Below, piece by piece: positions 1-64,000 of a DNA stretch of 64,000 bases. How positions within the stretch are numbered: position 1 is the first letter of the stretch; every line of letters begins with the position of its first letter. The position numbers were made by a program, and so were the translations under genes. Source of the stretch: Butyrivibrio sp. AE2015 (GTDB lineage Bacteria > Bacillota > Clostridia > Lachnospirales > Lachnospiraceae); contig NZ_ATVR01000002.1 in the NCBI RefSeq assembly GCF_000420825.1, positions 1 to 64,000 on the forward strand, read 5' to 3'. The notes under the pieces were generated by a model. It was given only the letters and a program-made list of their open reading frames with translations. It ran no database searches and was not told where the DNA came from.

Positions 1-400
1 TGATTTTGACTCAGATACCATGTCTTTGCTTAGTAATTCGACATGCTGTGTCAGATTTTTCTCATAATTTCATGCCTTGAATAGAATCGTTTGGCATGAA
101 ATCTGGCATTTATTCTATTATTCATGTCTTGTGCATCTTTTTCGACATGACGCGAGCATCTTTTTTCTGTACACATGCTTTCTTTTATAAAACAATCATT
201 GATGTTTAGATGAAAAGGATGATTTGGGCATATAGCGCTTAAAAAACTTCCGGCCACCTCTACTGTTCCCATCATCCTCACCGTCGGCACGCAGACCAGG
301 GCGTTTTCCGCAGGTTCAGTCAATGGGGGCGTACGGAGCAGCAATATAAACTTTTCCAAGAAAGTCCAGAGAGATGGTCTTACCAACAAGCTGAGATTAC
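1..400. other. No convincing gene; possible degraded coding remnant
   Basis: I see no gene that I can defend here. A 112-codon open frame on the minus strand (51-389) begins with TTG, has no clear ribosome binding site and translates to a composition unlike a folded protein. In the neighbouring minus-strand frame, the stretch around 310-389 reads VGKTISLDFLGKVYIAAPYA and then stops at a TGA, and the first frame continues with plausible codons (about 225-310). This could be the frame-shifted remnant of one gene, but it could equally be chance. The GC content of 240-330 is visibly higher than its surroundings. Confidence 0.25.
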
Positions 401-438
401 AAAAAAATCCTCAGCCAACCCATACAGGGTGGCTGAGG
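401..438 (-). terminator. Rho-independent terminator of metK
   Basis: A GC-rich hairpin with arms CCTCAGCCA and TGGCTGAGG sits 95 bases beyond the metK stop. On the minus strand it is followed by a run of seven T (complement of 401-407). Confidence 0.8.
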
Positions 439-532
439 ACGAATTTTTATCCTACCAAAAATCAACATGTAATATTCCAAAGTCAACATGAAACATTCCA
501 ATTGGCTCATGATAGTTCTTATTGCATTTATA

Positions 533-1723
533 TTACATAACTGCTGCCTTGAGCTCTTCAACCTTGTCTGTCTGCTCCCAAGGAAGGTTAAGGTCGTTGC
601 GGCCGAAGTGTCCGTAAGCTGCTGTCTGCTTGTAGATAGGACGACGAAGGTCGAGCATCTTGATGATTCCTGCAGGACGAAGGTCGAATACCTTACGTAC
701 TGCTGTTGTAAGAACTTCATCAGAAACCTTACCTGTTCCGAATGTATCTACAAGAATTGATGTAGGCTCTGCTACACCGATAGCATATGAAAGCTGGATC
801 TCTGCTCTGTCTGCAAGGCCTGCTGCCACGATATTCTTTGCTACATATCTTGCTGCATATGCTGCAGAACGGTCAACCTTTGTGCAGTCCTTTCCTGAGA
901 AAGCTCCGCCGCCGTGACGAGCAGCTCCGCCGTATGTATCAACGATGATCTTACGACCTGTAAGTCCTGCATCACCCTGAGGTCCACCGATAACGAAACG
1001 GCCTGTAGGATTGATATAGATCTTAGTAGCATCATCAACCATAGCACCGTCAACTACCGCATCAATAACGTACTTTCTGATATCCTCATGGATCTGCTCC
1101 TGAGTAACCTTCTCATCATGCTGAGTTGAAATTACGATGGCTTCGAGTCTCTTAACTTTTCCATTCTCATCATACTCAACAGAAACCTGGCTCTTACCGT
1201 CTGCTCTAAGATATGGAAGTGTTCCGTTCTTTCTTACTTCTGTAAGCTTCTTTGTAAGCTTGTGAGCAAGGCTGATAGCGTAAGGCATATAATCATCTGT
1301 CTCGTTTGTAGCATAACCAAACATCATACCCTGGTCACCGGCACCGATAGCTGAAAGCTCTTCATCAGTCATCTGGTTCTCTCTTGCTTCAAGAGCCTTG
1401 TCAACGCCCATAGCGATATCTGCTGACTGCTGATCAAGAGCTACAAGTACTGCGCATGTGTTTCCATCAAATCCCTTTGATGAATCATCATATCCGATTT
1501 CCTTGATTGTCTCACGGGCAATCTTAGCGTAGTCAACGTGAGCCTTTGTTGTGATCTCACCTGTAATAAGAACGAAACCTGTACAAGCTGCTGTCTCGCA
1601 GGCAACACGGCTCATAGGATCCTGTTCCATGCATGCATCAAGAATTGCGTCTGAAATGTTATCGCATATTTTATCAGGATGTCCTTCTGTTACTGATTCT
1701 GATGTGAAAATAAATTTATCCAT
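533..1723 (-). CDS. metK: S-adenosylmethionine synthetase (MetK)
   Basis: Makes S-adenosylmethionine from methionine and ATP in the cytoplasm. The 396-residue length is normal for MetK. The N-terminus carries the family hallmark TEGHPDK (residues about 12-18), and the phosphate-binding glycine-rich segment GGGAFSGKD lies in the second half, followed by KVDRSAAY. The gene is monocistronic: a SAM-I riboswitch with its own terminator precedes it and a terminator follows it, so expression should fall when SAM is plentiful. The product is the cofactor source for the four radical-SAM enzymes encoded 7-15 kb away, but that proximity is probably accidental, since metK has its own control. Assignment is secure. 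Confidence 0.98.
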
Positions 1724-1753
1724 ATAATACCTTTCTGTGCCATTTTAGGCACT

Positions 1754-1800
1754 AAAAAATCCACTCGATTTATGACGCGTGCAAGTCACAAATGAGTGGA
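1754..1800 (-). terminator. Riboswitch-controlled terminator in the metK leader
   Basis: Arms CCACTCATTTGTGAC and GTCATAAATCGAGTGG form a long stem. On the minus strand they are followed by TTTTTT (complement of 1754-1759), about 30 bases before the metK start codon. This is the expression platform: SAM-bound aptamer allows this hairpin, giving premature termination. Confidence 0.88.
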
Positions 1801-1818
1801 ACTAATCATCACAAGTCC

Positions 1819-1938
1819 CTCTTATTGCTCGTAGTCCGAAAAAACGGAATTGCACGCTCAGGTTGGCACCTTCCTGAATGATCAAGGGGTTGCCGTGGCT
1901 TCATAGGTCCTATGTACCTCCACCACTCTGAATAAGAG
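1819..1938 (-). promoter_or_regulatory. SAM-I (S-box) riboswitch aptamer upstream of metK
   Basis: Reading the minus strand from 1938, the P1 arm AATAAGAG pairs with CTCTTATT (1819-1826). Between them come the family landmarks in order: AGAGTGGTGGAGG, a CCTATGAAGCC segment, GGCAACC, and GGTGCCAACCTGAGC. These match the conserved core of the S-box aptamer, including the k-turn and the J3/4 region. With the terminator at 1754-1800 it forms a complete transcription-attenuation switch. A TACAAT hexamer (1947-1952, minus strand) just in front could be the -10 box, though I see no good -35. Confidence 0.95.
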
Positions 1939-1950
1939 AACAATAAATTG

Positions 1951-1977
1951 TAAAAGCGGATATATTGCTATATCCGC
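1951..1977 (-). terminator. Probable xylB terminator
   Basis: GCGGATATA and TATATCCGC form a nine-base-pair stem with a four-base loop (1956-1977), followed on the minus strand by TTTTA. It lies about 130 bases past the xylB stop. The short T-run makes it moderate. It is immediately in front of the metK riboswitch, which supports its role in separating the two genes. The rest of 1978-2108 is AT-rich and holds nothing else I can name. Confidence 0.6.
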
Positions 1978-2108
1978 CTAAATATTACCTTATATAGATC
2001 ATAAAATCAATAGGGCAAATGATAACATTTGTCTTATAAAATTATAAACAAATGATAGCCACCTATCAGATAGCCTTATCAAAGGCATGCTCATATGTCA
2101 TCAAACTA

Positions 2109-3578
2109 TCAGATGATCTTGTCAAAAGTATCAGCAAGTGCAGGATAGATGTTCTTAAACTGCTGGTATCTTGCCTCATACTTTGCAACAAGCTCAGGAT
2201 CTGGCTTCTCAGTCTTATCAACCTTAACGATTGCAGCTGCTGCCTCTTCAACGCTCTTGTAAGCTCCGCAGGCTACCATTGCAAGCATTGCGCCACCCAT
2301 TCCAGGTCCTTCCTCGCAGGCAGGAACATCAACTTCGATGTTGAGGATGTTAGCGATCATCTTTCTCCAGAGAGGGCTCTTTGCGCCACCGCCGCAGATC
2401 ATTGTTCTCTTTGGCGCAACTCCGATAGACTTTGCAACTTCATACATATCTCTTGTAGCAAAAGCAACGCCCTCAAGAACAGCCTGAGTCATATCTTCTC
2501 TTGTTGTATCCATTGTAATGCCTGTAAATGTGGCACGTGCGTTAGGATTGTTCCATGGTGATCTCTCTCCCATGAGATATGGTAAAAAGAATACGTGGTT
2601 CTCACCAAGCTTCTCAATCCCCTTCTGCTCATCGGCATAATTCTTGGTCTTAAGGATTTCATCCATCCACCACTTGTTGCAGCTTGCTGCGCTGAGCATG
2701 CATCCCATAAGGTGGAAATGTCCATCTGCATGGTCAAAAGAATGAAGTGCATTGTTCTTGTCTACTGCAAATGAGTCAGCTGACATGAAGATGGTTCCGC
2801 TTGTTCCAAGTGAAATATTACATCTGTTGTTGCCAACTGTACCTGTTCCAACTGCGGCTGCTGCGTTGTCTCCAGCACCTGCTGCCACTACAACTCCTGC
2901 ATTTAAGCCAAGTTCGGAAGAGAGCTCTTTTGTAAGTTCCCCAACCTTCTCATAGCTTTCAAATAGCTGTGGAAGCATATCCTCAGTAATATGGCAGATA
3001 TCGCACATCTCCTTAGACCACTTGCGGTTCTTAACATCGAGAAGAAGCATTCCTGAAGCATCTGAATAATCTGTGCAGCATGTTCCTGTAAACTTATATG
3101 CAAGATAATCCTTAGGAAGCATTATCTTTTTGATCTTTTTGAAGTTTTCAGGCTCATTCTCCTCAACCCAAAGGATCTTAGGAGCTGTGAAACCTGCAAA
3201 TGCGATATTGGCTGTGTACTCTGAAAGCTTGTCTTTTCCAATCTCGCCGTTTAAATAATCAACCTGTTTCTGTGTTCTTCCGTCATTCCAAAGAATAGCA
3301 GGACGGATAACATTGTCATTCTCATCAAGGATAACAAGTCCGTGCATCTGTCCGCCAAAGCTGATGCCTGCAACCTGTGTTTTATCCACATCTTTAAGAA
3401 GTTCCTTAAGACCATCTACAGCCTCTCTGTACCAGTCTTCAGGGTTCTGTTCTGACCAGCCCGGCTGTGGAAAATACAAAGGATATTCCCTTGAAGTTGT
3501 TCCATGAATAGTTCCCTTTTCATCCATAAGCACGAGCTTAACAGATGAAGTCCCCAAATCTACACCTATAAAAAACAT
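2109..3578 (-). CDS. xylB: Xylulokinase (FGGY carbohydrate kinase)
   Basis: Phosphorylates D-xylulose to xylulose 5-phosphate, feeding xylose into the pentose phosphate pathway. The 489-residue protein has the FGGY N-terminal phosphate loop GVDLGTSS (residues 5-12), the substrate-loop motif FGGQMHGLV near residue 75, and the catalytic-region signature AGAGDNAAAAVGTG near residue 235. The C-terminal ATP site reads ICGGGAKSPLW. The ribosome site AGGAGGAAGGT directly precedes the ATG. No xylose isomerase is adjacent; the xylan-degrading genes lie at the far end of the window. Promoter-like TATAAT occurs at 3668-3673 (minus strand). Xylulokinase is the best fit within FGGY kinases by length and by the QPGWSEQNPEDW segment. 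Confidence 0.93.
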   Translation of the reverse strand: MFFIGVDLGTSSVKLVLMDEKGTIHGTTSREYPLYFPQPGWSEQNPEDWYREAVDGLKELLKDVDKTQVAGISFGGQMHGLVILDENDNVIRPAILWNDGRTQKQVDYLNGEIGKDKLSEYTANIAFAGFTAPKILWVEENEPENFKKIKKIMLPKDYLAYKFTGTCCTDYSDASGMLLLDVKNRKWSKEMCDICHITEDMLPQLFESYEKVGELTKELSSELGLNAGVVVAAGAGDNAAAAVGTGTVGNNRCNISLGTSGTIFMSADSFAVDKNNALHSFDHADGHFHLMGCMLSAASCNKWWMDEILKTKNYADEQKGIEKLGENHVFFLPYLMGERSPWNNPNARATFTGITMDTTREDMTQAVLEGVAFATRDMYEVAKSIGVAPKRTMICGGGAKSPLWRKMIANILNIEVDVPACEEGPGMGGAMLAMVACGAYKSVEEAAAAIVKVDKTEKPDPELVAKYEARYQQFKNIYPALADTFDKII

Positions 3579-3733
3579 ACCTTCCTCCTATTTTATAAAA
3601 GTAATTTTCTTTCTTCTCTGATCTACCAACTCTGTGAAAACAATACTCTTACATTTTCCACATGTTAATTATACATACTTTGTATAAAACTATCATTGCA
3701 GATTTTGCTTTTCTCTAACTATTTATTTGCATG

Positions 3734-3760
3734 AAGAAAGCATGTCGCAAACGACATGCC
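3734..3760 (-). terminator. Terminator at the end of the RiPP operon
   Basis: Perfect eight-base-pair stem GCATGTCG/CGACATGC with loop TTTG (3740-3759), followed on the minus strand by TTTCTTC. It lies just after the stop of the last exporter gene and in front of the xylB promoter region. Confidence 0.65.
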
Positions 3761-3771
3761 TCCTTATCTCA

Positions 3772-5982
3772 TCACAGCTTCTGTCTTTCCACCATTTGAG
3801 CGAACTTGCCATTTTTAGCCATAAGCTGTTCATAGGTTCCCATTTCAGCAACATTTCCATCATCTATCATTATTATGCGATCACAATCTTTAATAGTAGA
3901 GAGTCGATGAGCTATTACTATTCTTGTGCACTTCAGTTCACTAAGGGAATCCGATACCACCTTCTGTGTAATGTTATCAAGTGCACTGGTCGCCTCATCA
4001 AACAAAAGAAGTTTGGGATTTCCCGCCAAAGCTCTGGCAATAATAATTCTTTGCTTCTGACCTCCTGATATACAGGATGCATTTTCATCCACGATTGTGT
4101 GCATCTTCATAGGCATGTTTTCAATATCATCAGCAATTCCAGCTTTTCGCGCCGCTTCCCAGGCCTCTTCCTCTGTCATTTGAGGATTAGCTATAGATAT
4201 GTTTTTAAAAATAGTGCCTGAAAACAGTCGGCTGTCCTGCATGACAACGCCATAACTTCTGCGAAGAGACTTTTTATCAATGCTCTTAATATTTACTCCG
4301 TTTATATAAATACTACCAAGAGTACACTGTTCAAATCCCAAAATGAGACGCATTATCGTGCTTTTTCCACAGCCACTCTTTCCAACTATGGCAACGTACT
4401 CTCCCTCTTTTATACTGAGATTCAGTTTCTTTATTACAAGAGGCAGGTTTTCCGCATATTTAAAAGAAACATTATCAAACTCTATTCTGTTTGGCACCAC
4501 GTGCTGCAGCTCATTGTTATCACTTTCTTCCGGCTTCTCCTCAAAAAGTATCTCCAAAGATTTTAGTATAGGTACTACCAGTGCTGCATTAGGAACTGTG
4601 TCCTGAAGCTGCGTAAAAACTCCCGTGAGCATACCGTAAACTGCAGTAAAAGCAATATAGTAATTCGTATACATCTGCATCTGATTTGCAGCAATGTAAG
4701 TAAAAAGAATTCCTATAAGTGAGACTGCATTTACCAGTACGTTACCATATACAACAATGAATCCGGGTCTGTACTCAGCTACTGCTTCCTGCTTAAATAT
4801 CTTGAGCCACTGAGTATATAATCTCCTTTCAGAAGATGTTACTTTAAGGGTCTGGATACCATTCATCATAGAAACCAAAATAGCATTATCTTTGGTTGCA
4901 TATTCAATCCTTCGGCTATTCACATCACTCTTTTTCCTGATTATCAGAAATGTCAGGCCAATATTAAGTATAGTAGTCACAGATGCCACTACAAACAGAT
5001 TTCCACCAAGATTATATATTTGGAAAATGTAAAAGATACTTAGAATAGTCATAAGACCGGTCGTAAAAACTCCGGTAATAAGACTCTCGCAAAGCATCGG
5101 GAATATCTGCATTCGCTTGGCTATGGCACCTGCTGAATGATTCTTGAAAAAATCTGTGGGGAGTGAAAGCATTCTTTCCATTGTCGCAGCTCTTGTGTCG
5201 CGATCTACCTTCGAAGCCATTCTGTAGATCATCTGCGACTGGACAGTCCTGAAAAGTGTCACAGAAAGAGATGTACACACCATAAATACAAGATAAGCAA
5301 TTATCGGAGTGGTGCTTTTATAATCATCAAGATTAAAGAACAAAGACCTGATAAGAAACGGGACTATAAGGCTCACAAGTATTGCAAATAGCCCAAGAAC
5401 AATGGCCATAACTATATCAGAAACAATCAAAGACTTCACCATAAACAAAAGAAGATCTTTGATACCAAGTTTCTTTTTCTCAAACTGGCGAAGAAAACAA
5501 ATTCCTGTTCTATCAAACTTATCTTCATTCTTTTTGGTAATCTTTACACTTTTTCCGCTTTTATAATCTACGTAGTGATAATTTCCTAATAAATTTGGAA
5601 TAGCAGCAAATATCCTCTTCTCATTGTCAGAAATGATCATTGGACCAAGTGCATTTTCCGACCACCCTTTTTTTAACTGAACCTCGTGGATACTCAGGCC
5701 TCTTTTATCAAAAAATCTGGTCAGAATATGTATCCTTTCTTCCTCGGTTTTACCGCTGAACTCTTCCGGGTCGACTCTTTCCGGTTTTCCGGAATATAAA
5801 AGAATCTGCTCCACAACATCCGCTGTTACAGATGAAAGATAGTTCCTTCCAAAGCCTGAAAATGCCTTCTTACCTTCAACCACTTCAGTAAGGCCTATGA
5901 GAGCGTCCGAAAGATTCTGCTCGTCTTCCTCTATTCTGTTAAACAGTAATTCAGTTTCCGTATTGAAACTTTTTGTGCTCAA
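3772..5982 (-). CDS. NHLM-type ABC exporter, permease/ATPase without peptidase
   Basis: One of two paired exporters for a leader-bearing peptide. The 736-residue chain has an N-terminal domain of about 170 residues without C39 catalytic residues, then five to six membrane helices (about 180-430) and a nucleotide-binding domain: Walker A VGKSGCGKST, signature SGGQKQR, Walker B LLLFDEATSALD and H-loop IAHRLST. This architecture matches the ABC2 member of NHLM bacteriocin export systems. The start is a TTG supported by a GAGGTG site five bases upstream; no ATG fits. It is the last gene of the RiPP operon, 33 bases after the peptidase-bearing partner. I infer the two form a heterodimer. Confidence 0.9.
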   Translation of the reverse strand: MSTKSFNTETELLFNRIEEDEQNLSDALIGLTEVVEGKKAFSGFGRNYLSSVTADVVEQILLYSGKPERVDPEEFSGKTEEERIHILTRFFDKRGLSIHEVQLKKGWSENALGPMIISDNEKRIFAAIPNLLGNYHYVDYKSGKSVKITKKNEDKFDRTGICFLRQFEKKKLGIKDLLLFMVKSLIVSDIVMAIVLGLFAILVSLIVPFLIRSLFFNLDDYKSTTPIIAYLVFMVCTSLSVTLFRTVQSQMIYRMASKVDRDTRAATMERMLSLPTDFFKNHSAGAIAKRMQIFPMLCESLITGVFTTGLMTILSIFYIFQIYNLGGNLFVVASVTTILNIGLTFLIIRKKSDVNSRRIEYATKDNAILVSMMNGIQTLKVTSSERRLYTQWLKIFKQEAVAEYRPGFIVVYGNVLVNAVSLIGILFTYIAANQMQMYTNYYIAFTAVYGMLTGVFTQLQDTVPNAALVVPILKSLEILFEEKPEESDNNELQHVVPNRIEFDNVSFKYAENLPLVIKKLNLSIKEGEYVAIVGKSGCGKSTIMRLILGFEQCTLGSIYINGVNIKSIDKKSLRRSYGVVMQDSRLFSGTIFKNISIANPQMTEEEAWEAARKAGIADDIENMPMKMHTIVDENASCISGGQKQRIIIARALAGNPKLLLFDEATSALDNITQKVVSDSLSELKCTRIVIAHRLSTIKDCDRIIMIDDGNVAEMGTYEQLMAKNGKFAQMVERQKL

Positions 5983-6015
5983 TATAACACCTCACATCAT
6001 CTGACCATTTAACTG

Positions 6016-8196
6016 TTAAACGCTTGTAACAAGGCTTGCATAATATGGGCAATGCTCCATCAGATACTCATGCCTGCCCCTGTCAACTATCACGCCCTTT
6101 TCAAGTACAATGATCTCATCGCAGTCACGTATAATAGATAAACGATGCGAAATTACCACTGTTGAAATATTCCTGTTATATATAGCTTTCATTACTCCGT
6201 ATTCTGTCTCAGCATCCAGCGCTGCAGTTGCCTCATCAAGAATGAGTATCCTTGGATTTCTTGCAAGAATTCTTGCAATAGACATGCGCTGTCTCTGACC
6301 TCCGGAGAAATTGGCTCCTCTTTCTTTAAGCTCAGCACTATATCCACCTTCACGCGAAAGAATGTCCTTATGTATCTTTACATCCCTTGCAGCCAGGATA
6401 ACATCATAGCTTTCAACCGTATCGTCATACATCCTGATATTATCTCCGATAGAACTCTCAAAAAAGGTAGTGTCCTGAGTAACATACCCTATACTTATGG
6501 CACGGATTTCTCTGGGAATATTCTCTATGTCAGTTCCATCAAGCATTATGCTCCCGCTCCATGGGGTCTGTAGTCCGGAAATAAGCTTAGCCACTGTACT
6601 CTTGCCACTTCCGGATCCGCCTACTATAGCTATGCTCTTACCTGCTTCAAGAACAAGTGAAAAATCCTTAAGAAGAGGCGGCAGCAACCTGTTGTAGCCA
6701 AAGGTTATATTTTTTAGTTCTAGTCTATCGCCAAGTTTGCGGTAGCTTTTCCCTTTCTCAATTTCATCCTTGCTGAGGTCATATTCCCTGCTATAGTGCA
6801 TGACGTCCTGAACACGCTCTGTTTCAGTCTTCATCTCTAAAAATACTTTCGAGACATTTTCTACTGACTTGGCAGGTGCACTAAACGAGGAAAGATACGC
6901 ATTAAAAGCAACCAGGATACCGATGGTCCAGTTCCCATGCATAACCCATATAGCGCCGATTATTATTACAATATTTGAAGTCAGCATCGAGATCATGTCC
7001 GGAATCTGACCAAATCTGACGGCAAGCTTTGACAGATTCATATTCTGCTCGGAGTAATCACCATAAATATCTGCCCAGTTCTGAAAAAAGTTATTCTCAA
7101 CACCTGATGATTTTATGGTCTCGATCATTTCAATTCCGCTTAGTGTGGCAACGTTTAATGCTGCTGTATTTTTAGCCATAACCCTTGTAATATTGGTTCT
7201 CTGATTAGAAATAGCTCTGGTGATAAAAAGATTGACGAGCACAGAAAAAATACCAATTCCAGCCAGCAAAGGGCTATAGCTCACCATCATAAGGGCATAG
7301 AACAAAAGCGACGCCACATCGAGGACTACCGGGGTAATATTATTTATTATATTGGTTGCAAGCTCCTGGTTTGAGTTATATCTTTCCAAAAGATCGCCAG
7401 TCATTCTCTGTTCATAAAAGCGACAGGGCAAACTCATAAGATGCCACACAAAAGTAGTACAAGCAGTAATAGACATCTTACCTTGAAGCTTTATCATATA
7501 AGCTGATTTTATCCACAGAGCAATGAGCTGTATGACAACAAGAGTTAAATACATTGTGTAAAAAAGCAATCCAACTGTAACACCGGACTTAACTAGTATC
7601 TGGTCCACAAAAAACCTGTCGATTCCCGGAAGGCACATATTAACAAGTGTCATGATAAGTGTGGTCAGAAGTACAAGCGCAACCATTTTGCCTGTGCCTT
7701 TAAGCTGATTTTTGACAAAATCGAAAATCGTGACCGGTCTGCCATAAGGCTCAAATTTGTCAGTAGGTTTAAGCGTCATACAAAAGCCTGAATACATTGC
7801 AATAAAGTCCTGCTCAGGCATTTTGATTATTCCTTTTGCCGGATTATTGATATATACAGCATTCTTTTTAAAGCCATTTAAAACGACAAAATGTCCTCCT
7901 TCAACAAAAACAATACAAGGAAACGAAGCCCTTTCCTTAAGCCTGTTATACTCCAGCTTAAATGCCTTTGCTTCAAATCCCTGATTCTGCGCCACAAGAT
8001 ACATGTTTTTAAGATTCGACCCATCCCTTGATACACCGCAGTCCTCACGGACTTTCTCTAAAGGAATGTACCTCCCATAATAGGCAAATATCATGGTAAG
8101 GCATGCTGCCCCGCACTCTACTGCCTCCATCTGCATAACTATCGGGACTCTTGCAACTCCTTTCGTCAAAGGACCTTTAACTTGTTTTATTCCCAT
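6016..8196 (-). CDS. NHLM-type peptidase/permease/ATPase (C39 exporter)
   Basis: Cuts the leader from modified precursors after Gly-Gly and exports the core. The 726-residue protein begins with a C39 peptidase domain (residues about 15-140): Gln22 and Cys28 in QMEAVECGAAC, and His102 in GGHFVVLNG. The third triad position, normally Asp before Pro, reads Asn118-Pro119. Membrane helices follow (about 165-440), then the ATPase with GGSGSGKST, SGGQRQR and ILILDEATAALD. Both precursors in this operon end their leaders with AGG, the expected cleavage site. It overlaps the upstream adaptor gene by 10 bases, which implies translational coupling. The Asn substitution may lower or alter the peptidase activity; the rest of the site is intact. 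Confidence 0.93.
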   Translation of the reverse strand: MGIKQVKGPLTKGVARVPIVMQMEAVECGAACLTMIFAYYGRYIPLEKVREDCGVSRDGSNLKNMYLVAQNQGFEAKAFKLEYNRLKERASFPCIVFVEGGHFVVLNGFKKNAVYINNPAKGIIKMPEQDFIAMYSGFCMTLKPTDKFEPYGRPVTIFDFVKNQLKGTGKMVALVLLTTLIMTLVNMCLPGIDRFFVDQILVKSGVTVGLLFYTMYLTLVVIQLIALWIKSAYMIKLQGKMSITACTTFVWHLMSLPCRFYEQRMTGDLLERYNSNQELATNIINNITPVVLDVASLLFYALMMVSYSPLLAGIGIFSVLVNLFITRAISNQRTNITRVMAKNTAALNVATLSGIEMIETIKSSGVENNFFQNWADIYGDYSEQNMNLSKLAVRFGQIPDMISMLTSNIVIIIGAIWVMHGNWTIGILVAFNAYLSSFSAPAKSVENVSKVFLEMKTETERVQDVMHYSREYDLSKDEIEKGKSYRKLGDRLELKNITFGYNRLLPPLLKDFSLVLEAGKSIAIVGGSGSGKSTVAKLISGLQTPWSGSIMLDGTDIENIPREIRAISIGYVTQDTTFFESSIGDNIRMYDDTVESYDVILAARDVKIHKDILSREGGYSAELKERGANFSGGQRQRMSIARILARNPRILILDEATAALDAETEYGVMKAIYNRNISTVVISHRLSIIRDCDEIIVLEKGVIVDRGRHEYLMEHCPYYASLVTSV

Positions 8197-8699
8197 TCTC
8201 CACCCCTATAGTTAAGAATATACTCACCAGGAGTTATCTCTCGTTCGATTATCTTGACGTCTTCAACACCATCGTGAAGTACTTCTTCAAGCTTGATGTC
8301 CACTCTGTAATACACCTCATTATCTCTGATCATCATCGCCTGGATGTTATAATCACCGACAGCCTCTGCAATATCCCTTATATTCATTCCATTGCCGTCA
8401 ATTCTTACTACTGTTCCGTTAGTACTGTTGCATATTACCTTCATCCCCGAATGGATATTCATTGCATCTGCATATTCTACCCAGCACATGACATCATCAT
8501 CGTCTACATAAGCCATTGTGGTAACTGATATTTCTATTTCTCCATATGCCGCCCAGTAAAAGAACCCTATGAGCAAAATAGTTATTGCAAGCAATATGCC
8601 CCACACAGAAGGTCTTACAGCGTGCATATATGCCCCAAGTTTTTCCGGTGACTTAAGGCGCACCTCTTCTCTTTTTTCACTGGCATTAATAGTATTCAT
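8187..8699 (-). CDS. Minimal HlyD-like membrane adaptor of the peptide exporter
   Basis: A 170-residue protein with one membrane helix (about 33-50, IVLLAITILLIGFFY-like stretch) after a charged cytoplasmic N-terminus, then a beta-rich extracytoplasmic part. The region around residues 75-105 (DAMNIHSGMKVICNSTNGTVVRIDG) resembles the barrel and lipoyl edge of HlyD-type adaptors of NHLM systems. It is much shorter than usual because the coiled-coil hairpin is missing. Ribosome site GAAGGAG lies nine bases before the ATG. Its position directly before the two exporter genes, with overlap, supports the role. Family membership is inferred from context plus weak motif resemblance. Confidence 0.7.
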   Translation of the reverse strand: MNTINASEKREEVRLKSPEKLGAYMHAVRPSVWGILLAITILLIGFFYWAAYGEIEISVTTMAYVDDDDVMCWVEYADAMNIHSGMKVICNSTNGTVVRIDGNGMNIRDIAEAVGDYNIQAMMIRDNEVYYRVDIKLEEVLHDGVEDVKIIEREITPGEYILNYRGGEWE

Positions 8700-8714
8700 A
8701 CAACATAGCTCCTT

Positions 8715-10472
8715 CTAAGCAATAAAGCTTACGTTAACCGGGACTCTTTTTAGCTTGATACCACCGTTTTCCTCACGCATCAGCATGAGTCTTGTAGGCT
8801 CCTTTACTACATTTCCGCTTCTTAAATAGGTCATGATATCATTGTCAAAATCCATAACCACAACCTCCTTTTTACCGGAAGCTGTATAATCAAACACTGC
8901 CTTTTCAAATCTAAACAGATCTGACCATCCATCATTGTGCTCATTATCCACTATTTTCTTAAGCACAATTTCAAGCTTATCAAGAAGCTCACTTTGAGTA
9001 ACAAGTTCATAATACTTAAAAAACAGCATTTCGAAGTCATCTTCGTACTTCTTATAAATATCATGTATCTCATATTTGTTCATGATCTGGTACAGGGTCA
9101 TGTAAAACCTTCCGGCAAACATGCTAAGCAGCATAACTACAGACTCAATATAGGGATACTTGATCCTCACCTCAGAATCGAAGGTGTAAAACTGAAGGAA
9201 AAGCTCTTTGTTCTGCCTTATGAGATCTTTACATCTTTTTCCACAAACTGCCCTGTTAAAAATACTTAAATCCACTTTTTCAAAGTCAAAATATGCTCTG
9301 TCTGCAATCTTATCTGCTTCCTCCGTTGCTGGAAGCGGAAAGAATTTGTGAAGCTGCACAGTTGCCTTTCCTGTTAAAAAGACCTTTCTTAGCATTGTAA
9401 GTGTCTTTTCATAATCTTCGATGGTTTCATCAGGATAGCCATAAATAAAAGAAACTGTGGGAACAATCCCCTGCCTAATCATGAAAGTTATCATATCCAT
9501 GGCATTATCAAGGTTCAGATTCTTTTTTATAACCTTCTGCATTCTCTCAGATCCGGTCTCAATGCCAAGATATATTTCAAGACACCCGGACCTTTTCATG
9601 AGCTCTATCACTTCATGGTCAAGAACATCTACTCTTGATGAACATCTCCATACATAGGGGCTGCCTTTTTCTATAAGTGAATTGCAAAAGCTGACCAGAT
9701 GCTTTCTGTTTGCAGTGAACATATCGTGCTGAATGGAAAAGCTGCGAATCCCATACATCTCATAGTATTTGTCCATTTCAGAAATCAGGACAGGAACGGG
9801 CTTAACACGAAACTGCCTTTTCCAGAACCTGGAAGTGGAGCAAAAGGTGCACTGAAACGGACACCCTCTTCCTCCCTCTATCATTACTCTTGCATCTTTA
9901 TGTTTAAGAATTTCTCCCAGATCGTACTGGGTGTAATTAGTTAGCTCATCGTCAGCTAAAAGAGGTGCACATGGATTTTGCCTTATCTCATTTCCGTATC
10001 GATACGAAACTCCCGGAACAGATGAAAAATCTCTTTTACCAAAGATTTCATCCATAAGGGGCAATATGCTCTTTTCAGACTCGCCCAGGCATATGAGGTC
10101 TACAAAATCAAAGGTCTCAAGGCATTCTTTGGCGGTTAGCGTCGCATGGGGACCGCCATAGAAAATAAATATGTCTCTGTTTCTTTTCCTTATAACCTCT
10201 GATACCGCCACCACCATATGAAAGGTGTTGCATATTGTATAAAAGCCCACGACCTCCGGCTTCTTTTCAAGGATTACCTCCGCCATTTCGTCGATAAGAT
10301 CATCAGGGGTTTTGTTAATGTCAAACTCACCTTTTGCAACGAGATTGTCAAAGCTCAAAATCTCCGTGTCATACTTTTCTGAAATGATGTTCTTTAATAT
10401 GATCTGTCCAATATGCGGCGTGGCGTTTCCTGACTTGGTAAGCTCCATTCCGTTTACAAATAAGACTTCCAT
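8715..10472 (-). CDS. B12-binding-domain radical SAM protein (class B-like)
   Basis: A 585-residue protein with an N-terminal Rossmann-like cobalamin-binding domain (about 1-140; GFYTICNTFHMV and FYGGPHAT segments) and a radical-SAM barrel whose cluster motif is CPFQCTFC (about 204-211), followed by the SAM-binding segment EIYLGIETGS. The C-terminal about 180 residues are not recognised. Such enzymes commonly methylate unactivated carbons, but others catalyse ring contractions or other rearrangements, so the reaction cannot be named. Its start overlaps the YcaO stop (TAATG), placing it firmly in the RiPP operon; precursor peptide is the likely substrate. Confidence 0.88.
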   Translation of the reverse strand: MEVLFVNGMELTKSGNATPHIGQIILKNIISEKYDTEILSFDNLVAKGEFDINKTPDDLIDEMAEVILEKKPEVVGFYTICNTFHMVVAVSEVIRKRNRDIFIFYGGPHATLTAKECLETFDFVDLICLGESEKSILPLMDEIFGKRDFSSVPGVSYRYGNEIRQNPCAPLLADDELTNYTQYDLGEILKHKDARVMIEGGRGCPFQCTFCSTSRFWKRQFRVKPVPVLISEMDKYYEMYGIRSFSIQHDMFTANRKHLVSFCNSLIEKGSPYVWRCSSRVDVLDHEVIELMKRSGCLEIYLGIETGSERMQKVIKKNLNLDNAMDMITFMIRQGIVPTVSFIYGYPDETIEDYEKTLTMLRKVFLTGKATVQLHKFFPLPATEEADKIADRAYFDFEKVDLSIFNRAVCGKRCKDLIRQNKELFLQFYTFDSEVRIKYPYIESVVMLLSMFAGRFYMTLYQIMNKYEIHDIYKKYEDDFEMLFFKYYELVTQSELLDKLEIVLKKIVDNEHNDGWSDLFRFEKAVFDYTASGKKEVVVMDFDNDIMTYLRSGNVVKEPTRLMLMREENGGIKLKRVPVNVSFIA

Positions 10473-12190
10473 TAGTCTCCTCTGATTCCATTTTGTACCA
10501 ACATGTTCTCGGTCATACTTTCTATCAGCATCAGTTCCTGACGTCTTCTTACCTTTTGTAATTCCTCGTTCTCAGCCTCTTTCTTTGCAAAAAGCATGCT
10601 GCTTGTCAGGGCTGAATGATCAAACCAGTTCTTTAATGCCTCATTAGAAGGCCCATCCATTACTCTGAAGACCTGTTCATATATCTTTTCATCAAAGAAA
10701 AACTCTATAAGACTCTTTATTGTTTCCTTGTCCTTGGCGGACATTTCAAGCCTTAGATACTGCAAAAGACACTGTTCATGTCTTCCCTGTTCTCCCTCTA
10801 AAAATGAAGCGGCATTATTTTTATCCCCTGTCATGATTGCCAAAAGAGCTTTTAAAATACTGCATGGCAAGGGCATATCCCTCATATCGCTTCTTGCACA
10901 TACAGCGGACGAGTCGTCTGTTATGGCAAAAAGAATCTCTTTTGCCCTTTCAGCCTCAGTTACTTCCGATAATGCCGCAGCGCTGTGGACTATATCGCGG
11001 ATTTTCGAATACTGAAGATTTCTTTTTCCAAATTTAAATGGGAGGATTGATACCCCCGGCGCATAAATACGCACTGAATAAATACCTGCGTATTTATATT
11101 TTCTTATGTACACATCCCCTGAAAGTCCTAAGAGAATGTCTGTAAGGTGCTGAGTCCATTCGCTATTGCCTGTGTCCTTCTCTTCCCAGCTTTTATATTC
11201 CCATGATGGTTTCCCTGCAAAAAAGGCATCGGGAAGATCAGCACAGTCATTTCTAAATGAATCTGAGAGATTTCTAAATCCCAAAACATTGCCGCATTCC
11301 TGTGGCCAGGAGACCATGTACTGCCTCGTCTTTAAATCCTTCCATCCCTGGGCCATTTCCGTAAGGCATCTCTCCAGCGCGATCTCAAAGAGCGGATGTG
11401 AACCAAATCTTGAAGAATACTTCCCACTTTGCCTGTCTACCAGAACAACATTGATGACAGGAAGCTTTTTACCAAGGGATGCATCCCGCACTATAAGGCT
11501 GCATCCTGACTGTTTCTCTATATCAGTTATAAGATCTGCAAGACGTGGCACCCTCTCCCTGATCTCATCAATTGTTATCCGGGGCGGAGTCAGCTCTTTT
11601 AATATGATCTCAAACTTGGCATATCTCTCAATAACCTCGCACAAAGCCTGCGTTGCAGCCTCTTCCTGGGTATTGCCTGAGGCCATGCCGTTACTACCCG
11701 AAAGTATATTTAACAGGTCCTCTGGCATATAGACCTGCTGCCTTGTTTTCACACTATAATATGGGACAAAAGATACCTCTTCCTGCCCCGTATATTCTTT
11801 GACAAATTCCTCTTTGGAGTGGTCATCGGGATCACTTGAAGAATTTCGAAAATCTCTTGCAATATCCTCATTTTCCCAGATCTTAGACGCAGGAAATCTC
11901 TTTTCATCAGGCCATCTTTTGATGTTCTCGCTCCCAAGGCTTGTCCTGTACAAGGCCCGGTTCTGCAGCCTCTCAGCAGCTTCACCATAGGCACTTGCCA
12001 TGGCAAATTCTTTGCTGGCACCTTTTCCCCAGACCTGCCATCTGCAAACAGGGTCATATAAAAGGACGCTAAAAAGCTCATTTCCCGCCTTATACTCTTT
12101 TGTTTTTGTCTCTATTCCTATGGACTCGAAGGCATCTTTTACTATTCTTACAGTTTCCCCCGGGTCTCTTTCCTTACCTTTTCGAATCAT
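10472..12190 (-). CDS. YcaO protein of the E. coli YcaO type, in a RiPP operon
   Basis: YcaO enzymes use ATP to activate peptide backbone amides. The 572-residue chain shows GKGAS (55-59) and SAYGEAAER (66-74), then SNGMASGNT (166-174), EVIERY (185-190), and HPLFEIALERCLTEMAQG further on; these hold the ATP/Mg acidic residues. The C-terminal about 170 residues, with LKALLAIMTGDK and then helix-rich sequence, resemble the YcaO_C domain of E. coli YcaO (about 586 residues), which is linked to RimO and methylthiolation of ribosomal protein S12. It lacks the proline-rich C-terminus of azoline cyclodehydratases, and no ThiF-like E1 partner or TfuA is encoded nearby. Embedded between a PP-loop ATPase and a B12 radical-SAM gene. 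Likely makes a thioamide, amidine or other backbone change; the product is unknown. Confidence 0.9.
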   Translation of the reverse strand: MIRKGKERDPGETVRIVKDAFESIGIETKTKEYKAGNELFSVLLYDPVCRWQVWGKGASKEFAMASAYGEAAERLQNRALYRTSLGSENIKRWPDEKRFPASKIWENEDIARDFRNSSSDPDDHSKEEFVKEYTGQEEVSFVPYYSVKTRQQVYMPEDLLNILSGSNGMASGNTQEEAATQALCEVIERYAKFEIILKELTPPRITIDEIRERVPRLADLITDIEKQSGCSLIVRDASLGKKLPVINVVLVDRQSGKYSSRFGSHPLFEIALERCLTEMAQGWKDLKTRQYMVSWPQECGNVLGFRNLSDSFRNDCADLPDAFFAGKPSWEYKSWEEKDTGNSEWTQHLTDILLGLSGDVYIRKYKYAGIYSVRIYAPGVSILPFKFGKRNLQYSKIRDIVHSAAALSEVTEAERAKEILFAITDDSSAVCARSDMRDMPLPCSILKALLAIMTGDKNNAASFLEGEQGRHEQCLLQYLRLEMSAKDKETIKSLIEFFFDEKIYEQVFRVMDGPSNEALKNWFDHSALTSSMLFAKKEAENEELQKVRRRQELMLIESMTENMLVQNGIRGD

Positions 12191-12196
12191 CTTGTG

Positions 12197-12847
12197 TCAC
12201 CCTTCCAACAGAACATCGCTCATAGCTCTTCCACCACCTGCTATAGGCTCTTTAAACACCACCTTCATCGGAGCTTTGAATATTGGTCCGTCAACCGTGA
12301 TTGAATGATATTCACCATCTTCTCCGCAAACATCAATTTTCTTTTGCCTGAAATCTTCTATAAGTTCTTTGGTTATCTGCTTTCCTATATAAGACGGATC
12401 AAGATAATCTGTTTTAACGGCTTTAATTAAGAATTTATATCCTCTGTCAAGAACTTCATTTAGTATGCTTTCTGATGACTCATTCCACAGAGGGCATAAA
12501 AGCTCAATATTAAGACGCTCTGCCAGATGCCTGTTCCAGTCAGCCACATCCTCTCTGTAAATATCACCTGTGACCATGGCATCCGCATGATACTTTTCAA
12601 TGGCCTCTTTCAAGACATTGTACATATCGTCCTCGTTGTGAAGTTCGTCTGTTTCACAGAATATGACAGGTATTCCTAAAAGCTCCTCATACTTCTCATA
12701 AACATCCCTTCTGATGCCATGATTGTAGTTAAAGCCTCTTCTTGTAACCGTAGTAAAAAGAGCTACCGGCTCATGTCCCTGACGAATAAGTCTATCCAGA
12801 CATAAGGTACAATCTTTTCCCCCGCTGTAAGCCATTATAAATTTCAT
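12197..12847 (-). CDS. Dph6/DUF71-type PP-loop ATPase (amide ligase-like)
   Basis: A 216-residue member of the adenine-nucleotide alpha-hydrolase fold with PP-loop SGGKD at residues 8-12 and the family's C-terminal signature CGEDGEYH. The eukaryotic/archaeal relatives (Dph6) adenylate a carboxylate of diphthine and amidate it. Bacteria have no diphthamide, so another carboxyl substrate is needed. It lies 6 bases upstream of the YcaO gene and 9 bases downstream of a radical-SAM gene, all in one strand. I infer that it activates a carboxylate of the precursor (side chain or C-terminus) or supplies nitrogen or sulfur for YcaO chemistry. The fold assignment is firm, the substrate is a guess. Confidence 0.85.
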   Translation of the reverse strand: MKFIMAYSGGKDCTLCLDRLIRQGHEPVALFTTVTRRGFNYNHGIRRDVYEKYEELLGIPVIFCETDELHNEDDMYNVLKEAIEKYHADAMVTGDIYREDVADWNRHLAERLNIELLCPLWNESSESILNEVLDRGYKFLIKAVKTDYLDPSYIGKQITKELIEDFRQKKIDVCGEDGEYHSITVDGPIFKAPMKVVFKEPIAGGGRAMSDVLLEG

Positions 12848-12856
12848 TTAGTCCTC

Positions 12857-13981
12857 CTATCCAAGGGCTGCCAGGCTCTTTCCCAGCTGCACTGCTGCCT
12901 TTACTTTATTAAGATAACCTTCCTTAAAATAGGTACAAAAGTACCTGTCCTTACCATGAAGTCCAAACCCTTCAATTCCTGCGATGATGCGGCACCCTCC
13001 CATACAGGTCTTGAGATACCCACATTCTTTGCATTCCGGATTAAAACGCGCATGCTCGCTTAGTGTATACCCCATAAAGTTCATGTATCCCGAGGACTTT
13101 ATGGCTTTTTCTATCCCACCTTCGGATATCTTTTGCATGGACTCCCGTGCCTCTTTAACCCCGGCAATTCCCGCACAGGGAAGGAGTCTGTCATCCACAT
13201 ACAAAAAAGGAACTGTTTCTTCCTTGGCACACATTGCTTTATCACAGTCATCCACGTACATCTTAAAGCGCTCTACCGGTATATCCCATATTCCATTCTG
13301 GCCATCTCCATAGAAATATGCACTGAGAAATACTTTCATTTTGATGTTATCCACAAAATAAAAGGGGATATACTCACAAAATGCATCTAACACCTCAGAT
13401 GGGGTAAGCATTTTGAGCTGATTTCCTTTTAGGGCATTGCCTGCCATTATAAGAGGTGAAACCTTAAGAGAACTGCAGCCATACTCTTGCAGAGTTTTTA
13501 TACTCTCTCTTAGATTCTCTGCATTTCCTTTATAGAAGGTCATATCGCTTGCTGTCTCAAAGCCTTCCTCTCTGCAAAGATCAAATGCTGCCAGCGTCTT
13601 TTCTTTTGCCCCCTTAAAATTCCTCACAATATCATGCGTTTCATCACCGTCATAGCTGATGCTGAAGGTGGTTTCATTCCCAAAGTCTCTAAGCATGCCC
13701 AGGAGCTCTTTTGTTACTAGCGCTCCATTTGTGATTATTCCGGTCACTTTAATGTCAGCATCAAAAAGTGCTCTCAAAAGCTGTCCCAAATCTTTTCTGA
13801 TAAGAGGCTCTCCTCCTGTCAGAACCACCTTCTTGATCCCATAATCCTTAAAGTATTCAATATCAGATAAAAGGCGGGAAATATCCGGTTCAGTTCTGTT
13901 ATCTTCACCAAGATAACAGTGGCTGCAGTGATAGTTGCAGTTGCCCGTTATCATCCATTGCACAACATCCACATTTCCCAT
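12857..13981 (-). CDS. Radical SAM/SPASM peptide-modifying enzyme (third)
   Basis: A 374-residue radical-SAM protein: cluster motif CNYHCSHC near residues 14-21, LTGGEPL at about 54-60, and a C-terminal SPASM domain with Cys in DDCDKAMC, LLPCAG, ECKECGYLKTCMGGC and FCTYF. SPASM enzymes place thioether or carbon-carbon bonds in peptides. Unlike its upstream neighbour it has no N-terminal recognition extension. The barrel shares phrases with that neighbour (SYDG..THD..RNFKGA versus SFDG..THDWIRNYKGA), so the two look like tandem paralogues. Only 4 bases separate the two genes. Substrate is presumed to be the precursors at 17 kb. Confidence 0.93.
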   Translation of the reverse strand: MGNVDVVQWMITGNCNYHCSHCYLGEDNRTEPDISRLLSDIEYFKDYGIKKVVLTGGEPLIRKDLGQLLRALFDADIKVTGIITNGALVTKELLGMLRDFGNETTFSISYDGDETHDIVRNFKGAKEKTLAAFDLCREEGFETASDMTFYKGNAENLRESIKTLQEYGCSSLKVSPLIMAGNALKGNQLKMLTPSEVLDAFCEYIPFYFVDNIKMKVFLSAYFYGDGQNGIWDIPVERFKMYVDDCDKAMCAKEETVPFLYVDDRLLPCAGIAGVKEARESMQKISEGGIEKAIKSSGYMNFMGYTLSEHARFNPECKECGYLKTCMGGCRIIAGIEGFGLHGKDRYFCTYFKEGYLNKVKAAVQLGKSLAALG

Positions 13982-13985
13982 CAGG

Positions 13986-15419
13986 CTATTCCTCTAATAT
14001 CTTTAGAAGTTTCTCGTAGTAACCCTTTTTGTAAAAAGTACATGTTAAAGGCGCCGGAAGTTTTATATCAATATCGCAGTTCTCAAAGGTATATCCGTTT
14101 GCAACTGCCTTATAGAGCATTCCGCACACACGACAGTTTCCGCCATGGCACCTTTCTTCCCAGTCGCAGCCTTTACAGTCTTTTGAATGTTCTATTACTT
14201 CTTCCGAAGTCATTCTCATAATTTCCGAATAATGCGAATCATTAATGATGTCTCTAAGGGGTCTTTTTAGAATATTGGAATCCTCTCCAAGCCATCCTGT
14301 CTGAAGTGCAACGCCTTCGCAGCCATCACATGGGAATACCATTCCTGTAGATGATACATAAAGATCATTTATCGCTTTAAAGCACCAGGCAGAATTTTTG
14401 ATATCCTCCGATTCATATCTGTATGGAGATCCGCTTTTTAGCGCCTCTGCTGTTATGCCTTTTGTAAGTGTCGGGCCGTTAAACCAGACGATCTCAAGAT
14501 CTTTTTTATTCTCCTGTCTGATACTTGACATTACCTCAAGCATTACCGTCCAATAATCCTCTGCTGACAAACTTCCATATCCGCTCCTTATCCACTTTGG
14601 GCCTTCACTGGTCCTTATGAAAAAGATAGATCGTATTCCCAGATCATAGAGATAGTGGGCAGTTTCAGGGAGTCTCTCTGCCGTCTTGGAATTCACATTG
14701 ACATTGGCCTTCACCTCAAAGCCGCTATCCAGTGCAAATGCTATGGATTCCTCCGCTTTTTTTTGGGCTCCCTTATAATTTCGTATCCAGTCATGAGTTC
14801 CCACACCATCAAAGCTTATTACAATCTGCGGATTTAAACCGTTTTCTTTAAGGCTTTTTACTATCCTTTCATCAAGAAACATTCCATTTGTGTAAAGGCG
14901 GAACATTTCCATATTCCTGTCTGCCATGGCCTTTATGATATCTGTAAAATCAGAGCGAAGAAGTGGCTCTCCTCCTGTTATTGTGAGCTTTCTGATACCA
15001 CAGTCTTTATACTGGTCAAGAATATAAGTTATCTGGTCAAAAGAAAATTCAAAGGGAACTTTCCCATATTCGGTAGCGGAAAAGCAGTGGATACAGTTTA
15101 AATTGCACCTTCCTGTCACACTAAAAAAACCGCGAGGAATACGCCTGTTATCAAAGTGCTTATACTTCTGCCAGGTTTCAATTTCTTTTGGTTTGTTCGT
15201 CTTTTCAAGGACTCCCATTTCCATATATTTTTTTATAACCTGCTCTTGCCTGCTGCCTTCTTCGATTTCAATATCAGTTACCCCATCGCATTTATTCAGA
15301 AGATCAAAGAGCGGAAATGTAAGTCTGTATGGAAGGTCCAGTTCACCGGACTTTTCAAGTAGCATAAGATCTTTTTGGTAACCTCTTAGGCACCATGGTT
15401 GTTTTAAGCCAAAAAACAT
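13986..15419 (-). CDS. Radical SAM/SPASM peptide-modifying enzyme (second)
   Basis: A 477-residue protein: an N-terminal about 100 residues with FDLLNKCDGVTDIEI, reminiscent of a PqqD-like peptide-recognition winged helix, then the radical-SAM motif CNLNCIHC and ITGGEPLL, and a Cys-rich SPASM tail (FPCDGCEG, CKGCDWEERCHGGNCRVC, CTFYKKGY). It is a paralogue of the shorter third enzyme and lies between it and the first. The presence of a recognition-like domain here and in the first enzyme, but not in the third, suggests that the third may borrow leader recognition from a partner. Assignment as radical SAM/SPASM is secure; the reaction is not known. Confidence 0.93.
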   Translation of the reverse strand: MFFGLKQPWCLRGYQKDLMLLEKSGELDLPYRLTFPLFDLLNKCDGVTDIEIEEGSRQEQVIKKYMEMGVLEKTNKPKEIETWQKYKHFDNRRIPRGFFSVTGRCNLNCIHCFSATEYGKVPFEFSFDQITYILDQYKDCGIRKLTITGGEPLLRSDFTDIIKAMADRNMEMFRLYTNGMFLDERIVKSLKENGLNPQIVISFDGVGTHDWIRNYKGAQKKAEESIAFALDSGFEVKANVNVNSKTAERLPETAHYLYDLGIRSIFFIRTSEGPKWIRSGYGSLSAEDYWTVMLEVMSSIRQENKKDLEIVWFNGPTLTKGITAEALKSGSPYRYESEDIKNSAWCFKAINDLYVSSTGMVFPCDGCEGVALQTGWLGEDSNILKRPLRDIINDSHYSEIMRMTSEEVIEHSKDCKGCDWEERCHGGNCRVCGMLYKAVANGYTFENCDIDIKLPAPLTCTFYKKGYYEKLLKILEE

Positions 15420-15436
15420 CTATCCTCCCTGAAGGA

Positions 15437-16957
15437 TCACCTGAAAATCCTTTCATATCTGTTAAGGTACTTCTTTAAGATTTTCTGAGCTTCGAGCTGC
15501 GACATTGTGGATAAAAGAAGCTCTTTTTCTTCATCTGTAATGTTCAAAAGAAGGTCGTACCAGCTTCCGGATAGCTCTTTTTCTCCGCTTTCTTTATATT
15601 TTTTGCTGCAAATATAAGGAACAACCTCTTCGAAGGCTTCTTTAAAGGTTCCGCAGAATCCTTTGTTCATAGTTCCATATGCGTGTTCGCTTTCAATGGC
15701 ACATCCACCGCCGCAAACCATCATCATTGGACAAGCTTCGCAGTCCTCAAGCCTGTCAGCTGTACGTCCTCTCCATTTGGGGAAATTAAGATCGAAGCGA
15801 AAACTCTTTGCTTCAAGATCAGTGTAACCTACTGTGTATTCCTCCATTGAAACCACATCCCAACAGGTATATAACTTGCCGTCAGGGTCTACTACAAGCA
15901 TATCTGACTCAGCTCCACAAGCTGCAGGACGAAGTGGGGGATATGTCTCTTTTGCAAGTGCACCTCCAACCCTTCTCGTGATCTGTCCATATAGCATGCA
16001 GTGCTGCAAAGCCGTTTTTTTATCTATACCTGATGCCTTCATGGTCTCATACATCTCAAGATCCGTTATGGCATTTTGTGGATCATCTTCAAAGCAGCCT
16101 ATTGTAGCTTTGAAATACCAGTAGAAATTCGGATACTCTAAGAATCCTCTTTTTTCAAACTCCTCTGGGAGCTTCATTACACTTTCTAAATTAGATCTGT
16201 TTATATTAGTTCTAAGATGAACCCGTATGCCCTTTTTGAGCACAAGGGAAATATTCTTCATTATTTTCTCATAACTGCCCTGACCACCGGCCAGATATCG
16301 CCTCTTGTCGTGAACTTCTCTCGGCCCATCGACAGTTATCTGAATAAAATCGAACCAGTCAGGTTCCAATATATCTATATACTCATCAAGGTCATATCCG
16401 TTTGTGACGCATATAAGCTTGATCTCTCTTTCATGACAGGCATTTATTATATACTCCACCTGCTTTTTGTTGGTTCTAAGAAGCGGCTCTCCGCCATATA
16501 AAAAGACATTTCTTATGCGCCTGCCCTGTCTTATATACTCATCAACCTGAGCAAATACCGCATCTAAAACCTCATCGCTCATTGAGTGTCCAAGCCACTC
16601 ATTACCTTTTTCAAGACGCTTACGCTCATAGCAGTAATCACATCTGAAATTACAGTTATAAGTTGGCATTATAACCAGATCAATAATGGACCTGTAGGGC
16701 AGAAGCCACCAGCACCTGGTCAAAAGAGAGGCGTTCTTTAGCTCCTCCTCATCTGACTCTTTTACCAGATGCCCCCTTTTCTTAAGTCTTTCAGAAAGCT
16801 CTTCATCAAGCCCCTGTCCTTCCGATTTAAGACTATCTATGCATGATAATGGAACAACGTCATAGGCTCCATAAACCCCATTTGCTAAAAGAGCCTTTCC
16901 TTCCACATCTTCAAATGGCAGGATCATGTCATACCTACTCAAGTGATAATTATCCAT
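15437..16957 (-). CDS. Radical SAM/SPASM peptide-modifying enzyme (first), Nif11-associated type
   Basis: A 506-residue protein with N-terminal about 95 residues (LANGVYGAYDVVP style) typical of radical-SAM enzymes that accompany Nif11-like precursors, cluster motif CNFRCDYC, LYGGEPLL and the SPASM domain (CGAESDML, YTCWDV, CEACPMMMVCGGGC, FCGTF). It is the first enzyme gene after the precursors. I prefer the ATG at 16957 to an in-frame ATG 12 bases earlier because GGGGG lies five bases before it. Likely installs thioether (Cys to alpha carbon) or other crosslinks; the specific bond cannot be read from sequence. A 12-base-pair hairpin lies between it and the precursors. Confidence 0.93.
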   Translation of the reverse strand: MDNYHLSRYDMILPFEDVEGKALLANGVYGAYDVVPLSCIDSLKSEGQGLDEELSERLKKRGHLVKESDEEELKNASLLTRCWWLLPYRSIIDLVIMPTYNCNFRCDYCYERKRLEKGNEWLGHSMSDEVLDAVFAQVDEYIRQGRRIRNVFLYGGEPLLRTNKKQVEYIINACHEREIKLICVTNGYDLDEYIDILEPDWFDFIQITVDGPREVHDKRRYLAGGQGSYEKIMKNISLVLKKGIRVHLRTNINRSNLESVMKLPEEFEKRGFLEYPNFYWYFKATIGCFEDDPQNAITDLEMYETMKASGIDKKTALQHCMLYGQITRRVGGALAKETYPPLRPAACGAESDMLVVDPDGKLYTCWDVVSMEEYTVGYTDLEAKSFRFDLNFPKWRGRTADRLEDCEACPMMMVCGGGCAIESEHAYGTMNKGFCGTFKEAFEEVVPYICSKKYKESGEKELSGSWYDLLLNITDEEKELLLSTMSQLEAQKILKKYLNRYERIFR

Positions 16958-16978
16958 TATGACCCCCATATACTAAGT

Positions 16979-17019
16979 AAACCCACATATTTATACATAT
17001 GTGGGTTTAGTTTTTTTTT
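16979..17019 (+). terminator. Hairpin with T-tract, plus-strand orientation, between precursors and enzymes
   Basis: A perfect 12-base-pair stem (AAACCCACATAT / ATATGTGGGTTT, loop TTATAC, 16979-17008) is followed on the plus strand by AG and nine T. All flanking genes run on the minus strand, so as written it would stop antisense transcription. In the operon mRNA the same stem lies just upstream of the first radical-SAM start codon with no U-run behind it; it could serve as an RNA-processing or stability element separating abundant precursor message from enzyme message. Confidence 0.6.
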
Positions 17020-17034
17020 GAAATTATGTTCCCC

Positions 17035-17274
17035 TTAGAACAAACCGATGCCTACACAACCAAAAGACACTGCACCGGCACAAGGCTCGCCACCCGCAAT
17101 CTTCTCTGCGCTATCAAGACTTATTTCTTCACTTGAAAGCTGTGCTATGAATTTCTCCGCATCTTCAATTGGGAGATCTATAGACTCCGCTTTGCAAAGA
17201 TCAACAACTTCCTGCGCAGTTTTGCAAGTTGTAAGCTTCTGAAAAAGCTCTTTTGACACTTTGATTTCGCTCAT
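17035..17274 (-). CDS. RiPP precursor peptide 2 (Nif11-like leader, Gly-Gly site)
   Basis: A 79-residue peptide. The leader (1-62) has LFQKLTTCKTAQEVVDLCKA and ends AEKIAGG, the Nif11/NHLP-type pattern. Core EPCAGAVSFGCVGIGLF (63-79) has two Cys (65, 73) and a hydrophobic tail. It lies 30 bases after precursor 1 and 78 bases before the first radical-SAM gene. The start is the ATG at 17274, since AGAGG lies eight bases ahead; a GTG nine bases further upstream is in the same frame but overlaps the Shine-Dalgarno. Its core has little in common with precursor 1 beyond Cys and Gly, so one enzyme set may handle two substrates. Confidence 0.9.
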   Translation of the reverse strand: MSEIKVSKELFQKLTTCKTAQEVVDLCKAESIDLPIEDAEKFIAQLSSEEISLDSAEKIAGGEPCAGAVSFGCVGIGLF

Positions 17275-17304
17275 TTTTTGCACCTCTTATTCAAAAAACT
17301 AAAC

Positions 17305-17514
17305 TTAGCACTGTGCACAGACATTTCCACCGCATGCTCCACCTGCAATATCTGTCATATCATCGATGCTGAGCTCTCCATTTGAAAGCTGTGCAAAATA
17401 CTTCTCAGCTTCATCCTTAGCAAGTTCTATGCCCTCAGCCTTAGCAAGCTCTAAAAGCTCATCAACACTCTTACATTTTGCAGCCTTCTCAATCTGTTCC
17501 TTTGTAAAGTTCAT
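17305..17514 (-). CDS. RiPP precursor peptide 1 (Nif11-like leader, Cys-rich core)
   Basis: A 69-residue peptide if started at the ATG at 17514. An ATG six bases earlier leaves only one base to AAGGAGG, whereas the chosen one has a seven-base spacing. The leader (about 59 residues) contains VDELLELAKAEGIELAKDEA and ends DIAGG. Core is ACGGNVCAQC, ten residues with three Cys, and it ends on Cys. It is the promoter-proximal gene of the operon (TTGACA and TAGAAT at 17571-17600). The small, Gly/Cys-rich core suits thioether or carbon crosslinking by SPASM enzymes. No similar core comes to mind. Confidence 0.92.
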   Translation of the reverse strand: MNFTKEQIEKAAKCKSVDELLELAKAEGIELAKDEAEKYFAQLSNGELSIDDMTDIAGGACGGNVCAQC

Positions 17515-17570
17515 TGCCATACCTCCTTAAAAACATAACAGCTCATTTACGGTTGAAAGTTTATACGAAT

Positions 17571-17600
17571 ATTCTATTACGTGTGGAAAAAAGCTGTCAA
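17571..17600 (-). promoter_or_regulatory. Promoter of the RiPP operon
   Basis: On the minus strand, TTGACA (17600-17595) and TAGAAT (17576-17571) are separated by 18 bases, a good vegetative promoter about 55 bases before the first precursor start. The following ribosome site is AAGGAGG. Confidence 0.75.
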
Positions 17601-17642
17601 CAAAATGGCTTTTGTTTATAAATATTTAATTTTTATCGATTT

Positions 17643-20045
17643 TTAGTCTGTCCTGAGAGCATCGATTGGCTTTAGTTTTGCGGCTTTATATGCCGGATTT
17701 ATACCAAAGAATATACCAAGTACAACAGACGCTCCCGACACAAGCACCACCATTACAGGGTCTACCACAAATGGAAATCCTACGAGCATGCATGCCACAT
17801 AGGATAAGCCAAGTCCAAGTGCCACACCTATGAGACCACCTATAAAAGTAAGCCTTGATGCATCCCCCAAAAACTGGAGCATGATATATCCCGTTCTTGC
17901 ACCAATAGATTTTCTTATGCCAATCTCTCTTGTTCTCTCCGTGACAGTAACAGTCATGATATTCATGACGCCAATTCCACCTACCACTATTGATATAGCC
18001 GCTATAACAGAACCTACATATTTTATGGCCTTGATTATCTTATCAAATCCACTCATGGTATCTTCTCTTGTTATGGTTATTGCCCCTTTTCCTCTTACCT
18101 CCAGCAAATTTTCTGCTATGGAAGAGAGTCTCTTAAGGGCATCATCAACACTGTCATGACCAAGGACCAGCTTACAGGAAGCAACGACCTGATCCGGATT
18201 TTTTCCCAAAAACTCGCTGGCTGTAGTGAAAGGCAAGTAGACAAAATAACAGTCTGTAGCTGCATTATCAAGGTCCCAGGCCGTACTTTCAGTAACTCCC
18301 ACGACTGTCAGATTATATGACTTTTGTCCAATTGTAATTGGCAGTTCTTTTCCAACAACATTGGTATAGCCAAAGATATCTTTTGCTGTAACCTCCGGTA
18401 TAACACAAACCCTGTTACACTCATAAATATCTTCAAAGCTGTAGTATCTTCCTACAATGAGCTTCATGGCATTTTCATATCCAAGAGCCTCACCATCACC
18501 AAAAAGATCTGCAGTCACATCTTTTCCTCTCTTGTTGACGGTCATGGCCGGTCCGCCTACAGCCTCAAGCATATCTATTCCATAAATATCCCCGGCATAA
18601 AGATCCTCAAGCGCTTTTAAAACATCGCGTGTTATGAACTTGTCTGTTTTGGTCTGATCGACTTTTAAAATTATGCCTGCTGCCCTCTTATTAAGATCTG
18701 CCTTCATCTGGGCCTCATAGCCATCACTCACGATAAGCACAACCAAAACAGCTGTAATACCGATAACAATACCAAGTATAGTAAGTCCACCTCTTACTCG
18801 TGTATTTTTGACATCGCTCATGAGATTTCTAAGAGCATCTATGGGTTTCATTCCGGAAGCCTTAGCAGCAGGATATAAACCAAAGAAAACTCCTATTATG
18901 ACAGAGAAAAGAGCTGCCATTACAATTTCCATCGGAGAAATAATGAATTTGAAACCCAGGAAATTACAGCCAATCTTCGCTGCGATAAGTCCTACAACAA
19001 TTCCAAGAATTCCTCCAAGAAGAGTCAAAAAAGCTGATTCAGCCAGGAACTGTATCATAACCGCTCCGGTCCTTGCACCTATGGATTTTCTGATACCTAT
19101 CTCCCTTGTTCTCTCTGTAACTGAGACAAGCATAATGTTCATAACGCCAATTCCGCCTACCACCAATGAAATGATAGCTATCAGGATCATGAACACACGA
19201 GCGCTGTTCATGACACTGCCAAAAACATCGCTTAGTCCCTCATATACTCTAAGCGGAATCAGTTCTTTATCCCTTATCATATGGTTCTGGGCTATGACAT
19301 TTCTTGCCTGTTCCGAAAGCTCTGAAAGGCGCTCAGGATGTGCATATACACTGACTCTGGTCAAAGCATCGGCATTGACGTTGTAATCTGCGCAGTAGGA
19401 GGTATATGGAACTTCAACAGATGCCATATATTCATCCCCCGGATCATCGAACATACTAAAAACTACTGAAGCAGTATTTTGTCTCAGTCCTACTACGGTA
19501 TAAGTTGCAGACTTTGCACCAATAGTAATCTCAATATCCATACCGATACAATTTCGCGTGCCAAATATTTTGTCAGCATCTGTATCGTTAATTACGCATA
19601 TCCTTGCTGCATTGTCCACCTGCTGCTCAGTAAAATATGATCCGGCTGCCATTACAGGTCCTTGAGCATAAAGTCCCCCCTCTGATCTGCCGACGATAGC
19701 TGCCAGATAAGATCCTCTTTTTGTTTTGATCTTTACTGACTCATACTCAGGAGATAAAACGGGTGTGATGCCATATATATCCGGAACACGCTCTTTTACT
19801 TCCTTAAGATCCTCACGTGTTATTCTTTCTGTTGTTTTGTTGACATTCATTGAGATATCACCGGTATTAGGCATAACGCTATCCAGTTCTCTGACCAGAA
19901 AATCCGTCATACCATTTCCCATAGTGACTACTATGACCACAGATGCAATACCGATGATAATGCCCAGCATCGTCATCAGCGTTCGGGTTTTGTTACTAAT
20001 TAGTTGTTTGACAGCACTTTTTAAAAATTCAAATAACTCGCCCAT
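17643..20045 (-). CDS. MacB/FtsX-type permease, two halves fused in one chain
   Basis: An 800-residue membrane protein made of two head-to-tail copies of the MacB permease unit. Each copy has a first membrane helix (near 15-40 and near 425-445), a large periplasm-like domain and three C-terminal helices, each preceded by the same phrase VTERTREIGIRKSIGARTG. The two halves share GGIGVMNIM and the closing PIDALR. Normally two separate permeases pair; here the dimer is built in. No MacB-like ATPase is encoded in the window, so it needs one encoded elsewhere. It runs in the direction of the RiPP operon and ends 129 bases before it, with a promoter in between and no clear terminator; a role in immunity or secretion is possible but unproven. 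Confidence 0.9.
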   Translation of the reverse strand: MGELFEFLKSAVKQLISNKTRTLMTMLGIIIGIASVVIVVTMGNGMTDFLVRELDSVMPNTGDISMNVNKTTERITREDLKEVKERVPDIYGITPVLSPEYESVKIKTKRGSYLAAIVGRSEGGLYAQGPVMAAGSYFTEQQVDNAARICVINDTDADKIFGTRNCIGMDIEITIGAKSATYTVVGLRQNTASVVFSMFDDPGDEYMASVEVPYTSYCADYNVNADALTRVSVYAHPERLSELSEQARNVIAQNHMIRDKELIPLRVYEGLSDVFGSVMNSARVFMILIAIISLVVGGIGVMNIMLVSVTERTREIGIRKSIGARTGAVMIQFLAESAFLTLLGGILGIVVGLIAAKIGCNFLGFKFIISPMEIVMAALFSVIIGVFFGLYPAAKASGMKPIDALRNLMSDVKNTRVRGGLTILGIVIGITAVLVVLIVSDGYEAQMKADLNKRAAGIILKVDQTKTDKFITRDVLKALEDLYAGDIYGIDMLEAVGGPAMTVNKRGKDVTADLFGDGEALGYENAMKLIVGRYYSFEDIYECNRVCVIPEVTAKDIFGYTNVVGKELPITIGQKSYNLTVVGVTESTAWDLDNAATDCYFVYLPFTTASEFLGKNPDQVVASCKLVLGHDSVDDALKRLSSIAENLLEVRGKGAITITREDTMSGFDKIIKAIKYVGSVIAAISIVVGGIGVMNIMTVTVTERTREIGIRKSIGARTGYIMLQFLGDASRLTFIGGLIGVALGLGLSYVACMLVGFPFVVDPVMVVLVSGASVVLGIFFGINPAYKAAKLKPIDALRTD

Positions 20046-20070
20046 TTTGCAATCTGCCTCTCTTAAGATG

Positions 20071-20104
20071 ATGATGCCGGCAAAATTACTTTCACCGGCA
20101 TCAT
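20071..20104 (-). repeat. Inverted repeat between tex and the fused permease
   Basis: ATGATGCCGG (20071-20080) and CCGGCATCAT (20095-20104) form a ten-base-pair stem on either strand. No T-run follows on the minus strand, so it is an uncertain terminator for tex or a leader structure of the permease gene. Confidence 0.45.
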
Positions 20105-20149
20105 TATATGATTAACAAGATTCCAAAATAATTATATCATTTTTTTGTA

Positions 20150-22816
20150 TTAGTCGTTAGCATTTCCTTTAAAAATGACAATGCCCTTTTTCTTGAACTT
20201 CTTAGGAGCCTCAGTAGTTGTTGCTGCAGGCTTTGCAGCTTCTGCAGGCGCTGATACTGCCTTTGGAGCAGCAGTCTTTTTAACAGGAGCAGCTTTCTTG
20301 GTTACTCCTGCTGCCTTTGCAACCTGATCAACAACTGAAGTTCTCTTTGGTGCAGGCTTTGAAGCCTTATCCTCTGCTTTTACCTTTGGTGCAGGTCTCT
20401 CTGCAGCTTTTGCAGCAGCTTCTGCAGCAACCTTTGCAGGATCCTGAAGCTTCATTGAAAGAGAAATTCTCTTTTTATCAAGCTCAACATCAAGAACCTG
20501 AACATCTACAATATCTCCTACGCTTACTGCCTCAAGAGGGTGTTTGATGTACTTGTCTGTGATGTGTGAGATATGAACAAGTCCATCCTGGTGAACACCT
20601 ATATCTACGAAACATCCAAAGTCGATTACGTTTCTTACTGTTCCCTTAAGTACCATTCCCGGCTTTAAGTCCTTCATATCAAGGACGTCGCTTCTAAGGA
20701 TTGGTGCAGGCATATTCTCACGAGGGTCTCTTGATGGTTTTTCAAGCTCTGAGAGGATATCTGTAAGTGTGATCTCACCGATTCCAAGTTCCTCTGCAAG
20801 TTTCTTTTTATCTGACTCAGATACTTTCTTTGACAGTGATCCTGCTGCAAGAGCTGTATTTGAAGTATTCTCAGTTTCTTTTTCCTTCTTTGAATTTGAA
20901 ACCTCCGCTTCTGTGACAGCAAGGTTACTTCCTGCAAGAGCTGCAGCAAGGGCCGCACCCATAGCTGTGCTTGTATTTCTGATAACTACCTGCTTTGCCT
21001 TTTTCTGTGGCTTTGGCTTTTCTTCCTTTTTAGCTGAAGGCTTTTCAAGTGAAGCCTTGGCAGCGTTCTTCTGAGCCTGTCTTACATCATCAAATGTGAT
21101 TCCAAGCTTATCCATGAGTTTTAATGTAGCATCATAGGATTCAGGATGAACACTTGTGGCATCGAGAGGGTTCTCGCCGTCAGCAATCCTTAAGAAACCT
21201 GCACACTGCTCATATGCCTTAGGCCCGAGCTTTGGTACATTTAAAAGCTCTGCTCTGCTGTTAAACTTACCGTTTTCTTCTCTATATTCAACAATATTCT
21301 TGGCAATAACTTTGCTGATACCTGAAATGTACTGAAGAAGTGGAGCTGATGCTGTGTTGAGGTCTACACCAACTTTGTTAACGCAGGTCTCTACTACACC
21401 TTCAAGGGCTTCTCCAAGTTTTTTCTGGTTCATGTCGTGCTGGTACTGACCAACACCGATTGACTTAGGATCGATCTTAACAAGCTCTGCCAAAGGATCC
21501 TGAAGTCTTCTGGCAATTGAAGCTGCGCTACGCTGTCCTACATCAAACTGTGGGAATTCCTCTGTAGCAAGCTTACTTGCTGAGTAAACTGAAGCACCTG
21601 CCTCACTTACGATTACGTACTGAACAGGCTTATCCAGCTCTTTTATCAGCTCGACAATAACCTGCTCTGACTCTCTTGAAGCAGTACCGTTACCAACTGA
21701 AATAAGGTCAACGTCATATTTGTCGATGAGCTTTTTAAGCTCGACCTTAGCCTCCTCAACTTTGTTCTGAGGTGCTGTAGGATAGATGACCTTTGTATCA
21801 AGGACCTTACCTGTTGCATCTACGATTGCGAGCTTGCAGCCTGTTCTGAAAGCAGGGTCCCAGCCAAGGACTGTCTTGCCGGCAATAGGTGGTGCCATAA
21901 GAAGCTGAGTGAGGTTTTTGCCAAATACGGAAATAGCGCCATCCTCAGCCTTTTCTGTGAGCTCGTTTCTGATATCACGCTCGATAGCAGGAGCAATAAG
22001 TCTTTCATATGCATCCTGGTTGATTTCTTTTATTACAGGAGTTGTGACAGGATTGTCGTTTTTGAGCATCTTTTTGTCAAGGTACTGCAAAATCTGCTCT
22101 TCGGGTGCCTCAATCTTAACAACCAGGAACTTCTCTGCCTCTCCACGGTTAAGAGCAAGTACTCTGTGTCCGAGAACTTTTTTAACAGGCTCTTCGTAGT
22201 TGTAGTACATCTCGTACACGCTCTGAGCCTTCTCATCCTTGGCCTTACTGGTAAGCACGCCCTGCTCCATTGTAGTTTCTCTTATGTATGTTCTGAAGTC
22301 AGCGTTATCAGAAACATCCTCAGCTATGATATCCATAGCTCCCTGAAGTGCCTCAGCAGGGTCATTAACTCCTTTTTCAGGGTCAACGAATGCAGCAGCC
22401 TCCTCCTGGAGCGGCTTTGTTGTTTCCTGCGCCAAAAGAATATTTGCAAGACCTTCAAGTCCCTTTTCTCTTGCGACGCTGGCTCTTGTCTTTCTCTTTG
22501 GTCTGTATGGAAGATAAAGATCCTCCAGAGCTACCATTGTTTCTGCAGCTATGATCTTGGCTTTGAGTTCGTCAGTCATCTTGCCCTGTTCTTCAATAGA
22601 AGCAAGTACCTGCTCTCTGCGCTCTTCAAGGCCTCTTAAATACTTAAGCCTTTCATCAAGATTACGAAGCTGCTCATCATTAAGTGAGCCCGTTACTTCC
22701 TTTCTGTAACGAGAAATGAATGGGATGGTGTTGCCTTCGTCAATAAGTTTGACAGCAGCCTCTACCTGCCACTTTTCCACGTTAAGTTCTTCTTTGATCT
22801 TTAATACAATATCCAT
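20150..22816 (-). CDS. tex: Tex-type RNA-binding transcription accessory protein
   Basis: Cytoplasmic nucleic-acid-binding protein of the Tex family. The chain has the Tex N-terminal helices (EKWQVEAAVKLIDEGNTIPFISRYRKE), a YqgF-like RNase-H fold (TGCKLAIVDATGKVLDT), a helix-hairpin-helix pair (about 470-560) and an S1 domain (GMVLKGTVRNVIDFGCFVDIGVHQDGLVHISH). At 888 residues it is about 150 longer than most: a Lys/Ala/Pro-rich insert lies between the helix-hairpin-helix and S1 parts (about 590-680), and a further Ala/Lys/Pro tail follows S1. The gene stands alone. The insert and tail look like flexible, low-complexity linkers. Confidence 0.95.
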   Translation of the reverse strand: MDIVLKIKEELNVEKWQVEAAVKLIDEGNTIPFISRYRKEVTGSLNDEQLRNLDERLKYLRGLEERREQVLASIEEQGKMTDELKAKIIAAETMVALEDLYLPYRPKRKTRASVAREKGLEGLANILLAQETTKPLQEEAAAFVDPEKGVNDPAEALQGAMDIIAEDVSDNADFRTYIRETTMEQGVLTSKAKDEKAQSVYEMYYNYEEPVKKVLGHRVLALNRGEAEKFLVVKIEAPEEQILQYLDKKMLKNDNPVTTPVIKEINQDAYERLIAPAIERDIRNELTEKAEDGAISVFGKNLTQLLMAPPIAGKTVLGWDPAFRTGCKLAIVDATGKVLDTKVIYPTAPQNKVEEAKVELKKLIDKYDVDLISVGNGTASRESEQVIVELIKELDKPVQYVIVSEAGASVYSASKLATEEFPQFDVGQRSAASIARRLQDPLAELVKIDPKSIGVGQYQHDMNQKKLGEALEGVVETCVNKVGVDLNTASAPLLQYISGISKVIAKNIVEYREENGKFNSRAELLNVPKLGPKAYEQCAGFLRIADGENPLDATSVHPESYDATLKLMDKLGITFDDVRQAQKNAAKASLEKPSAKKEEKPKPQKKAKQVVIRNTSTAMGAALAAALAGSNLAVTEAEVSNSKKEKETENTSNTALAAGSLSKKVSESDKKKLAEELGIGEITLTDILSELEKPSRDPRENMPAPILRSDVLDMKDLKPGMVLKGTVRNVIDFGCFVDIGVHQDGLVHISHITDKYIKHPLEAVSVGDIVDVQVLDVELDKKRISLSMKLQDPAKVAAEAAAKAAERPAPKVKAEDKASKPAPKRTSVVDQVAKAAGVTKKAAPVKKTAAPKAVSAPAEAAKPAATTTEAPKKFKKKGIVIFKGNAND

Positions 22817-23004
22817 ACTTCCCTCGCTTATAAAAAGCTATTTAATAATAAATTTTTGCTGAAAATTCTATAAATCAGCACACTCCCCTATTATACCAAG
22901 CATTTTGCACTGTTTTCAAGACTTACATAAAGGCCCAAACATTGTAAAAAAGCGGTTAATATTGTATATTTAATGTATGAAATTATGTTCGCGAGGAGTT
23001 TTGT

Positions 23005-23409
23005 ATGGGCGATAACGGGGATGATAAGTACTACTACAATAATTACAACTACAACAAGAGTCACAATCAGCTTGACAGCCACGTAAACATGGCCACTGTA
23101 GCTCTTGTTACAGGACTTATAGCTATTCCTCTTTGTTTTGTCATGAATATAGGCATCGTCCTTGGAGGAGTGGCAGTTGTCCTTGGCATTTTGTCTAAGG
23201 GTTTAGAGAAAAAGCTTCTCCCTCAGGCAAAGCGCGGAATTATATATGGAACTATCGGTATAGTTCTAGGTTACATTGTTTTTGTTTCATCTATGCATAC
23301 TATTCTTACTGATCCTACCTACAGACAGCAACTCAACCAGATGTCCGAGCAGATGAACGGTCAGAGTTTTGATGATCTGTTAAAAGAGCTGGGGCTAAGT
23401 GACCTGTAA
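23005..23409 (+). CDS. Small DUF4190-like membrane protein
   Basis: A 134-residue protein: an Asn/Tyr-rich hydrophilic N-terminus (about 1-28), two membrane helices (about 30-70, ALVTGLIAIPLCFVMNIGIVLGGVAVVLGILS) and a third (about 80-98), then an extracytoplasmic tail. The G-x-A-x-x-LGI pattern is DUF4190-like. GAGGAG lies eight bases before the ATG. First of a plus-strand run of four genes. No function is known. Confidence 0.75.
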   Translation: MGDNGDDKYYYNNYNYNKSHNQLDSHVNMATVALVTGLIAIPLCFVMNIGIVLGGVAVVLGILSKGLEKKLLPQAKRGIIYGTIGIVLGYIVFVSSMHTILTDPTYRQQLNQMSEQMNGQSFDDLLKELGLSDL

Positions 23410-23441
23410 CAGTAAGAGTCCTATGTTGAAAAGAGGTGCCT

Positions 23442-23939
23442 ATGAGTATGATCGGTGCAATAGGCGGCGGATATGGAATGTTTGGAGGTTATGCAGCATC
23501 TTCCACAAGTGCTGCAGAAGCTACAAAACCTATCCTTAATCCAAACGAATCTACCCAGAAAGCTCCTGGAAAAACATCATCTCCTGCAGAGTGTGAGACC
23601 TGCAAGAACCGAAAATATCAGGACGGTTCCGATGAGATGGTTTCCTTTAAGAGCGCACAGCACATTGATCCTGCAGCGGCAGGTGCAAGAGTCCGCGGTC
23701 ACGAGGCGGAACATGTGAGTAATGCATATAAAGACGCAGCCCAGAACAACGGCAAAGTCTTACAGGCTTCTGTTTCTATCAAGACAGCTGTATGTCCTGA
23801 GTGCGGACGCGTTTATGTAAGCGGTGGAACGACAGCCACCAAAATAAAATACGAAAACGAGGAGAATCCTTATCAGAAGGCGAGAAAGTCCATGGACAGA
23901 CAGGGGCTTGTGGGGAACAATGTAGATCTTGCCGGATAA
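23442..23939 (+). CDS. SprA-related putative zinc metalloprotease-like protein
   Basis: A 165-residue cytoplasmic-looking protein. The sequence RGHEAEHV contains an HExxH motif, the core of zincin metal sites, and CPECGRVYVSGG and a CETC pair suggest a Cys metal site. This fits the SprA-related family. The start is ATG 23442 because AGAGG lies five bases before it; a GTG at 23436 is in frame but overlaps the Shine-Dalgarno. It is the second gene of the plus-strand group. A protease role is plausible but has not been shown. Confidence 0.65.
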   Translation: MSMIGAIGGGYGMFGGYAASSTSAAEATKPILNPNESTQKAPGKTSSPAECETCKNRKYQDGSDEMVSFKSAQHIDPAAAGARVRGHEAEHVSNAYKDAAQNNGKVLQASVSIKTAVCPECGRVYVSGGTTATKIKYENEENPYQKARKSMDRQGLVGNNVDLAG

Positions 23940-23958
23940 GGCGGGGTTTATTATCAAA

Positions 23959-24693
23959 ATGACTAATCTAAAATCATCAGCAGAACTTAAAGCAATCGCC
24001 AAAGAGCGTTCTCTTGAAAAGTACGGAACACTTATATCTGCGGATCTTATCGTCATCATCATACAGCTGGTTCTGTCTGGTATTGTCACTGTTTCCAGTT
24101 CCGGAAGCATAGTTCAGTATGTGATAAATGAAGTAATAGTGCTTATTGTAAGCATTCTTTTAGGTGTGCTTGTTTCAGGCAAGACATACCTTTATATGAA
24201 TCTGATCTATTCACAGAATGTCTCTATTTCAGATCTCTTTTTCGGATTTAAGATATTCCCTGAAAAGGCCGTGAAGGTTCAGTCTCTTTTTGTGCTTGTA
24301 GACTTCGTTATAGGGCTTCCTGCCACATATCTTCTCTACCTCACACAGCACAACACTTCACCGAATCTGCTCCTTGGAACAATACTTGCTCTTTTCGTAG
24401 AGCTCATTGTTAATATTTATATTCGTCTAACTTATTCACAGGCCTTTTACCTTCTTCATGATTTCCAGGACAGAAGTGCAAAAGAGCTGTTGGCAACAAG
24501 CAGACGCCTCATGAAAGGCAATCGTTTTAAACTTCTTTATCTCAACGTATCATTTATCCCGATCATGCTCCTTGGTGTGATAACTCTTTTTATCCCCCTT
24601 CTGTGGATAAATGTATATCGCAATGCTACACTTGCAGCATTTTATCAGGACCTTATTATGCAGTACGCGCATAACAATACAGTAGAACACTAA
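23959..24693 (+). CDS. DUF975-like multi-helix membrane protein
   Basis: A 244-residue integral membrane protein with five or six helices (from about residue 22 to 230). It opens with SSAELKAIAKERSLEKYG and closes with a helix and AFYQDLI, features common in DUF975 proteins. I chose ATG 23959 over an in-frame TTG at 23929 that overlaps the previous gene, since AAGGCGGGG lies about 12 bases before it. Ends 14 bases before the GH2 gene. No function can be given. Confidence 0.75.
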   Translation: MTNLKSSAELKAIAKERSLEKYGTLISADLIVIIIQLVLSGIVTVSSSGSIVQYVINEVIVLIVSILLGVLVSGKTYLYMNLIYSQNVSISDLFFGFKIFPEKAVKVQSLFVLVDFVIGLPATYLLYLTQHNTSPNLLLGTILALFVELIVNIYIRLTYSQAFYLLHDFQDRSAKELLATSRRLMKGNRFKLLYLNVSFIPIMLLGVITLFIPLLWINVYRNATLAAFYQDLIMQYAHNNTVEH

Positions 24694-24707
24694 AAGGATG
24701 GTATGTT

Positions 24708-26633
24708 ATGGACTTAATTGATGCAATCAAAGCTATCGATAAGCCCCACGAAGATGACATTCTGAACAGACTCTACACGACTTGGGGTGAAAACATTGAT
24801 CCTGCCAATCTGTTAAAAGAATATCCTCGTCCGCAGTTCGTCCGTGATAGCTATGTCAATCTCAACGGATATTGGGAATATCTTTTTGCCCCTGTTAATT
24901 CAAAAGATGAGCTTCCTTCCCGCATGGAAGGAAATATTCTTGTACCGTTTTCACCGGAAGCCATTCTTTCAGGCGTTGAAAAAAGACTCCTTCCGGATCA
25001 GCTTCTATGGTATAAAAAGAATCTCCCCTGTATCACAAGAAAATCCCGCACTTCAAGGATTCTTCTGCATTTTGGAGCAGTCGACCAGTTTGCTGATGTA
25101 TTTGTAAATGACTCCCTTGTTGGTTCTCACAGCGGCGGATATCTGCCATTTACAATTGATATAACTGATTTCCTTATTTTCAATGAGGATAATCTAAGTA
25201 CAGCCGATAACACGATTTACCTAAGGGTTCGAGACACCAGTGATTCATCCTATCACAGCCGCGGTAAGCAGACTTTAAAACGCGGTGGCATGTACTACAC
25301 AGCTCAAAGCGGAATCTGGCAGACTGTATGGATTGAAGAAGTTCCTGAAGTCTATGTCAGAGAGATCAAGATACATCCCGGCGCAGACCTTCATTCGGTG
25401 ACTATAGAAGTTGCAACCAACAAAAAAGCTACCGTAACAGTGAAGATTCCCGGCCACGAACTTGTTAAGTCACCTGACTCTGACACTCGTCCCGGAACAA
25501 CCTTTAGTGGAGAATGGTCTTTTTCTTCAGACACGTATCCTACTATCGGTGTAGATCACTCTGCTATTGCACCTTCCTATTACAGTTTTAAATTCAAGAT
25601 TGAAAGTCCTCATCTGTGGAGTCCGGAGGATCCTTACCTGTATCCGATCCAGATCTTATGCGGCCAGGATCACGTAAGCTCCTATTTTGCCATGAGGTCC
25701 TTTGAAGTCAAATATGACGACAGAGGTAAATCCAGGTTCTTCTTAAACGGAAGGCCATATTTCCTCATGGGAGTTCTGGATCAGGGCTACTGGCCCGATG
25801 GTCTTTACACTGCTCCATCTGATGATGCACTTATATATGACATAACAGAAATGAAACGACTTCATTTCAACATGATGCGCAAGCACATAAAAGTTGAGTC
25901 TGCCCGCTGGTACTACCACTGCGACAGACTTGGAATGATAGTATGGCAGGATATGGTAAGTGGCGGCTCTTCCTATGCCAAGCCCGTGGTTTCTTATCTG
26001 CCAACTCTTTTCCCTAAGGTATTCGGGCGTATGTCCGACGGACCGGCCTACTACAAGACTTTCTCAAGAGGCTCAGCTGAAGGCCGCAGGGAATGGCTCG
26101 ATGAAATGCAGAACACCATAAGATATCTCTACAACGTTCCCAGTATTGCAACCTGGGTACTATTTAACGAAGGCTGGGGGCAGTTCAACGCCGCAGGAGC
26201 CACCATTATGGCAAAAGAGCTGGATAAGACCCGACCTGTTGACCAGGCCAGCGGATGGTTTGATGAGGGAAGCGGTGACTTTAGAAGTGTCCACAATTAC
26301 TTCAGGCCTTTGTCTGTAGAAAACGATCCTAAGGGACGTGCATTCGTTATATCAGAGTATGGCGGATACACATGTCACATAAGCGGTCATTCAAGCGTAG
26401 ACAGGGTTTACGGCTATAAAAAATACGACACCTTAGATGACCTTGGTGTCGCTTATTACAATCTTATAAATGCGGATCTAAAACCGCTAATTCCAAAGGG
26501 GCTGGCCGGTGCAGTATATACGCAGGTCTCCGACGTTGAGGAAGAGGTTAATGGTCTTATGACCTACGACCGCAAGATAACCAAGATAAATCCTGACCTG
26601 GACCCAAACATGACAAAAAGAATTAATTCTTAA
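24708..26633 (+). CDS. Glycoside hydrolase family 2 enzyme, cytoplasmic
   Basis: A 641-residue retaining glycosidase without signal peptide. Domains: jelly-roll sugar-binding (about 35-200; VFVNDSLVGSHSGGYLPFTI), immunoglobulin-like (about 210-330), then the TIM barrel (from about 340; RKHIKVESARWYYHCDRLGMIVWQD). The likely acid/base is Glu488 in WVLFNEGWGQ and the nucleophile Glu550 in VISEYGGY. GH2 covers beta-galactosidases, glucuronidases and mannosidases; substrate is not decided here. AGGATGG precedes the ATG. Confidence 0.9.
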   Translation: MDLIDAIKAIDKPHEDDILNRLYTTWGENIDPANLLKEYPRPQFVRDSYVNLNGYWEYLFAPVNSKDELPSRMEGNILVPFSPEAILSGVEKRLLPDQLLWYKKNLPCITRKSRTSRILLHFGAVDQFADVFVNDSLVGSHSGGYLPFTIDITDFLIFNEDNLSTADNTIYLRVRDTSDSSYHSRGKQTLKRGGMYYTAQSGIWQTVWIEEVPEVYVREIKIHPGADLHSVTIEVATNKKATVTVKIPGHELVKSPDSDTRPGTTFSGEWSFSSDTYPTIGVDHSAIAPSYYSFKFKIESPHLWSPEDPYLYPIQILCGQDHVSSYFAMRSFEVKYDDRGKSRFFLNGRPYFLMGVLDQGYWPDGLYTAPSDDALIYDITEMKRLHFNMMRKHIKVESARWYYHCDRLGMIVWQDMVSGGSSYAKPVVSYLPTLFPKVFGRMSDGPAYYKTFSRGSAEGRREWLDEMQNTIRYLYNVPSIATWVLFNEGWGQFNAAGATIMAKELDKTRPVDQASGWFDEGSGDFRSVHNYFRPLSVENDPKGRAFVISEYGGYTCHISGHSSVDRVYGYKKYDTLDDLGVAYYNLINADLKPLIPKGLAGAVYTQVSDVEEEVNGLMTYDRKITKINPDLDPNMTKRINS

Positions 26634-26634
26634 G

Positions 26635-26671
26635 CTAAAAAAGCTCCTCGATGATCAATCGGGGAGCTTTC
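26635..26671. terminator. Bidirectional terminator between GH2 and MATE genes
   Basis: Stem AAGCTCCTCGAT / ATCGGGGAGCTT (26641-26669) with one G-U pair. The minus strand is followed by TTTTTT and the plus strand by TTTCTT. The two flanking genes converge here. Confidence 0.8.
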
Positions 26672-26680
26672 TTACAGAAA

Positions 26681-28051
26681 TCAGTAAACTTCTACCTGAC
26701 CTCCAAATATTCTGCGCAATTTATTCCTTACCATGATGAATGCAGGAATAAGGAAAAGATCTGCAAGTATCCATGCTGCCGGTGAGGCAAGGCATATAGC
26801 TATGAATCCAAATCTAGGAACAAGGAGAATAGCAACAACGCTTCGGCCTATCATCTCCATGACTCCTGCAAGGACGGCAAACATTGAAAAGCCCATGCCC
26901 TGAATCAGGAATCTCACTATATTAACAAGTGCAAGTGGCACATAAAACATACTGTTGTAGAAAAGGAACATGTGAGCATTATCAAGGCAGGCTGCCTCTC
27001 CTGCATTAAGGAATATCATTGAGAACTGTCTTCCAAAAAGGGCAAGCACTACAAATGCAAGGATAGCGTATCCGCATCCAAGCTTAACTGCTGCCACAAG
27101 GCCCTGCTGAAGGTGATCAAGCTTTTTGGCTCCAACATTCTGTCCACCATAGGTTGCCATTGTTGAACCAAGAGCATCAAAGGGAATACAGAAGAACATT
27201 CCAACCTTACCTCCTGTTGTAACAGCAGCTGCCGCATCTGTACCAAGGGCATTGATAGCTGTCTGGAGGATAACACTTCCGATGGCTGTTATCGAGTACT
27301 GAAGCCCCATTGGAACGCCCATGTTAAACAGGATAACAAAGTGGTCTCTGTCAAGCTCCCAGTCTTCTTTCCTCAAATGAAGAATGTCTATCTTTTTGAT
27401 TATATAAACAAGACACATTGTGCCCGCAGCCAGCTGAGAAACCACAGTGGCAAAGGCTGCTCCAAAAATTCCCCAGTGAAGCGGGATAATAAATACAAGG
27501 TCTAAAACGATGTTGAGAACTGAAGCAATTATCAGGTACTCTACAGGGTGCTTGGAATCTCCGAGAGCTCTTATTATGGCAGAAAGAAGATTGTACATAT
27601 ATGTAACCGGAATTCCAAGGAAGATAACAAGAATATAAATATATGCATATTCAAAGACATCTTCAGGAGTCTTCATGATCACAAGAATCTGTCTGCAGAA
27701 AATACTGACTAATAATGTCATTACAACTGCAAATACTGAGCAAAGAATAATGGCATGTGACACGAACTTTCTCATGCTCTTATAGTCTTTTGCTCCAAAT
27801 CTCTGAGCTACAGGAATCGCAAATCCGTTACATACTCCCATGCAAAAACCCATTATAAGGAAGTTAACAGCACCGGTTGTTCCCATTCCTGTATAGGCCT
27901 CTTTTCCAAGGAACCATGAAACTATTGCAGTATCGATCATGTTGTACATCTGCTGGAACAGCATTCCCCAGAAAAGTGACATGGCAAATCCGAAAATCAG
28001 AGACATTGGATTTCCAACTGTAAGGTCTTTTATATTACTTGTCTTCTTCAT
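26681..28051 (-). CDS. MATE family multidrug/solute efflux protein
   Basis: A 456-residue membrane transporter with twelve predicted helices. It opens with NPMSLIFGFAMSLFWGMLFQQMYNMIDTAIVSWF, the usual first helices of MATE proteins, and has GYxxxxR-type loops. Likely an Na+/H+-coupled exporter of cationic or other toxic compounds. It is the last gene before a convergent terminator, 165 bases downstream of the GH3 operon, and a hairpin lies in that gap. Confidence 0.92.
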   Translation of the reverse strand: MKKTSNIKDLTVGNPMSLIFGFAMSLFWGMLFQQMYNMIDTAIVSWFLGKEAYTGMGTTGAVNFLIMGFCMGVCNGFAIPVAQRFGAKDYKSMRKFVSHAIILCSVFAVVMTLLVSIFCRQILVIMKTPEDVFEYAYIYILVIFLGIPVTYMYNLLSAIIRALGDSKHPVEYLIIASVLNIVLDLVFIIPLHWGIFGAAFATVVSQLAAGTMCLVYIIKKIDILHLRKEDWELDRDHFVILFNMGVPMGLQYSITAIGSVILQTAINALGTDAAAAVTTGGKVGMFFCIPFDALGSTMATYGGQNVGAKKLDHLQQGLVAAVKLGCGYAILAFVVLALFGRQFSMIFLNAGEAACLDNAHMFLFYNSMFYVPLALVNIVRFLIQGMGFSMFAVLAGVMEMIGRSVVAILLVPRFGFIAICLASPAAWILADLFLIPAFIMVRNKLRRIFGGQVEVY

Positions 28052-28117
28052 AAATTACCTATTTTTCTTGAATCCTAATTCATAACGCGCTTCGCAAAAA
28101 GCTTTGCTCAAACAAAT

Positions 28118-28150
28118 TTAAGTCAGAGTGCATGTAACACTCTGACTTAA
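28118..28150 (-). terminator. Terminator-like hairpin after the GH3 operon
   Basis: Perfect 13-base-pair stem TTAAGTCAGAGTG/CACTCTGACTTAA with seven-base loop. The minus-strand T-run after it is weak (ATTTGTTT). Confidence 0.5.
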
Positions 28151-28216
28151 AATCTACTAACAACGAGATAGTCTACTACTTTTTATCAAAATTTCAAGTG
28201 AATTTTTTATGACCAA

Positions 28217-31200
28217 TTATTCCATTGCTGTAAAGCTTGTAACTTCACCCCAATCAGACTCTTCGGCGCCGATATCCTCATTTGCAAGGGCCTTGATTCT
28301 GAAGTAGTATGTGTTGCCAATTTCAGGTGTAAATTCAAGGTAGTTATTTATAATTCTGCCTTCTTCTACTGTTGGCTCGACGACACCACATCCGCTCTCA
28401 ACTTTCTGAGTTAGCGCTTCGTCAAGATAAGTCTCAACCTGGTAACTTGTGAGTGCTTCGCTTGCAAGAGCATCCTTGAGGTCGATTTCAATTCTGTCTA
28501 CAGTGTGAATATAAGGAATTCCTGGCTGATATGTAGCCTTTGGAGCAGTAAGTACACCGCACTTCTTATATCCGTTAAGGACAGCAACCTGTTTCTCATT
28601 ATAATTAGCATCAAGCTCATAAAGGACTACTGCATAGTTTTCACCAAATGGCACGCAGTTAATGTTACCAACTCCACCATTTGCAGACTGTGAGCCAAGT
28701 ACTACCGCACCATCGGCTACGGTTCCGTTTGAAACATCTGAATCGTTATAAACTTTGATAACATAGCTGTTATCTGATGAAGTGAAACTAAAATCACCAT
28801 TTTCCTGTACTTCAAAATCTTTTACATTTCCACCAGATTCAAGCTTTGATACAGCAAATGCTGCAACTGCAACCACAGCGATAACTGCTACGATTATTGC
28901 AACTCTCTTGGCATTACTGTTTTTCTTAAGCTTTTCTGCAGACTCCTCAACTTCCTTAGGTTTTCTTACAAGCATAAAGATGCAAAGAGCAAAAAGTACT
29001 ACAAATACTGCAATAAGTGCATAAAGTGCTTTCTGCCACCAAGGAAGGACAGCGACAACGATATCATTTGAAGAAATGCCATTCATTGCTGATGAATTTA
29101 CAACTGCATAGCAGATACGATGACATGCTTCCCTTAAGTTAGACATTACATAAGCGTTATCTTTGTATTCATCAAGCTGGCTTGTACGACCATGATTGTC
29201 ATACAGACCGTCATACATATCTGTGCCTGTACTAACTGCTCTTGGTGCATACATATAGCTTACACAGATAATTCCTTCATTGTCACTATCAGCATCAGTA
29301 ATTGTGAATCCATCAAACCCAAACTCGCCTCTTACTACATTGTTGATGTATGAATGCATACCATTCCATGTAGTTCCGAGTCTGTTAAATCCTGTCATTA
29401 TAGCCTTCGCATTTCCCATATCAGCTCTGAGAACCTTTGAGAATGCATTGAGATAAATCTCTCTTATAGCCTGCTCATTACTCCATGTACCAACACCTTC
29501 TCTGTGTGTCTCCTGGTCATTAAGGAAGCAGTGTTTTTCATAAACAATGATACCCTTTGACTGGATACCGATACACTCATTTGTTCCGATTGATCCGGCA
29601 ATAAATGGATCTTCTGAATAATACTCATAGTTTCTTCCTGAATAAGGAGTACGATGTGTATTTATACCAAATCCATAAATACCTGAAATGTGAGAGTGTA
29701 ATCCGTCTTCACCAATGAGTTCACCAACTCTTTTTACAAGTTCGTCATTGTATGTCTGTGCACGCATGCTGGCTGAAGGATAAGATGTTCCTTTACCACC
29801 GCCAACGAATGTTGTACCAAAACCAGTAGGTCCATTCTGATCTGATGTTGCAGGCTTTGAGATTGAGTTAACGGCTGCTGTTGTATGACCGCCTCTGATA
29901 AGAAGAGCTTTCATCTCCTCATAAGTCATCTGATCAAGAAGTTTGTCCCACATAGGATTATCATAAGCTTCGCCTTTTAAGGTAATGAGCTTAAGACCAT
30001 AATTAGCTCCAAATACCGGCATCTTATATTCATCAGAATTAACTTCCTCAATTTCCGGGAAATAATCGCTCTGAACTTCCTCAAACATTTTGTCTGTCAT
30101 GTTAAGAACAACAGATTCATGAGGATACGTTGCTACCCAATCATTTCTTGTAAGATATGTTATCTTCTGAGATTCATCATACTTATTGATATCAACATCA
30201 TCAAACTGGTTTGTGATGTCTGCACCTGTAACAGCAGAGTGCGCAAATTTTTCTTTATCAAGATCAGCTACTGTGATTGTCTTTACAAGATCAGCATTTC
30301 CTTCTGCATCCATTCTCTGGTCTGTTGTCTCAGGTGAAAATCCCTTAGCAGCGAGAATGTTGTTAACAGCTTCGTGTGTTCCATTTGCAAGAGTAAAGTA
30401 GTATTCTCCGGCATCAAGAATGTATGTCTTGGCATTATTTGAATCGTAAGCAGCAAGTTCTTCTTTAGAAATTGTTATAGTAACTTTTTCACTCTGACCA
30501 GGCTCAAGTGATTCTGTCTTATCATATCCGCAAAGTTCAACAGATGCCTTCTCAACACCATTTTCTTTGTCATAGTCTGTATAAGGAGACTGGAAGTATA
30601 CTTCAACTACTTCTTTACCTGCTACAGAACCTACGTTAGTAACATTAACGTTTACAGTAACATTGTTTTCATCTTCTGTTACTTCATAATCAGAATATTC
30701 AAAATCAGTATATGAAAGACCATAGCCAAATGGGAAGGCAACAATATCGTTATAAGCATACTGTCCAGGATTTCCTGTCTGCATTACATAATCTTCATAT
30801 CTTGTCTCATAATATCTATATCCAATATAGATTCCTTCCTGATAAACCTGATAATTCATCTGGTTCATGAAAGCTTCAGGAATAGAACTTGATTTTACTT
30901 TTTCAAGGTAGTCTTTTCTGTAGTTTGCATACTGATGCTCACCAAAGTTCATCATTGCAGGGTTTTTAGTATTGTCATAGCAAATTGTATCTACAAGATG
31001 ACCTGATGGATTGATATCACCTGTAAGAATTGCACCAAGAGAATCAATTCCGCATTCACCTGTTGTTGAGATTACAAGTACTGCATCTACGCCATAATCC
31101 TGAGTAAGGAAATCAACCTGAGGCATATTGGCTGCGTTGATTGTTACGATGATACCTTTCAATTTGCCTTCAGCTTTAAGATTCTTTAAGCCCTCAAGTA

Positions 31201-31990
31201 CGCTCTTTTCATCGTCATTAAGTTTAAGGCCATTTCCATCCATGCCGCTTTCTGTGGCTGTGATTGCACCGAGATCAGACTGAGTAAGTGCATTGTCAAG
31301 TCCACTTGGGATATCATAGCCTTCGCCGGCAACTCTTGATACGTTGAAGATAGCAACATCATTGGCAATCATGCTGTCAAATGTGCTGTCTGACTCAAGT
31401 ATAGACCAATTAACTTCATTTATAAGATAGTCAGCAGGGCTTGTGATAGAAGGGCCGCTTCTCTTAAAGTCTTTTCCTGCTCCTTCACTGTAAAACTTCC
31501 AAAGTGCACTGTTAGGTACAAGGCCTGCATGCTCCATAGAAGTATAGAATGTATACTCTCCTGTAGAAGCTGTACTACCTGAACCCGTTCCTGATGTCAA
31601 AAGATTCACAGTTGACTGGCTAAAAAGCCCTACCTTTGTCCCCTTCTGAATTGGAAGAAGTCCATCATTCATTACAAGGGCAATTCCTTCAGCCGTTACT
31701 TCTTTACAAAGTTCTTGTCCGGCTTTAACAAGGGCCGCATCATCATATACTTCACTTCCAGATGCAGTAAGCTGTGTGCTTCCGTCTGCATCCTTCTTTA
31801 CAAATTCACTGGGGAAATAAACAACATTTTCCTCAACATCACTTTTGATAGTCTTGTATGGAACAACGCCTAATGCCCAGTTAATTACAGTACCATAGTG
31901 TATCGCAATCGGAGTACCTATGATGAAAACAAGCATAAGAATACCTGTTATAACTGTCAGGATTTTCCATATCAGTTTTTTCTTTTTCAT
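28217..31990 (-). CDS. Membrane-anchored GH3 beta-glycosidase with inverted domain order
   Basis: A 1257-residue surface enzyme. It starts with a membrane helix (about 8-31) and then has the GH3 C-terminal-type domain (about 90-420; KGTKVGLF, GIIVTINAANMP), an Fn3-like part (GKEVVEVYFQSPY) and then the N-terminal-type barrel (about 680-960). The likely nucleophile is Asp899 in FTITDAD. Two more membrane helices (about 985-1008 and 1026-1045) enclose a short positively charged loop and lead to a beta-rich C-terminal domain with Fn3-like features. Domain order (C before N) is known from some Ruminococcus and Butyrivibrio beta-glucosidases. Third gene of an operon with a symporter and GH2. Confidence 0.92.
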   Translation of the reverse strand: MKKKKLIWKILTVITGILMLVFIIGTPIAIHYGTVINWALGVVPYKTIKSDVEENVVYFPSEFVKKDADGSTQLTASGSEVYDDAALVKAGQELCKEVTAEGIALVMNDGLLPIQKGTKVGLFSQSTVNLLTSGTGSGSTASTGEYTFYTSMEHAGLVPNSALWKFYSEGAGKDFKRSGPSITSPADYLINEVNWSILESDSTFDSMIANDVAIFNVSRVAGEGYDIPSGLDNALTQSDLGAITATESGMDGNGLKLNDDEKSVLEGLKNLKAEGKLKGIIVTINAANMPQVDFLTQDYGVDAVLVISTTGECGIDSLGAILTGDINPSGHLVDTICYDNTKNPAMMNFGEHQYANYRKDYLEKVKSSSIPEAFMNQMNYQVYQEGIYIGYRYYETRYEDYVMQTGNPGQYAYNDIVAFPFGYGLSYTDFEYSDYEVTEDENNVTVNVNVTNVGSVAGKEVVEVYFQSPYTDYDKENGVEKASVELCGYDKTESLEPGQSEKVTITISKEELAAYDSNNAKTYILDAGEYYFTLANGTHEAVNNILAAKGFSPETTDQRMDAEGNADLVKTITVADLDKEKFAHSAVTGADITNQFDDVDINKYDESQKITYLTRNDWVATYPHESVVLNMTDKMFEEVQSDYFPEIEEVNSDEYKMPVFGANYGLKLITLKGEAYDNPMWDKLLDQMTYEEMKALLIRGGHTTAAVNSISKPATSDQNGPTGFGTTFVGGGKGTSYPSASMRAQTYNDELVKRVGELIGEDGLHSHISGIYGFGINTHRTPYSGRNYEYYSEDPFIAGSIGTNECIGIQSKGIIVYEKHCFLNDQETHREGVGTWSNEQAIREIYLNAFSKVLRADMGNAKAIMTGFNRLGTTWNGMHSYINNVVRGEFGFDGFTITDADSDNEGIICVSYMYAPRAVSTGTDMYDGLYDNHGRTSQLDEYKDNAYVMSNLREACHRICYAVVNSSAMNGISSNDIVVAVLPWWQKALYALIAVFVVLFALCIFMLVRKPKEVEESAEKLKKNSNAKRVAIIVAVIAVVAVAAFAVSKLESGGNVKDFEVQENGDFSFTSSDNSYVIKVYNDSDVSNGTVADGAVVLGSQSANGGVGNINCVPFGENYAVVLYELDANYNEKQVAVLNGYKKCGVLTAPKATYQPGIPYIHTVDRIEIDLKDALASEALTSYQVETYLDEALTQKVESGCGVVEPTVEEGRIINNYLEFTPEIGNTYYFRIKALANEDIGAEESDWGEVTSFTAME

Positions 31991-32009
31991 TAATATTCTC
32001 CTTCTCCTA

Positions 32010-33539
32010 TTATAATTCTTCCATCGCCTGCTGTAGTGACATTCCTGCTGCTATAGCTTCCTTACGCCTCTGATTGACTTCCTGGATTTCCTTCATTTTT
32101 TCCCCTGTAAGGATATAGCCTTTCATTGCTATTATTGTGGCAATCCACGCTACCATAGGTACTACGCAGAAAAGTATGATAACAACTACATTCATCCCTG
32201 ATGAGTAGGGCGTATCTGCAGTTGGAAGAGACTTGATTCCTATCAGACTTACAGCGATTCCGACTACTGTAGCTGATAGTGAGGAAACAAGCTTATCCAC
32301 AAGGGAAAAGAGTGTTCCCATGATTCCAGGAATATATTTTCCTGATCTGTATGTTTCATAATCTGAGCAGTCTGCAACCATTGGAATGGGCATATCTGCT
32401 GTAGAATAATAAGCACCGTAACCAACACCAAAGAACACAAGGAAAAGAACTGTGTAGATATTGATGCTGAGCTTTCCGTTTGAAATAAGTGAAAGGTTAA
32501 CTCCCGGCACACCCTGCTTCCATGCAAGTAAAAGTGCAAGTACTCCTACGTAGCATACAAGTGCAAGTGATACGTATCTAAGAAGTGAAGCTCTCTGGCC
32601 TTTCTTTTGACTTGTTCTTACTGTGAGAACAAAGAAAGGAACTGAGAATACGTAACCAACTATCATCATTGGAAGGTAAAGTCCGTCGTAGTTACCCATC
32701 ATGCAGCCGTAGAGCATGCACAAAACTGTTGTGTTTGTGGCAATTGAAAGAGCCAGTTTGCATCCTGCGCCCGCGATCATAAGTCTCTTCATAGGGCTGT
32801 TGTTTTTGATGATCTCTACATATTCGGAAATCTTTACTTTTTCCTGCTTGCTTCCACCGATTCCGAAGTACTTCGGCTGGTCTTTTTCCCAAATACCGAT
32901 GATGGCAAGTATTGTAAGAATAATTGAAACTGTGATTCCAATTGGTGTTAAAACCTTATAAAAATCAGCGCTTGAGTAATCCGCTACATTTGCTCTGATG
33001 ATAGGAGCAAGGAACTGCATAACTCCCATTCCTGCAAGAGAACCTACAGTATTAAAAATTGTGAAAAGAGGTCTCTGGCCAGGATCAGATGTAAGAACTG
33101 TCTGACCGGCCCTTGTGCAAGAGGTCTGGAATGTATAACCGATAACCCAGATCGCATAGAGTCCTACAAAAGCTACATACCTAAGGGCCATCATTGTTTC
33201 AGGTATCTTAGGGGTGATGATATACATAGTGATAATGCTAAGTGCCATAATGACATTTCCGATCACCATGAAGGGTCTGAACTTACCGAATTTACCGTTT
33301 GTTCTGTCCATAAGTGCGCCGATAACAGGATCTGTAAAAGCATCAAACACTCTCATTCCTGTTACCATTACCGATGCAAATAAAACTCCGAGTCCAAGTA
33401 CGTTTGAACCAAAGGTCGCTATGTAAGCAAGGACCAGGACGTAATAAACATTTGTAGCTCCGTTATTCAGTGGAAAAAGAACCAGCTGATAAAGCTTTGC
33501 CCTGTTTATTCCATCATTCTTATTTACTGTTTCTGCCAT
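32010..33539 (-). CDS. GPH-family sugar:cation symporter
   Basis: A 509-residue transporter with twelve helices. Motifs: MRVFDAFTDPVIGALMDRTNGKFGKFRPF (MelB-type D-x-x-x-D-P after helix 2) and MPIPMVADCSDYETYRSGKY. It would bring in oligosaccharides or glycosides with Na+ or H+. Lies 15 bases after the GH2 stop and 19 before GH3, so the three form an operon for uptake and hydrolysis of a beta-linked glycan. Confidence 0.92.
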   Translation of the reverse strand: MAETVNKNDGINRAKLYQLVLFPLNNGATNVYYVLVLAYIATFGSNVLGLGVLFASVMVTGMRVFDAFTDPVIGALMDRTNGKFGKFRPFMVIGNVIMALSIITMYIITPKIPETMMALRYVAFVGLYAIWVIGYTFQTSCTRAGQTVLTSDPGQRPLFTIFNTVGSLAGMGVMQFLAPIIRANVADYSSADFYKVLTPIGITVSIILTILAIIGIWEKDQPKYFGIGGSKQEKVKISEYVEIIKNNSPMKRLMIAGAGCKLALSIATNTTVLCMLYGCMMGNYDGLYLPMMIVGYVFSVPFFVLTVRTSQKKGQRASLLRYVSLALVCYVGVLALLLAWKQGVPGVNLSLISNGKLSINIYTVLFLVFFGVGYGAYYSTADMPIPMVADCSDYETYRSGKYIPGIMGTLFSLVDKLVSSLSATVVGIAVSLIGIKSLPTADTPYSSGMNVVVIILFCVVPMVAWIATIIAMKGYILTGEKMKEIQEVNQRRKEAIAAGMSLQQAMEEL

Positions 33540-33554
33540 AACTCTTCTCCCTTA

Positions 33555-35507
33555 TTACTTTGTCCAGTTAGCTCCCTTATCTCCTGATTCCTTAAGTGTA
33601 TATTCAGGATTTGGTCTGCTAACCTTTCTAAAGACTGCTTTGTCGCGGCATGCCCCGCTTACAGCCATAAATTCATTTTCTCCTGTAAGAGAAACCTTAA
33701 ACTCAAATATGTGCTGGCCATGCTTGGTCTCAAGCTTGTTTCCATCTTTGTAAAGAGTAACTTCGTTCTGATTTGAATAAACCTTTACAGTTATCTTGTT
33801 TGAGGTTCTGTCCCTAAATCTCTTGGATGTGATATGAACAAAAGGTTCTTTGCTCCACCATGATTTGTAGATGTAGAAGCTGTCTTTCTTGGTCTTCCTG
33901 TCAAAAGTAATAAGTCCCTTGTGATTCATACCCGGCTCGCCACCCTGATTTCTGGCGTCAGCGGCAAAGTCAAACATATTCCAGACGTGTGTTGCCCACA
34001 TGAATGGATTTCTTTCAAAGCATCTGAGCATGTACTCGTGATAATGGGCCTGATACTCCTCTGTGTGATCGCCTCTTCTAGGTCTTTCTGAATGAAGGTT
34101 TGGCATTCCCTCACATCCATATTCCGAGTAACCAAGACTTCTGTCCGGATAAACAAAGTGGAAAAATCTCATCCAAAGGTCATTCAAGAAAAGCCCCGGA
34201 ACATACCATCCAAGGTAAAGATTCCAACTCACTGTATCTGTGATGTGCGCCACCTTATTAAATGGTCCGCAAACTGCATAACAGGCAAGAGTTGTAAATC
34301 TTGTCTTATCCATTTCATGACATAGATCGTTAAGCTCTCTGTGGTTATCCAGCATATCATTTTTATCTTTTGTGGATATTGTTATCTCATTGGATATTCC
34401 CCAGCATACGATTGATGGATGATTGTAGTTCTGAATTATCAGCTCTTTCATCTGACTGATCGTATTAGCTCTTCCCTTTGGCATATGCTCTGAAATATAA
34501 GGAATCTCAGCCCACACTACCATTCCTCTCTCATCGCAAAGATCATAGAATGTCTGGCTGTGCTGATAATGTGCAAGTCTGATGGTGTTGGCTCCAACCT
34601 CGCAGATAAGATCCATATCCTCTTTGTGCATCTCATCTGTGATTGCATTACCAAGGCCTTTCCTGTCCTGATGTCTGCTAACGCCGTGAAGAGTATATTT
34701 TCTACCGTTCAGATAAAAGCCTGTCTTGGGGTGATAATGGAAATCTCTGACACCAAAACGTGTCTCTACTTCATCAACCACATTTCCATCAACCAAAAGC
34801 TCTGCCTTTAATCTGTAAAGATATGGGTCATCGATTCCATCCCAGAGATGAACATCCTGAATGAGCATATCTGACCAGCCCTCATCCATAGATCTGTGAG
34901 ACATCTCCTGACATACTTCATTTCCCTCTTTATCAAAAATCGTGACACGCACTTCCCCTGAATCAGTGTTGAGCCACATTTTTGTGGCTACCTTTGCTTT
35001 TTTATATCCTTCAATAGGAGTTGCTGTAACCTGAAGTCCCTTGCCTCCGAAGTAATCCAGGTCAAATCTCTTTTTATTAACTACTACGAGCTTTACATCT
35101 CTGTATATTCCGCCGTAGAAAGTGAAATCCGCCTTTTGTGGATAAACTTTATCGTTCGGTCTGTTATCCACTTTCACAAGAAGCTTGTTCTGTCCATCAT
35201 TCAAAACTTCTGTGATATTCTTTCTGAATGTAGAATAACCACCTTCATGTCTGATTATTCTTTCATCATTTAAAAAGACGTCGCACTCTGAATTCACTCC
35301 GTCAAACTCCAGGTAAACGTCTTCGCTGTTTCTATCAAAGGAAGGACTTTCAAATTTCTTTTCATATGTTGCCAGTGTCCTTAGATAGTCATTTCCACCA
35401 TCCTGACCGTCGATATTGTTCCAGGTATGCGGAATATTGACTACTTCTTTTTCTTTTCCATCAATAGAAAAGTTCCATTCGTTGTTAATGTAGTGAATTT
35501 TTCTCAT
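33555..35507 (-). CDS. Glycoside hydrolase family 2 enzyme
   Basis: A 650-residue cytoplasmic retaining glycosidase. Sugar-binding (about 30-180), immunoglobulin-like (about 190-290) and TIM-barrel parts are evident. Acid/base Glu374 lies in WGISNEIT and nucleophile Glu462 in GYSEYGCEG. The barrel has LHGVSRHQDRKGLGNAI, close to beta-galactosidase. First gene of the operon GH2/symporter/GH3; divergent from a LytTR two-component system. Substrate likely beta-galactoside or related. Confidence 0.92.
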   Translation of the reverse strand: MRKIHYINNEWNFSIDGKEKEVVNIPHTWNNIDGQDGGNDYLRTLATYEKKFESPSFDRNSEDVYLEFDGVNSECDVFLNDERIIRHEGGYSTFRKNITEVLNDGQNKLLVKVDNRPNDKVYPQKADFTFYGGIYRDVKLVVVNKKRFDLDYFGGKGLQVTATPIEGYKKAKVATKMWLNTDSGEVRVTIFDKEGNEVCQEMSHRSMDEGWSDMLIQDVHLWDGIDDPYLYRLKAELLVDGNVVDEVETRFGVRDFHYHPKTGFYLNGRKYTLHGVSRHQDRKGLGNAITDEMHKEDMDLICEVGANTIRLAHYQHSQTFYDLCDERGMVVWAEIPYISEHMPKGRANTISQMKELIIQNYNHPSIVCWGISNEITISTKDKNDMLDNHRELNDLCHEMDKTRFTTLACYAVCGPFNKVAHITDTVSWNLYLGWYVPGLFLNDLWMRFFHFVYPDRSLGYSEYGCEGMPNLHSERPRRGDHTEEYQAHYHEYMLRCFERNPFMWATHVWNMFDFAADARNQGGEPGMNHKGLITFDRKTKKDSFYIYKSWWSKEPFVHITSKRFRDRTSNKITVKVYSNQNEVTLYKDGNKLETKHGQHIFEFKVSLTGENEFMAVSGACRDKAVFRKVSRPNPEYTLKESGDKGANWTK

Positions 35508-35632
35508 GCAAAATCTCCTTTATATAGTCAAATATTACAAAATTGCAATATATGATTTCAATCATTGTGGAATAAACTACAGTTTTAACAGCATAATTTA
35601 CAAGGCACAATCTAATGCTGTAAAATATACCT

Positions 35633-36346
35633 ATGAAACAGTTCAGAGTTGCTATTGTAGAAGACGATACAGAGTATTCTTCATTCCTTGAAAGCTGCCT
35701 TAATAAATATGGGAGCGAAAAGGGATTTGATTTTAATGCAAAAATATATACCAAGGCCGAGAGCTTTTTAGATGATTACAAAAAGGCTTTCGACATTGTT
35801 TTTATGGACGTGGATTTGGGAAAAGGTTTCCTCAATGGTATGGAAGCCGCTAAAAAGCTGCGCCTTATTGACGATACAGCTCTTTTGTTCTTTGTTACAA
35901 ACATGCCTCAATATGCGCCTGAAGGCTACGGCGTTGACGCACTTGACTACTGCCTAAAGCCCATCAGTTACAGTAACCTCTCAGTAAAACTCGACAAAGC
36001 CATGCGCCTTTTAGAGGGCAGGACAGGCCAGCCCGTTAAGGTAAAAGACAAAAAAGGCACTCATATTCTCTCTTCCAATGACATTATGTATATAGAAGTA
36101 ATGGGACACGATCTTATGTTTCACACTGTAGATGAGATAATTGATTCCTACGGCGGGTTGAGCGAAAGGGAAACAGAGCTTGCAAACTGCAATTTTGCCA
36201 GATGCAGTGCTTCCGTCCTTGTAAATCTCGCCTTTGTCAAAGGGCTTTACGGCGATGAGATCAAGGTCGGCAGAGATATGATCAAAATCGGTCGTTCCAA
36301 GAAAAAAGCTTTTTTGGAGCAGCTTAATCTGTACCTTGGAGGTTGA
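35633..36346 (+). CDS. LytTR-family response regulator
   Basis: A 237-residue two-component regulator. The receiver has the acidic pair VEDD (near residue 10), phosphorylation Asp in VFMDVDLG (near 60) and Lys in CLKPISY (near 110). A LytTR DNA-binding domain follows from about 135 (DIMYIEVMGHDLMFHT). The ATG lacks a clear ribosome site. It is followed by its kinase 7 bases later, and divergent from the GH2 operon, which it might control. Confidence 0.92.
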   Translation: MKQFRVAIVEDDTEYSSFLESCLNKYGSEKGFDFNAKIYTKAESFLDDYKKAFDIVFMDVDLGKGFLNGMEAAKKLRLIDDTALLFFVTNMPQYAPEGYGVDALDYCLKPISYSNLSVKLDKAMRLLEGRTGQPVKVKDKKGTHILSSNDIMYIEVMGHDLMFHTVDEIIDSYGGLSERETELANCNFARCSASVLVNLAFVKGLYGDEIKVGRDMIKIGRSKKKAFLEQLNLYLGG

Positions 36347-36353
36347 GTATTAA

Positions 36354-37640
36354 ATGAATGGTTCTTGGATAAGCAGTTTTACATCTGTTGGTTATTACCT
36401 CGAGATACTCATTGCTGAGTTTCTATTCCTTCAGACCTTTGAAAAAAGAAATCTATTTATATTTAGATTTGCAGCTCTTTTGCTGATTTCTTTTCCACTT
36501 GTATTTCTTATAGATCTTGATAGTACAGATTCTACATTCATCAGATTTTTCATGCTTCTTTTAATCATCGGAGTATCCATAATCTTTTATCTTAGTAATT
36601 ACAAGGGCAATACCTTTTCAGTCATTTCTTCCTGTATCAACGGTGTTGCCACGCAGCATATCGCCAATAAGTTTACTGTACTGATATCACTAATTCCTTT
36701 TGTAAAAAGAATAAATGCCATTTCTTTTATCTGTCCAATATTGTTAGAGATGCTTGTCTTTTCAGTGGTGTACCTGGTCGTATTCTTTTTGGTTGCTACG
36801 AATTTCCATTTTGAAAAGAACTCCATCAGGCTAAATGTTCTCTCTATCACGATCATCCTCACATGTATAGGCGTAAACAGACTGGTTGTAGACCACAGTT
36901 CTGGCAACATCTACTACGAGCTTGCAGCTTGCACATACGCTATCATATGCTGTGCACTGGCTCTTGCAATGCAGCTCTACCTTTATAAGTGGCAGGAAGA
37001 AAAATCAGAATCCCTTGTTATAAAAGGTCTTTTGTCTGCTTCCGAAAAACAGTATGAGCAGTGGAAAGCAATGGTTCAGTTTACTAACATTCAGACTCAT
37101 GACTTAAAGCATATGCTGGACAGGATTGAGCGCCTTGCAGATGAGAACAAGCTTGATGTGCCGGATCTTTCACCTATCAGAGATTCGATTGAAGGCTTCG
37201 CTCCCCTGGTAAAAACAGGCAACGAAGTTCTTGATGTTCTTCTTAGAAATATGAGCACTCTCTGCAAACAGCAGAATATCCGCTTTAACTGCGTAAGCTA
37301 CACAGATTCTCTCGGTGCCTATGACAGCATGTCCTTGTATTTTCTTTTTGCCAATGCAATAGATAATGCAAGAGCTGGCGCCGATTCTGTAACAGATCCC
37401 GACAAGCGAGTAATTGACGTAAGTCTTAAAAAGTTCGGCGATTCTGTTATTATCCATATTTGGAACTATTTTGAAGGGGAGATTGTTTTTGACGGCCAGC
37501 TCCCTGTCAGAGAAAAAAATGAGAGTGGCCATGGATTTGGAGTAAAGAGCATAAAGATGCTGGTTGATAAGTTTGAAGGCGCCATGAACGCATACGCTGA
37601 AGAAAATGTATTTCACCTGAATATTATTCTTCCTATTTAA
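36354..37640 (+). CDS. GHKL-type sensor histidine kinase
   Basis: A 428-residue kinase: six or seven N-terminal membrane helices (about 10-205), a phosphoacceptor helix with TNIQTHDLKHMLDRI (H near 247) and a GHKL ATPase (SLYFLFANAIDNARAGA, GHGFGVKSIKML). Similar in design to AgrC-type sensors of LytTR partners. Signal is unknown; the membrane domain could sense a peptide or small molecule. Confidence 0.9.
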   Translation: MNGSWISSFTSVGYYLEILIAEFLFLQTFEKRNLFIFRFAALLLISFPLVFLIDLDSTDSTFIRFFMLLLIIGVSIIFYLSNYKGNTFSVISSCINGVATQHIANKFTVLISLIPFVKRINAISFICPILLEMLVFSVVYLVVFFLVATNFHFEKNSIRLNVLSITIILTCIGVNRLVVDHSSGNIYYELAACTYAIICCALALAMQLYLYKWQEEKSESLVIKGLLSASEKQYEQWKAMVQFTNIQTHDLKHMLDRIERLADENKLDVPDLSPIRDSIEGFAPLVKTGNEVLDVLLRNMSTLCKQQNIRFNCVSYTDSLGAYDSMSLYFLFANAIDNARAGADSVTDPDKRVIDVSLKKFGDSVIIHIWNYFEGEIVFDGQLPVREKNESGHGFGVKSIKMLVDKFEGAMNAYAEENVFHLNIILPI

Positions 37641-37714
37641 CTTTTAAAACCGGGGCAATTAATGTACAATAACTTTATCTTTACTAGCACATTCCGTGCG
37701 GAAACGGGGATAAA

Positions 37715-38653
37715 ATGGACAATATTAAGGCTGTAGTTTCTCTAGGACACGAAGCTCTCGGTGTTACAACCAATGAGCAGATGAATGCAACAAAGGTCAC
37801 TGCCAAGGCATTGGCGGATCTCATAGAAGCTGGTTATCAGCTCGTCATCACCCACAGTAACGGACCTCAGGTCAGCATGATTCATAAAGCGATGACTGAG
37901 CTCCACAGAATCTATATCGACTACACAGCTGCTCCCATGTGCGTATGTAACGCTATGAGCCAGGGTTATGTAGGTTACGATATTCAGAACTCCCTAAAAA
38001 CAGAACTTACAAGTCGCGGCATCTCAACACCTGTAAGCACACTCCTTACCCAAGTTACAGTAGATCCTTATGATGAGGCTTTTTACGCTCCTACCAAGGC
38101 AATCGGAAGAAACATGTCAAAGGAAGATGCTGACACCGAAATTAAAAAGGGTAATTTTGTAAAAGAAATTCCAGGCAAAGGCTATCGCAGAATAATTGCT
38201 GCTCCAAAGCCTATTGATATTGTAGAAATAGATGCCATCAGAGCACTTGTAGATGCAGGACAGGAAGTTATAGCCTGTGGCGGCGGCGGAATTCCTGTAA
38301 TTGAACAGGGCCACGTACTTAAGGGCGCTTCCGCTGTTATTGAAAAAGATGCCATTGCCGGTAAGCTTGCTGCAGACCTTAAATCCGACAAGCTTATAAT
38401 CCTTACTTCCGTTCCTTATGTATATACAAACTTTGGCAAAGAGGATCAGCAGCCAATTCAGAAGATGAATGTTGAGGCAGCTAAGAAATATATCGAAGCC
38501 GGAGAATTCGGCGAAGTTGACATGCTTCCAAAAATTGAAGCAGCTATCGAGTTCCTTGAAGCAAATCATAATGGCGAAGTTCTTATCACTTCTCTTGATT
38601 CTGTTAAGGATGCGCTCAAGGGCAAAGCAGGAACACAGATCGTATTTGAATAA
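37715..38653 (+). CDS. arcC: Carbamate kinase
   Basis: A 312-residue cytoplasmic enzyme that converts carbamoyl phosphate and ADP to carbamate and ATP. Motifs: N-terminal VSLGHEALG, THSNGPQVS (near 45), and CGGGGIPV and EKDAIAGKLAADL for nucleotide binding. Arginine deiminase and ornithine transcarbamylase genes are not adjacent, so it stands alone. The small hairpin TTCCGTGCGGAA precedes the ribosome site; a terminator follows. Confidence 0.95.
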   Translation: MDNIKAVVSLGHEALGVTTNEQMNATKVTAKALADLIEAGYQLVITHSNGPQVSMIHKAMTELHRIYIDYTAAPMCVCNAMSQGYVGYDIQNSLKTELTSRGISTPVSTLLTQVTVDPYDEAFYAPTKAIGRNMSKEDADTEIKKGNFVKEIPGKGYRRIIAAPKPIDIVEIDAIRALVDAGQEVIACGGGGIPVIEQGHVLKGASAVIEKDAIAGKLAADLKSDKLIILTSVPYVYTNFGKEDQQPIQKMNVEAAKKYIEAGEFGEVDMLPKIEAAIEFLEANHNGEVLITSLDSVKDALKGKAGTQIVFE

Positions 38654-38669
38654 TAACTCAGCATTACTA

Positions 38670-38703
38670 AAATAGCCCAGTGCACACGCACCGGGCTATT
38701 TCT
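38670..38703. terminator. Terminator after carbamate kinase
   Basis: Stem AAATAGCCC-GTGC with GCAC-GGGCTATTT, followed on the plus strand by TTTCTTT. Lies between convergent genes and may act on both. Confidence 0.75.
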
Positions 38704-38720
38704 TTATCTCTTTTTACCTA

Positions 38721-38930
38721 TCACTCGATTGGTTCGATATTAACTGAAAGTCTTCCACCATCCCAGCTATCGTTTGTACGATTCTCATCATCAATAAATT
38801 CCGGTTCGGAATAGGCATCAGAAGTAAAAGATGAAGACCCTGCAAAAACTGCTGCCCCAGCCAGAATTCCTACAATTGCAATTTTATGCTTTGCTACCAT
38901 TCCTACAATACTTTTTATATCCACTCCCAT
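38721..38930 (-). CDS. Small single-span membrane protein of the GH32 operon
   Basis: A 69-residue protein: short N-terminus, one membrane helix (about 16-33, KIAIVGILAGAAVFAGSS) and an acidic tail. GGGAGG lies six bases before the ATG, a strong site. It starts 22 bases after the GH32-like lipoprotein gene and probably shares its mRNA. No family recognised. Confidence 0.6.
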   Translation of the reverse strand: MGVDIKSIVGMVAKHKIAIVGILAGAAVFAGSSSFTSDAYSEPEFIDDENRTNDSWDGGRLSVNIEPIE

Positions 38931-38952
38931 ATGCTTCCTCCCAAAAGCAGTT

Positions 38953-40473
38953 CTACTTATATGCTCTAATGTTGTCGAATTTTACTTTTGTTCCAACACC
39001 AAACACTCCCCAGTCTGATCCCTGCGACATATACATCCTTGTTGTGAAAGCCATTTTCTCATTGACATACATGCAGACAACACCATCTGAAACCAGCATG
39101 GAGACATCAAGCTGATCCGATCCTGAAATATCGAAATCGACATAGGACTGTGCCTTTCTCTCCATGATGTTTTCGCCGTTGTAAAACTCAATTCTGTTTG
39201 TTGCCCCATTAAATATGATGTTCAGTCTCCCCACATTTTCATCATTGGTGTTGAAGCAAAAACCAAACATGCCGTCCTTATCGAATTCCTTTATGGTTGT
39301 CTTTATGAGATAACTCCCCAGAAGGTCCTTGAACCCTGCCATCTCATACTGATCTCCTGCAAAAGAGATACTGCCCTCTTCAACAGATGTAGTTTCTGTC
39401 ATTTTTAACGGCTCTACTGCCAGTTCATTAGAAAAGAGCTCTTCGACTTTTGGATTTAATACAGGAAAAAGGCTGCCATCTTCATTCTGTCTCAAAAGAT
39501 GTGTGACCATATTTCCGCCCCAGTCATAGTCCTCTGAGTCTGCGTGCTTCTTTTTGGTTCCATTCCAGCCTACGACATAGAGATTATCCCCATCTGTCTC
39601 CATTCGGCCGGCGTAAAATCCATTACAGTCAAAAATATCCTGATCCGGAATTGTAAATGGTCCATCGATACTGTCCGCTATTCTGTAATGCACCAGCCTG
39701 TCAGGCCACTGATCAGAAAATGCCAGATACCATTTTCCCTTATATGTAAGAAGTGATGGACATTCCAAATTCGAATCCGTCCCCATGTCATTTTCAAAGA
39801 ACACACCGGCATCTTCCCAGCTCTTTAGATCATCTGATGTGAACCTGGCTATAACTCCTATGTTGTCCTTTCTTGTGGCTACCAGCATGTTATAAAGGCC
39901 ATCTGATTCTACATAGTATACGTAAGGGTCTCTGAAATCGTTTTGTGCATAATTATCACCAGCATACAGCGTATCCTCTGGAATTTTTTCCCAATTCTCC
40001 ATGTCTGGACTTACGGCATGCATGACCGCTTCTTTTGGCTCAAACATATCATTATGTCCAGTATAAAAAGCATGGTACTGGCCATCCTTCCCCTTAATAA
40101 CTGATCCGGTACCAAGCGCTATATCCTGATCTTCAACTGAATCGCCGTAGTTTAGGACAACTCCTTTGTCTTCATAAGAAGAGAAATCTGTAGTCTTTAT
40201 AAGTCCCCAGGGGTGATAACCCTGTTTACCATCCCTTTGATCAGCCAGATAGAATACATTGTATGTCTCATCGTCATAAAAAGGCATTGTATCACCTACA
40301 AGTCCCTCCACCGATGCAGGAAAAATCACATGATCTTCTATGCTCTCCCCCAGGTAGTTTTCTTCCTTAGTTTCCACAGTATCCACTACTTCTTCATTCG
40401 TTTTTTCTGCCCCACATCCAACACTTGCCACAGCGAGCATGCCAACCAATACCAAAGCATTTAACCGTTGCAT
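38953..40473 (-). CDS. GH32-like lipoprotein (fructan-type glycosidase)
   Basis: A 506-residue lipoprotein: signal ending ASVGC (Cys20, lipobox). The five-bladed fold shows GDTMPFYDD in place of the classic WMNDPNG, GTGSVI, FYTGHND, FRDP and LECPSLL; RDP and EC motifs are typical of GH32 fructosidases. C-terminal beta-sandwich (about 370-506). Substrate likely a fructan such as levan or inulin, but an invertase-like role is also possible. Divergent from a LacI regulator and preceded by a palindrome that may be its operator. Confidence 0.8.
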   Translation of the reverse strand: MQRLNALVLVGMLAVASVGCGAEKTNEEVVDTVETKEENYLGESIEDHVIFPASVEGLVGDTMPFYDDETYNVFYLADQRDGKQGYHPWGLIKTTDFSSYEDKGVVLNYGDSVEDQDIALGTGSVIKGKDGQYHAFYTGHNDMFEPKEAVMHAVSPDMENWEKIPEDTLYAGDNYAQNDFRDPYVYYVESDGLYNMLVATRKDNIGVIARFTSDDLKSWEDAGVFFENDMGTDSNLECPSLLTYKGKWYLAFSDQWPDRLVHYRIADSIDGPFTIPDQDIFDCNGFYAGRMETDGDNLYVVGWNGTKKKHADSEDYDWGGNMVTHLLRQNEDGSLFPVLNPKVEELFSNELAVEPLKMTETTSVEEGSISFAGDQYEMAGFKDLLGSYLIKTTIKEFDKDGMFGFCFNTNDENVGRLNIIFNGATNRIEFYNGENIMERKAQSYVDFDISGSDQLDVSMLVSDGVVCMYVNEKMAFTTRMYMSQGSDWGVFGVGTKVKFDNIRAYK

Positions 40474-40486
40474 AATTCCTCCTTTG

Positions 40487-40498
40487 GTGCTTTTGCAC
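40487..40498. promoter_or_regulatory. Candidate LacI operator before the GH32 gene
   Basis: GTGC-TTTT-GCAC palindrome just upstream of the ribosome site of the GH32-like gene. A LacI-family gene lies divergently 210 bases away. Function is inferred. Confidence 0.4.
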
Positions 40499-40632
40499 TA
40501 TCTTTTGACAGATTCAATATAGCATTATGTTTCATTTGTATCAATATAAAAGTGCATATGCCTCACATTTTCGTAAAATACTACATTTTTTCTGTTTTAT
40601 TTTTTGTTTAATATGCACACTTGTTTCTCCAG

Positions 40633-40672
40633 GAATGTTGCATTTGACACATTCATATAGCTAAGATATGAT
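40633..40672 (+). promoter_or_regulatory. Promoter of the LacI gene with overlapping inverted repeat
   Basis: TTGACA (40644-40649) and TATGAT (40667-40672) with 17-base spacing. An inverted repeat GAATGT-N10-ACATTC (40633-40654) spans the -35 box, a natural position for autorepression. The -10 box is 37 bases before the ATG. Confidence 0.75.
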
Positions 40673-40709
40673 ATTTTAAGGTCCGACTTTATTTGATTGG
40701 GGATACATT

Positions 40710-41774
40710 ATGAGTAAAAGAGTTACTTTACAAGAAATAGCAGATGCTCTCGGAATGTCCAGAAATACTATATCCAGAGCACTTAACAATTCCGGAAGCG
40801 TATCCATTGATACCAGAAACAAGATATGTCAGATGGCAACAGCAATGGGATACAAACAGTTCAATTTGGTTGACACAGCCGTCAACCCTTCCACGTCACT
40901 GCCTGCCGCAAATAGCGGAAAAACAGAGATTGCACTGCTTACACATGCTTTTCCCGGAGCTTCGCACTCAGGAAACAAGCTCCTTGAAGCATTCCAAAAC
41001 AGGATCGATTCTTTGGGGTACAAGCTTTCAATTAATATAATCAAGGATACTGACATTGATAACTTAACCCTTCCTACCAATATAAATCCTGATAATATTG
41101 CGGGCATTTTCTGTATAGAAATGTTTTCTGACAAATACAGTAAATTCCTGTGTGATCTAAATATTCCTATTCTTTTTGTAGACACACCTCTTGTGCAAAA
41201 AATATCTCTAAATGCAGACACACTATACATGGAGAATATCACAAGCGTTTATCGCCTCGTAGACTCTTTTATCCAGGAAGGAAAAAAGAACATTTCTTTT
41301 GTAGGCGACAGATTTCACTGTCAGTCTTTTTACGAAAGATGGCAGGCATATGTTTCAGCAATGACTGACAACGGAATCAGTATCGAAACCGGCAACAGCA
41401 TTTTGGAGGATGACTCCATGCCTTACCGTGACATTGACTGGCTTGCTGATAAGATCAGAGCTTTAAATAAAAGGCCGGAGGTTTTCTTTTGTGCCAACGA
41501 TTTCCTTGCCATATGCACAATTAAAGCCCTTAGAAAACTAGGCTTAAATGTACCTGATGATGTATTGGTATGTGGCTTTGACAATGCACCTGAGGCAACA
41601 ATTATTGATCCGGGTTTAACAACTGTAAAAATACACAGCAGTTCAATGGGATATATTGCCGCAGATATTTTGCTTTCACGAATTGCCAATCCGCATACTC
41701 CATATAAAAAGACCTATATAGAAACCGACATAATCCTTCGTGAGTCCACAGGTTCAGTACACATCTCTGTCTGA
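40710..41774 (+). CDS. LacI-family transcription regulator
   Basis: A 354-residue repressor: N-terminal helix-turn-helix VTLQEIADALGMSRNTISRALN (residues 4-25) and a periplasmic-binding-protein-like effector domain (about 75-345) with FFCANDFLAICTIKALRKLG and VCGFDNAPEA. It is divergent from the GH32-like gene and presumably responds to its sugar product. No hinge YxPN motif of the classic type is evident, as the linker reads MGYKQFN. Confidence 0.93.
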   Translation: MSKRVTLQEIADALGMSRNTISRALNNSGSVSIDTRNKICQMATAMGYKQFNLVDTAVNPSTSLPAANSGKTEIALLTHAFPGASHSGNKLLEAFQNRIDSLGYKLSINIIKDTDIDNLTLPTNINPDNIAGIFCIEMFSDKYSKFLCDLNIPILFVDTPLVQKISLNADTLYMENITSVYRLVDSFIQEGKKNISFVGDRFHCQSFYERWQAYVSAMTDNGISIETGNSILEDDSMPYRDIDWLADKIRALNKRPEVFFCANDFLAICTIKALRKLGLNVPDDVLVCGFDNAPEATIIDPGLTTVKIHSSSMGYIAADILLSRIANPHTPYKKTYIETDIILRESTGSVHISV

Positions 41775-41887
41775 ATCAAACATTAGCTCAATCATCTGTT
41801 AATAGAATGTTAACTTGTAAGGATGCGCCCGGTGTGCATATAATAACTTCATGGGTTTAGTAGTTTATATTGAAGATTGGAGTAGTT

Positions 41888-43444
41888 ATGACAAATAACA
41901 GAGACGACGAATTTGATTTCAGAGAAGTCAAAGACGGCGAGGAATCCGAAGTTGTGGATACTACAACTGATTCAGCTGCCTCTGACGATAAATCTGATAA
42001 TACATCGAATAATAATGAAGAAAAAACTGAATACGAAGATGTCTGCTTTGTCTGCAGACGTCCTGAAAGCAAAGCTGGCAAGATGTTCCATCTTCCAAAC
42101 AACATCTGCATCTGCAATGACTGCATGCAGAAGACCATGGATACTGTAAGCCAGTTTGACTATCAGAATCTTTTGAACAATCCAAATCTCATGAATGAGC
42201 TCAACAAGAATCAGAATGGATTCCCAGGATTTGGATTCTTTAACATGGACAACAACAATGGTTTCAACATGGGCGGCATACCAAACTCTCAGAAGATAAA
42301 GAAAAAAAGCGAGAGCAAGGTAAAACCTGCTTTTGACATCAAAAACATCCCTGCTCCTCACAAGATCAAGGCTAAACTTGATGAGTATGTTATCGGCCAG
42401 GATCAGGCCAAAAAGGTTATGTCTGTAGCAGTTTACAATCACTATAAGAGAGTAGCCACAGACACAATGGATGACATTGAAATTGAGAAATCAAACATTC
42501 TTTTACTGGGTCCAACAGGAAGCGGAAAAACATATCTTGTTAAGACCCTTGCAAAGCTCCTTGATGTTCCGCTTGCAATTGCTGATGCCACATCCCTTAC
42601 AGAGGCAGGATACATCGGCGATGATATCGAGAGTGTTGTTAGTAAGCTCCTTGCTGCAGCAGGCAATGATGTAGAAAAGACTGAGCATGGAATTATCTTT
42701 ATCGATGAAATAGATAAGATTGCCAAGAAAAAGAACACCACATCAAGAGATGTAAGCGGCGAGTCAGTTCAGCAGGGCATGCTCAAGCTCCTTGAAGGCT
42801 CTAACGTTGAAGTACCGGTAGGCGCCGGCAGCAAAAATGCCATGGTTCCTCTTACCACAGTAAACACCAGAAATATCCTGTTTATCTGCGGCGGTGCTTT
42901 CCCTGATCTTGAAGAGATCATTACACAGAGACTTAATAAACAGACATCAATTGGTTTTGATGCTGACCTTAAGGATAAATACGAAGATGACCCTAACATT
43001 CTTTCTAATGTTACAGTCGAAGACCTTAAGAAATTCGGAATGATTCCTGAGTTCCTCGGAAGACTTCCTATTATCTGCACACTTCAGGCTCTTACAAAGG
43101 ATATGCTTATCCAGATATTAAAAGAGCCTAAGAATGCGATACTTAAACAGTATCAGAAGCTCCTTGCGCTGGACGAAGTTGATCTTCAGTTCGATGACAG
43201 CGCACTTGAAGCTATCGCAGAAAAGGCACTTAAAAAAGATACCGGAGCCAGAGCTCTACGTGCCATCATAGAAGAATTCATGCTTGATATCATGTATGAG
43301 ATTCCAAAGGATGAGAACATTGGACGTGTAACCATCACAAGAGACTATATTGATGGCAAAGCCTCTCCTCTCATAGAGATCCGCGGTGATTCCATCCAGC
43401 CAAAGCTCCCTGTATTTAACACTGAGCAGGCCACATCAGTATAA
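41888..43444 (+). CDS. clpX: ClpX ATPase subunit with extended N-terminus
   Basis: Unfoldase of the ClpXP protease. 518 residues, about 100 more than usual. An acidic, Ser/Asn-rich stretch (1-50) precedes the zinc site (CFVC near 53-56, CICNDC near 75); a Asn/Gly/Phe-rich linker (about 95-140) precedes the AAA+ core with LLLGPTGSGKTYL (Walker A), FIDEIDKIAK (Walker B) and GARALRAI (sensor 2). The ATG at 41888 has GGAG five bases before it; an upstream TTG in frame is unlikely. clpP is not adjacent. The gene stands alone and ends with a strong terminator. Confidence 0.95.
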   Translation: MTNNRDDEFDFREVKDGEESEVVDTTTDSAASDDKSDNTSNNNEEKTEYEDVCFVCRRPESKAGKMFHLPNNICICNDCMQKTMDTVSQFDYQNLLNNPNLMNELNKNQNGFPGFGFFNMDNNNGFNMGGIPNSQKIKKKSESKVKPAFDIKNIPAPHKIKAKLDEYVIGQDQAKKVMSVAVYNHYKRVATDTMDDIEIEKSNILLLGPTGSGKTYLVKTLAKLLDVPLAIADATSLTEAGYIGDDIESVVSKLLAAAGNDVEKTEHGIIFIDEIDKIAKKKNTTSRDVSGESVQQGMLKLLEGSNVEVPVGAGSKNAMVPLTTVNTRNILFICGGAFPDLEEIITQRLNKQTSIGFDADLKDKYEDDPNILSNVTVEDLKKFGMIPEFLGRLPIICTLQALTKDMLIQILKEPKNAILKQYQKLLALDEVDLQFDDSALEAIAEKALKKDTGARALRAIIEEFMLDIMYEIPKDENIGRVTITRDYIDGKASPLIEIRGDSIQPKLPVFNTEQATSV

Positions 43445-43450
43445 GGACAA

Positions 43451-43498
43451 AAAAATATGCTGTGAAAAATGAGAAATCATTTTTCACAGCATATTTTT
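43451..43498. terminator. Bidirectional terminator between clpX and htrA
   Basis: A perfect 22-base-pair stem (from AAAAATATGCTGTG) with loop GAAA. It lies between convergent genes and gives a T-run in both directions (ATTTTT). Confidence 0.9.
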
Positions 43499-43506
43499 TA
43501 TTATCA

Positions 43507-45123
43507 TTAGTGTCCGCCGCCCTGCTGCTGGCTATTGCCACCATTCTGTCCATTCTTGTCATCTGGAAGTGCAGGCTGCTGCTGGCCGTTGTACTGATTT
43601 TCACCTGATCCTGCTGCGTTAGAATCTGTGCTGCTTGATGTGCTGGCTGCTTCACCAAGTGTTACATCAAGAGTTACTTCTGTGTAGCCTGAATCACTCT
43701 GTCTCATTACAGTGATCGGAACTGTTGTGCCCTTTGCGTAGTACTCAAGTCTGCTCTGCAGATCATCCATTGAGGTGATTTCTTCGCCATCGAAGGAAAT
43801 GATCACGTCGCCACTCTTAATGCCTGCATCGGCTGCTCCGCCGCCTTCATATACATCGTGAACAAGTACTCCAAGAGGAATTCCGTATACTTCATGAATC
43901 TCTGAAGGAACGCTTACACCTGAAATTCCGATATAGCCTCTGTCCTCATCAGATACCTTGCGCTTTGTCTCTTCGTTCATGAGCTTGTCGATGATAGGCT
44001 TTGCTACTGAAATAGGAATAGCATATCCCATACCTTCTACTGTATCTCCGCCAATCTTATTAGAGTTGATACCAATAACTTCGCCCTGAATGTTCAAAAG
44101 AGCTCCACCTGAGTTACCAGGGTTAATAGCTGCATCTGTCTGAATAAATGTATGTGTAACGCCTTCTTCAGTTTCAACCTCTCTGTTAATAGCTGAAATA
44201 ACACCTGTTGTAACAGACTGGCCATAACCAAGTGCGTTACCGATTGCTATTGCAGGTTCGCCAAGTGTAAGTGAATCACTGTCACCAAGAGTTGCAACCT
44301 TGATTGAGTCAAGTGTGTCTGATGAAACCTCATCGATTGATACGGCAATTACTGCAAGGTCCATATCTGAATCTGATCCCTTAACAACGGCCTCCACTGA
44401 TGAGTCGTCATTAAAGATTACTTCAAGGGAATCTGCACCCTCTACAACATGGTAGTTAGTTGCGATCAAAAGCTCTGTATCATTCTCACCTACAATAATA
44501 CCACTACCTGAAGCTGTAGCTTCCTGTGTCTGTGTGTATCCAAAGTAGCTTGCTGATGCTGTGTAGTTATTATGAATGATAACCATTGCAGGCATCACTT
44601 CTTCAACAACTTCTGTTACATCTGTTACAACTACTGATGTAGCTGCGCTGGTTGTTGTAGTTTCAACCTTTTTCTCTGTAGACTGCTCTGTTTCTGTGTT
44701 CTCAGAGTTATCTGCAGTCTGTGTTTCTTCTTTTGTCTGATCTTCAGTTACTTCCTGAGATTTTTCACTTGAAGCTAAAAGTGAAATATGTCTTGAATAT
44801 GCATAATATCCTGCACCAATACCTCCAACTACCAATGCAAGTATTAAAACTGCTGCAATAACAATTGCTGCTGTGTTTTTCTTTTTAGGTGGTTTGGGTG
44901 GTTCAGGTGTACTTCCAAAATTATTTCCACTATACTGATATGTTCCATATGTCTGCTGACCATTTCCATATCCGTATGAATTCTGACCGCCATATGAATT
45001 CTGATTATTTACATAATTATTATTTACATATCCATTTGAAGAAGTACTCTGTTGCCCGTATCCAGATCCATAACTATAAGATCCATAAGAATTGTTCTGT
45101 CCGTTTTTATCATCTTCAAACAT
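43507..45123 (-). CDS. htrA: HtrA/DegP-like membrane serine protease
   Basis: A 538-residue surface quality-control protease: cytoplasmic Tyr/Gly/Asn/Gln-rich N-terminus (about 1-80), one membrane helix (about 85-107), a Thr/Glu-rich linker, a trypsin-like domain with His in NYHVVEGAD, Asp in SDMDLAVI and Ser in NPGNSGGALL, then a PDZ domain (about 400-490) and a Gln/Gly tail. Separated from the previous gene by a terminator. The N-terminal low-complexity sequence is a feature of some Lachnospiraceae HtrA proteins. Confidence 0.95.
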   Translation of the reverse strand: MFEDDKNGQNNSYGSYSYGSGYGQQSTSSNGYVNNNYVNNQNSYGGQNSYGYGNGQQTYGTYQYSGNNFGSTPEPPKPPKKKNTAAIVIAAVLILALVVGGIGAGYYAYSRHISLLASSEKSQEVTEDQTKEETQTADNSENTETEQSTEKKVETTTTSAATSVVVTDVTEVVEEVMPAMVIIHNNYTASASYFGYTQTQEATASGSGIIVGENDTELLIATNYHVVEGADSLEVIFNDDSSVEAVVKGSDSDMDLAVIAVSIDEVSSDTLDSIKVATLGDSDSLTLGEPAIAIGNALGYGQSVTTGVISAINREVETEEGVTHTFIQTDAAINPGNSGGALLNIQGEVIGINSNKIGGDTVEGMGYAIPISVAKPIIDKLMNEETKRKVSDEDRGYIGISGVSVPSEIHEVYGIPLGVLVHDVYEGGGAADAGIKSGDVIISFDGEEITSMDDLQSRLEYYAKGTTVPITVMRQSDSGYTEVTLDVTLGEAASTSSSTDSNAAGSGENQYNGQQQPALPDDKNGQNGGNSQQQGGGH

Positions 45124-45264
45124 CTCTACTACCTTCTTCCTTTCTTTTTATGAAATTCAGTATAGTTTTATTCTGTGACGGAATTGTGTTCAATTTATAA
45201 TATAAAAATAATATTTTTTTTTATAATTTAGCAATACTCTCGAAAAGAAATTTCATATAATAAG

Positions 45265-45312
45265 AAGAAAATTCTCACATGCACCGCATCGTCAGCGCAG
45301 CATGTGAGAATT
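45265..45312 (-). terminator. Terminator after the small protein gene
   Basis: Stem AATTCTCACATGC/GCATGTGAGAATT (45270-45312) followed on the minus strand by TTCTTC. It closes the galE/PHP/small protein unit. Confidence 0.75.
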
Positions 45313-45316
45313 ATTA

Positions 45317-45586
45317 TCAATAGTCTTCTTCTATTACTTGAATTTCCATATAGTCAAAAGGTACGTCTTCAATAAAGGCATCCTTAGTAAATCTGCACTT
45401 GGCATGAATCTGAAAATCTCTGACTATAGGTTTAAGCCATATGGGCTTTGAAAGATCCATTTCATAGCAGGCCTTCTCTATTGAATTCATGACTTTATGT
45501 GTTCTGCTGTCTACAGTATCATCACACACAACCATGTCTTTGATCAGGTGATTATCGTCTATAAGTTTAACCCACAACCGAAACAT
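45317..45586 (-). CDS. Conserved-looking small cytoplasmic protein
   Basis: An 89-residue protein with no membrane helix or signal. Sequence MFRLWVKLIDDNHLIKDMVV and a charged, Cys-containing middle. It overlaps the PHP gene by 20 bases in another frame, so the two are translationally coupled. Codon use fits a real gene. No function is recognised; a co-regulated helper of the PHP protein is one guess. Confidence 0.75.
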   Translation of the reverse strand: MFRLWVKLIDDNHLIKDMVVCDDTVDSRTHKVMNSIEKACYEMDLSKPIWLKPIVRDFQIHAKCRFTKDAFIEDVPFDYMEIQVIEEDY

Positions 45587-46382
45587 CAGTGAATACCCCG
45601 CTGTCCTTAAGTCCTTTCAGGAAAGCTTCCCTGGAGCGGTTGATTATAAGCTCCTGTGGGAAATCTATGCTTTCGAGCATATTTACAGCTTTATCCATAT
45701 GACCTATCTCGATAGAAATATGTGCATCAGTGTTAATACAGATGCTGACACCAAGCTCTGCGCATCTCTCAGCGATCTTTCTGCAAAGCTCTTTGTGATG
45801 TCCTTCAAAAGAAAAACTGTGTTCATTGATCTCTATCGGTTTATGGAGCTCTTTTGCCCTTAAAAGAACTTCATCAAGTTCAAAGGGAACTCCCGCTCTT
45901 CCAATATGTCCAATAAAGAACACCTTGGGATTCTCAAGAGCATTTATGTACATCTGGGTATTCCTTGCGATAGACTCACCAATCGTATGTCTCTTGGCAT
46001 GAACACTTGCAATGACATAATCGCATCTGTCAAAAACCATCTTCTGTAAATTCTGAGGTGGATCGTATGTATCACCTATAGTTGATTTCAATACCTCAAT
46101 ATCGTGACCAAATAAATGACCATCCATGTCAACGATATCTGCTTCACAACCTCTTAAAAGTGTAACCCCCTGCCAATTTCTTGGCCACATATTGGTACAA
46201 AAGAGATACTGATAATTCTTGACCTCTTTGTAATCCCCAAACAGCATGTCACTGAAGTGATCTGTGCTGCCCAAAAGCGTCATACCCGCTTCCTTCGCTG
46301 CTCGTACATTTTCTTCAATAGTTGAATAAGCATGTCTTGAATAAAATGTATGAGTATGTGTGTCACACTCAATTTTGTACAT
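45567..46382 (-). CDS. PHP-domain phosphoesterase
   Basis: A 271-residue metal-dependent phosphatase. The N-terminal metal motif reads CDTHTHTFYSRHAYST; further ligands occur in STDHFSD, CEADI, SVHAKR, GHIGR and NTDAH. It resembles YcdX-type PHP hydrolases in length and order. Follows galE by 21 bases and overlaps the next small gene; substrate unknown. Confidence 0.88.
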   Translation of the reverse strand: MYKIECDTHTHTFYSRHAYSTIEENVRAAKEAGMTLLGSTDHFSDMLFGDYKEVKNYQYLFCTNMWPRNWQGVTLLRGCEADIVDMDGHLFGHDIEVLKSTIGDTYDPPQNLQKMVFDRCDYVIASVHAKRHTIGESIARNTQMYINALENPKVFFIGHIGRAGVPFELDEVLLRAKELHKPIEINEHSFSFEGHHKELCRKIAERCAELGVSICINTDAHISIEIGHMDKAVNMLESIDFPQELIINRSREAFLKGLKDSGVFTDVSVVG

Positions 46383-46403
46383 TATAAAACCTCATTTAAA
46401 TCT

Positions 46404-47420
46404 TTAATCGTCGTATCCATTTGGATTCTGACTCTGCCATCTCCAGGAATCAGCGCACATTTCCTTGATTCCGTTCTGAGCCTTCCATCCAAGTTCTTTT
46501 TCTGCCTTGTCAGCATTGGAGTAGCATGTAGCAATATCGCCGGCACGTCTCTCCTTGATAACATAAGGAATCTTAACTCCTGTAGCAGCTTCAAAGTTCT
46601 TTACAATGTCAAGAACGCTGTAGCCCACACCTGTTCCAAGGTTGTAGATGTTAAGTCCGCTGCCCGGTTCAAGCTTCTTAAGAGCCTTTACATGTCCGAG
46701 AGCAAGGTCTACAACATGGATATAATCGCGGACACCTGTTCCGTCCGGAGTATCATAGTCATCACCAAATACGTTGAGCTGTGGAAGCTTTCCAACAGCA
46801 ACCTGTGTGATATAAGGCATCAGGTTGTTAGGAATTCCGTTAGGATTCTCACCGATTGTTCCGCTCTTATGAGCTCCGATAGGATTGAAGTATCTAAGAA
46901 GAACAACATTCCACTCTGGATCTGCCTTCTGAATATCTGTAAGAACCTGCTCAAGCATTGACTTTGTCCAACCATAAGGGTTTGTGCATGTTCCCTTAGG
47001 GCACTCTTCAGTGATCGGAATAAATGCAGGATTGCCATATACTGTTGCTGATGAAGAGAAGATGATGTTCTTGCAGCCGTGTTTTCTCATAACATCTACG
47101 AGAGTAAGTGTTCCTGTAATGTTGTTGTCATAGTACTCCCATGGCTTCTGAACAGATTCTCCAACAGCTTTAAGACCTGCAAAATGAATTACGCTGTCAA
47201 TCTTCTCACTTGAAAAGATCTTCTCAAGTCCTTCTCTGTCTCTTATATCTGCCTCGTAAAATGGTACTTTCTTACCTGTAAGTGCTTCTATTCTTCCAAT
47301 TACTTTTTTGCTGGAGTTTGCAAGGTTATCCATAACTACTACATCGTAGCCTGCATTCTGAAGTTCTACTACTGTATGTGATCCAATATAACCTGCTCCA
47401 CCTGTTACAAGAATTGCCAT
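46404..47420 (-). CDS. galE: UDP-glucose 4-epimerase
   Basis: Interconverts UDP-galactose and UDP-glucose (Leloir pathway). 338 residues, normal for GalE. Rossmann motif [12 protein letters not shown] at 5-16; catalytic SSATVYG and YGWTKSMLE (Tyr-x-x-x-Lys). I chose the ATG at 47420, preceded by AGAGGTGG; a longer in-frame start at 47462 adds a non-homologous 14 residues. Adjacent to a UDP-sugar pyrophosphorylase, consistent with galactose or exopolysaccharide metabolism. Confidence 0.96.
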
Positions 47421-47442
47421 AATCCACCTCTTTCTATAAAGT

Positions 47443-47474
47443 GATGGATATTTTTGTGCCACAAAAAATCCATC
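47443..47474. repeat. Inverted repeat upstream of galE
   Basis: GATGGAT and ATCCATC arms with an A/T-rich middle form a long hairpin in the galE leader, 20 bases before the start. It has no T-run and may be a stability or control element. Confidence 0.4.
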
Positions 47475-47580
47475 TGAATTTATTAAAACTGCTTTGTTCT
47501 CTCTATATATTATGGTCAGCCTTGTTTCTTTTCAACTTTCTATTGTTAAATCAAGCTGTCATTTTGTTAACTATTCTTAT

Positions 47581-48810
47581 TTATAGTTCTATGCCACACT
47601 TCTTGCAGAGCTCTCTTGCGGACTCTACTGAGTCGATTCCTTCTTTGTTTTTGATAGGTGCGAACTCGTACTCTCTTACTACTTCGTATGGAAGACAGCT
47701 GTCGAGTTCGTGGATCATATCAAGAACGAGCTGCTCGAACTTGCAGCCGTTTGGCTTTTCAGGCTTTACAAGATTAGCATTCTCATCGATGTATGGAATC
47801 TTCTTCTCAACTACGTGAAGAGGAAGTGTCTTTTTAGCAATCTCATTAAGTGCTTTCTCATTAAAGAGGTAGTTAAGGATTACTCCGTAGTTGTATGCAG
47901 GATCACCATTCTCATCCTTGGCGTCCATCATTTCCTGTGAAAGCTCATAGTACTCAACAATTGATGGCTTGCCATCTTCAAGGCACATAACGCCAACCTT
48001 CTCATCAGGAGCGTTCTTTCTAACAACCTTTGCACCGCAGTCAACTGCTGCATTAACTGTAGCACCTACGAAGCAAGGGTCTGCTATTCTCTGAAGAACG
48101 TTGTCTACTGCAAAGATATCGATCCATTCGATGCCCTCTTCTAAAATAAGGTCACGAAGACCAGCCTTGAGCATTGATGAATACCAGCCTGCATTTCCGT
48201 TAGGTGATGTGGAGATTCTGTTCTTGCCCTCCATATAAACCTTTCCTTCATAGTCAGAAGCAGGTGCCATGTCCTGTTTAAAGAATGTAACCTTTTCCTC
48301 AGGATATCCGAAATAGTTGTGCTCCTTAAGGAAGTTTATTGTTGCATCATTATTCTTTTCACTTGTCATGATAAAGAGTCTTAAGTATGTTCCATCGGCC
48401 TGCTTAACTGTATCAAGAAGGTTCTCGATAATTCTCTGGAAAATGTACACATGCTTGGTAAGTCCTATATCATACATGCCCTTTGGATTGTCAGAGCCAA
48501 GTCTTGTTCCCATTCCGCCTGCAAGGAGACAAGCTGCTACTTTTCCGGCTTTGATAGTCTCAACACCAATCTTTGTGAACTCTTCTTTTCTCTTTTCAAT
48601 CTCAGAGATCTGCATTGCTGCAAGTGGAGCAAAGTTTCCTCTTCCCTCGCTCTTACCAAGGTTCTTGCAGTTCTCAAGTACAGCAAAATCTGTCTCATCG
48701 ATCTGCTGTAAAAGTTCCTTTTTCTCAGCCTCGCTGAGTTCATCGTAGTATTTAAGAACATGTTCCTGACCGAACTGTTCAAGTTTCTTTTTAGCTTCTT
48801 CGAAATTCAT
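47581..48810 (-). CDS. UDP-sugar (UDPGP-type) pyrophosphorylase
   Basis: A 409-residue nucleotidyltransferase of the UDPGP family: LLAGGMGTRLGSDNPKGMYDIG (near 105-125, UTP site), with MEGKNRISTSPNGNAGWYSSMLKAG and DIFAVDNVL. This family makes UDP-glucose, UDP-GlcNAc or UDP-sugars from UTP and the sugar 1-phosphate. Placed directly upstream of galE. ATG 48810 is preferred over one at 48825, since GAGGGA lies 8 bases before it. Whether it prefers Glc-1-P or GlcNAc-1-P is open. Confidence 0.9.
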   Translation of the reverse strand: MNFEEAKKKLEQFGQEHVLKYYDELSEAEKKELLQQIDETDFAVLENCKNLGKSEGRGNFAPLAAMQISEIEKRKEEFTKIGVETIKAGKVAACLLAGGMGTRLGSDNPKGMYDIGLTKHVYIFQRIIENLLDTVKQADGTYLRLFIMTSEKNNDATINFLKEHNYFGYPEEKVTFFKQDMAPASDYEGKVYMEGKNRISTSPNGNAGWYSSMLKAGLRDLILEEGIEWIDIFAVDNVLQRIADPCFVGATVNAAVDCGAKVVRKNAPDEKVGVMCLEDGKPSIVEYYELSQEMMDAKDENGDPAYNYGVILNYLFNEKALNEIAKKTLPLHVVEKKIPYIDENANLVKPEKPNGCKFEQLVLDMIHELDSCLPYEVVREYEFAPIKNKEGIDSVESARELCKKCGIEL

Positions 48811-48891
48811 TAACGTTTCCCTCATCTTTCAAATTATAAAAACTCCAAGGAACATTTTAAGTGATTAGCAGACTTTTTACAAGGTGACAAA

Positions 48892-48934
48892 AAAGGCATA
48901 CATACCACGTATTAAATGTGATATGTACGCCTTT
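48892..48934 (-). terminator. Terminator of the GH25 gene
   Basis: Stem AAAGGCGTACATA/TATGTATGCCTTT on the minus strand, followed by TTTGTC. Confidence 0.7.
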
Positions 48935-48963
48935 AATATTTACGCTTAAATATTCGATAATTA

Positions 48964-50664
48964 TCAGCCTGCTGTAGTTGAAGCAGCTGCTGCAGCATCT
49001 GCTGCCGGTGCAGGAGCCGGTGTTCCCGGTGTCCAGCCTGCAGGATCAACTAAGATTCCGTTCTTATCAAATGTGCAGTTTACGTTATCAAGCGGTACTG
49101 TCACAGATGTGAGCATCTTGCCTGTGTTGCCATCGAAGAATCTCCAGCCTTCTGCTGTCTGTACCCATCCAAGTGTCATATGTCCGTCTGTTGGCTCAAG
49201 GTAGTAGGTTCCGTCTGCAATCTTTGCAAGTCCTGTTACCATCTTGCCATCAGCTCCGAAGTAGTAGGACTGTCCGTCTATCACGTTCCAGCCTGTAACC
49301 ATCTTGCCATCTGCTCCGAAGTAGTATCTGCTTGCTACATCTCCTGACCAGCCGGTCTGCATTACTCCGTCATCACCAAAGAGGTAATTAGCTCCCTCTA
49401 CAGTCTGAAGTCCTGCAAGTGCGGTGTGAGTCTCAGGATTAAAATAGAATCTCTGTCCCTGCTCGTTGGAGTACCAGCCGCTTATAGCAATACCGTCTGC
49501 TCCAAACATGTACTTACCTGTTTCAAGAGCATGCATTCCTGTAAGCATTACGCCATTTCCGTCAAAGAGATAAAGATTATTACCGACCTGTGTAAGTCCT
49601 ACATGCATCGCATAATTATCATCAAAGAAGTGGATTCCGTCTTCTAACTGAACAAATCCCTTCTGGCATACGCCGTCAGCATTGGCATAATAAACACCGG
49701 CTTCTCCCAGATTAAGGAGACCTGTGCATCTTACGCCGTTGGCATCAAAGTAAAAACGAGATCCGTCGATATCATTAAATCCAACTGCTGCAAGGCCGCC
49801 TTCAGCAGGTTTAAAGTAGTAGATACCGCTTTCATCCTGGAACCATCCGGTCTGAACAAATCCATTTTCATCCGCGTGATATCTGCCATTTGCAAGGTTA
49901 AGCCATCCGTACTGTTTACGGTAGTTGCTGTAATAATATACATGTCCGCCCCAGCTGTTGAAGCCTTCTCCGATTATTCTGGAGAAATAGTCAACATAAA
50001 GGTGGTTAACATCTACTCTTGTAGGGATTCCTGAGTAGGAACCATGGCTGCTTGACTGCCACATTGCATACTCGCCTGCATAATCACAGGAAGAGTTGTA
50101 CTGTGCAATCCATTTTGCAGAAGCTACATTAGGCATCCTGTTAAGGAACCAGTTTCTGCTTGCATATACCATTGTCTCATATCCGTTAGCATTGAGGATG
50201 CCGCAAAATGTGTCGGCAATTGCCTGAAGCTGCGCTGAGCTTAAGTTCTTTTGACAGGAATCTTCTATATCAATTGCTACCGGGAATGTTACTGTATATG
50301 GTGCGATCCATGCTAAAACCTGGTTGGCTTCTGCAGCCGCTGCCTCAGGTGTTGTCGCATAAGAATAAATATAGACACCTGTTCTTACGCCTGCTGCATT
50401 AGCTCCGTTTATATTATTAGCAAACTGTTCATCAAGTCCTTTTTTGGTTGTGCCCACCCTGATCATTGCAAATCTGACGCCTGCTGCCCTGACCTGCTGC
50501 CAGTTGATTCCACCCTGATACTTAGAAACGTCGATACCAACTGCCACTTCCGGGCCGGATGCTCCTGCTGCGGCTTTGATTCCAAAGGCAGGAACAAAAG
50601 ATAGGAAAGCTAAAACCGCTATCAGCAATCCCATAGAAAAAAAGATTTTTCTAGCTTTTTTCAT
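48964..50664 (-). CDS. Secreted GH25 lysozyme with cell-wall-binding repeats
   Basis: A 566-residue exported muramidase: signal peptide (about 1-32, FFSMGLLIAVLAFLSF), GH25 domain (about 40-240) with GIDVSKYQGGI and the acidic DIEDS, then a row of about ten choline-binding-like repeats (about 250-530) with the pattern YYF..G.M.TGW, and an Ala/Pro tail. Cuts peptidoglycan between MurNAc and GlcNAc; the repeats hold it to the wall. Its gene is single, between terminators. Confidence 0.93.
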   Translation of the reverse strand: MKKARKIFFSMGLLIAVLAFLSFVPAFGIKAAAGASGPEVAVGIDVSKYQGGINWQQVRAAGVRFAMIRVGTTKKGLDEQFANNINGANAAGVRTGVYIYSYATTPEAAAAEANQVLAWIAPYTVTFPVAIDIEDSCQKNLSSAQLQAIADTFCGILNANGYETMVYASRNWFLNRMPNVASAKWIAQYNSSCDYAGEYAMWQSSSHGSYSGIPTRVDVNHLYVDYFSRIIGEGFNSWGGHVYYYSNYRKQYGWLNLANGRYHADENGFVQTGWFQDESGIYYFKPAEGGLAAVGFNDIDGSRFYFDANGVRCTGLLNLGEAGVYYANADGVCQKGFVQLEDGIHFFDDNYAMHVGLTQVGNNLYLFDGNGVMLTGMHALETGKYMFGADGIAISGWYSNEQGQRFYFNPETHTALAGLQTVEGANYLFGDDGVMQTGWSGDVASRYYFGADGKMVTGWNVIDGQSYYFGADGKMVTGLAKIADGTYYLEPTDGHMTLGWVQTAEGWRFFDGNTGKMLTSVTVPLDNVNCTFDKNGILVDPAGWTPGTPAPAPAADAAAAASTTAG

Positions 50665-50724
50665 TTAATGAAACTCCCCTTCAACTTTTTTACAAAACTC
50701 TTAACATTTTAATTATAAATGAAA

Positions 50725-50754
50725 AGCCACCTTGGAGCAACCTCCAAAGTGGCT
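50725..50754 (-). terminator. Terminator of the isomerase-like gene
   Basis: Stem AGCCACTTTGGAG/CTCCAAGGTGGCT (minus strand), loop GTTG, followed by TTTCATTT. Confidence 0.75.
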
Positions 50755-50783
50755 TCTATTGTCAATCTGCTATACCCTATACA

Positions 50784-52262
50784 TTAAGCAAATGGGTTCT
50801 CTGTTGGGTATGGAAGTGATGCTGGCTGATTGTAACCGATTGTCTCAGCACCAACATACTTAAATACTTCGTAAAGAGCCTTTCCAAAGTGACCAAATGC
50901 AACAGCACCATGGTGCGGGAAGTTCTGCTGAATAAGTACGTGTCTGTAGAATCTGCCCATCTCAGGAATAGCGAATACACCGATACCGCCGAATGATCTT
51001 GTTCCTACAGGAAGAACTTCACCCTGAGCTACATATGCACGAAGGTGGTTGTCTGATGTGCTCTGCAGTCTGTAGAATGTGATATCACCAGGAATGATAT
51101 CGCCTTCAAGTGTTCCCTGTGTAACTTCTTCAGGAAGGTTTCTAGCCATGATTCTCTGGAACTTCATCTCGCAGCTTGAAAGCTTGCTTGTGCATGTATT
51201 TCCGCAGTGGAAGCCCATGAATGTATCTGTGTGCTTGTAATCAAACTTGCCCTTGATGCTCTCTTCATACATATCAGCAGGTACAGAGTTGTTGATATCA
51301 AGAAGTGTAACAGCATCGTTGCTGATGCATGTTCCGATGAACTCACTGATTGCACCGTAGATATCTACTTCACAAGATACAGGAATTCCGCGGCCTGTAA
51401 GTCTTGAGTTTACGTAGCAAGGAACGAATCCAAACTGTGTCTGGAATGCAGGCCAGCACTTACCAGCGATACATACATATTTCTTGCCGCCTCTGTGCTC
51501 TTCGATCCAGTCAAGAAGTGTAAGCTCATACTGAGCAAGCTTCTCAAGGATTTCAGGCTTCTTGTTACCTGCACCGAGGTCTTTTTCCATATCAGCCTTA
51601 ACTTCAGCGATTCTAGGATCTCCGGCATGCTTGTTGAAGCTCTCGAAGAGGTCAAGCTCTGAGTTTTCTTCAATCTCTGCACCCATGTTGTAGATTTGCT
51701 GAATAGGAGCGTTACAAGCAAGGAAGTTCATAGGACGAGGTCCAAAGCTGATAACCTTGAGGTCTCTAAGTCCAACGATTGCTCTTGCGATTGGAACGAA
51801 CTCGTTGATCATCTTTGCACACTCATCAGCTGTTCCAACAGGATACTCTGGAATGTATGCCTTTACTCCACGAAGGTGAAGGTTGTAGCTTGCGTTGAGC
51901 ATACCGCAGTATGCATCTCCTCTGCCATCAATAAGGTCGCCCTGTGATTCTTCTGCAGCTGCGCAGAACATTACAGGTCCGTCAAATTTCTCAGCAAGAA
52001 GTGTCTCTGAAATTTCAGGTCCGAAGTTTCCAAGATATACGCAAAGAGCGTTACATCCTGCTCTCTTAACATCTTCAAGAGCCTCAAGTGTCTGAACTTC
52101 GCTCTCGATGATGCATACAGGACACTCATAAACGTCCTTATCCCCAAACGCTTTCTTGTAGGCTTCAGCCAAAGCCTTTCTTCTGTTTACAGCAAGTGAT
52201 GCTGGGAAGCAGTCACGGCTTACTGCAACAAGTCCAATTTTTACTTCTGGAATGTTAATCAT
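50784..52262 (-). CDS. L-fucose/L-arabinose isomerase-like protein
   Basis: A 492-residue protein of the fucose-isomerase fold: VKIGLVAVSRDCFPASLAVNRRKAL at the N-terminus, RPMNFLACNAPIQQIYNMGAEIE in the middle, FGFVPCYVNSRLTGRGIPVSCEVDIYGAISEFIG and a C-terminal metal site region (HCGNTC, HHGAVAFGHFGKALYEVFKYVG). The family interconverts aldoses and ketoses with a metal. Next to a GH3 gene and the xylan locus, so an L-arabinose or L-fucose side-chain sugar is likely. The order GH3, isomerase suggests side-chain sugar use, but substrate is not certain. Confidence 0.85.
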   Translation of the reverse strand: MINIPEVKIGLVAVSRDCFPASLAVNRRKALAEAYKKAFGDKDVYECPVCIIESEVQTLEALEDVKRAGCNALCVYLGNFGPEISETLLAEKFDGPVMFCAAAEESQGDLIDGRGDAYCGMLNASYNLHLRGVKAYIPEYPVGTADECAKMINEFVPIARAIVGLRDLKVISFGPRPMNFLACNAPIQQIYNMGAEIEENSELDLFESFNKHAGDPRIAEVKADMEKDLGAGNKKPEILEKLAQYELTLLDWIEEHRGGKKYVCIAGKCWPAFQTQFGFVPCYVNSRLTGRGIPVSCEVDIYGAISEFIGTCISNDAVTLLDINNSVPADMYEESIKGKFDYKHTDTFMGFHCGNTCTSKLSSCEMKFQRIMARNLPEEVTQGTLEGDIIPGDITFYRLQSTSDNHLRAYVAQGEVLPVGTRSFGGIGVFAIPEMGRFYRHVLIQQNFPHHGAVAFGHFGKALYEVFKYVGAETIGYNQPASLPYPTENPFA

Positions 52263-52424
52263 AAAAATCCCCTTTCTCGCGTAAAAACGCTTAAAACTTA
52301 TATTGTTTTCCCCTAATTATTTTATTCGTATCTAAAATATTATCTGTCATTGATGACTAAAATACAATCTTGCAAAATGTAGAAAAACACTTCACTTTTT
52401 TATTCATATTGTACGCAATCAATG

Positions 52425-54548
52425 TCACAACTTAACATCAAAGCTTGCACACTTATGTCCTGTGAGCTCCTCAGAACGGGCATCAGGCTGCTGTGTTCCA
52501 AAATAGATTCTGAAGTTCTTGCCATATACCTTTCTCTCGCCATCTTCATTGACAGATGTGAAGGCCTTCTTATCAAGCTTTATTGTTACCTCTGTTTCTG
52601 CGCCTGCCCTAACATGTACTCTCTTAAATCCGCAAAGACGAGGATAAGTAGTGGCAAACTCAGAATCAAGATCCTTGATATAAACCTGTACAACTTCGTC
52701 TGTGTCTACTTTACCATCATTTACTACCGTAACCGTAAGCTCTGCATCAAATGTATCAGGCTCACTGCCGTTATCCATATGTAAATGGTTTTCAGGCTTA
52801 ACATAGCAGTCACCATATGTAAGGCCATATCCAAAAGGATAAAGAGGTGTTCCTGTAAAGTATCTGTAAGTCCTGTTCTTCATTGAGTAGTCTTTGAAGT
52901 CAGGAAGATCATCTGCTGACTTGTAGAAAGTAACAGGAAGCTTTCCTGAAGGTGATACATCACCAAAGAGGATATCGGCTACATCTTTTCCGCCTCTTGC
53001 TCCCGGATAAAATGCCTGGAGAACTGCATCTGCATCATCCTGAGCCTTTGAAAGGTCTATCGCACTTCCGGCCATATTGATGACAATTGTAGGCTTTCCG
53101 CACTCAAGTACTGAGTAAAGGAGCTGTCTCTGTGGAAGTGGAAGGCTAAGGTTTATCTTATCTCCTGATGCAAACTGGTTTCCTGCATCTCCTTCTTCAC
53201 CCTCAAGGTTCTCATCAAGGCCCAGCACAACAACTACTACATCTGAGTAATCTGCAACTGCCTTAGCCTCTGAAAGTCTGTCAGGAAGGTTAGGATCAGA
53301 AAGGTTACTTATATTGTCTTTGAAAATATCGCAGCCCTCTGAGTAAAGAACGTGGACATCTTCTCCAACCTTATCCTGGATTCCCTCAAGAACAGTGATA
53401 TATCTTGAAGCTGTTCCGTGATAGTTTCCAATAAGTGACAATCTTGAGTTGGCGTTTGGTCCAACTACTCCGATGGTCTTTAACTTGCTCTTATCAAGAG
53501 GAAGGATTCCATTGTTTTTCAAAAGAACTACTGACTCTTTTGCCGCCCTGTGCGCAACTTCAAGGTGTTCTTTGCACTCAACAACATCGAAAGGAATCTC
53601 ATCATACTCTGTCTTATCAAACATGCCTAAAAGGAATCTTGCTGTAAAGAGTCTTTCACAGGAAGTAGTGATAGTCTCCTCACTTAAAATACCTGCTCTG
53701 TAGGCATTCATAATTTTCTGGTATGTACATCCGCAGTTAAGATCACAGCCCATTTCAAGCGCAAGCTTTGCAGACTCTTCAGGACTCTTTGTAACCTTGT
53801 GATTCTCATGGAAATCTTTTACTGCCCAACAATCAGATACGAAGTGGCCTTCAAATCCCCACTTGCCTCTGAGTGTGTCAACCATAAGTGGCTTATTTGC
53901 ACAACATGGTTCATCATTGGTTCTGTTGTAAGCACCCATTACAGCTTCAACACCAGCCTCTTTTACGCATGCTTCAAAAGCAGGTAAATAGGTCTCTTCA
54001 AGGTCCTTCTTGGATGCCTTGGCGTTAAAGAAATGTCTTTCTCCCTCAGGGCCTGAATGAACAGCAAAATGCTTGGCACACGCAGCTGCCTTCATATACT
54101 CTCCATCCCCCTGAATTCCCTTGACAAAAGGAACTGCCAGGCTGCTTGTAAGGAATGGATCCTCTCCATAGGTCTCATGACCTCTTCCCCATCTTGGATC
54201 TCTGAAAATATTAACGTTTGGTGCCCAGAAAGTAAGGCCCTTGTAGATATCTCTGTCTTCTCTCTTAGACTGCTCGTTATACTTGGCTCTTCCTTCTGTT
54301 GCAATGATCTCGCCGACTTCTTTCATCAGCTCCTCATCAAAAGCTGCAGCAAGACCGATTGCCTGCGGAAACATGGTAGCTGTACCGGCTCTTGCCACCC
54401 CATGCAGAGCCTCGTTCCACCAGTTGTAAGCAGGGATTCCAAGTCTGTCGATAGCAGGTGCGTCATAGCGAAGCTGAGATGCCTTCTCTTCAACTGTCAT
54501 CTTAGCAACAAGCTCTTTGGCGCGCTTTCTTGCTTCTTGTCTATTCAT
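52425..54548 (-). CDS. GH3 beta-xylosidase/beta-glucosidase, cytoplasmic
   Basis: A 707-residue retaining enzyme with normal GH3 order: barrel (about 15-330), with WWNEALHGVAR and the nucleophile Asp239 in FVSDCWA; (alpha/beta)6 domain (about 350-560; VVLLKNNGILPL) and Fn3-like end (about 620-700; DEVVQVYIKD). No signal peptide. SDCWA is common in xylosidase-type GH3. The ATG at 54548 follows AAGGGG by seven bases; a longer start at 54581 is less likely. Located after the solute-binding gene and its terminator, so it has its own promoter. Confidence 0.93.
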   Translation of the reverse strand: MNRQEARKRAKELVAKMTVEEKASQLRYDAPAIDRLGIPAYNWWNEALHGVARAGTATMFPQAIGLAAAFDEELMKEVGEIIATEGRAKYNEQSKREDRDIYKGLTFWAPNVNIFRDPRWGRGHETYGEDPFLTSSLAVPFVKGIQGDGEYMKAAACAKHFAVHSGPEGERHFFNAKASKKDLEETYLPAFEACVKEAGVEAVMGAYNRTNDEPCCANKPLMVDTLRGKWGFEGHFVSDCWAVKDFHENHKVTKSPEESAKLALEMGCDLNCGCTYQKIMNAYRAGILSEETITTSCERLFTARFLLGMFDKTEYDEIPFDVVECKEHLEVAHRAAKESVVLLKNNGILPLDKSKLKTIGVVGPNANSRLSLIGNYHGTASRYITVLEGIQDKVGEDVHVLYSEGCDIFKDNISNLSDPNLPDRLSEAKAVADYSDVVVVVLGLDENLEGEEGDAGNQFASGDKINLSLPLPQRQLLYSVLECGKPTIVINMAGSAIDLSKAQDDADAVLQAFYPGARGGKDVADILFGDVSPSGKLPVTFYKSADDLPDFKDYSMKNRTYRYFTGTPLYPFGYGLTYGDCYVKPENHLHMDNGSEPDTFDAELTVTVVNDGKVDTDEVVQVYIKDLDSEFATTYPRLCGFKRVHVRAGAETEVTIKLDKKAFTSVNEDGERKVYGKNFRIYFGTQQPDARSEELTGHKCASFDVKL

Positions 54549-54675
54549 ATCTATACCCCTTAAGATTCTTTTGTTTACCATATTTATTGTATAGGTGGAG
54601 CATTTAATTTTCTTACCATATTTTGCCTTTATTAGCTTAATTATTGTTGTTAGTTACATGCAGATTTTTATATGC

Positions 54676-54708
54676 AAAAAACAGCTGCCACAATTAAGTG
54701 ACAGCTGC
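54676..54708 (-). terminator. Terminator of the solute-binding protein gene
   Basis: Stem GCAGCTGTCAC with GTGGCAGCTG (54682-54708) followed on the minus strand by TTTTTTGC. Confidence 0.85.
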
Positions 54709-54732
54709 TCAAAATTTTTTTGCCAATACTAA

Positions 54733-56451
54733 TTATCTGATGTTCTCAGCATCGCCGTATGTAGCTTCCCATTTCTGAGTTCTCTCATCAATGATAGCCT
54801 GTCCGCCTGAACCAAGGTAATCAGCAACACCCTCATCCCAAACAGATTCGAATGCATCTACGCTTGCGCTCATAGCCTGATCATAGATCTGATCTCTCTT
54901 AGCTGAAAGTGTATCGCCTACGCCACCTTCTGCTTCGATGTCACCAGTCTTTACGTTGATACCTACTCTTGTGTCAGTCTTTGCAATTTCGTTAGCCTTG
55001 ATTACATCCTCAACATCGATTCCTGCATATGAGTGAGCAAGAGTCTTCTCTGTGAGGTCATCAGATGTAAGGTGAAGACCATTACATGTGATTGTGTAGT
55101 CAATGTTCATACCAGAGTTCTGGATTGCATCGCCTGTTGCAGCAACGATCTCATATCCACCGTCATCAAGCTTGTTGCATGTAACACCTTCTTCACCAAG
55201 CTGTAAGAACTGGATTGTTTCAGGATCTGAGATGAAATCAAGGTAAAGCATTGATGCAAGAGGCTCATCGTTTGTTGCAGGGAAGAAGATCTTACGATCG
55301 ATAGGGCCTGCGAGGAACTTGTTGTGTGTTCCGTTCTTGTCTTCGAATGGATCGATTGCTACATACTTAGCGTCTTCGCCTACAAGTCTCTTAAGGTTAG
55401 CCTGGATTGAATCCTCACCGTTTCTGAAAGGATAATCCCAGTTGTGTGTGAATGCGCCAACATAACCAGCCTTCATCATGTCATCTTCTGTTGTGTCGCC
55501 TGATCCGTAGATAGCGAAATCATTCCACATAAGGCCTTCGTTGTACCACTGGTTAAGGAGCTTAACTGCTTCCTTTGTTCCGTTCTGTGTAAGCTTTCTG
55601 TCATCGAAGCCGTTTACATAGAACTCTTTGTCAGAGATCGCTGGATCAATGAAAGACTCGATAAGAGTACCAGCTCTCCAACCTACATCGTAAGAAACTG
55701 AATAAGGAACCATCTTGTCAGCGTCTGCTCCAAGAAGTTCGCTAGCATTGTCCTTGAATGCTACGAGCATGTCATGGAACTCCTGCTTTGTTGTAGGTTC
55801 AGCAAGACCAAGCTTATCAAGCCAGTCCTTACGAACGAATGTAAGGATTCTGTTCATGTTAGCAAGCTTTGCTTCAACTGCCCATGTCTGGCCGTTCTCA
55901 GGATCAGCATCCCAGTAAAGGTTTGACTCACCAAGCCATGTCCAAAGGTTAGGAAGTTCATCCTTGTAATCATCAATGTAAGGTCTAAGATCAAGAACAC
56001 CGCCCATGTCAGCATATGTCTTGATTGTTGGATAAGAATAAGTTACACATACATCAGGTGCTGTTCCGCCTGCAAGAAGGTTGTTGATTTCATCAACCTC
56101 TGTCCAACGAGGAACTGCTACGAACTCAACTTCTACGTTGTGCTCCTCAAGCATTCCCTTCTTAATGTAGTCTGTGTACACATTGTTTGTTGGGTCTGAT
56201 CCGCCGTCGTTACCACGGTCATAAACCTCAACTGTGATGTGTCTTGTGTCTGCGAACTTACCATCTGTAAGTTCTGAAGCAACTGCTGGTTCTGTTGCTG
56301 TGTCAGCCTGAGTTGTCTCAGTCTGAGCTGCTGGTGCATCAGCGTTTGCCGGAGCACTCTCAGCGGCCTGTTCACCGCCCTGGCTACCGCATGCTGCAAG
56401 TGAAAGAGTCATTGCAGATGCAAGTAACATAGATAATACCTTTTTCCTCAT
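54733..56451 (-). CDS. CUT1 extracellular solute-binding lipoprotein
   Basis: A 572-residue sugar-oligomer-binding lipoprotein. Signal with lipobox SLAAC (Cys21) and then an Ala/Glu/Gln/Thr-rich spacer to about 60. Large binding-protein fold (VYTDYIKKGMLEEHNVEVEFVAVPRW, APDVCVTYSYPTIKTYADMGGVLDLRPY) of LplA type. Forms the importer with the two permeases upstream on the same mRNA; the ATPase is encoded elsewhere, as usual for CUT1. AGG hairpins lie in the 122-base gap to the permease. Confidence 0.94.
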   Translation of the reverse strand: MRKKVLSMLLASAMTLSLAACGSQGGEQAAESAPANADAPAAQTETTQADTATEPAVASELTDGKFADTRHITVEVYDRGNDGGSDPTNNVYTDYIKKGMLEEHNVEVEFVAVPRWTEVDEINNLLAGGTAPDVCVTYSYPTIKTYADMGGVLDLRPYIDDYKDELPNLWTWLGESNLYWDADPENGQTWAVEAKLANMNRILTFVRKDWLDKLGLAEPTTKQEFHDMLVAFKDNASELLGADADKMVPYSVSYDVGWRAGTLIESFIDPAISDKEFYVNGFDDRKLTQNGTKEAVKLLNQWYNEGLMWNDFAIYGSGDTTEDDMMKAGYVGAFTHNWDYPFRNGEDSIQANLKRLVGEDAKYVAIDPFEDKNGTHNKFLAGPIDRKIFFPATNDEPLASMLYLDFISDPETIQFLQLGEEGVTCNKLDDGGYEIVAATGDAIQNSGMNIDYTITCNGLHLTSDDLTEKTLAHSYAGIDVEDVIKANEIAKTDTRVGINVKTGDIEAEGGVGDTLSAKRDQIYDQAMSASVDAFESVWDEGVADYLGSGGQAIIDERTQKWEATYGDAENIR

Positions 56452-56573
56452 AACATAACCTCCATTTATCTTTTGCCCCCTAAGGGGGAGTTAACTAAGG
56501 AAGTTCTGCTCTCACACTATGTGTGAGCCAGAACAAGAATTCGCACTATGCTCGAAAAAACCTCGCCAAGTGC

Positions 56574-57458
56574 TCATTCTTTTACCGCTCCAAGAGTAAC
56601 TCCGTGGATGAAGTACTTCTGAAGGAACGGATAAATACACAAAATAGGAATAGTTGAAAACATAACTATTGCGGACTTAAGTGAATCCTTAAGACCAGGT
56701 GCTGAGAAACCTTCCTGTGTAGCAACTTCTACTGAATTGATGTTATTCAGAATGTTGTAAAGAAGAAGCTGCAAAGGATAGAAATCCTTGTTTTTCATAA
56801 ACATAAGAGCATCTGAATAACCATTCCAACGTCCTACAGCATAGAAAAGAGCAAGTGTTGCAAGAACAGGCTTTGACAATGGAATGTAAATTGACCAAAG
56901 AATCCTGAAGTATGATGCTCCGTCAATCTCGGCTGATTCTCTAAGTGACTCAGGTATTCCATAAAAGAAACTTCTCATGATGATCATGTTGTAAACGCTC
57001 ATACAATATGGAACGATGAGTACCAGCGGGTTATCCAAAAAGCCAATCTTCTGCATAAGCAGGTAGTTTGGAATAGTACCTGCAGAGAAGAACATTGTAA
57101 TTGTGATAAAGATATTGATAATACCTCTGCCTTTTAAGTTTTCAAAGATCAAAGGGTATGCACAGATTGTTGTCATAAAGAGTGAAAAGACTGTGCATAT
57201 AACTGTCAAAACTACTGTCCATACAAATGCGTGAATGTATTTCACATCACCAAGAACTGTCTTGTAAGCGTCAAAGTTAAGTCCCTTAGGTAAAAGATAT
57301 ACTTCATGCCTTACAAGGAAGTCTGTACCTGAAAGTGATCTTGCCAAAAGGTTGATCATAGGAATAACACAGATAAGACTTATAAGTACACATATAAAAA
57401 CGAAAACCCAATCCCCAACTTGTGTTTTTGTGGATCTTATAGTTCTACTTTCATCCAT
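56574..57458 (-). CDS. CUT1 ABC permease (LplC type)
   Basis: A 294-residue permease with six helices and the ATPase-coupling EAA loop at ESAEIDGASYFRILWSIYIPLSKP (near 180-203). Pairs with the LplB-type permease encoded 43 bases upstream. Transports xylo- or aldouronic oligosaccharides, judged by the GH67 neighbour. AAAGGAG ten bases before the ATG. Confidence 0.94.
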   Translation of the reverse strand: MDESRTIRSTKTQVGDWVFVFICVLISLICVIPMINLLARSLSGTDFLVRHEVYLLPKGLNFDAYKTVLGDVKYIHAFVWTVVLTVICTVFSLFMTTICAYPLIFENLKGRGIINIFITITMFFSAGTIPNYLLMQKIGFLDNPLVLIVPYCMSVYNMIIMRSFFYGIPESLRESAEIDGASYFRILWSIYIPLSKPVLATLALFYAVGRWNGYSDALMFMKNKDFYPLQLLLYNILNNINSVEVATQEGFSAPGLKDSLKSAIVMFSTIPILCIYPFLQKYFIHGVTLGAVKE

Positions 57459-57501
57459 TTTATATATTCTCCTTTAAAATTATGCGCTTGCCAGCAATAT
57501 A

Positions 57502-58449
57502 TCACCAGATTCCTCTCTCACCCAGCTTACGTGAAAGCCAGTTGGCAGCAAGCAGGAAGAATACATTTATTACTGACTGGAAAAGACCTATTGCAGTTGT
57601 CAAACTGAACTGCAGTCCCTTAATACCAGCTTTATATACATATGTAGAGATAACTTCTGCATACTTCATAACGAGGTTGTTCTGAAGTGCGAATGGTCTG
57701 TCAAAGTTTGATCCAATGATATTACCAAGAGCCATTATCAAAAGAACTACGATAGTAGGCTTGATTCCCGGAAGTGTAATGTGCCACATCTTTTGGAAAC
57801 GTCCGGCACCGTCTACGCTGGCTGCCTCATAAAGTTCAGGTGAAATACCTGCAATAGCAGCAAGATATATGATTGAGTTCCATCCAAAACTCTGCCATAC
57901 ACCAAGGCCGATATATGTTCCAACCCAGTGTGCAGGATCATTAAGAAATGGGATAGGCTCTCCTCCAAATGCCTTGATAGCCATATTTACAAGACCATCT
58001 GTAGGTGTAAAGAGCTGAAGTGCAAGACCATAGATAATAACCCATGAAAGGAAATGAGGCATATATGCAATAGTCTGAACTGTCTTTTTGAACATTTTAA
58101 ATCTGAGCTCATTTAAAATAAGAGCAAATATGATCGGTATTGGGAATCCGATAACCAGATCAAAAAGGTTAAGAACAATTGTGTTTCTCAAAGAATTGAT
58201 AAAATCTTTTGTACTAAATGCTTTGATGAAGTACTCCATACCATGATTCTTAGCCCAGGGCATTTCCCAGATAGACTGGACAATGCTGTATTTCTTGAAA
58301 GCAATCATGATGTAAAGCATTGGAATGTACTTGAAAACAATCAGATAGATGATTGGCAGAGCAAGAAGAACGTATAACTGCCAGTAGCGCTTGATGTAGA
58401 CACCAAAGGACTGATTACTCCCCTTCCTCTGTGTTTTGGTTCTGCTCAT
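57502..58449 (-). CDS. CUT1 ABC permease (LplB type)
   Basis: A 315-residue permease with six helices; coupling loop at EAASVDGAGRFQKMWHITLPGIKP (near 205-228). First gene of the importer operon, with AGGAGGAG three bases before ATG. Two palindromes (58480-58503 and 58577-58593) lie in the promoter region. Confidence 0.94.
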   Translation of the reverse strand: MSRTKTQRKGSNQSFGVYIKRYWQLYVLLALPIIYLIVFKYIPMLYIMIAFKKYSIVQSIWEMPWAKNHGMEYFIKAFSTKDFINSLRNTIVLNLFDLVIGFPIPIIFALILNELRFKMFKKTVQTIAYMPHFLSWVIIYGLALQLFTPTDGLVNMAIKAFGGEPIPFLNDPAHWVGTYIGLGVWQSFGWNSIIYLAAIAGISPELYEAASVDGAGRFQKMWHITLPGIKPTIVVLLIMALGNIIGSNFDRPFALQNNLVMKYAEVISTYVYKAGIKGLQFSLTTAIGLFQSVINVFFLLAANWLSRKLGERGIW

Positions 58450-58479
58450 AAACTCCTCCTAAAACCCCTTTATTCTATT

Positions 58480-58503
58480 GTAGAAATATTGCACAATTTC
58501 TAC
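58480..58503. repeat. Inverted repeat in the importer 5' leader
   Basis: GTAGAAAT-N8-ATTTCTAC is a perfect eight-base-pair inverted repeat, about 30 bases before the LplB start. The centre is ATTGCACA, related to the TTGTGCAC motif nearby. Operator or mRNA hairpin. Confidence 0.5.
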
Positions 58504-58576
58504 TCTCTTATTGTAATTTATTGACGTCATATATTCCTATCAAATATTGACTATCACTTACTAATAAATGCGCGCT

Positions 58577-58593
58577 TTGTGCACAGTGCACAA
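58577..58593. promoter_or_regulatory. Palindromic operator candidate for the importer operon
   Basis: TTGTGCAC-A-GTGCACAA is a perfect 17-base palindrome, 128 bases before the LplB start. The half-site TTGTGCAC recurs at 63551-63558, next to the TATAAT of the esterase promoter. The AraC regulator encoded between the two is the likely binder. Confidence 0.6.
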
Positions 58594-58597
58594 TTTC

Positions 58598-58643
58598 AAA
58601 AAGCTGACAACTGTAGGTTTTGTCCATGCAGTTACCAGCTTTT
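58598..58643 (-). terminator. Terminator of the GH67 gene
   Basis: Stem AAAGCTG-TAACTG with CAGTT-CAGCTTT (minus strand) followed by TTG. The stop codon is 8 bases upstream. Confidence 0.65.
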
Positions 58644-58650
58644 ATTATAT

Positions 58651-60636
58651 TTAATATATCTTTCTGCCCTTCTCGTCAGAAATACCACTCTTTCTATAGA
58701 AGTAAGAGTTCACCTGATCTCTCCACTCTTTTGCATTGTAGATCTGCAGTTCGAATCTGTGAGAAACATTCTCAAATACTTCTGAAGGAACCTTTCCTTC
58801 AAGACTCTTCCAGGTTTCAAAGAGCTCTTCAGCCTCAGCCTCGCCTTCAAAGTGGCTATCATAAATGTGCTGGATCAGTGTCTTTCCTGTTTTAAGTTTC
58901 CATGTATATGGAATGTGGTGGAAGAAAAGAAGCAGCTCTTCAGGACATTTTTCAGGATCATTGTACTTTTCAGCATTTTCTTTGTAATACTGCTGAGCGT
59001 ATCCTGTTCCCTTATCTGATCTGTCAACTCCGATTCCCAGGTGGTCTGCCCTGTGATATGTGCCCCATCTTGAGTACTCATATCCATCAACGCTTGGGCC
59101 GTAGTGATCATGTGGTGTAACCATCCAGCCGATTCCAAGAGGACTTGTGTACTTTTCATATATCTCGCGAGATCTTAAAAGCATATCTGTAAGCTTGTCT
59201 TCATCCACTTTTTCAAGGGCAAATGTAAGTCTTATCCACTCTCTTGCTATTTCTTCAGAGGAAAGCTCCGTGTCAAAGGCAAGTCTTCCAAAACCATAAA
59301 GGTTAGCTGCTGCCAGATAATTTCCTGTCCAGTTCTTGTCATTACCGGTATTGATAACTGCTGCCATTCCTGCAAGCTTATTACCAAATGCTCTTCCGCT
59401 CACTACATCTGCAACAGTATCATTTTCTTTTTGACAGTAGGTCTTAAATCCAAGAACCTCCTTGAACATTGGCATAAGATAGCAAAGATCTATCTGATGT
59501 CCTGTGTATTCCTGTGCAATCTGAACTTCCAGCATCTGATTGGTCTTTGTAAGTCCACCAATAAGTGGAGAAATAGGCTCTCTGATCTGGAAATCCATAG
59601 GGCCGTTCTTTATCTGAAGGATAACGTTGTCATGATATGCTCCGTCAAAATCCTTGAAGTAATCATATCCGGCTCTTGCTCTGTCTGTCTTGTAATCTCT
59701 CCAGTCCTGAGTGCAGTTGTAAACAAAGCATCTCCAAATGATTATCCCGCCATAAGGAGCAACTACATCTCCCAGCATATTTGCGCCATCTGCCTGTGTT
59801 CTTCCGTATGTGAATGGTCCGGGTCTTCCCTCTGAGTCAGCCTTTACAAGGAATCCTCCGAGATGCGGAAGCTTTCCGAATACTTCTTTTGCCTTCTCTT
59901 TCCACCAGCTTATAACATTTTCATCAAGAGGATCACAGACTTCAAGTCCGCCAAGCTCTATAGGTGCGGCAAAATTAAGGGACAGATATGTCTTTATTCC
60001 ATAATCTGCAAATACCTCAGACAGCTCTTTTACCTTGTCAAAATATCTGTCTGTAATAAGGTAAGTTGCTGCATCCTTAACATTTACGTTGTTAATGACA
60101 ATTCCGTTGATACCGATGCTTGCCATGAATCTTGCATAGTCACGGGTTCTCTCATCAACCACGATCTCTTTATTTTCGAAAAAGAAAGATTGTCCTGAAT
60201 AGCCTCTTTCGATGCTGCCATCCATGTTGTCCCAGTGGTTCATCATTCGAAGTGGGTTGGATGGAGTCTTTTCCACATTGATCTCAGAAAACTTTTTTCC
60301 ACAGGAGAGCTGTCTTAATAGTTCAAAAGCTCCATATAATGCACCGTTATCATCTGACGCAAAAATGCTTACAGATGAGGCATCGCTCTCAAGCCTGAAA
60401 CCTTCCTTTGCGATGGCATCCACTTTTTTAATAGTAAGAGCAATGTCAAAAGAGCCTGCGTTATCCACAACCTCATCTGATACAATTCCCTTTAATCCAC
60501 TTTTGAGCTCACAAAGTGCACTCTTTATCACCTGTGAATCCTTGTTAAACCCTACCACTTCACAGCTGACAGTCTTATTATCATTACTTACATTCTTATA
60601 ACCAAGCCAAAGCTGTGTCCATTCTTTATTCCCCAT
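58651..60636 (-). CDS. aguA: GH67 alpha-glucuronidase
   Basis: Removes (4-O-methyl)glucuronic acid from the end of xylo-oligosaccharides. 661 residues, normal for intracellular GH67. Signature segments: VKADSEGRPGPFTYGRTQADGANMLGD (near 300-325), IIIWRCFVYN and WTGNYLAAANLYGFGRLAFD. No signal peptide, so it acts on imported oligosaccharides. ATG 60636 is chosen; a longer start at 60690 is not conserved-looking. Divergent from the AraC regulator and upstream of the importer with a terminator between. Confidence 0.95.
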   Translation of the reverse strand: MGNKEWTQLWLGYKNVSNDNKTVSCEVVGFNKDSQVIKSALCELKSGLKGIVSDEVVDNAGSFDIALTIKKVDAIAKEGFRLESDASSVSIFASDDNGALYGAFELLRQLSCGKKFSEINVEKTPSNPLRMMNHWDNMDGSIERGYSGQSFFFENKEIVVDERTRDYARFMASIGINGIVINNVNVKDAATYLITDRYFDKVKELSEVFADYGIKTYLSLNFAAPIELGGLEVCDPLDENVISWWKEKAKEVFGKLPHLGGFLVKADSEGRPGPFTYGRTQADGANMLGDVVAPYGGIIIWRCFVYNCTQDWRDYKTDRARAGYDYFKDFDGAYHDNVILQIKNGPMDFQIREPISPLIGGLTKTNQMLEVQIAQEYTGHQIDLCYLMPMFKEVLGFKTYCQKENDTVADVVSGRAFGNKLAGMAAVINTGNDKNWTGNYLAAANLYGFGRLAFDTELSSEEIAREWIRLTFALEKVDEDKLTDMLLRSREIYEKYTSPLGIGWMVTPHDHYGPSVDGYEYSRWGTYHRADHLGIGVDRSDKGTGYAQQYYKENAEKYNDPEKCPEELLLFFHHIPYTWKLKTGKTLIQHIYDSHFEGEAEAEELFETWKSLEGKVPSEVFENVSHRFELQIYNAKEWRDQVNSYFYRKSGISDEKGRKIY

Positions 60637-60728
60637 TTTAGTTAAAATCCTTTCTCCTAAAAAATCTTCTTTTATGATAAAATATTCCACGTAATCTTGC
60701 AGTTTCCTAGATAAGGAGCGTAATCAAC

Positions 60729-61616
60729 ATGATAAGTGACATCAATGAACAGGCTCGTGAAGACATCTTTTATGACACACTAAAGGGTGTTCTTTTATAT
60801 CACAACACGCTTTCGGAATATCCTCTGCACTGGCACAATGAAGTGGAACTTATTCTCATAGTTTCCGGAACGCTAAATATCAAATTTCACAATGATACCC
60901 AGTCCATGATCTGCTGTAACCCCGGAGACATTGTGCTTATAGCACCGGGAACCCTGCACGAATATCTCTCAGATACTCCCGGCGGTGAAAAGCTTATACT
61001 CCTGTTTGATATCGGTGGATATTCTCAGGTTTCATCACTGGTTCCTCTTCTTAAGACTCTTCCACCTTATGTTCATATAAAGCAGAATGAGTATCCTCTT
61101 GAGGACGCCCGTCTTCAGAACTATTTCTGGGAAATAGACAGGCTTTATGGTGAAAGCGATGAGTTCCTTCATATATCTGTTTACTCACTGGTAACTCTTA
61201 TTCTCGCCCAGATAGGAAGCATGCATCCCAACGATGTAACATCTGCTGTCGTAAATGATGACCCTCAGCGCAAGAACATCGACAAGCTTGTTTCTGTTAC
61301 AAACTATATCGATTCCCACAGATCAGATGACCTTAGTGTTGAGCAGCTTGCTGAGATTGCAGGATTTTCCAAATTTCACTTTGAAAGACTCTTTAAGTCT
61401 TACATGGGAATCTCATGCTATCAGTACATTACCAAGCGCCGCGTGCTCATGGCCCAGGAACTTTTAGGTGACACAGATCTCTCCGTTATGGACATTGCCA
61501 TGCAGTCTGGATTCTTTAGTCTTTCAACCTTTAACAGAGTGTTCAAAGACACCAATGGCTGCTCACCTACAGAATACCGAAAGCTCTACAGAGCAGGCGC
61601 GGACTTAAAATCATAA
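60729..61616 (+). CDS. AraC-family regulator of the xylan locus
   Basis: A 295-residue protein with a cupin-type sensor domain (about 25-110; LHWHNEVELILIVSG, PGTLHEYL) and a C-terminal double helix-turn-helix (about 190-290; LSVEQLAEIAGFSKFHFERLF and MDIAMQSGFFSLSTFNRVFK). Likely activates the GH67, importer and esterase genes on seeing xylose or aldouronate. Divergent from GH67 by about 92 bases. Its 3' end comes within 5 bases of the esterase 3' end. Confidence 0.93.
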   Translation: MISDINEQAREDIFYDTLKGVLLYHNTLSEYPLHWHNEVELILIVSGTLNIKFHNDTQSMICCNPGDIVLIAPGTLHEYLSDTPGGEKLILLFDIGGYSQVSSLVPLLKTLPPYVHIKQNEYPLEDARLQNYFWEIDRLYGESDEFLHISVYSLVTLILAQIGSMHPNDVTSAVVNDDPQRKNIDKLVSVTNYIDSHRSDDLSVEQLAEIAGFSKFHFERLFKSYMGISCYQYITKRRVLMAQELLGDTDLSVMDIAMQSGFFSLSTFNRVFKDTNGCSPTEYRKLYRAGADLKS

Positions 61617-61620
61617 ATAA

Positions 61621-63510
61621 TTATTCTACTGTAATCTCAAATGGTGCAAGGGGCGTGCCTGTTTCGTTCTCGATAAGACCGCCGTGGTAAGTGTTCTCAC
61701 AGCACCATTTGAGTTTTATTTTTTTACTGTCTTTATCTATCTTAACTAATACCTTATCTCCCAAAAGAGCTGCCTCTGCCTTTTGCGAAGTGCCTCCTTC
61801 ATTCTCAATATAAAAATCAAGAAGTTCGTATCCTTTACCCTCATCAGCAACTTTAAGTCCCGCAGTATGAGCTAGTTTTATCTCAGCATAAGCTTCATCA
61901 TCTTCTGTGACAATCTTTGCACTCTCAATTTCAGGTCCTTTGTATTCTGCGCCGCAGCCATATTTCATATGAGCTGCCCAAAGAGCCATTCTCTCACCGA
62001 TTGGTTCTTTTACAGTGGGATGAAGGTCATTGTCCTCTCCAAGTCCCAATGTCACGATAAGCCCAGTCATTGGAATATCCAGTATCCTATTCTGAACAAG
62101 TCTGAATCTTCCCCAATCATCCGTGCAAGGAAGCTGGTCTATTACAAAGTTTGGAAGCTGAACTGCAATGAAAGGAAGGTTCTCATCATTCCAAAGCTTT
62201 CTGTATCCAAGGACCATTCTCTTAGTAAGATCCGCATAGTCCTCGTCTCTCTCAACATTTGACTCACCCTGATACCAAACCACACCATCAATAGGATAGT
62301 TTTTGCAGGGAGCTGTCATGCCATTGAAAAGACCTGTCGCTTTCCAGTTTACAAAGTCTGTTGGCTGTATCTTTTCGCACTCTGCGGCGATCCTGTATTT
62401 ATAAGTACCATTCAGATAAACGGTTGCATCCTGATTAAAGATCTTTAGCTCTTTTTCCGGAGTAAATCTTCCAAGGCCGTTCTCCACACAAAGTCTTATA
62501 ACTACTTCGTTATCCTTTTCTCTTGTAAGTCCTTCAGGAATATCGTACTTACGTGGTGGATACTGATAAGCGGTCTCACCGAGTTTTTGCCCGTTTACAA
62601 AAATAGTGTCGCTGTCTACCATTGTTCCCATAAAGAGCCTTGCTGATTTTCCCGCAAGTTCTTTTGGCAGGTCAAATTTCTTTCTAAACCACACAGAGCC
62701 TATAAAGCCTTCAAGCTCAGTTCCCTTGAAAAATCCCGGAACTTCAAAGGTTTTCCAGTTACTGTCATCTGTGCTTTCCAGCTGCCAGTTGTTCTTTATT
62801 CCTTCATCTTTCTGATAAAGAGTATTTCTCCATGCATCGCCGTTTGCAATATTCTTTGCAATCTGTCCATCGTAGAACTCTTTATCTGCATATCTGTCAG
62901 CCTCTTCCAAGAGCTCATCATAACCCTCAAGCATTTCTCTGCCCATCCAGCCAAAAATCCTTGAGCCACCAAGGCTTGCATTGATTATTCCTACGGTCTG
63001 ACCTGTAAGTTTTTGAAGATGCTTGGCAAAAAAGTACCCAACAGCGGAAAAATCCATTATTGTCTCGTGTTTTACTTCTGTCCAGCTGCCTGTGTGATGT
63101 TCCTCCAAGGGTCCACTATAAGAGGTTTCCTCAACAATCTTGAAAGTACGTATTCTGTTATTAACATCGTTTTTTACAACTTCAGGATACTGATCCTTAC
63201 ACCTTGTAAGGGGAAGTTCCATATTAGACTGACCTGAGCACAGCCAGACAAGACCAAGCATTACATCCTTAACAACCTTTTTCTCACCCTTATCATCACT
63301 TACTACAAGCTCATAAGGGCCACCGCTCTCGCGGGCCGGCAGATACAGATCGAATCTTCCATTTCCATCTGTCTCTCCACTTACCTGATCCTTTTCAAGC
63401 GTTGCTGTAACCTTTGTGCCGGGTTCATCCCAGCCCCATATATGAATGCTCTTTCTTCTCTGAATAACTGCTCCGTCAGATAATAAACGCGGTAATCTAA
63501 GCGTAGACAT
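61621..63510 (-). CDS. SASA-type carbohydrate acetyl-esterase
   Basis: A 629-residue esterase of the sialate O-acetylesterase fold. SGNH-type motif SGQSNMEL (near 101-108) with the catalytic Ser, a beta-galactosidase-like jelly roll (about 215-340), and later WYQGESN (near 415) and DLHPTVKEPIGERMA (His). Such enzymes remove acetyl groups from xylan oligomers or sialic acid; xylan is likely here. Cytoplasmic, no signal. The ATG at 63510 has AAAGGG seven bases before it. Preceded by TATAAT (63543-63548) with TTGTGCAC beside it. Confidence 0.88.
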   Translation of the reverse strand: MSTLRLPRLLSDGAVIQRRKSIHIWGWDEPGTKVTATLEKDQVSGETDGNGRFDLYLPARESGGPYELVVSDDKGEKKVVKDVMLGLVWLCSGQSNMELPLTRCKDQYPEVVKNDVNNRIRTFKIVEETSYSGPLEEHHTGSWTEVKHETIMDFSAVGYFFAKHLQKLTGQTVGIINASLGGSRIFGWMGREMLEGYDELLEEADRYADKEFYDGQIAKNIANGDAWRNTLYQKDEGIKNNWQLESTDDSNWKTFEVPGFFKGTELEGFIGSVWFRKKFDLPKELAGKSARLFMGTMVDSDTIFVNGQKLGETAYQYPPRKYDIPEGLTREKDNEVVIRLCVENGLGRFTPEKELKIFNQDATVYLNGTYKYRIAAECEKIQPTDFVNWKATGLFNGMTAPCKNYPIDGVVWYQGESNVERDEDYADLTKRMVLGYRKLWNDENLPFIAVQLPNFVIDQLPCTDDWGRFRLVQNRILDIPMTGLIVTLGLGEDNDLHPTVKEPIGERMALWAAHMKYGCGAEYKGPEIESAKIVTEDDEAYAEIKLAHTAGLKVADEGKGYELLDFYIENEGGTSQKAEAALLGDKVLVKIDKDSKKIKLKWCCENTYHGGLIENETGTPLAPFEITVE

Positions 63511-63542
63511 GATCATACCCTTTCCCATTTATATTTATTTTG

Positions 63543-63558
63543 ATTATACTTTGTGCAC
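63543..63558 (-). promoter_or_regulatory. Esterase promoter with TTGTGCAC site
   Basis: Minus-strand TATAAT (complement of 63543-63548) lies 33 bases before the esterase start. GTGCACAA (63551-63558) sits just upstream of the -10 box, and no good -35 is evident. This suits an activator-dependent promoter. Confidence 0.55.
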
Positions 63559-63610
63559 GCATTTTTTTACCTCATTATAAGTGCGAATAACTCCCCAGTT
63601 ATTGCTTGCA

Positions 63611-63651
63611 AAAAAAAGTGCCTGTAGAGCTTTTTCCTCTACAAGCACTTT
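63611..63651 (-). terminator. Terminator of the partial gene at the window edge
   Basis: Stem AAAGTGCTTGTAGAG/CTCTACAGGCACTTT, minus strand, followed by TTTT. Lies 8 bases past the stop codon. Confidence 0.9.
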
Positions 63652-63658
63652 TCTCTTA

Positions 63659-64000
63659 TTATCTTACAACTCCGAACCCCAGGATTGTAAACTTCTTATC
63701 GTTCATGCCGTCCGCCATCTTAATCTCGACTTTGTGCTGTCTGTTTTTCTCTTCATTGAAGAGAATCACGGCATTACAATGTGTCCATCCAACCTCTAAT
63801 GGATTGACATCCTTTATCTTTTTTTCATCCACGAAAACCTGTGCCGTTCCGAAGGATGCGCTTCCTGAATCCTTGAACACCAGTAGCAGCTTACTGCAGT
63901 TAATGTTCATGACAAATGGTTCAGGATCTGAGCTTTTCCCATTATAAGCCCAGTTATTTGGAAATTCAGGTCGTGGAATAATATCTTCGTCCATCTCCAC
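63659..64000 (-). CDS. C-terminal part of a carbohydrate-active protein, cut by window edge
   Basis: The last 113 codons of a gene whose start lies beyond base 64000. The sequence is beta-rich (VFVDEKKIKDVNPLEVGWTHCNAVILFNE, KFTILGFGVV) and looks like a C-terminal sandwich of an SGNH/GDSL-type esterase or similar. Fits the xylan locus, but I cannot assign it. It has its own terminator. Confidence 0.6.
   Translation of the reverse strand: MEMDEDIIPRPEFPNNWAYNGKSSDPEPFVMNINCSKLLLVFKDSGSASFGTAQVFVDEKKIKDVNPLEVGWTHCNAVILFNEEKNRQHKVEIKMADGMNDKKFTILGFGVVR

Follow-up and report, generated by a model that had tools for sequence, protein, structure and literature searches.

Gene content and conservation of the operon

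On its minus strand, the genome of Butyrivibrio sp. AE2015 carries a compact run of genes for two small precursor peptides, four radical-SAM enzymes, a YcaO, a PP-loop ATPase and an export apparatus, raising the question of what such an enzyme set makes and whether it belongs to a described class of RiPP. The window (the whole stretch of DNA analysed, 64,000 nucleotides) had been proposed to hold these genes as a single minus-strand RiPP operon. All eleven genes were found where the original prediction had placed them and the Pfam and NCBIfam families agreed with its calls, with radical-SAM domains in four proteins and a B12-binding domain in one of those four. The tight spacing and overlaps it described were also borne out: intergenic gaps across the operon measured 4-65 bases, the YcaO and B12 radical-SAM genes share 1 base (TAATG) and the HlyD-like and C39 exporter genes share 10. 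It had missed a MacB/FtsX permease gene upstream, a hairpin after the precursors and the fact that the Nif11 leader scores lie below cut-off. The features, all on the minus strand, are as follows.

17643..20045, minus strand, MacB-PCD/FtsX double permease, 800 aa (Pfam PF12704, PF02687; conserved member of the unit)
17571..17600, minus strand, sigma-70-like promoter ahead of the precursors, TTGACA-18-TAGAAT (11/12 matches)
17305..17520, minus strand, precursor a, 71 aa, Nif11-like leader, core ACGGNVCAQC (sequence, NCBIfam, alignment)
17035..17274, minus strand, precursor b, 79 aa, core EPCAGAVSFGCVGIGLF (sequence, Pfam, alignment)
16978..17009, minus strand, hairpin with a 13-bp stem between precursor and enzyme genes (folding energy, three loci)
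15437..16969, minus strand, rSAM1 (P0009), radical-SAM/SPASM maturase, 510 aa (Pfam, NCBIfam)
13986..15419, minus strand, rSAM2 (P0008), radical-SAM/SPASM enzyme, 477 aa (Pfam, NCBIfam)
12857..13981, minus strand, rSAM3 (P0007), radical-SAM enzyme with a SPASM-like Cys set, 374 aa (Pfam, NCBIfam, alignment)
12197..12847, minus strand, DUF71 PP-loop ATPase, His188-type with CxxC in the ATP loop, 216 aa (Pfam, motif, alignment, tree)
10472..12190, minus strand, E. coli-type YcaO, 572 aa (Pfam 186.3 bits, NCBIfam, profile, tree)
8715..10472, minus strand, B12-binding radical-SAM enzyme (P0004), 585 aa (Pfam, NCBIfam; nearest listed model ApyD)
8187..8699, minus strand, short HlyD-like membrane adaptor, 170 aa (NCBIfam)
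6016..8196, minus strand, C39 peptidase-ABC exporter (P0002), NHLM ABC1-like (Pfam, NCBIfam)
3772..5982, minus strand, second ABC exporter (P0001), NHLM ABC2-like (position and similarity to P0002; Pfam scan only)

Together with the upstream permease gene, the eleven-gene operon makes up a twelve-gene unit of ~16 kb. Gene order from MacB to ABC2 was identical in three of 79 Butyrivibrio genomes, representing three species (the window, Su6 and G424), and in G424 the flanks differ from those of the window and Su6 on both sides. As the order is kept in three genomes, once between other flanks, the genes constitute a conserved unit. The G424 permease is 58% identical and holds the same place, though the next upstream genes differ. 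The genes metK, FGGY kinase and Tex were considered as members and rejected, as they adjoin the unit in the window and Su6 and had no homolog in the G424 stretches retrieved. Between the window and Su6, all 12 genes had a dN lower than their dS (dN 0.01-0.10, dS 0.06-0.97); the difference was clear for 11 of them and weak for the HlyD-like gene (0.03/0.06). In comparisons with G424, dS was saturated or >2. The operon is more than a chance assembly, because gene order is shared by three Butyrivibrio species and dN lies below dS in the window/Su6 comparison. The unit was not found outside these three genomes in samples of 397 family and 398 phylum genomes or in the best 80 of 594 contig-scan stretches, none of those 80 being a locus with the 47% identity of G424. 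PADLOC gave no sign of a defence system on the operon; its viperin-type and other radical-SAM models cross-matched the radical-SAM enzymes (best 3.4e-17).

Precursors, promoter and hairpin

Cores of 10 (a) and 17 (b) residues, as originally claimed, were both seen directly after GG, and the AGG site was present in all six precursors of the three loci. The start of precursor b was placed at ATG 17274, the same as in both relatives. Across the three species 8/10 residues of core a and 13/17 of core b are invariant, and every Cys of the window cores (three in a, two in b) is retained. Core b starts with a conserved Glu and Tyr is absent from both cores. Precursor a scored 20.9 bits against the Nif11 model TIGR03798 (cut-off 32.3); precursor b scored 17.4 bits against PF07862 (cut-off 23.8, E 0.0055), had no NCBIfam match among the matches listed, and its G424 counterpart reached 22.5 bits against the same PF07862 cut-off. 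Because these leader scores lie beneath the cut-offs, both precursors are classed from sequence as only Nif11-like.

The promoter region has similar sequence in Su6 and G424, and promoter-like sites in the region numbered 7 compared to 8.8 expected from shuffles. The hairpin occupies the equivalent place in all three loci, with a differing sequence in G424 and folding energies of -18.1, -19.8 and -23.9 kcal/mol, calculated without a shuffle control. A terminator-type T-tail accompanies the hairpin solely when the plus strand is read. Since no U-tail follows it in the operon direction, we ruled out an intrinsic terminator at this place and consider an mRNA-processing or stability stem the more likely role.

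Radical-SAM enzymes

The CxxxCxxC motif was intact in all four radical enzymes in all three species. Three had been described as SPASM enzymes and this held for two, as rSAM1 (TIGR04085, 57.1 bits, cut-off 27) and rSAM2 (PF13186, 21.6 bits, cut-off 21.5) pass a SPASM cut-off; rSAM3 has a C-terminal Cys set and no SPASM model among the listed matches (25/61 NCBIfam families). Among the NCBIfam matches listed, the closest models to rSAM1 were peptide maturases, several of them for Cys-rich precursors. When compared to the ranthipeptide and sactipeptide systems, rSAM1 scored below the cut-offs (TIGR04463, 164.6/525 bits; CefB, 159.5/600; PapB, 125.9/340), and the cores hold three and two Cys. Pfam detected no RRE at the N-terminus of either rSAM1 or rSAM2, the enzymes examined for one, and an AlphaFold2 model of rSAM1 from a 4-row alignment had a mean pLDDT of 48.3.

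The nearest model to the B12 radical-SAM enzyme among the matches listed was ApyD (325.5 bits, cut-off 750, 6.5e-97, residues 18-434 of 585), a Tyr C-beta methyltransferase of the aminopyruvatide pathway (PMC10635010). The operon differs from that pathway in having no MNIO or P450 match among the matches listed and no Tyr in the cores.

The YcaO and its predicted chemistry

The closest solved structure to the operon YcaO was E. coli YcaO (4q84, profile match 4e-86). Among the invariant columns sit residues that we take to be of the ATP/Mg type. The available text of PMC13063428 (2026) describes E. coli YcaO as forming a backbone thioamide on uL16 with Na2S, MgCl2 and ATP, with use of an E202A variant; it states that E. 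coli does not encode TfuA, making this thioamidation TfuA-free, that the sulfur source is open, and that the few less acidic members of the group occur in RiPP contexts. The original prediction of YcaO backbone chemistry had left the reaction open; an enzyme of the E. coli type now suggests thioamidation that needs no TfuA. This is the best prediction for the operon YcaO because E. coli YcaO makes a thioamide without TfuA and the operon enzyme is of that type. The TfuA family had no match in the 11 operon proteins (Pfam) or in the four nearest flanking genes, so that the operon resembles the E. coli system in this respect too.

The operon YcaO also differs from E. coli YcaO: it scored 228.2 bits against YcaO_for_S12 (NF040716, the uL16 thioamidation equivalog, cut-off 700), is less acidic and is encoded in a precursor-exporter operon. 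Its pI is 5.46 compared to a median of 4.63 for 84 YcaO ORFs of retrieved loci; one of the latter (L033) has a pI of 5.59 yet no other operon-protein relative in its stretch, which weakens the pI argument. In a quick tree with a long branch and warnings, the three operon YcaOs formed their own deep clade, apart from Nif11-associated cousins and sister (support 89) to a mainly Pseudomonadota group. A plasmid search with the YcaO returned 25 records, all <60% identity and several chromosome-sized.

Two other readings of the YcaO were weighed. Formation of azolines from the core cysteines (LAP-type), with no thioamide, would suit the Cys in the cores and a family that includes azoline cyclodehydratases (TIGR03604, 70.5 bits, cut-off 219.25); we consider it distinctly unlikely, as neither a ThiF/E1-like partner nor a nitroreductase-type dehydrogenase appeared among the Pfam/NCBIfam matches listed for the operon proteins and the nearest solved YcaO is a thioamide enzyme (PMC13063428, available text). 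The tree placement and the uL16 target of E. coli YcaO, given in the same available text, would fit a loose neighbourhood in which the modifying enzymes serve other substrates, such as ribosomal uL16. That reading is very improbable given that YcaO occurs in just 4/79 Butyrivibrio genomes, three times within the operon, and that gene order is held in three species, one with different flanks.

The DUF71 PP-loop protein

The PP-loop protein had been called a Dph6-like, carboxylate-activating ATPase, a claim that comparison of motifs did not support. It scored 118.7 bits against Diphthami_syn_2 and 101.6 bits against TIGR03679 (cut-off 197.3). The available portion of PMC3541065 gives the Dph6 signature as EGGE/D-x-E188 and the DUF71-B12 subgroup motif as ENGE[FY]H with His188. 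The window protein reads GEDGEYHS, with His at position 188 where Dph6 has its catalytic Glu; in EDGEYH the His188 fits the subgroup motif and D replaces N at the second place. His188 was found in 17/17 same-phylum DUF71 rows (three being the operon's) and Glu in two solved archaeal chains. Dph6 identity was ruled out on the His188, and by its GExGEYH motif the protein is a DUF71 of the B12-linked subgroup type. It departs from that subgroup in a CxxC in the ATP loop (missing from 16/16 other rows compared), in a long branch (1.95) and in having no adjoining B12 transport genes; neither these nor cbiB lie next to it and RiPP genes flank it in all three loci.

The Dph6-like idea would have the protein amidate a peptide carboxylate, either the C-terminus or Glu1 of core b. 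It can draw on the conserved Glu that opens core b and on the PP-loop ATP pyrophosphatase family, for which the solved relatives 3rjz and 2d13 were found; 3rk0 and 3rk1, which share the sequence of 3rjz, are Pyrococcus DUF71 modelled as Dph6 in the available part of PMC3541065. With the Dph6 signature replaced by His and the TIGR03679 score below cut-off, peptide amidation is unlikely.

A more serious contender, though short of an even chance, is that DUF71 handles cobamide for the operon's B12 radical-SAM enzyme by corrinoid salvage, remodelling or amidation and leaves the peptide untouched; it concerns one gene only and is compatible with the rest of the pathway. In its favour are the His188 motif of the DUF71-B12 subgroup (PMC3541065, available portion), the B12 enzyme within the same operon, and the tree, where the neighbours of the operon proteins include a DUF71 from a Lachnospiraceae genome that carries a fused CobA/BtuR adenosyltransferase (PF02572, 7.8e-55) and lies beside periplasmic-binding, FecCD and ABC genes. 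Against it stand the long branch and ATP-loop CxxC of the operon proteins, and the distribution across the genus: CbiB was found in 67/79 Butyrivibrio genomes and CbiZ in 0/79, and just 3/79 encode a DUF71 (E at or below 1e-15), each time inside the operon, so most of Butyrivibrio handles cobamides without it. The cbiB match of genome G000 is on a different contig (C5), and scans of viral contigs returned no DUF71 relatives.

A bolder proposal, which we regard as a long shot, makes DUF71 the sulfur-delivery partner of the TfuA-free YcaO. A PP-loop enzyme from a B12-linked lineage would carry sulfur on its ATP-loop CxxC and act alongside the B12 and SPASM radical enzymes on both cores, and the operon would then define a RiPP class of its own, in which sulfur reaches the thioamide by a new route.

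Export and self-protection

The predicted paired exporters and HlyD-like adaptor were all found. The C39-ABC exporter scored 773.8 bits against NHLM_ABC1 (TIGR03796, cut-off 853.3), and the HlyD-like protein, at 170 aa, is a stub (TIGR03794, 18.9 bits, cut-off 156.2). The C39 domain reads NNP in the window and Su6 and NDP in G424 and G179; the Asp of NDP is presumably the third residue of the catalytic triad. The MacB/FtsX permease probably serves in self-protection or export.

Proposed pathway

The gene content suggests that the operon directs the production and export of a pair of small Cys-containing peptides that carry many modifications. We lean slightly towards a self-contained RiPP pathway that combines radical crosslinking, C-methylation and TfuA-free thioamidation, followed by export. 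One promoter would yield the two Nif11-like precursors in greater abundance than the enzymes, with the hairpin downstream of the second precursor gene protecting or processing the precursor mRNA, and the leaders would guide the enzymes to the precursors. In a sequence of steps that we infer, rSAM1, whose nearest relatives are maturases of Cys-rich peptides (some thioether-forming), would crosslink the core cysteines, rSAM2 and rSAM3 would add further radical modifications, and the B12 radical-SAM enzyme would C-methylate the cores. YcaO would convert backbone amide to thioamide with ATP and sulfide, and DUF71, encoded directly upstream, may be a pathway-specific helper that supplies sulfur to YcaO or handles cobamide for the B12 enzyme. 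The C39 exporter would cleave after GG, and together with the short HlyD-like protein and the second ABC protein it would export peptides of ~10 and ~17 residues; MacB/FtsX may provide self-protection.

Several observations count against this pathway. Equivalog cut-offs were missed for YcaO_for_S12, ApyD, TIGR04463/CefB/PapB and NHLM_ABC1, and the Nif11 leaders scored below cut-off. The two N-termini without an RRE, Tyr-free cores compared to the ApyD target, the NNP of the C39 domain and the YcaO tree placement also weigh on this side.

The operon places an E. coli-type YcaO beside two small candidate substrates, so that its reaction and sulfur supply become testable on short cores. DUF71, a family predicted for B12 metabolism in the available portion of PMC3541065, would gain a concrete pathway. 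If thioamidated, crosslinked and C-methylated, the products would be a densely modified RiPP from an anaerobe.

Comparison with described systems

The original prediction that the operon fits no known RiPP class agrees with our comparison: we could not match its enzyme set, conserved as a unit in three of 79 Butyrivibrio genomes, to any described peptide class that could be found. Thioamitide-type RiPPs (YcaO-TfuA) likewise have a YcaO in a RiPP cluster and a predicted thioamide, but the operon has no TfuA, Nif11-like precursors and four radical-SAM enzymes. In the available text of PMC8120280, TfuA-associated clusters were mined, some of which carry radical-SAM genes or Nif11-type precursors. 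Paired-YcaO Nif11 clusters (Robinsoniella peoriensis L008/L036, Peptococcaceae BICA1-7 L041 and Bacillota JPNA L031) share an E. coli-type YcaO, Nif11-type precursors and radical-SAM genes with the operon. They differ in having two YcaOs, a methyltransferase and no DUF71 homolog, and their Nif11-type precursors, among those listed, lack Cys after GG. The Robinsoniella peoriensis cluster additionally shares a short HlyD-like protein and an exporter pair with the operon.

Organization and conservation of the operon

Eleven minus-strand genes stand in a row from 17520 down to 3772, either spaced 4-65 bases apart or overlapping by 1 or 10 bases, and family assignments could be made along the series, confirming the RiPP operon of the original prediction.

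17520 down to 3772, minus strand: precursor a, precursor b, radical-SAM enzymes rSAM1, rSAM2 and rSAM3, DUF71 PP-loop protein, YcaO, B12-rSAM, HlyD-like protein, C39-ABC and ABC2, in that order
17643-20045: MacB/FtsX double permease, 800 aa, upstream of precursor a

When the same gene set was sought elsewhere, the whole set was recovered with its order kept in fetched stretches from two relatives, Butyrivibrio sp. Su6 and a second genome, G424. Using the DUF71 protein as query (E <=1e-15), homologs were found in 3 of 79 genus genomes, these being the window's own (3.71 Mb), Su6 (94%) and G424 (78%). B12-rSAM occurred in the identical three (E <=1e-60) and YcaO in four, the extra one in a different gene context. 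The MacB/FtsX permease, 58% identical to the G424 protein at the corresponding place, is a member of the conserved unit because the full set keeps its order in both relatives while the G424 flanks differ; the observed operon is thus confirmed and extended by this upstream gene. Where the window and Su6 have Tex upstream of the unit, G424 has two ORFs, one GroES-like (94 aa) and one as long as GroEL (541 aa), both names resting on sequence and length instead of a family search. The permease gene has no adjoining ATPase gene, its neighbours being Tex and precursor a. Downstream, the stretch fetched from G424 lacks homologs of the FGGY kinase and metK genes of the window and Su6, so the placement of metK, a source of SAM, next to four radical-SAM genes is probably a coincidence. 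A SAM riboswitch (1819-1938, minus strand, RF00162, 75.1 bits) lies downstream of the operon, directly before metK (533-1723).

Over 12 genes compared between the window and Su6, dN was 0.01-0.10 and dS 0.06-0.97, with the weakest contrast in the HlyD-like gene (0.03/0.06); against G424, dS was at least 2.1 and mostly saturated. Between 3772 and 20045, dS to Su6 was low (0.06-0.19) for MacB/FtsX, rSAM2, HlyD-like and both ABC genes, high (0.63-0.97) for rSAM1, rSAM3, DUF71, YcaO and B12-rSAM, and 0.39 and 0.67 for the precursors. This mosaic divergence suggests recombination of segments within the operon.

Among 397 family genomes, YcaO (E 1e-20) was detected in five and DUF71 (E 1e-12) in six, with both only in the window's genome, and in 398 genomes of the phylum the single YcaO match at E 1e-30 was the window's own. 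Of the best 80 of at least 594 contig-scan stretches, many of these 80 being truncated at a contig end, one (Su6) contained a DUF71 homolog. The operon had been taken to fit no familiar RiPP class, and in the titles and abstract openings listed by searches of the openly licensed literature we found no matching gene set, though it may be described elsewhere. As a RiPP operon the locus falls in a known category, within which its enzyme set is a new variant, most notable for placing a TfuA-free, E. coli-type YcaO next to an unusual DUF71 protein.

Precursors and radical-SAM enzymes

The window leaders have 61-62 residues and a conserved GG site, and both matched Nif11 models below threshold. Core a reads ACGGNVCAQC in the window and ACCGNACAQC and ACAGNACAQC in the other two species, core b reads EPCAGAVSFGCVGIGLF, EPCAGAVSFGCVGLGIF and EPCVGAVSFGCVGIGIA across the three, and both cores start with [AP]-C-x-G. 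Core b has one Phe, and Tyr and Trp are missing from both cores. Between the precursors and rSAM1 all three loci carry a hairpin with a stem of at least 13 pairs (called without a shuffle control), its sequence different in G424. Because its T-tail sits on the plus strand only, in a terminator scan giving 3 terminator-like sites versus 2.5 in shuffles, we infer that in the operon direction it may be a processing or stabilising stem. Elsewhere in the window's genome a further Nif11-like ORF (L153:8033-8386, 117 aa, in L153:3481-9638 on G000:C17) has one Cys after GG. An rSAM2 paralog (1.7e-70) lies ~3 kb away from it, a group II/DRT-like reverse-transcriptase gene stands between the two, and an RtcB-like protein is encoded nearby. 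This proximity lends weak support to rSAM2 acting on such leaders.

CxxxCxxC was present in all four radical enzymes in all three species. The best models for rSAM1 were peptide maturases, TIGR04463, CefB and PapB among them, all far under cut-off, and no informative nearest model was seen among the matches listed for rSAM2 (best 25 of 70) and rSAM3 (best 25 of 61). B12-rSAM was nearest to ApyD (6.5e-97, 325.5 of 750 bits), which is described as methylating Tyr C-beta (PMC10635010). Methylation is the default prediction for B12-rSAM by analogy, although ApyD targets Tyr and the operon cores offer none.

The C39 peptidase domain (6016-8196) reads NNP in the window and NDP in G424 and Robinsoniella. 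The Asp of NDP is presumably the third catalytic-triad residue, which in the window and Su6 may be Asn.

Ancestry of the DUF71 protein

The DUF71 protein had been taken for a Dph6-like ATPase, and this was not borne out. Dph6 is described as carrying EGGE/D-x-E188 versus ENGEF/YH188 in the DUF71-B12 subgroup, which clusters with B12 transport genes (PMC3541065), and the window motif, GEDGEYHS, has His in place of Glu. The alignment had 19 rows: the operon proteins from all three loci, 14 further proteins from the same phylum with at least 190 aa, and two solved archaeal chains; three shorter fragments were excluded from the tree. This position was His in 17 of 17 same-phylum rows and Glu in both archaeal chains. 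The set included four other Lachnospiraceae DUF71s, and the operon proteins, on a branch of length 1.95, grouped with three of them (support 97/97). Among those three, L119:7378-8577 (genome G003) carries a fused CobA/BtuR corrinoid adenosyltransferase and adjoins periplasmic-binding, FecCD and ABC genes; this gene fusion is evidence for the B12 role that has been predicted for DUF71-B12 proteins. SGGKDCTLC was found in all three operon DUF71s, with both cysteines in none of the 16 other rows and the first alone in one. Across the genus, CbiB was found in 67 of 79 genomes, CbiZ in none and DUF71 in three, always inside the operon. The His-type motif and the grouping with the fusion protein support a B12-linked ancestry, whereas the long branch, the CxxC and the genus counts leave ordinary B12 salvage inadequate as the role. 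Cobamide handling is a possible role that we hold only tentatively, and amidation is an unlikely one.

YcaO and related clusters

A profile made from six YcaOs had E. coli YcaO as its first match (4q84; 4e-86, 293 bits), the next solved YcaO scoring 71 bits. E. coli YcaO is reported to introduce a thioamide at Met82 of uL16, and Na2S, MgCl2 and ATP were used for the reaction in vitro, the physiological sulfur source being open; E. coli is reported to lack a TfuA homologue, and none is described near suspected uL16-modifying YcaOs (PMC13063428). Sulfur delivery to YcaO is a rather doubtful role for the DUF71 protein, and the narrower version, in which the CxxC would be the sulfur route and the operon a new class, is improbable.

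A few less acidic members of the E. coli YcaO similarity group are reported in apparent RiPP contexts (PMC13063428). The window YcaO had a pI of 5.46, versus a median of 4.63 over 84 YcaO ORFs from fetched loci and 5.8-8.2 for Nif11-associated cousins; as a counter-case, one YcaO (L033) had a pI of 5.59 though its stretch held no other operon-protein relative. In a quick tree, midpoint-rooted and with long-branch warnings, the three operon YcaOs formed their own deep clade, set apart from the Nif11-associated cousins and sister (support 89) to a mainly Pseudomonadota group. By our reading of the alignment, invariant Glu188 of the window YcaO corresponds to E. coli Glu202, for which an Ala variant has been made (PMC13063428).

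Clusters in Robinsoniella peoriensis (L008, L036), Peptococcaceae BICA1-7 (L041) and Bacillota JPNA (L031) share Nif11-type precursors and E. coli-type YcaO with the operon. They differ from it in lacking a DUF71 homolog, in having two E. coli-type YcaOs instead of one and in encoding a SAM methyltransferase; each also has a radical-SAM enzyme, and from this gene content they could represent a further RiPP group. The window YcaO is without the C-terminal CxxCxxC tail that an L008 YcaO carries.
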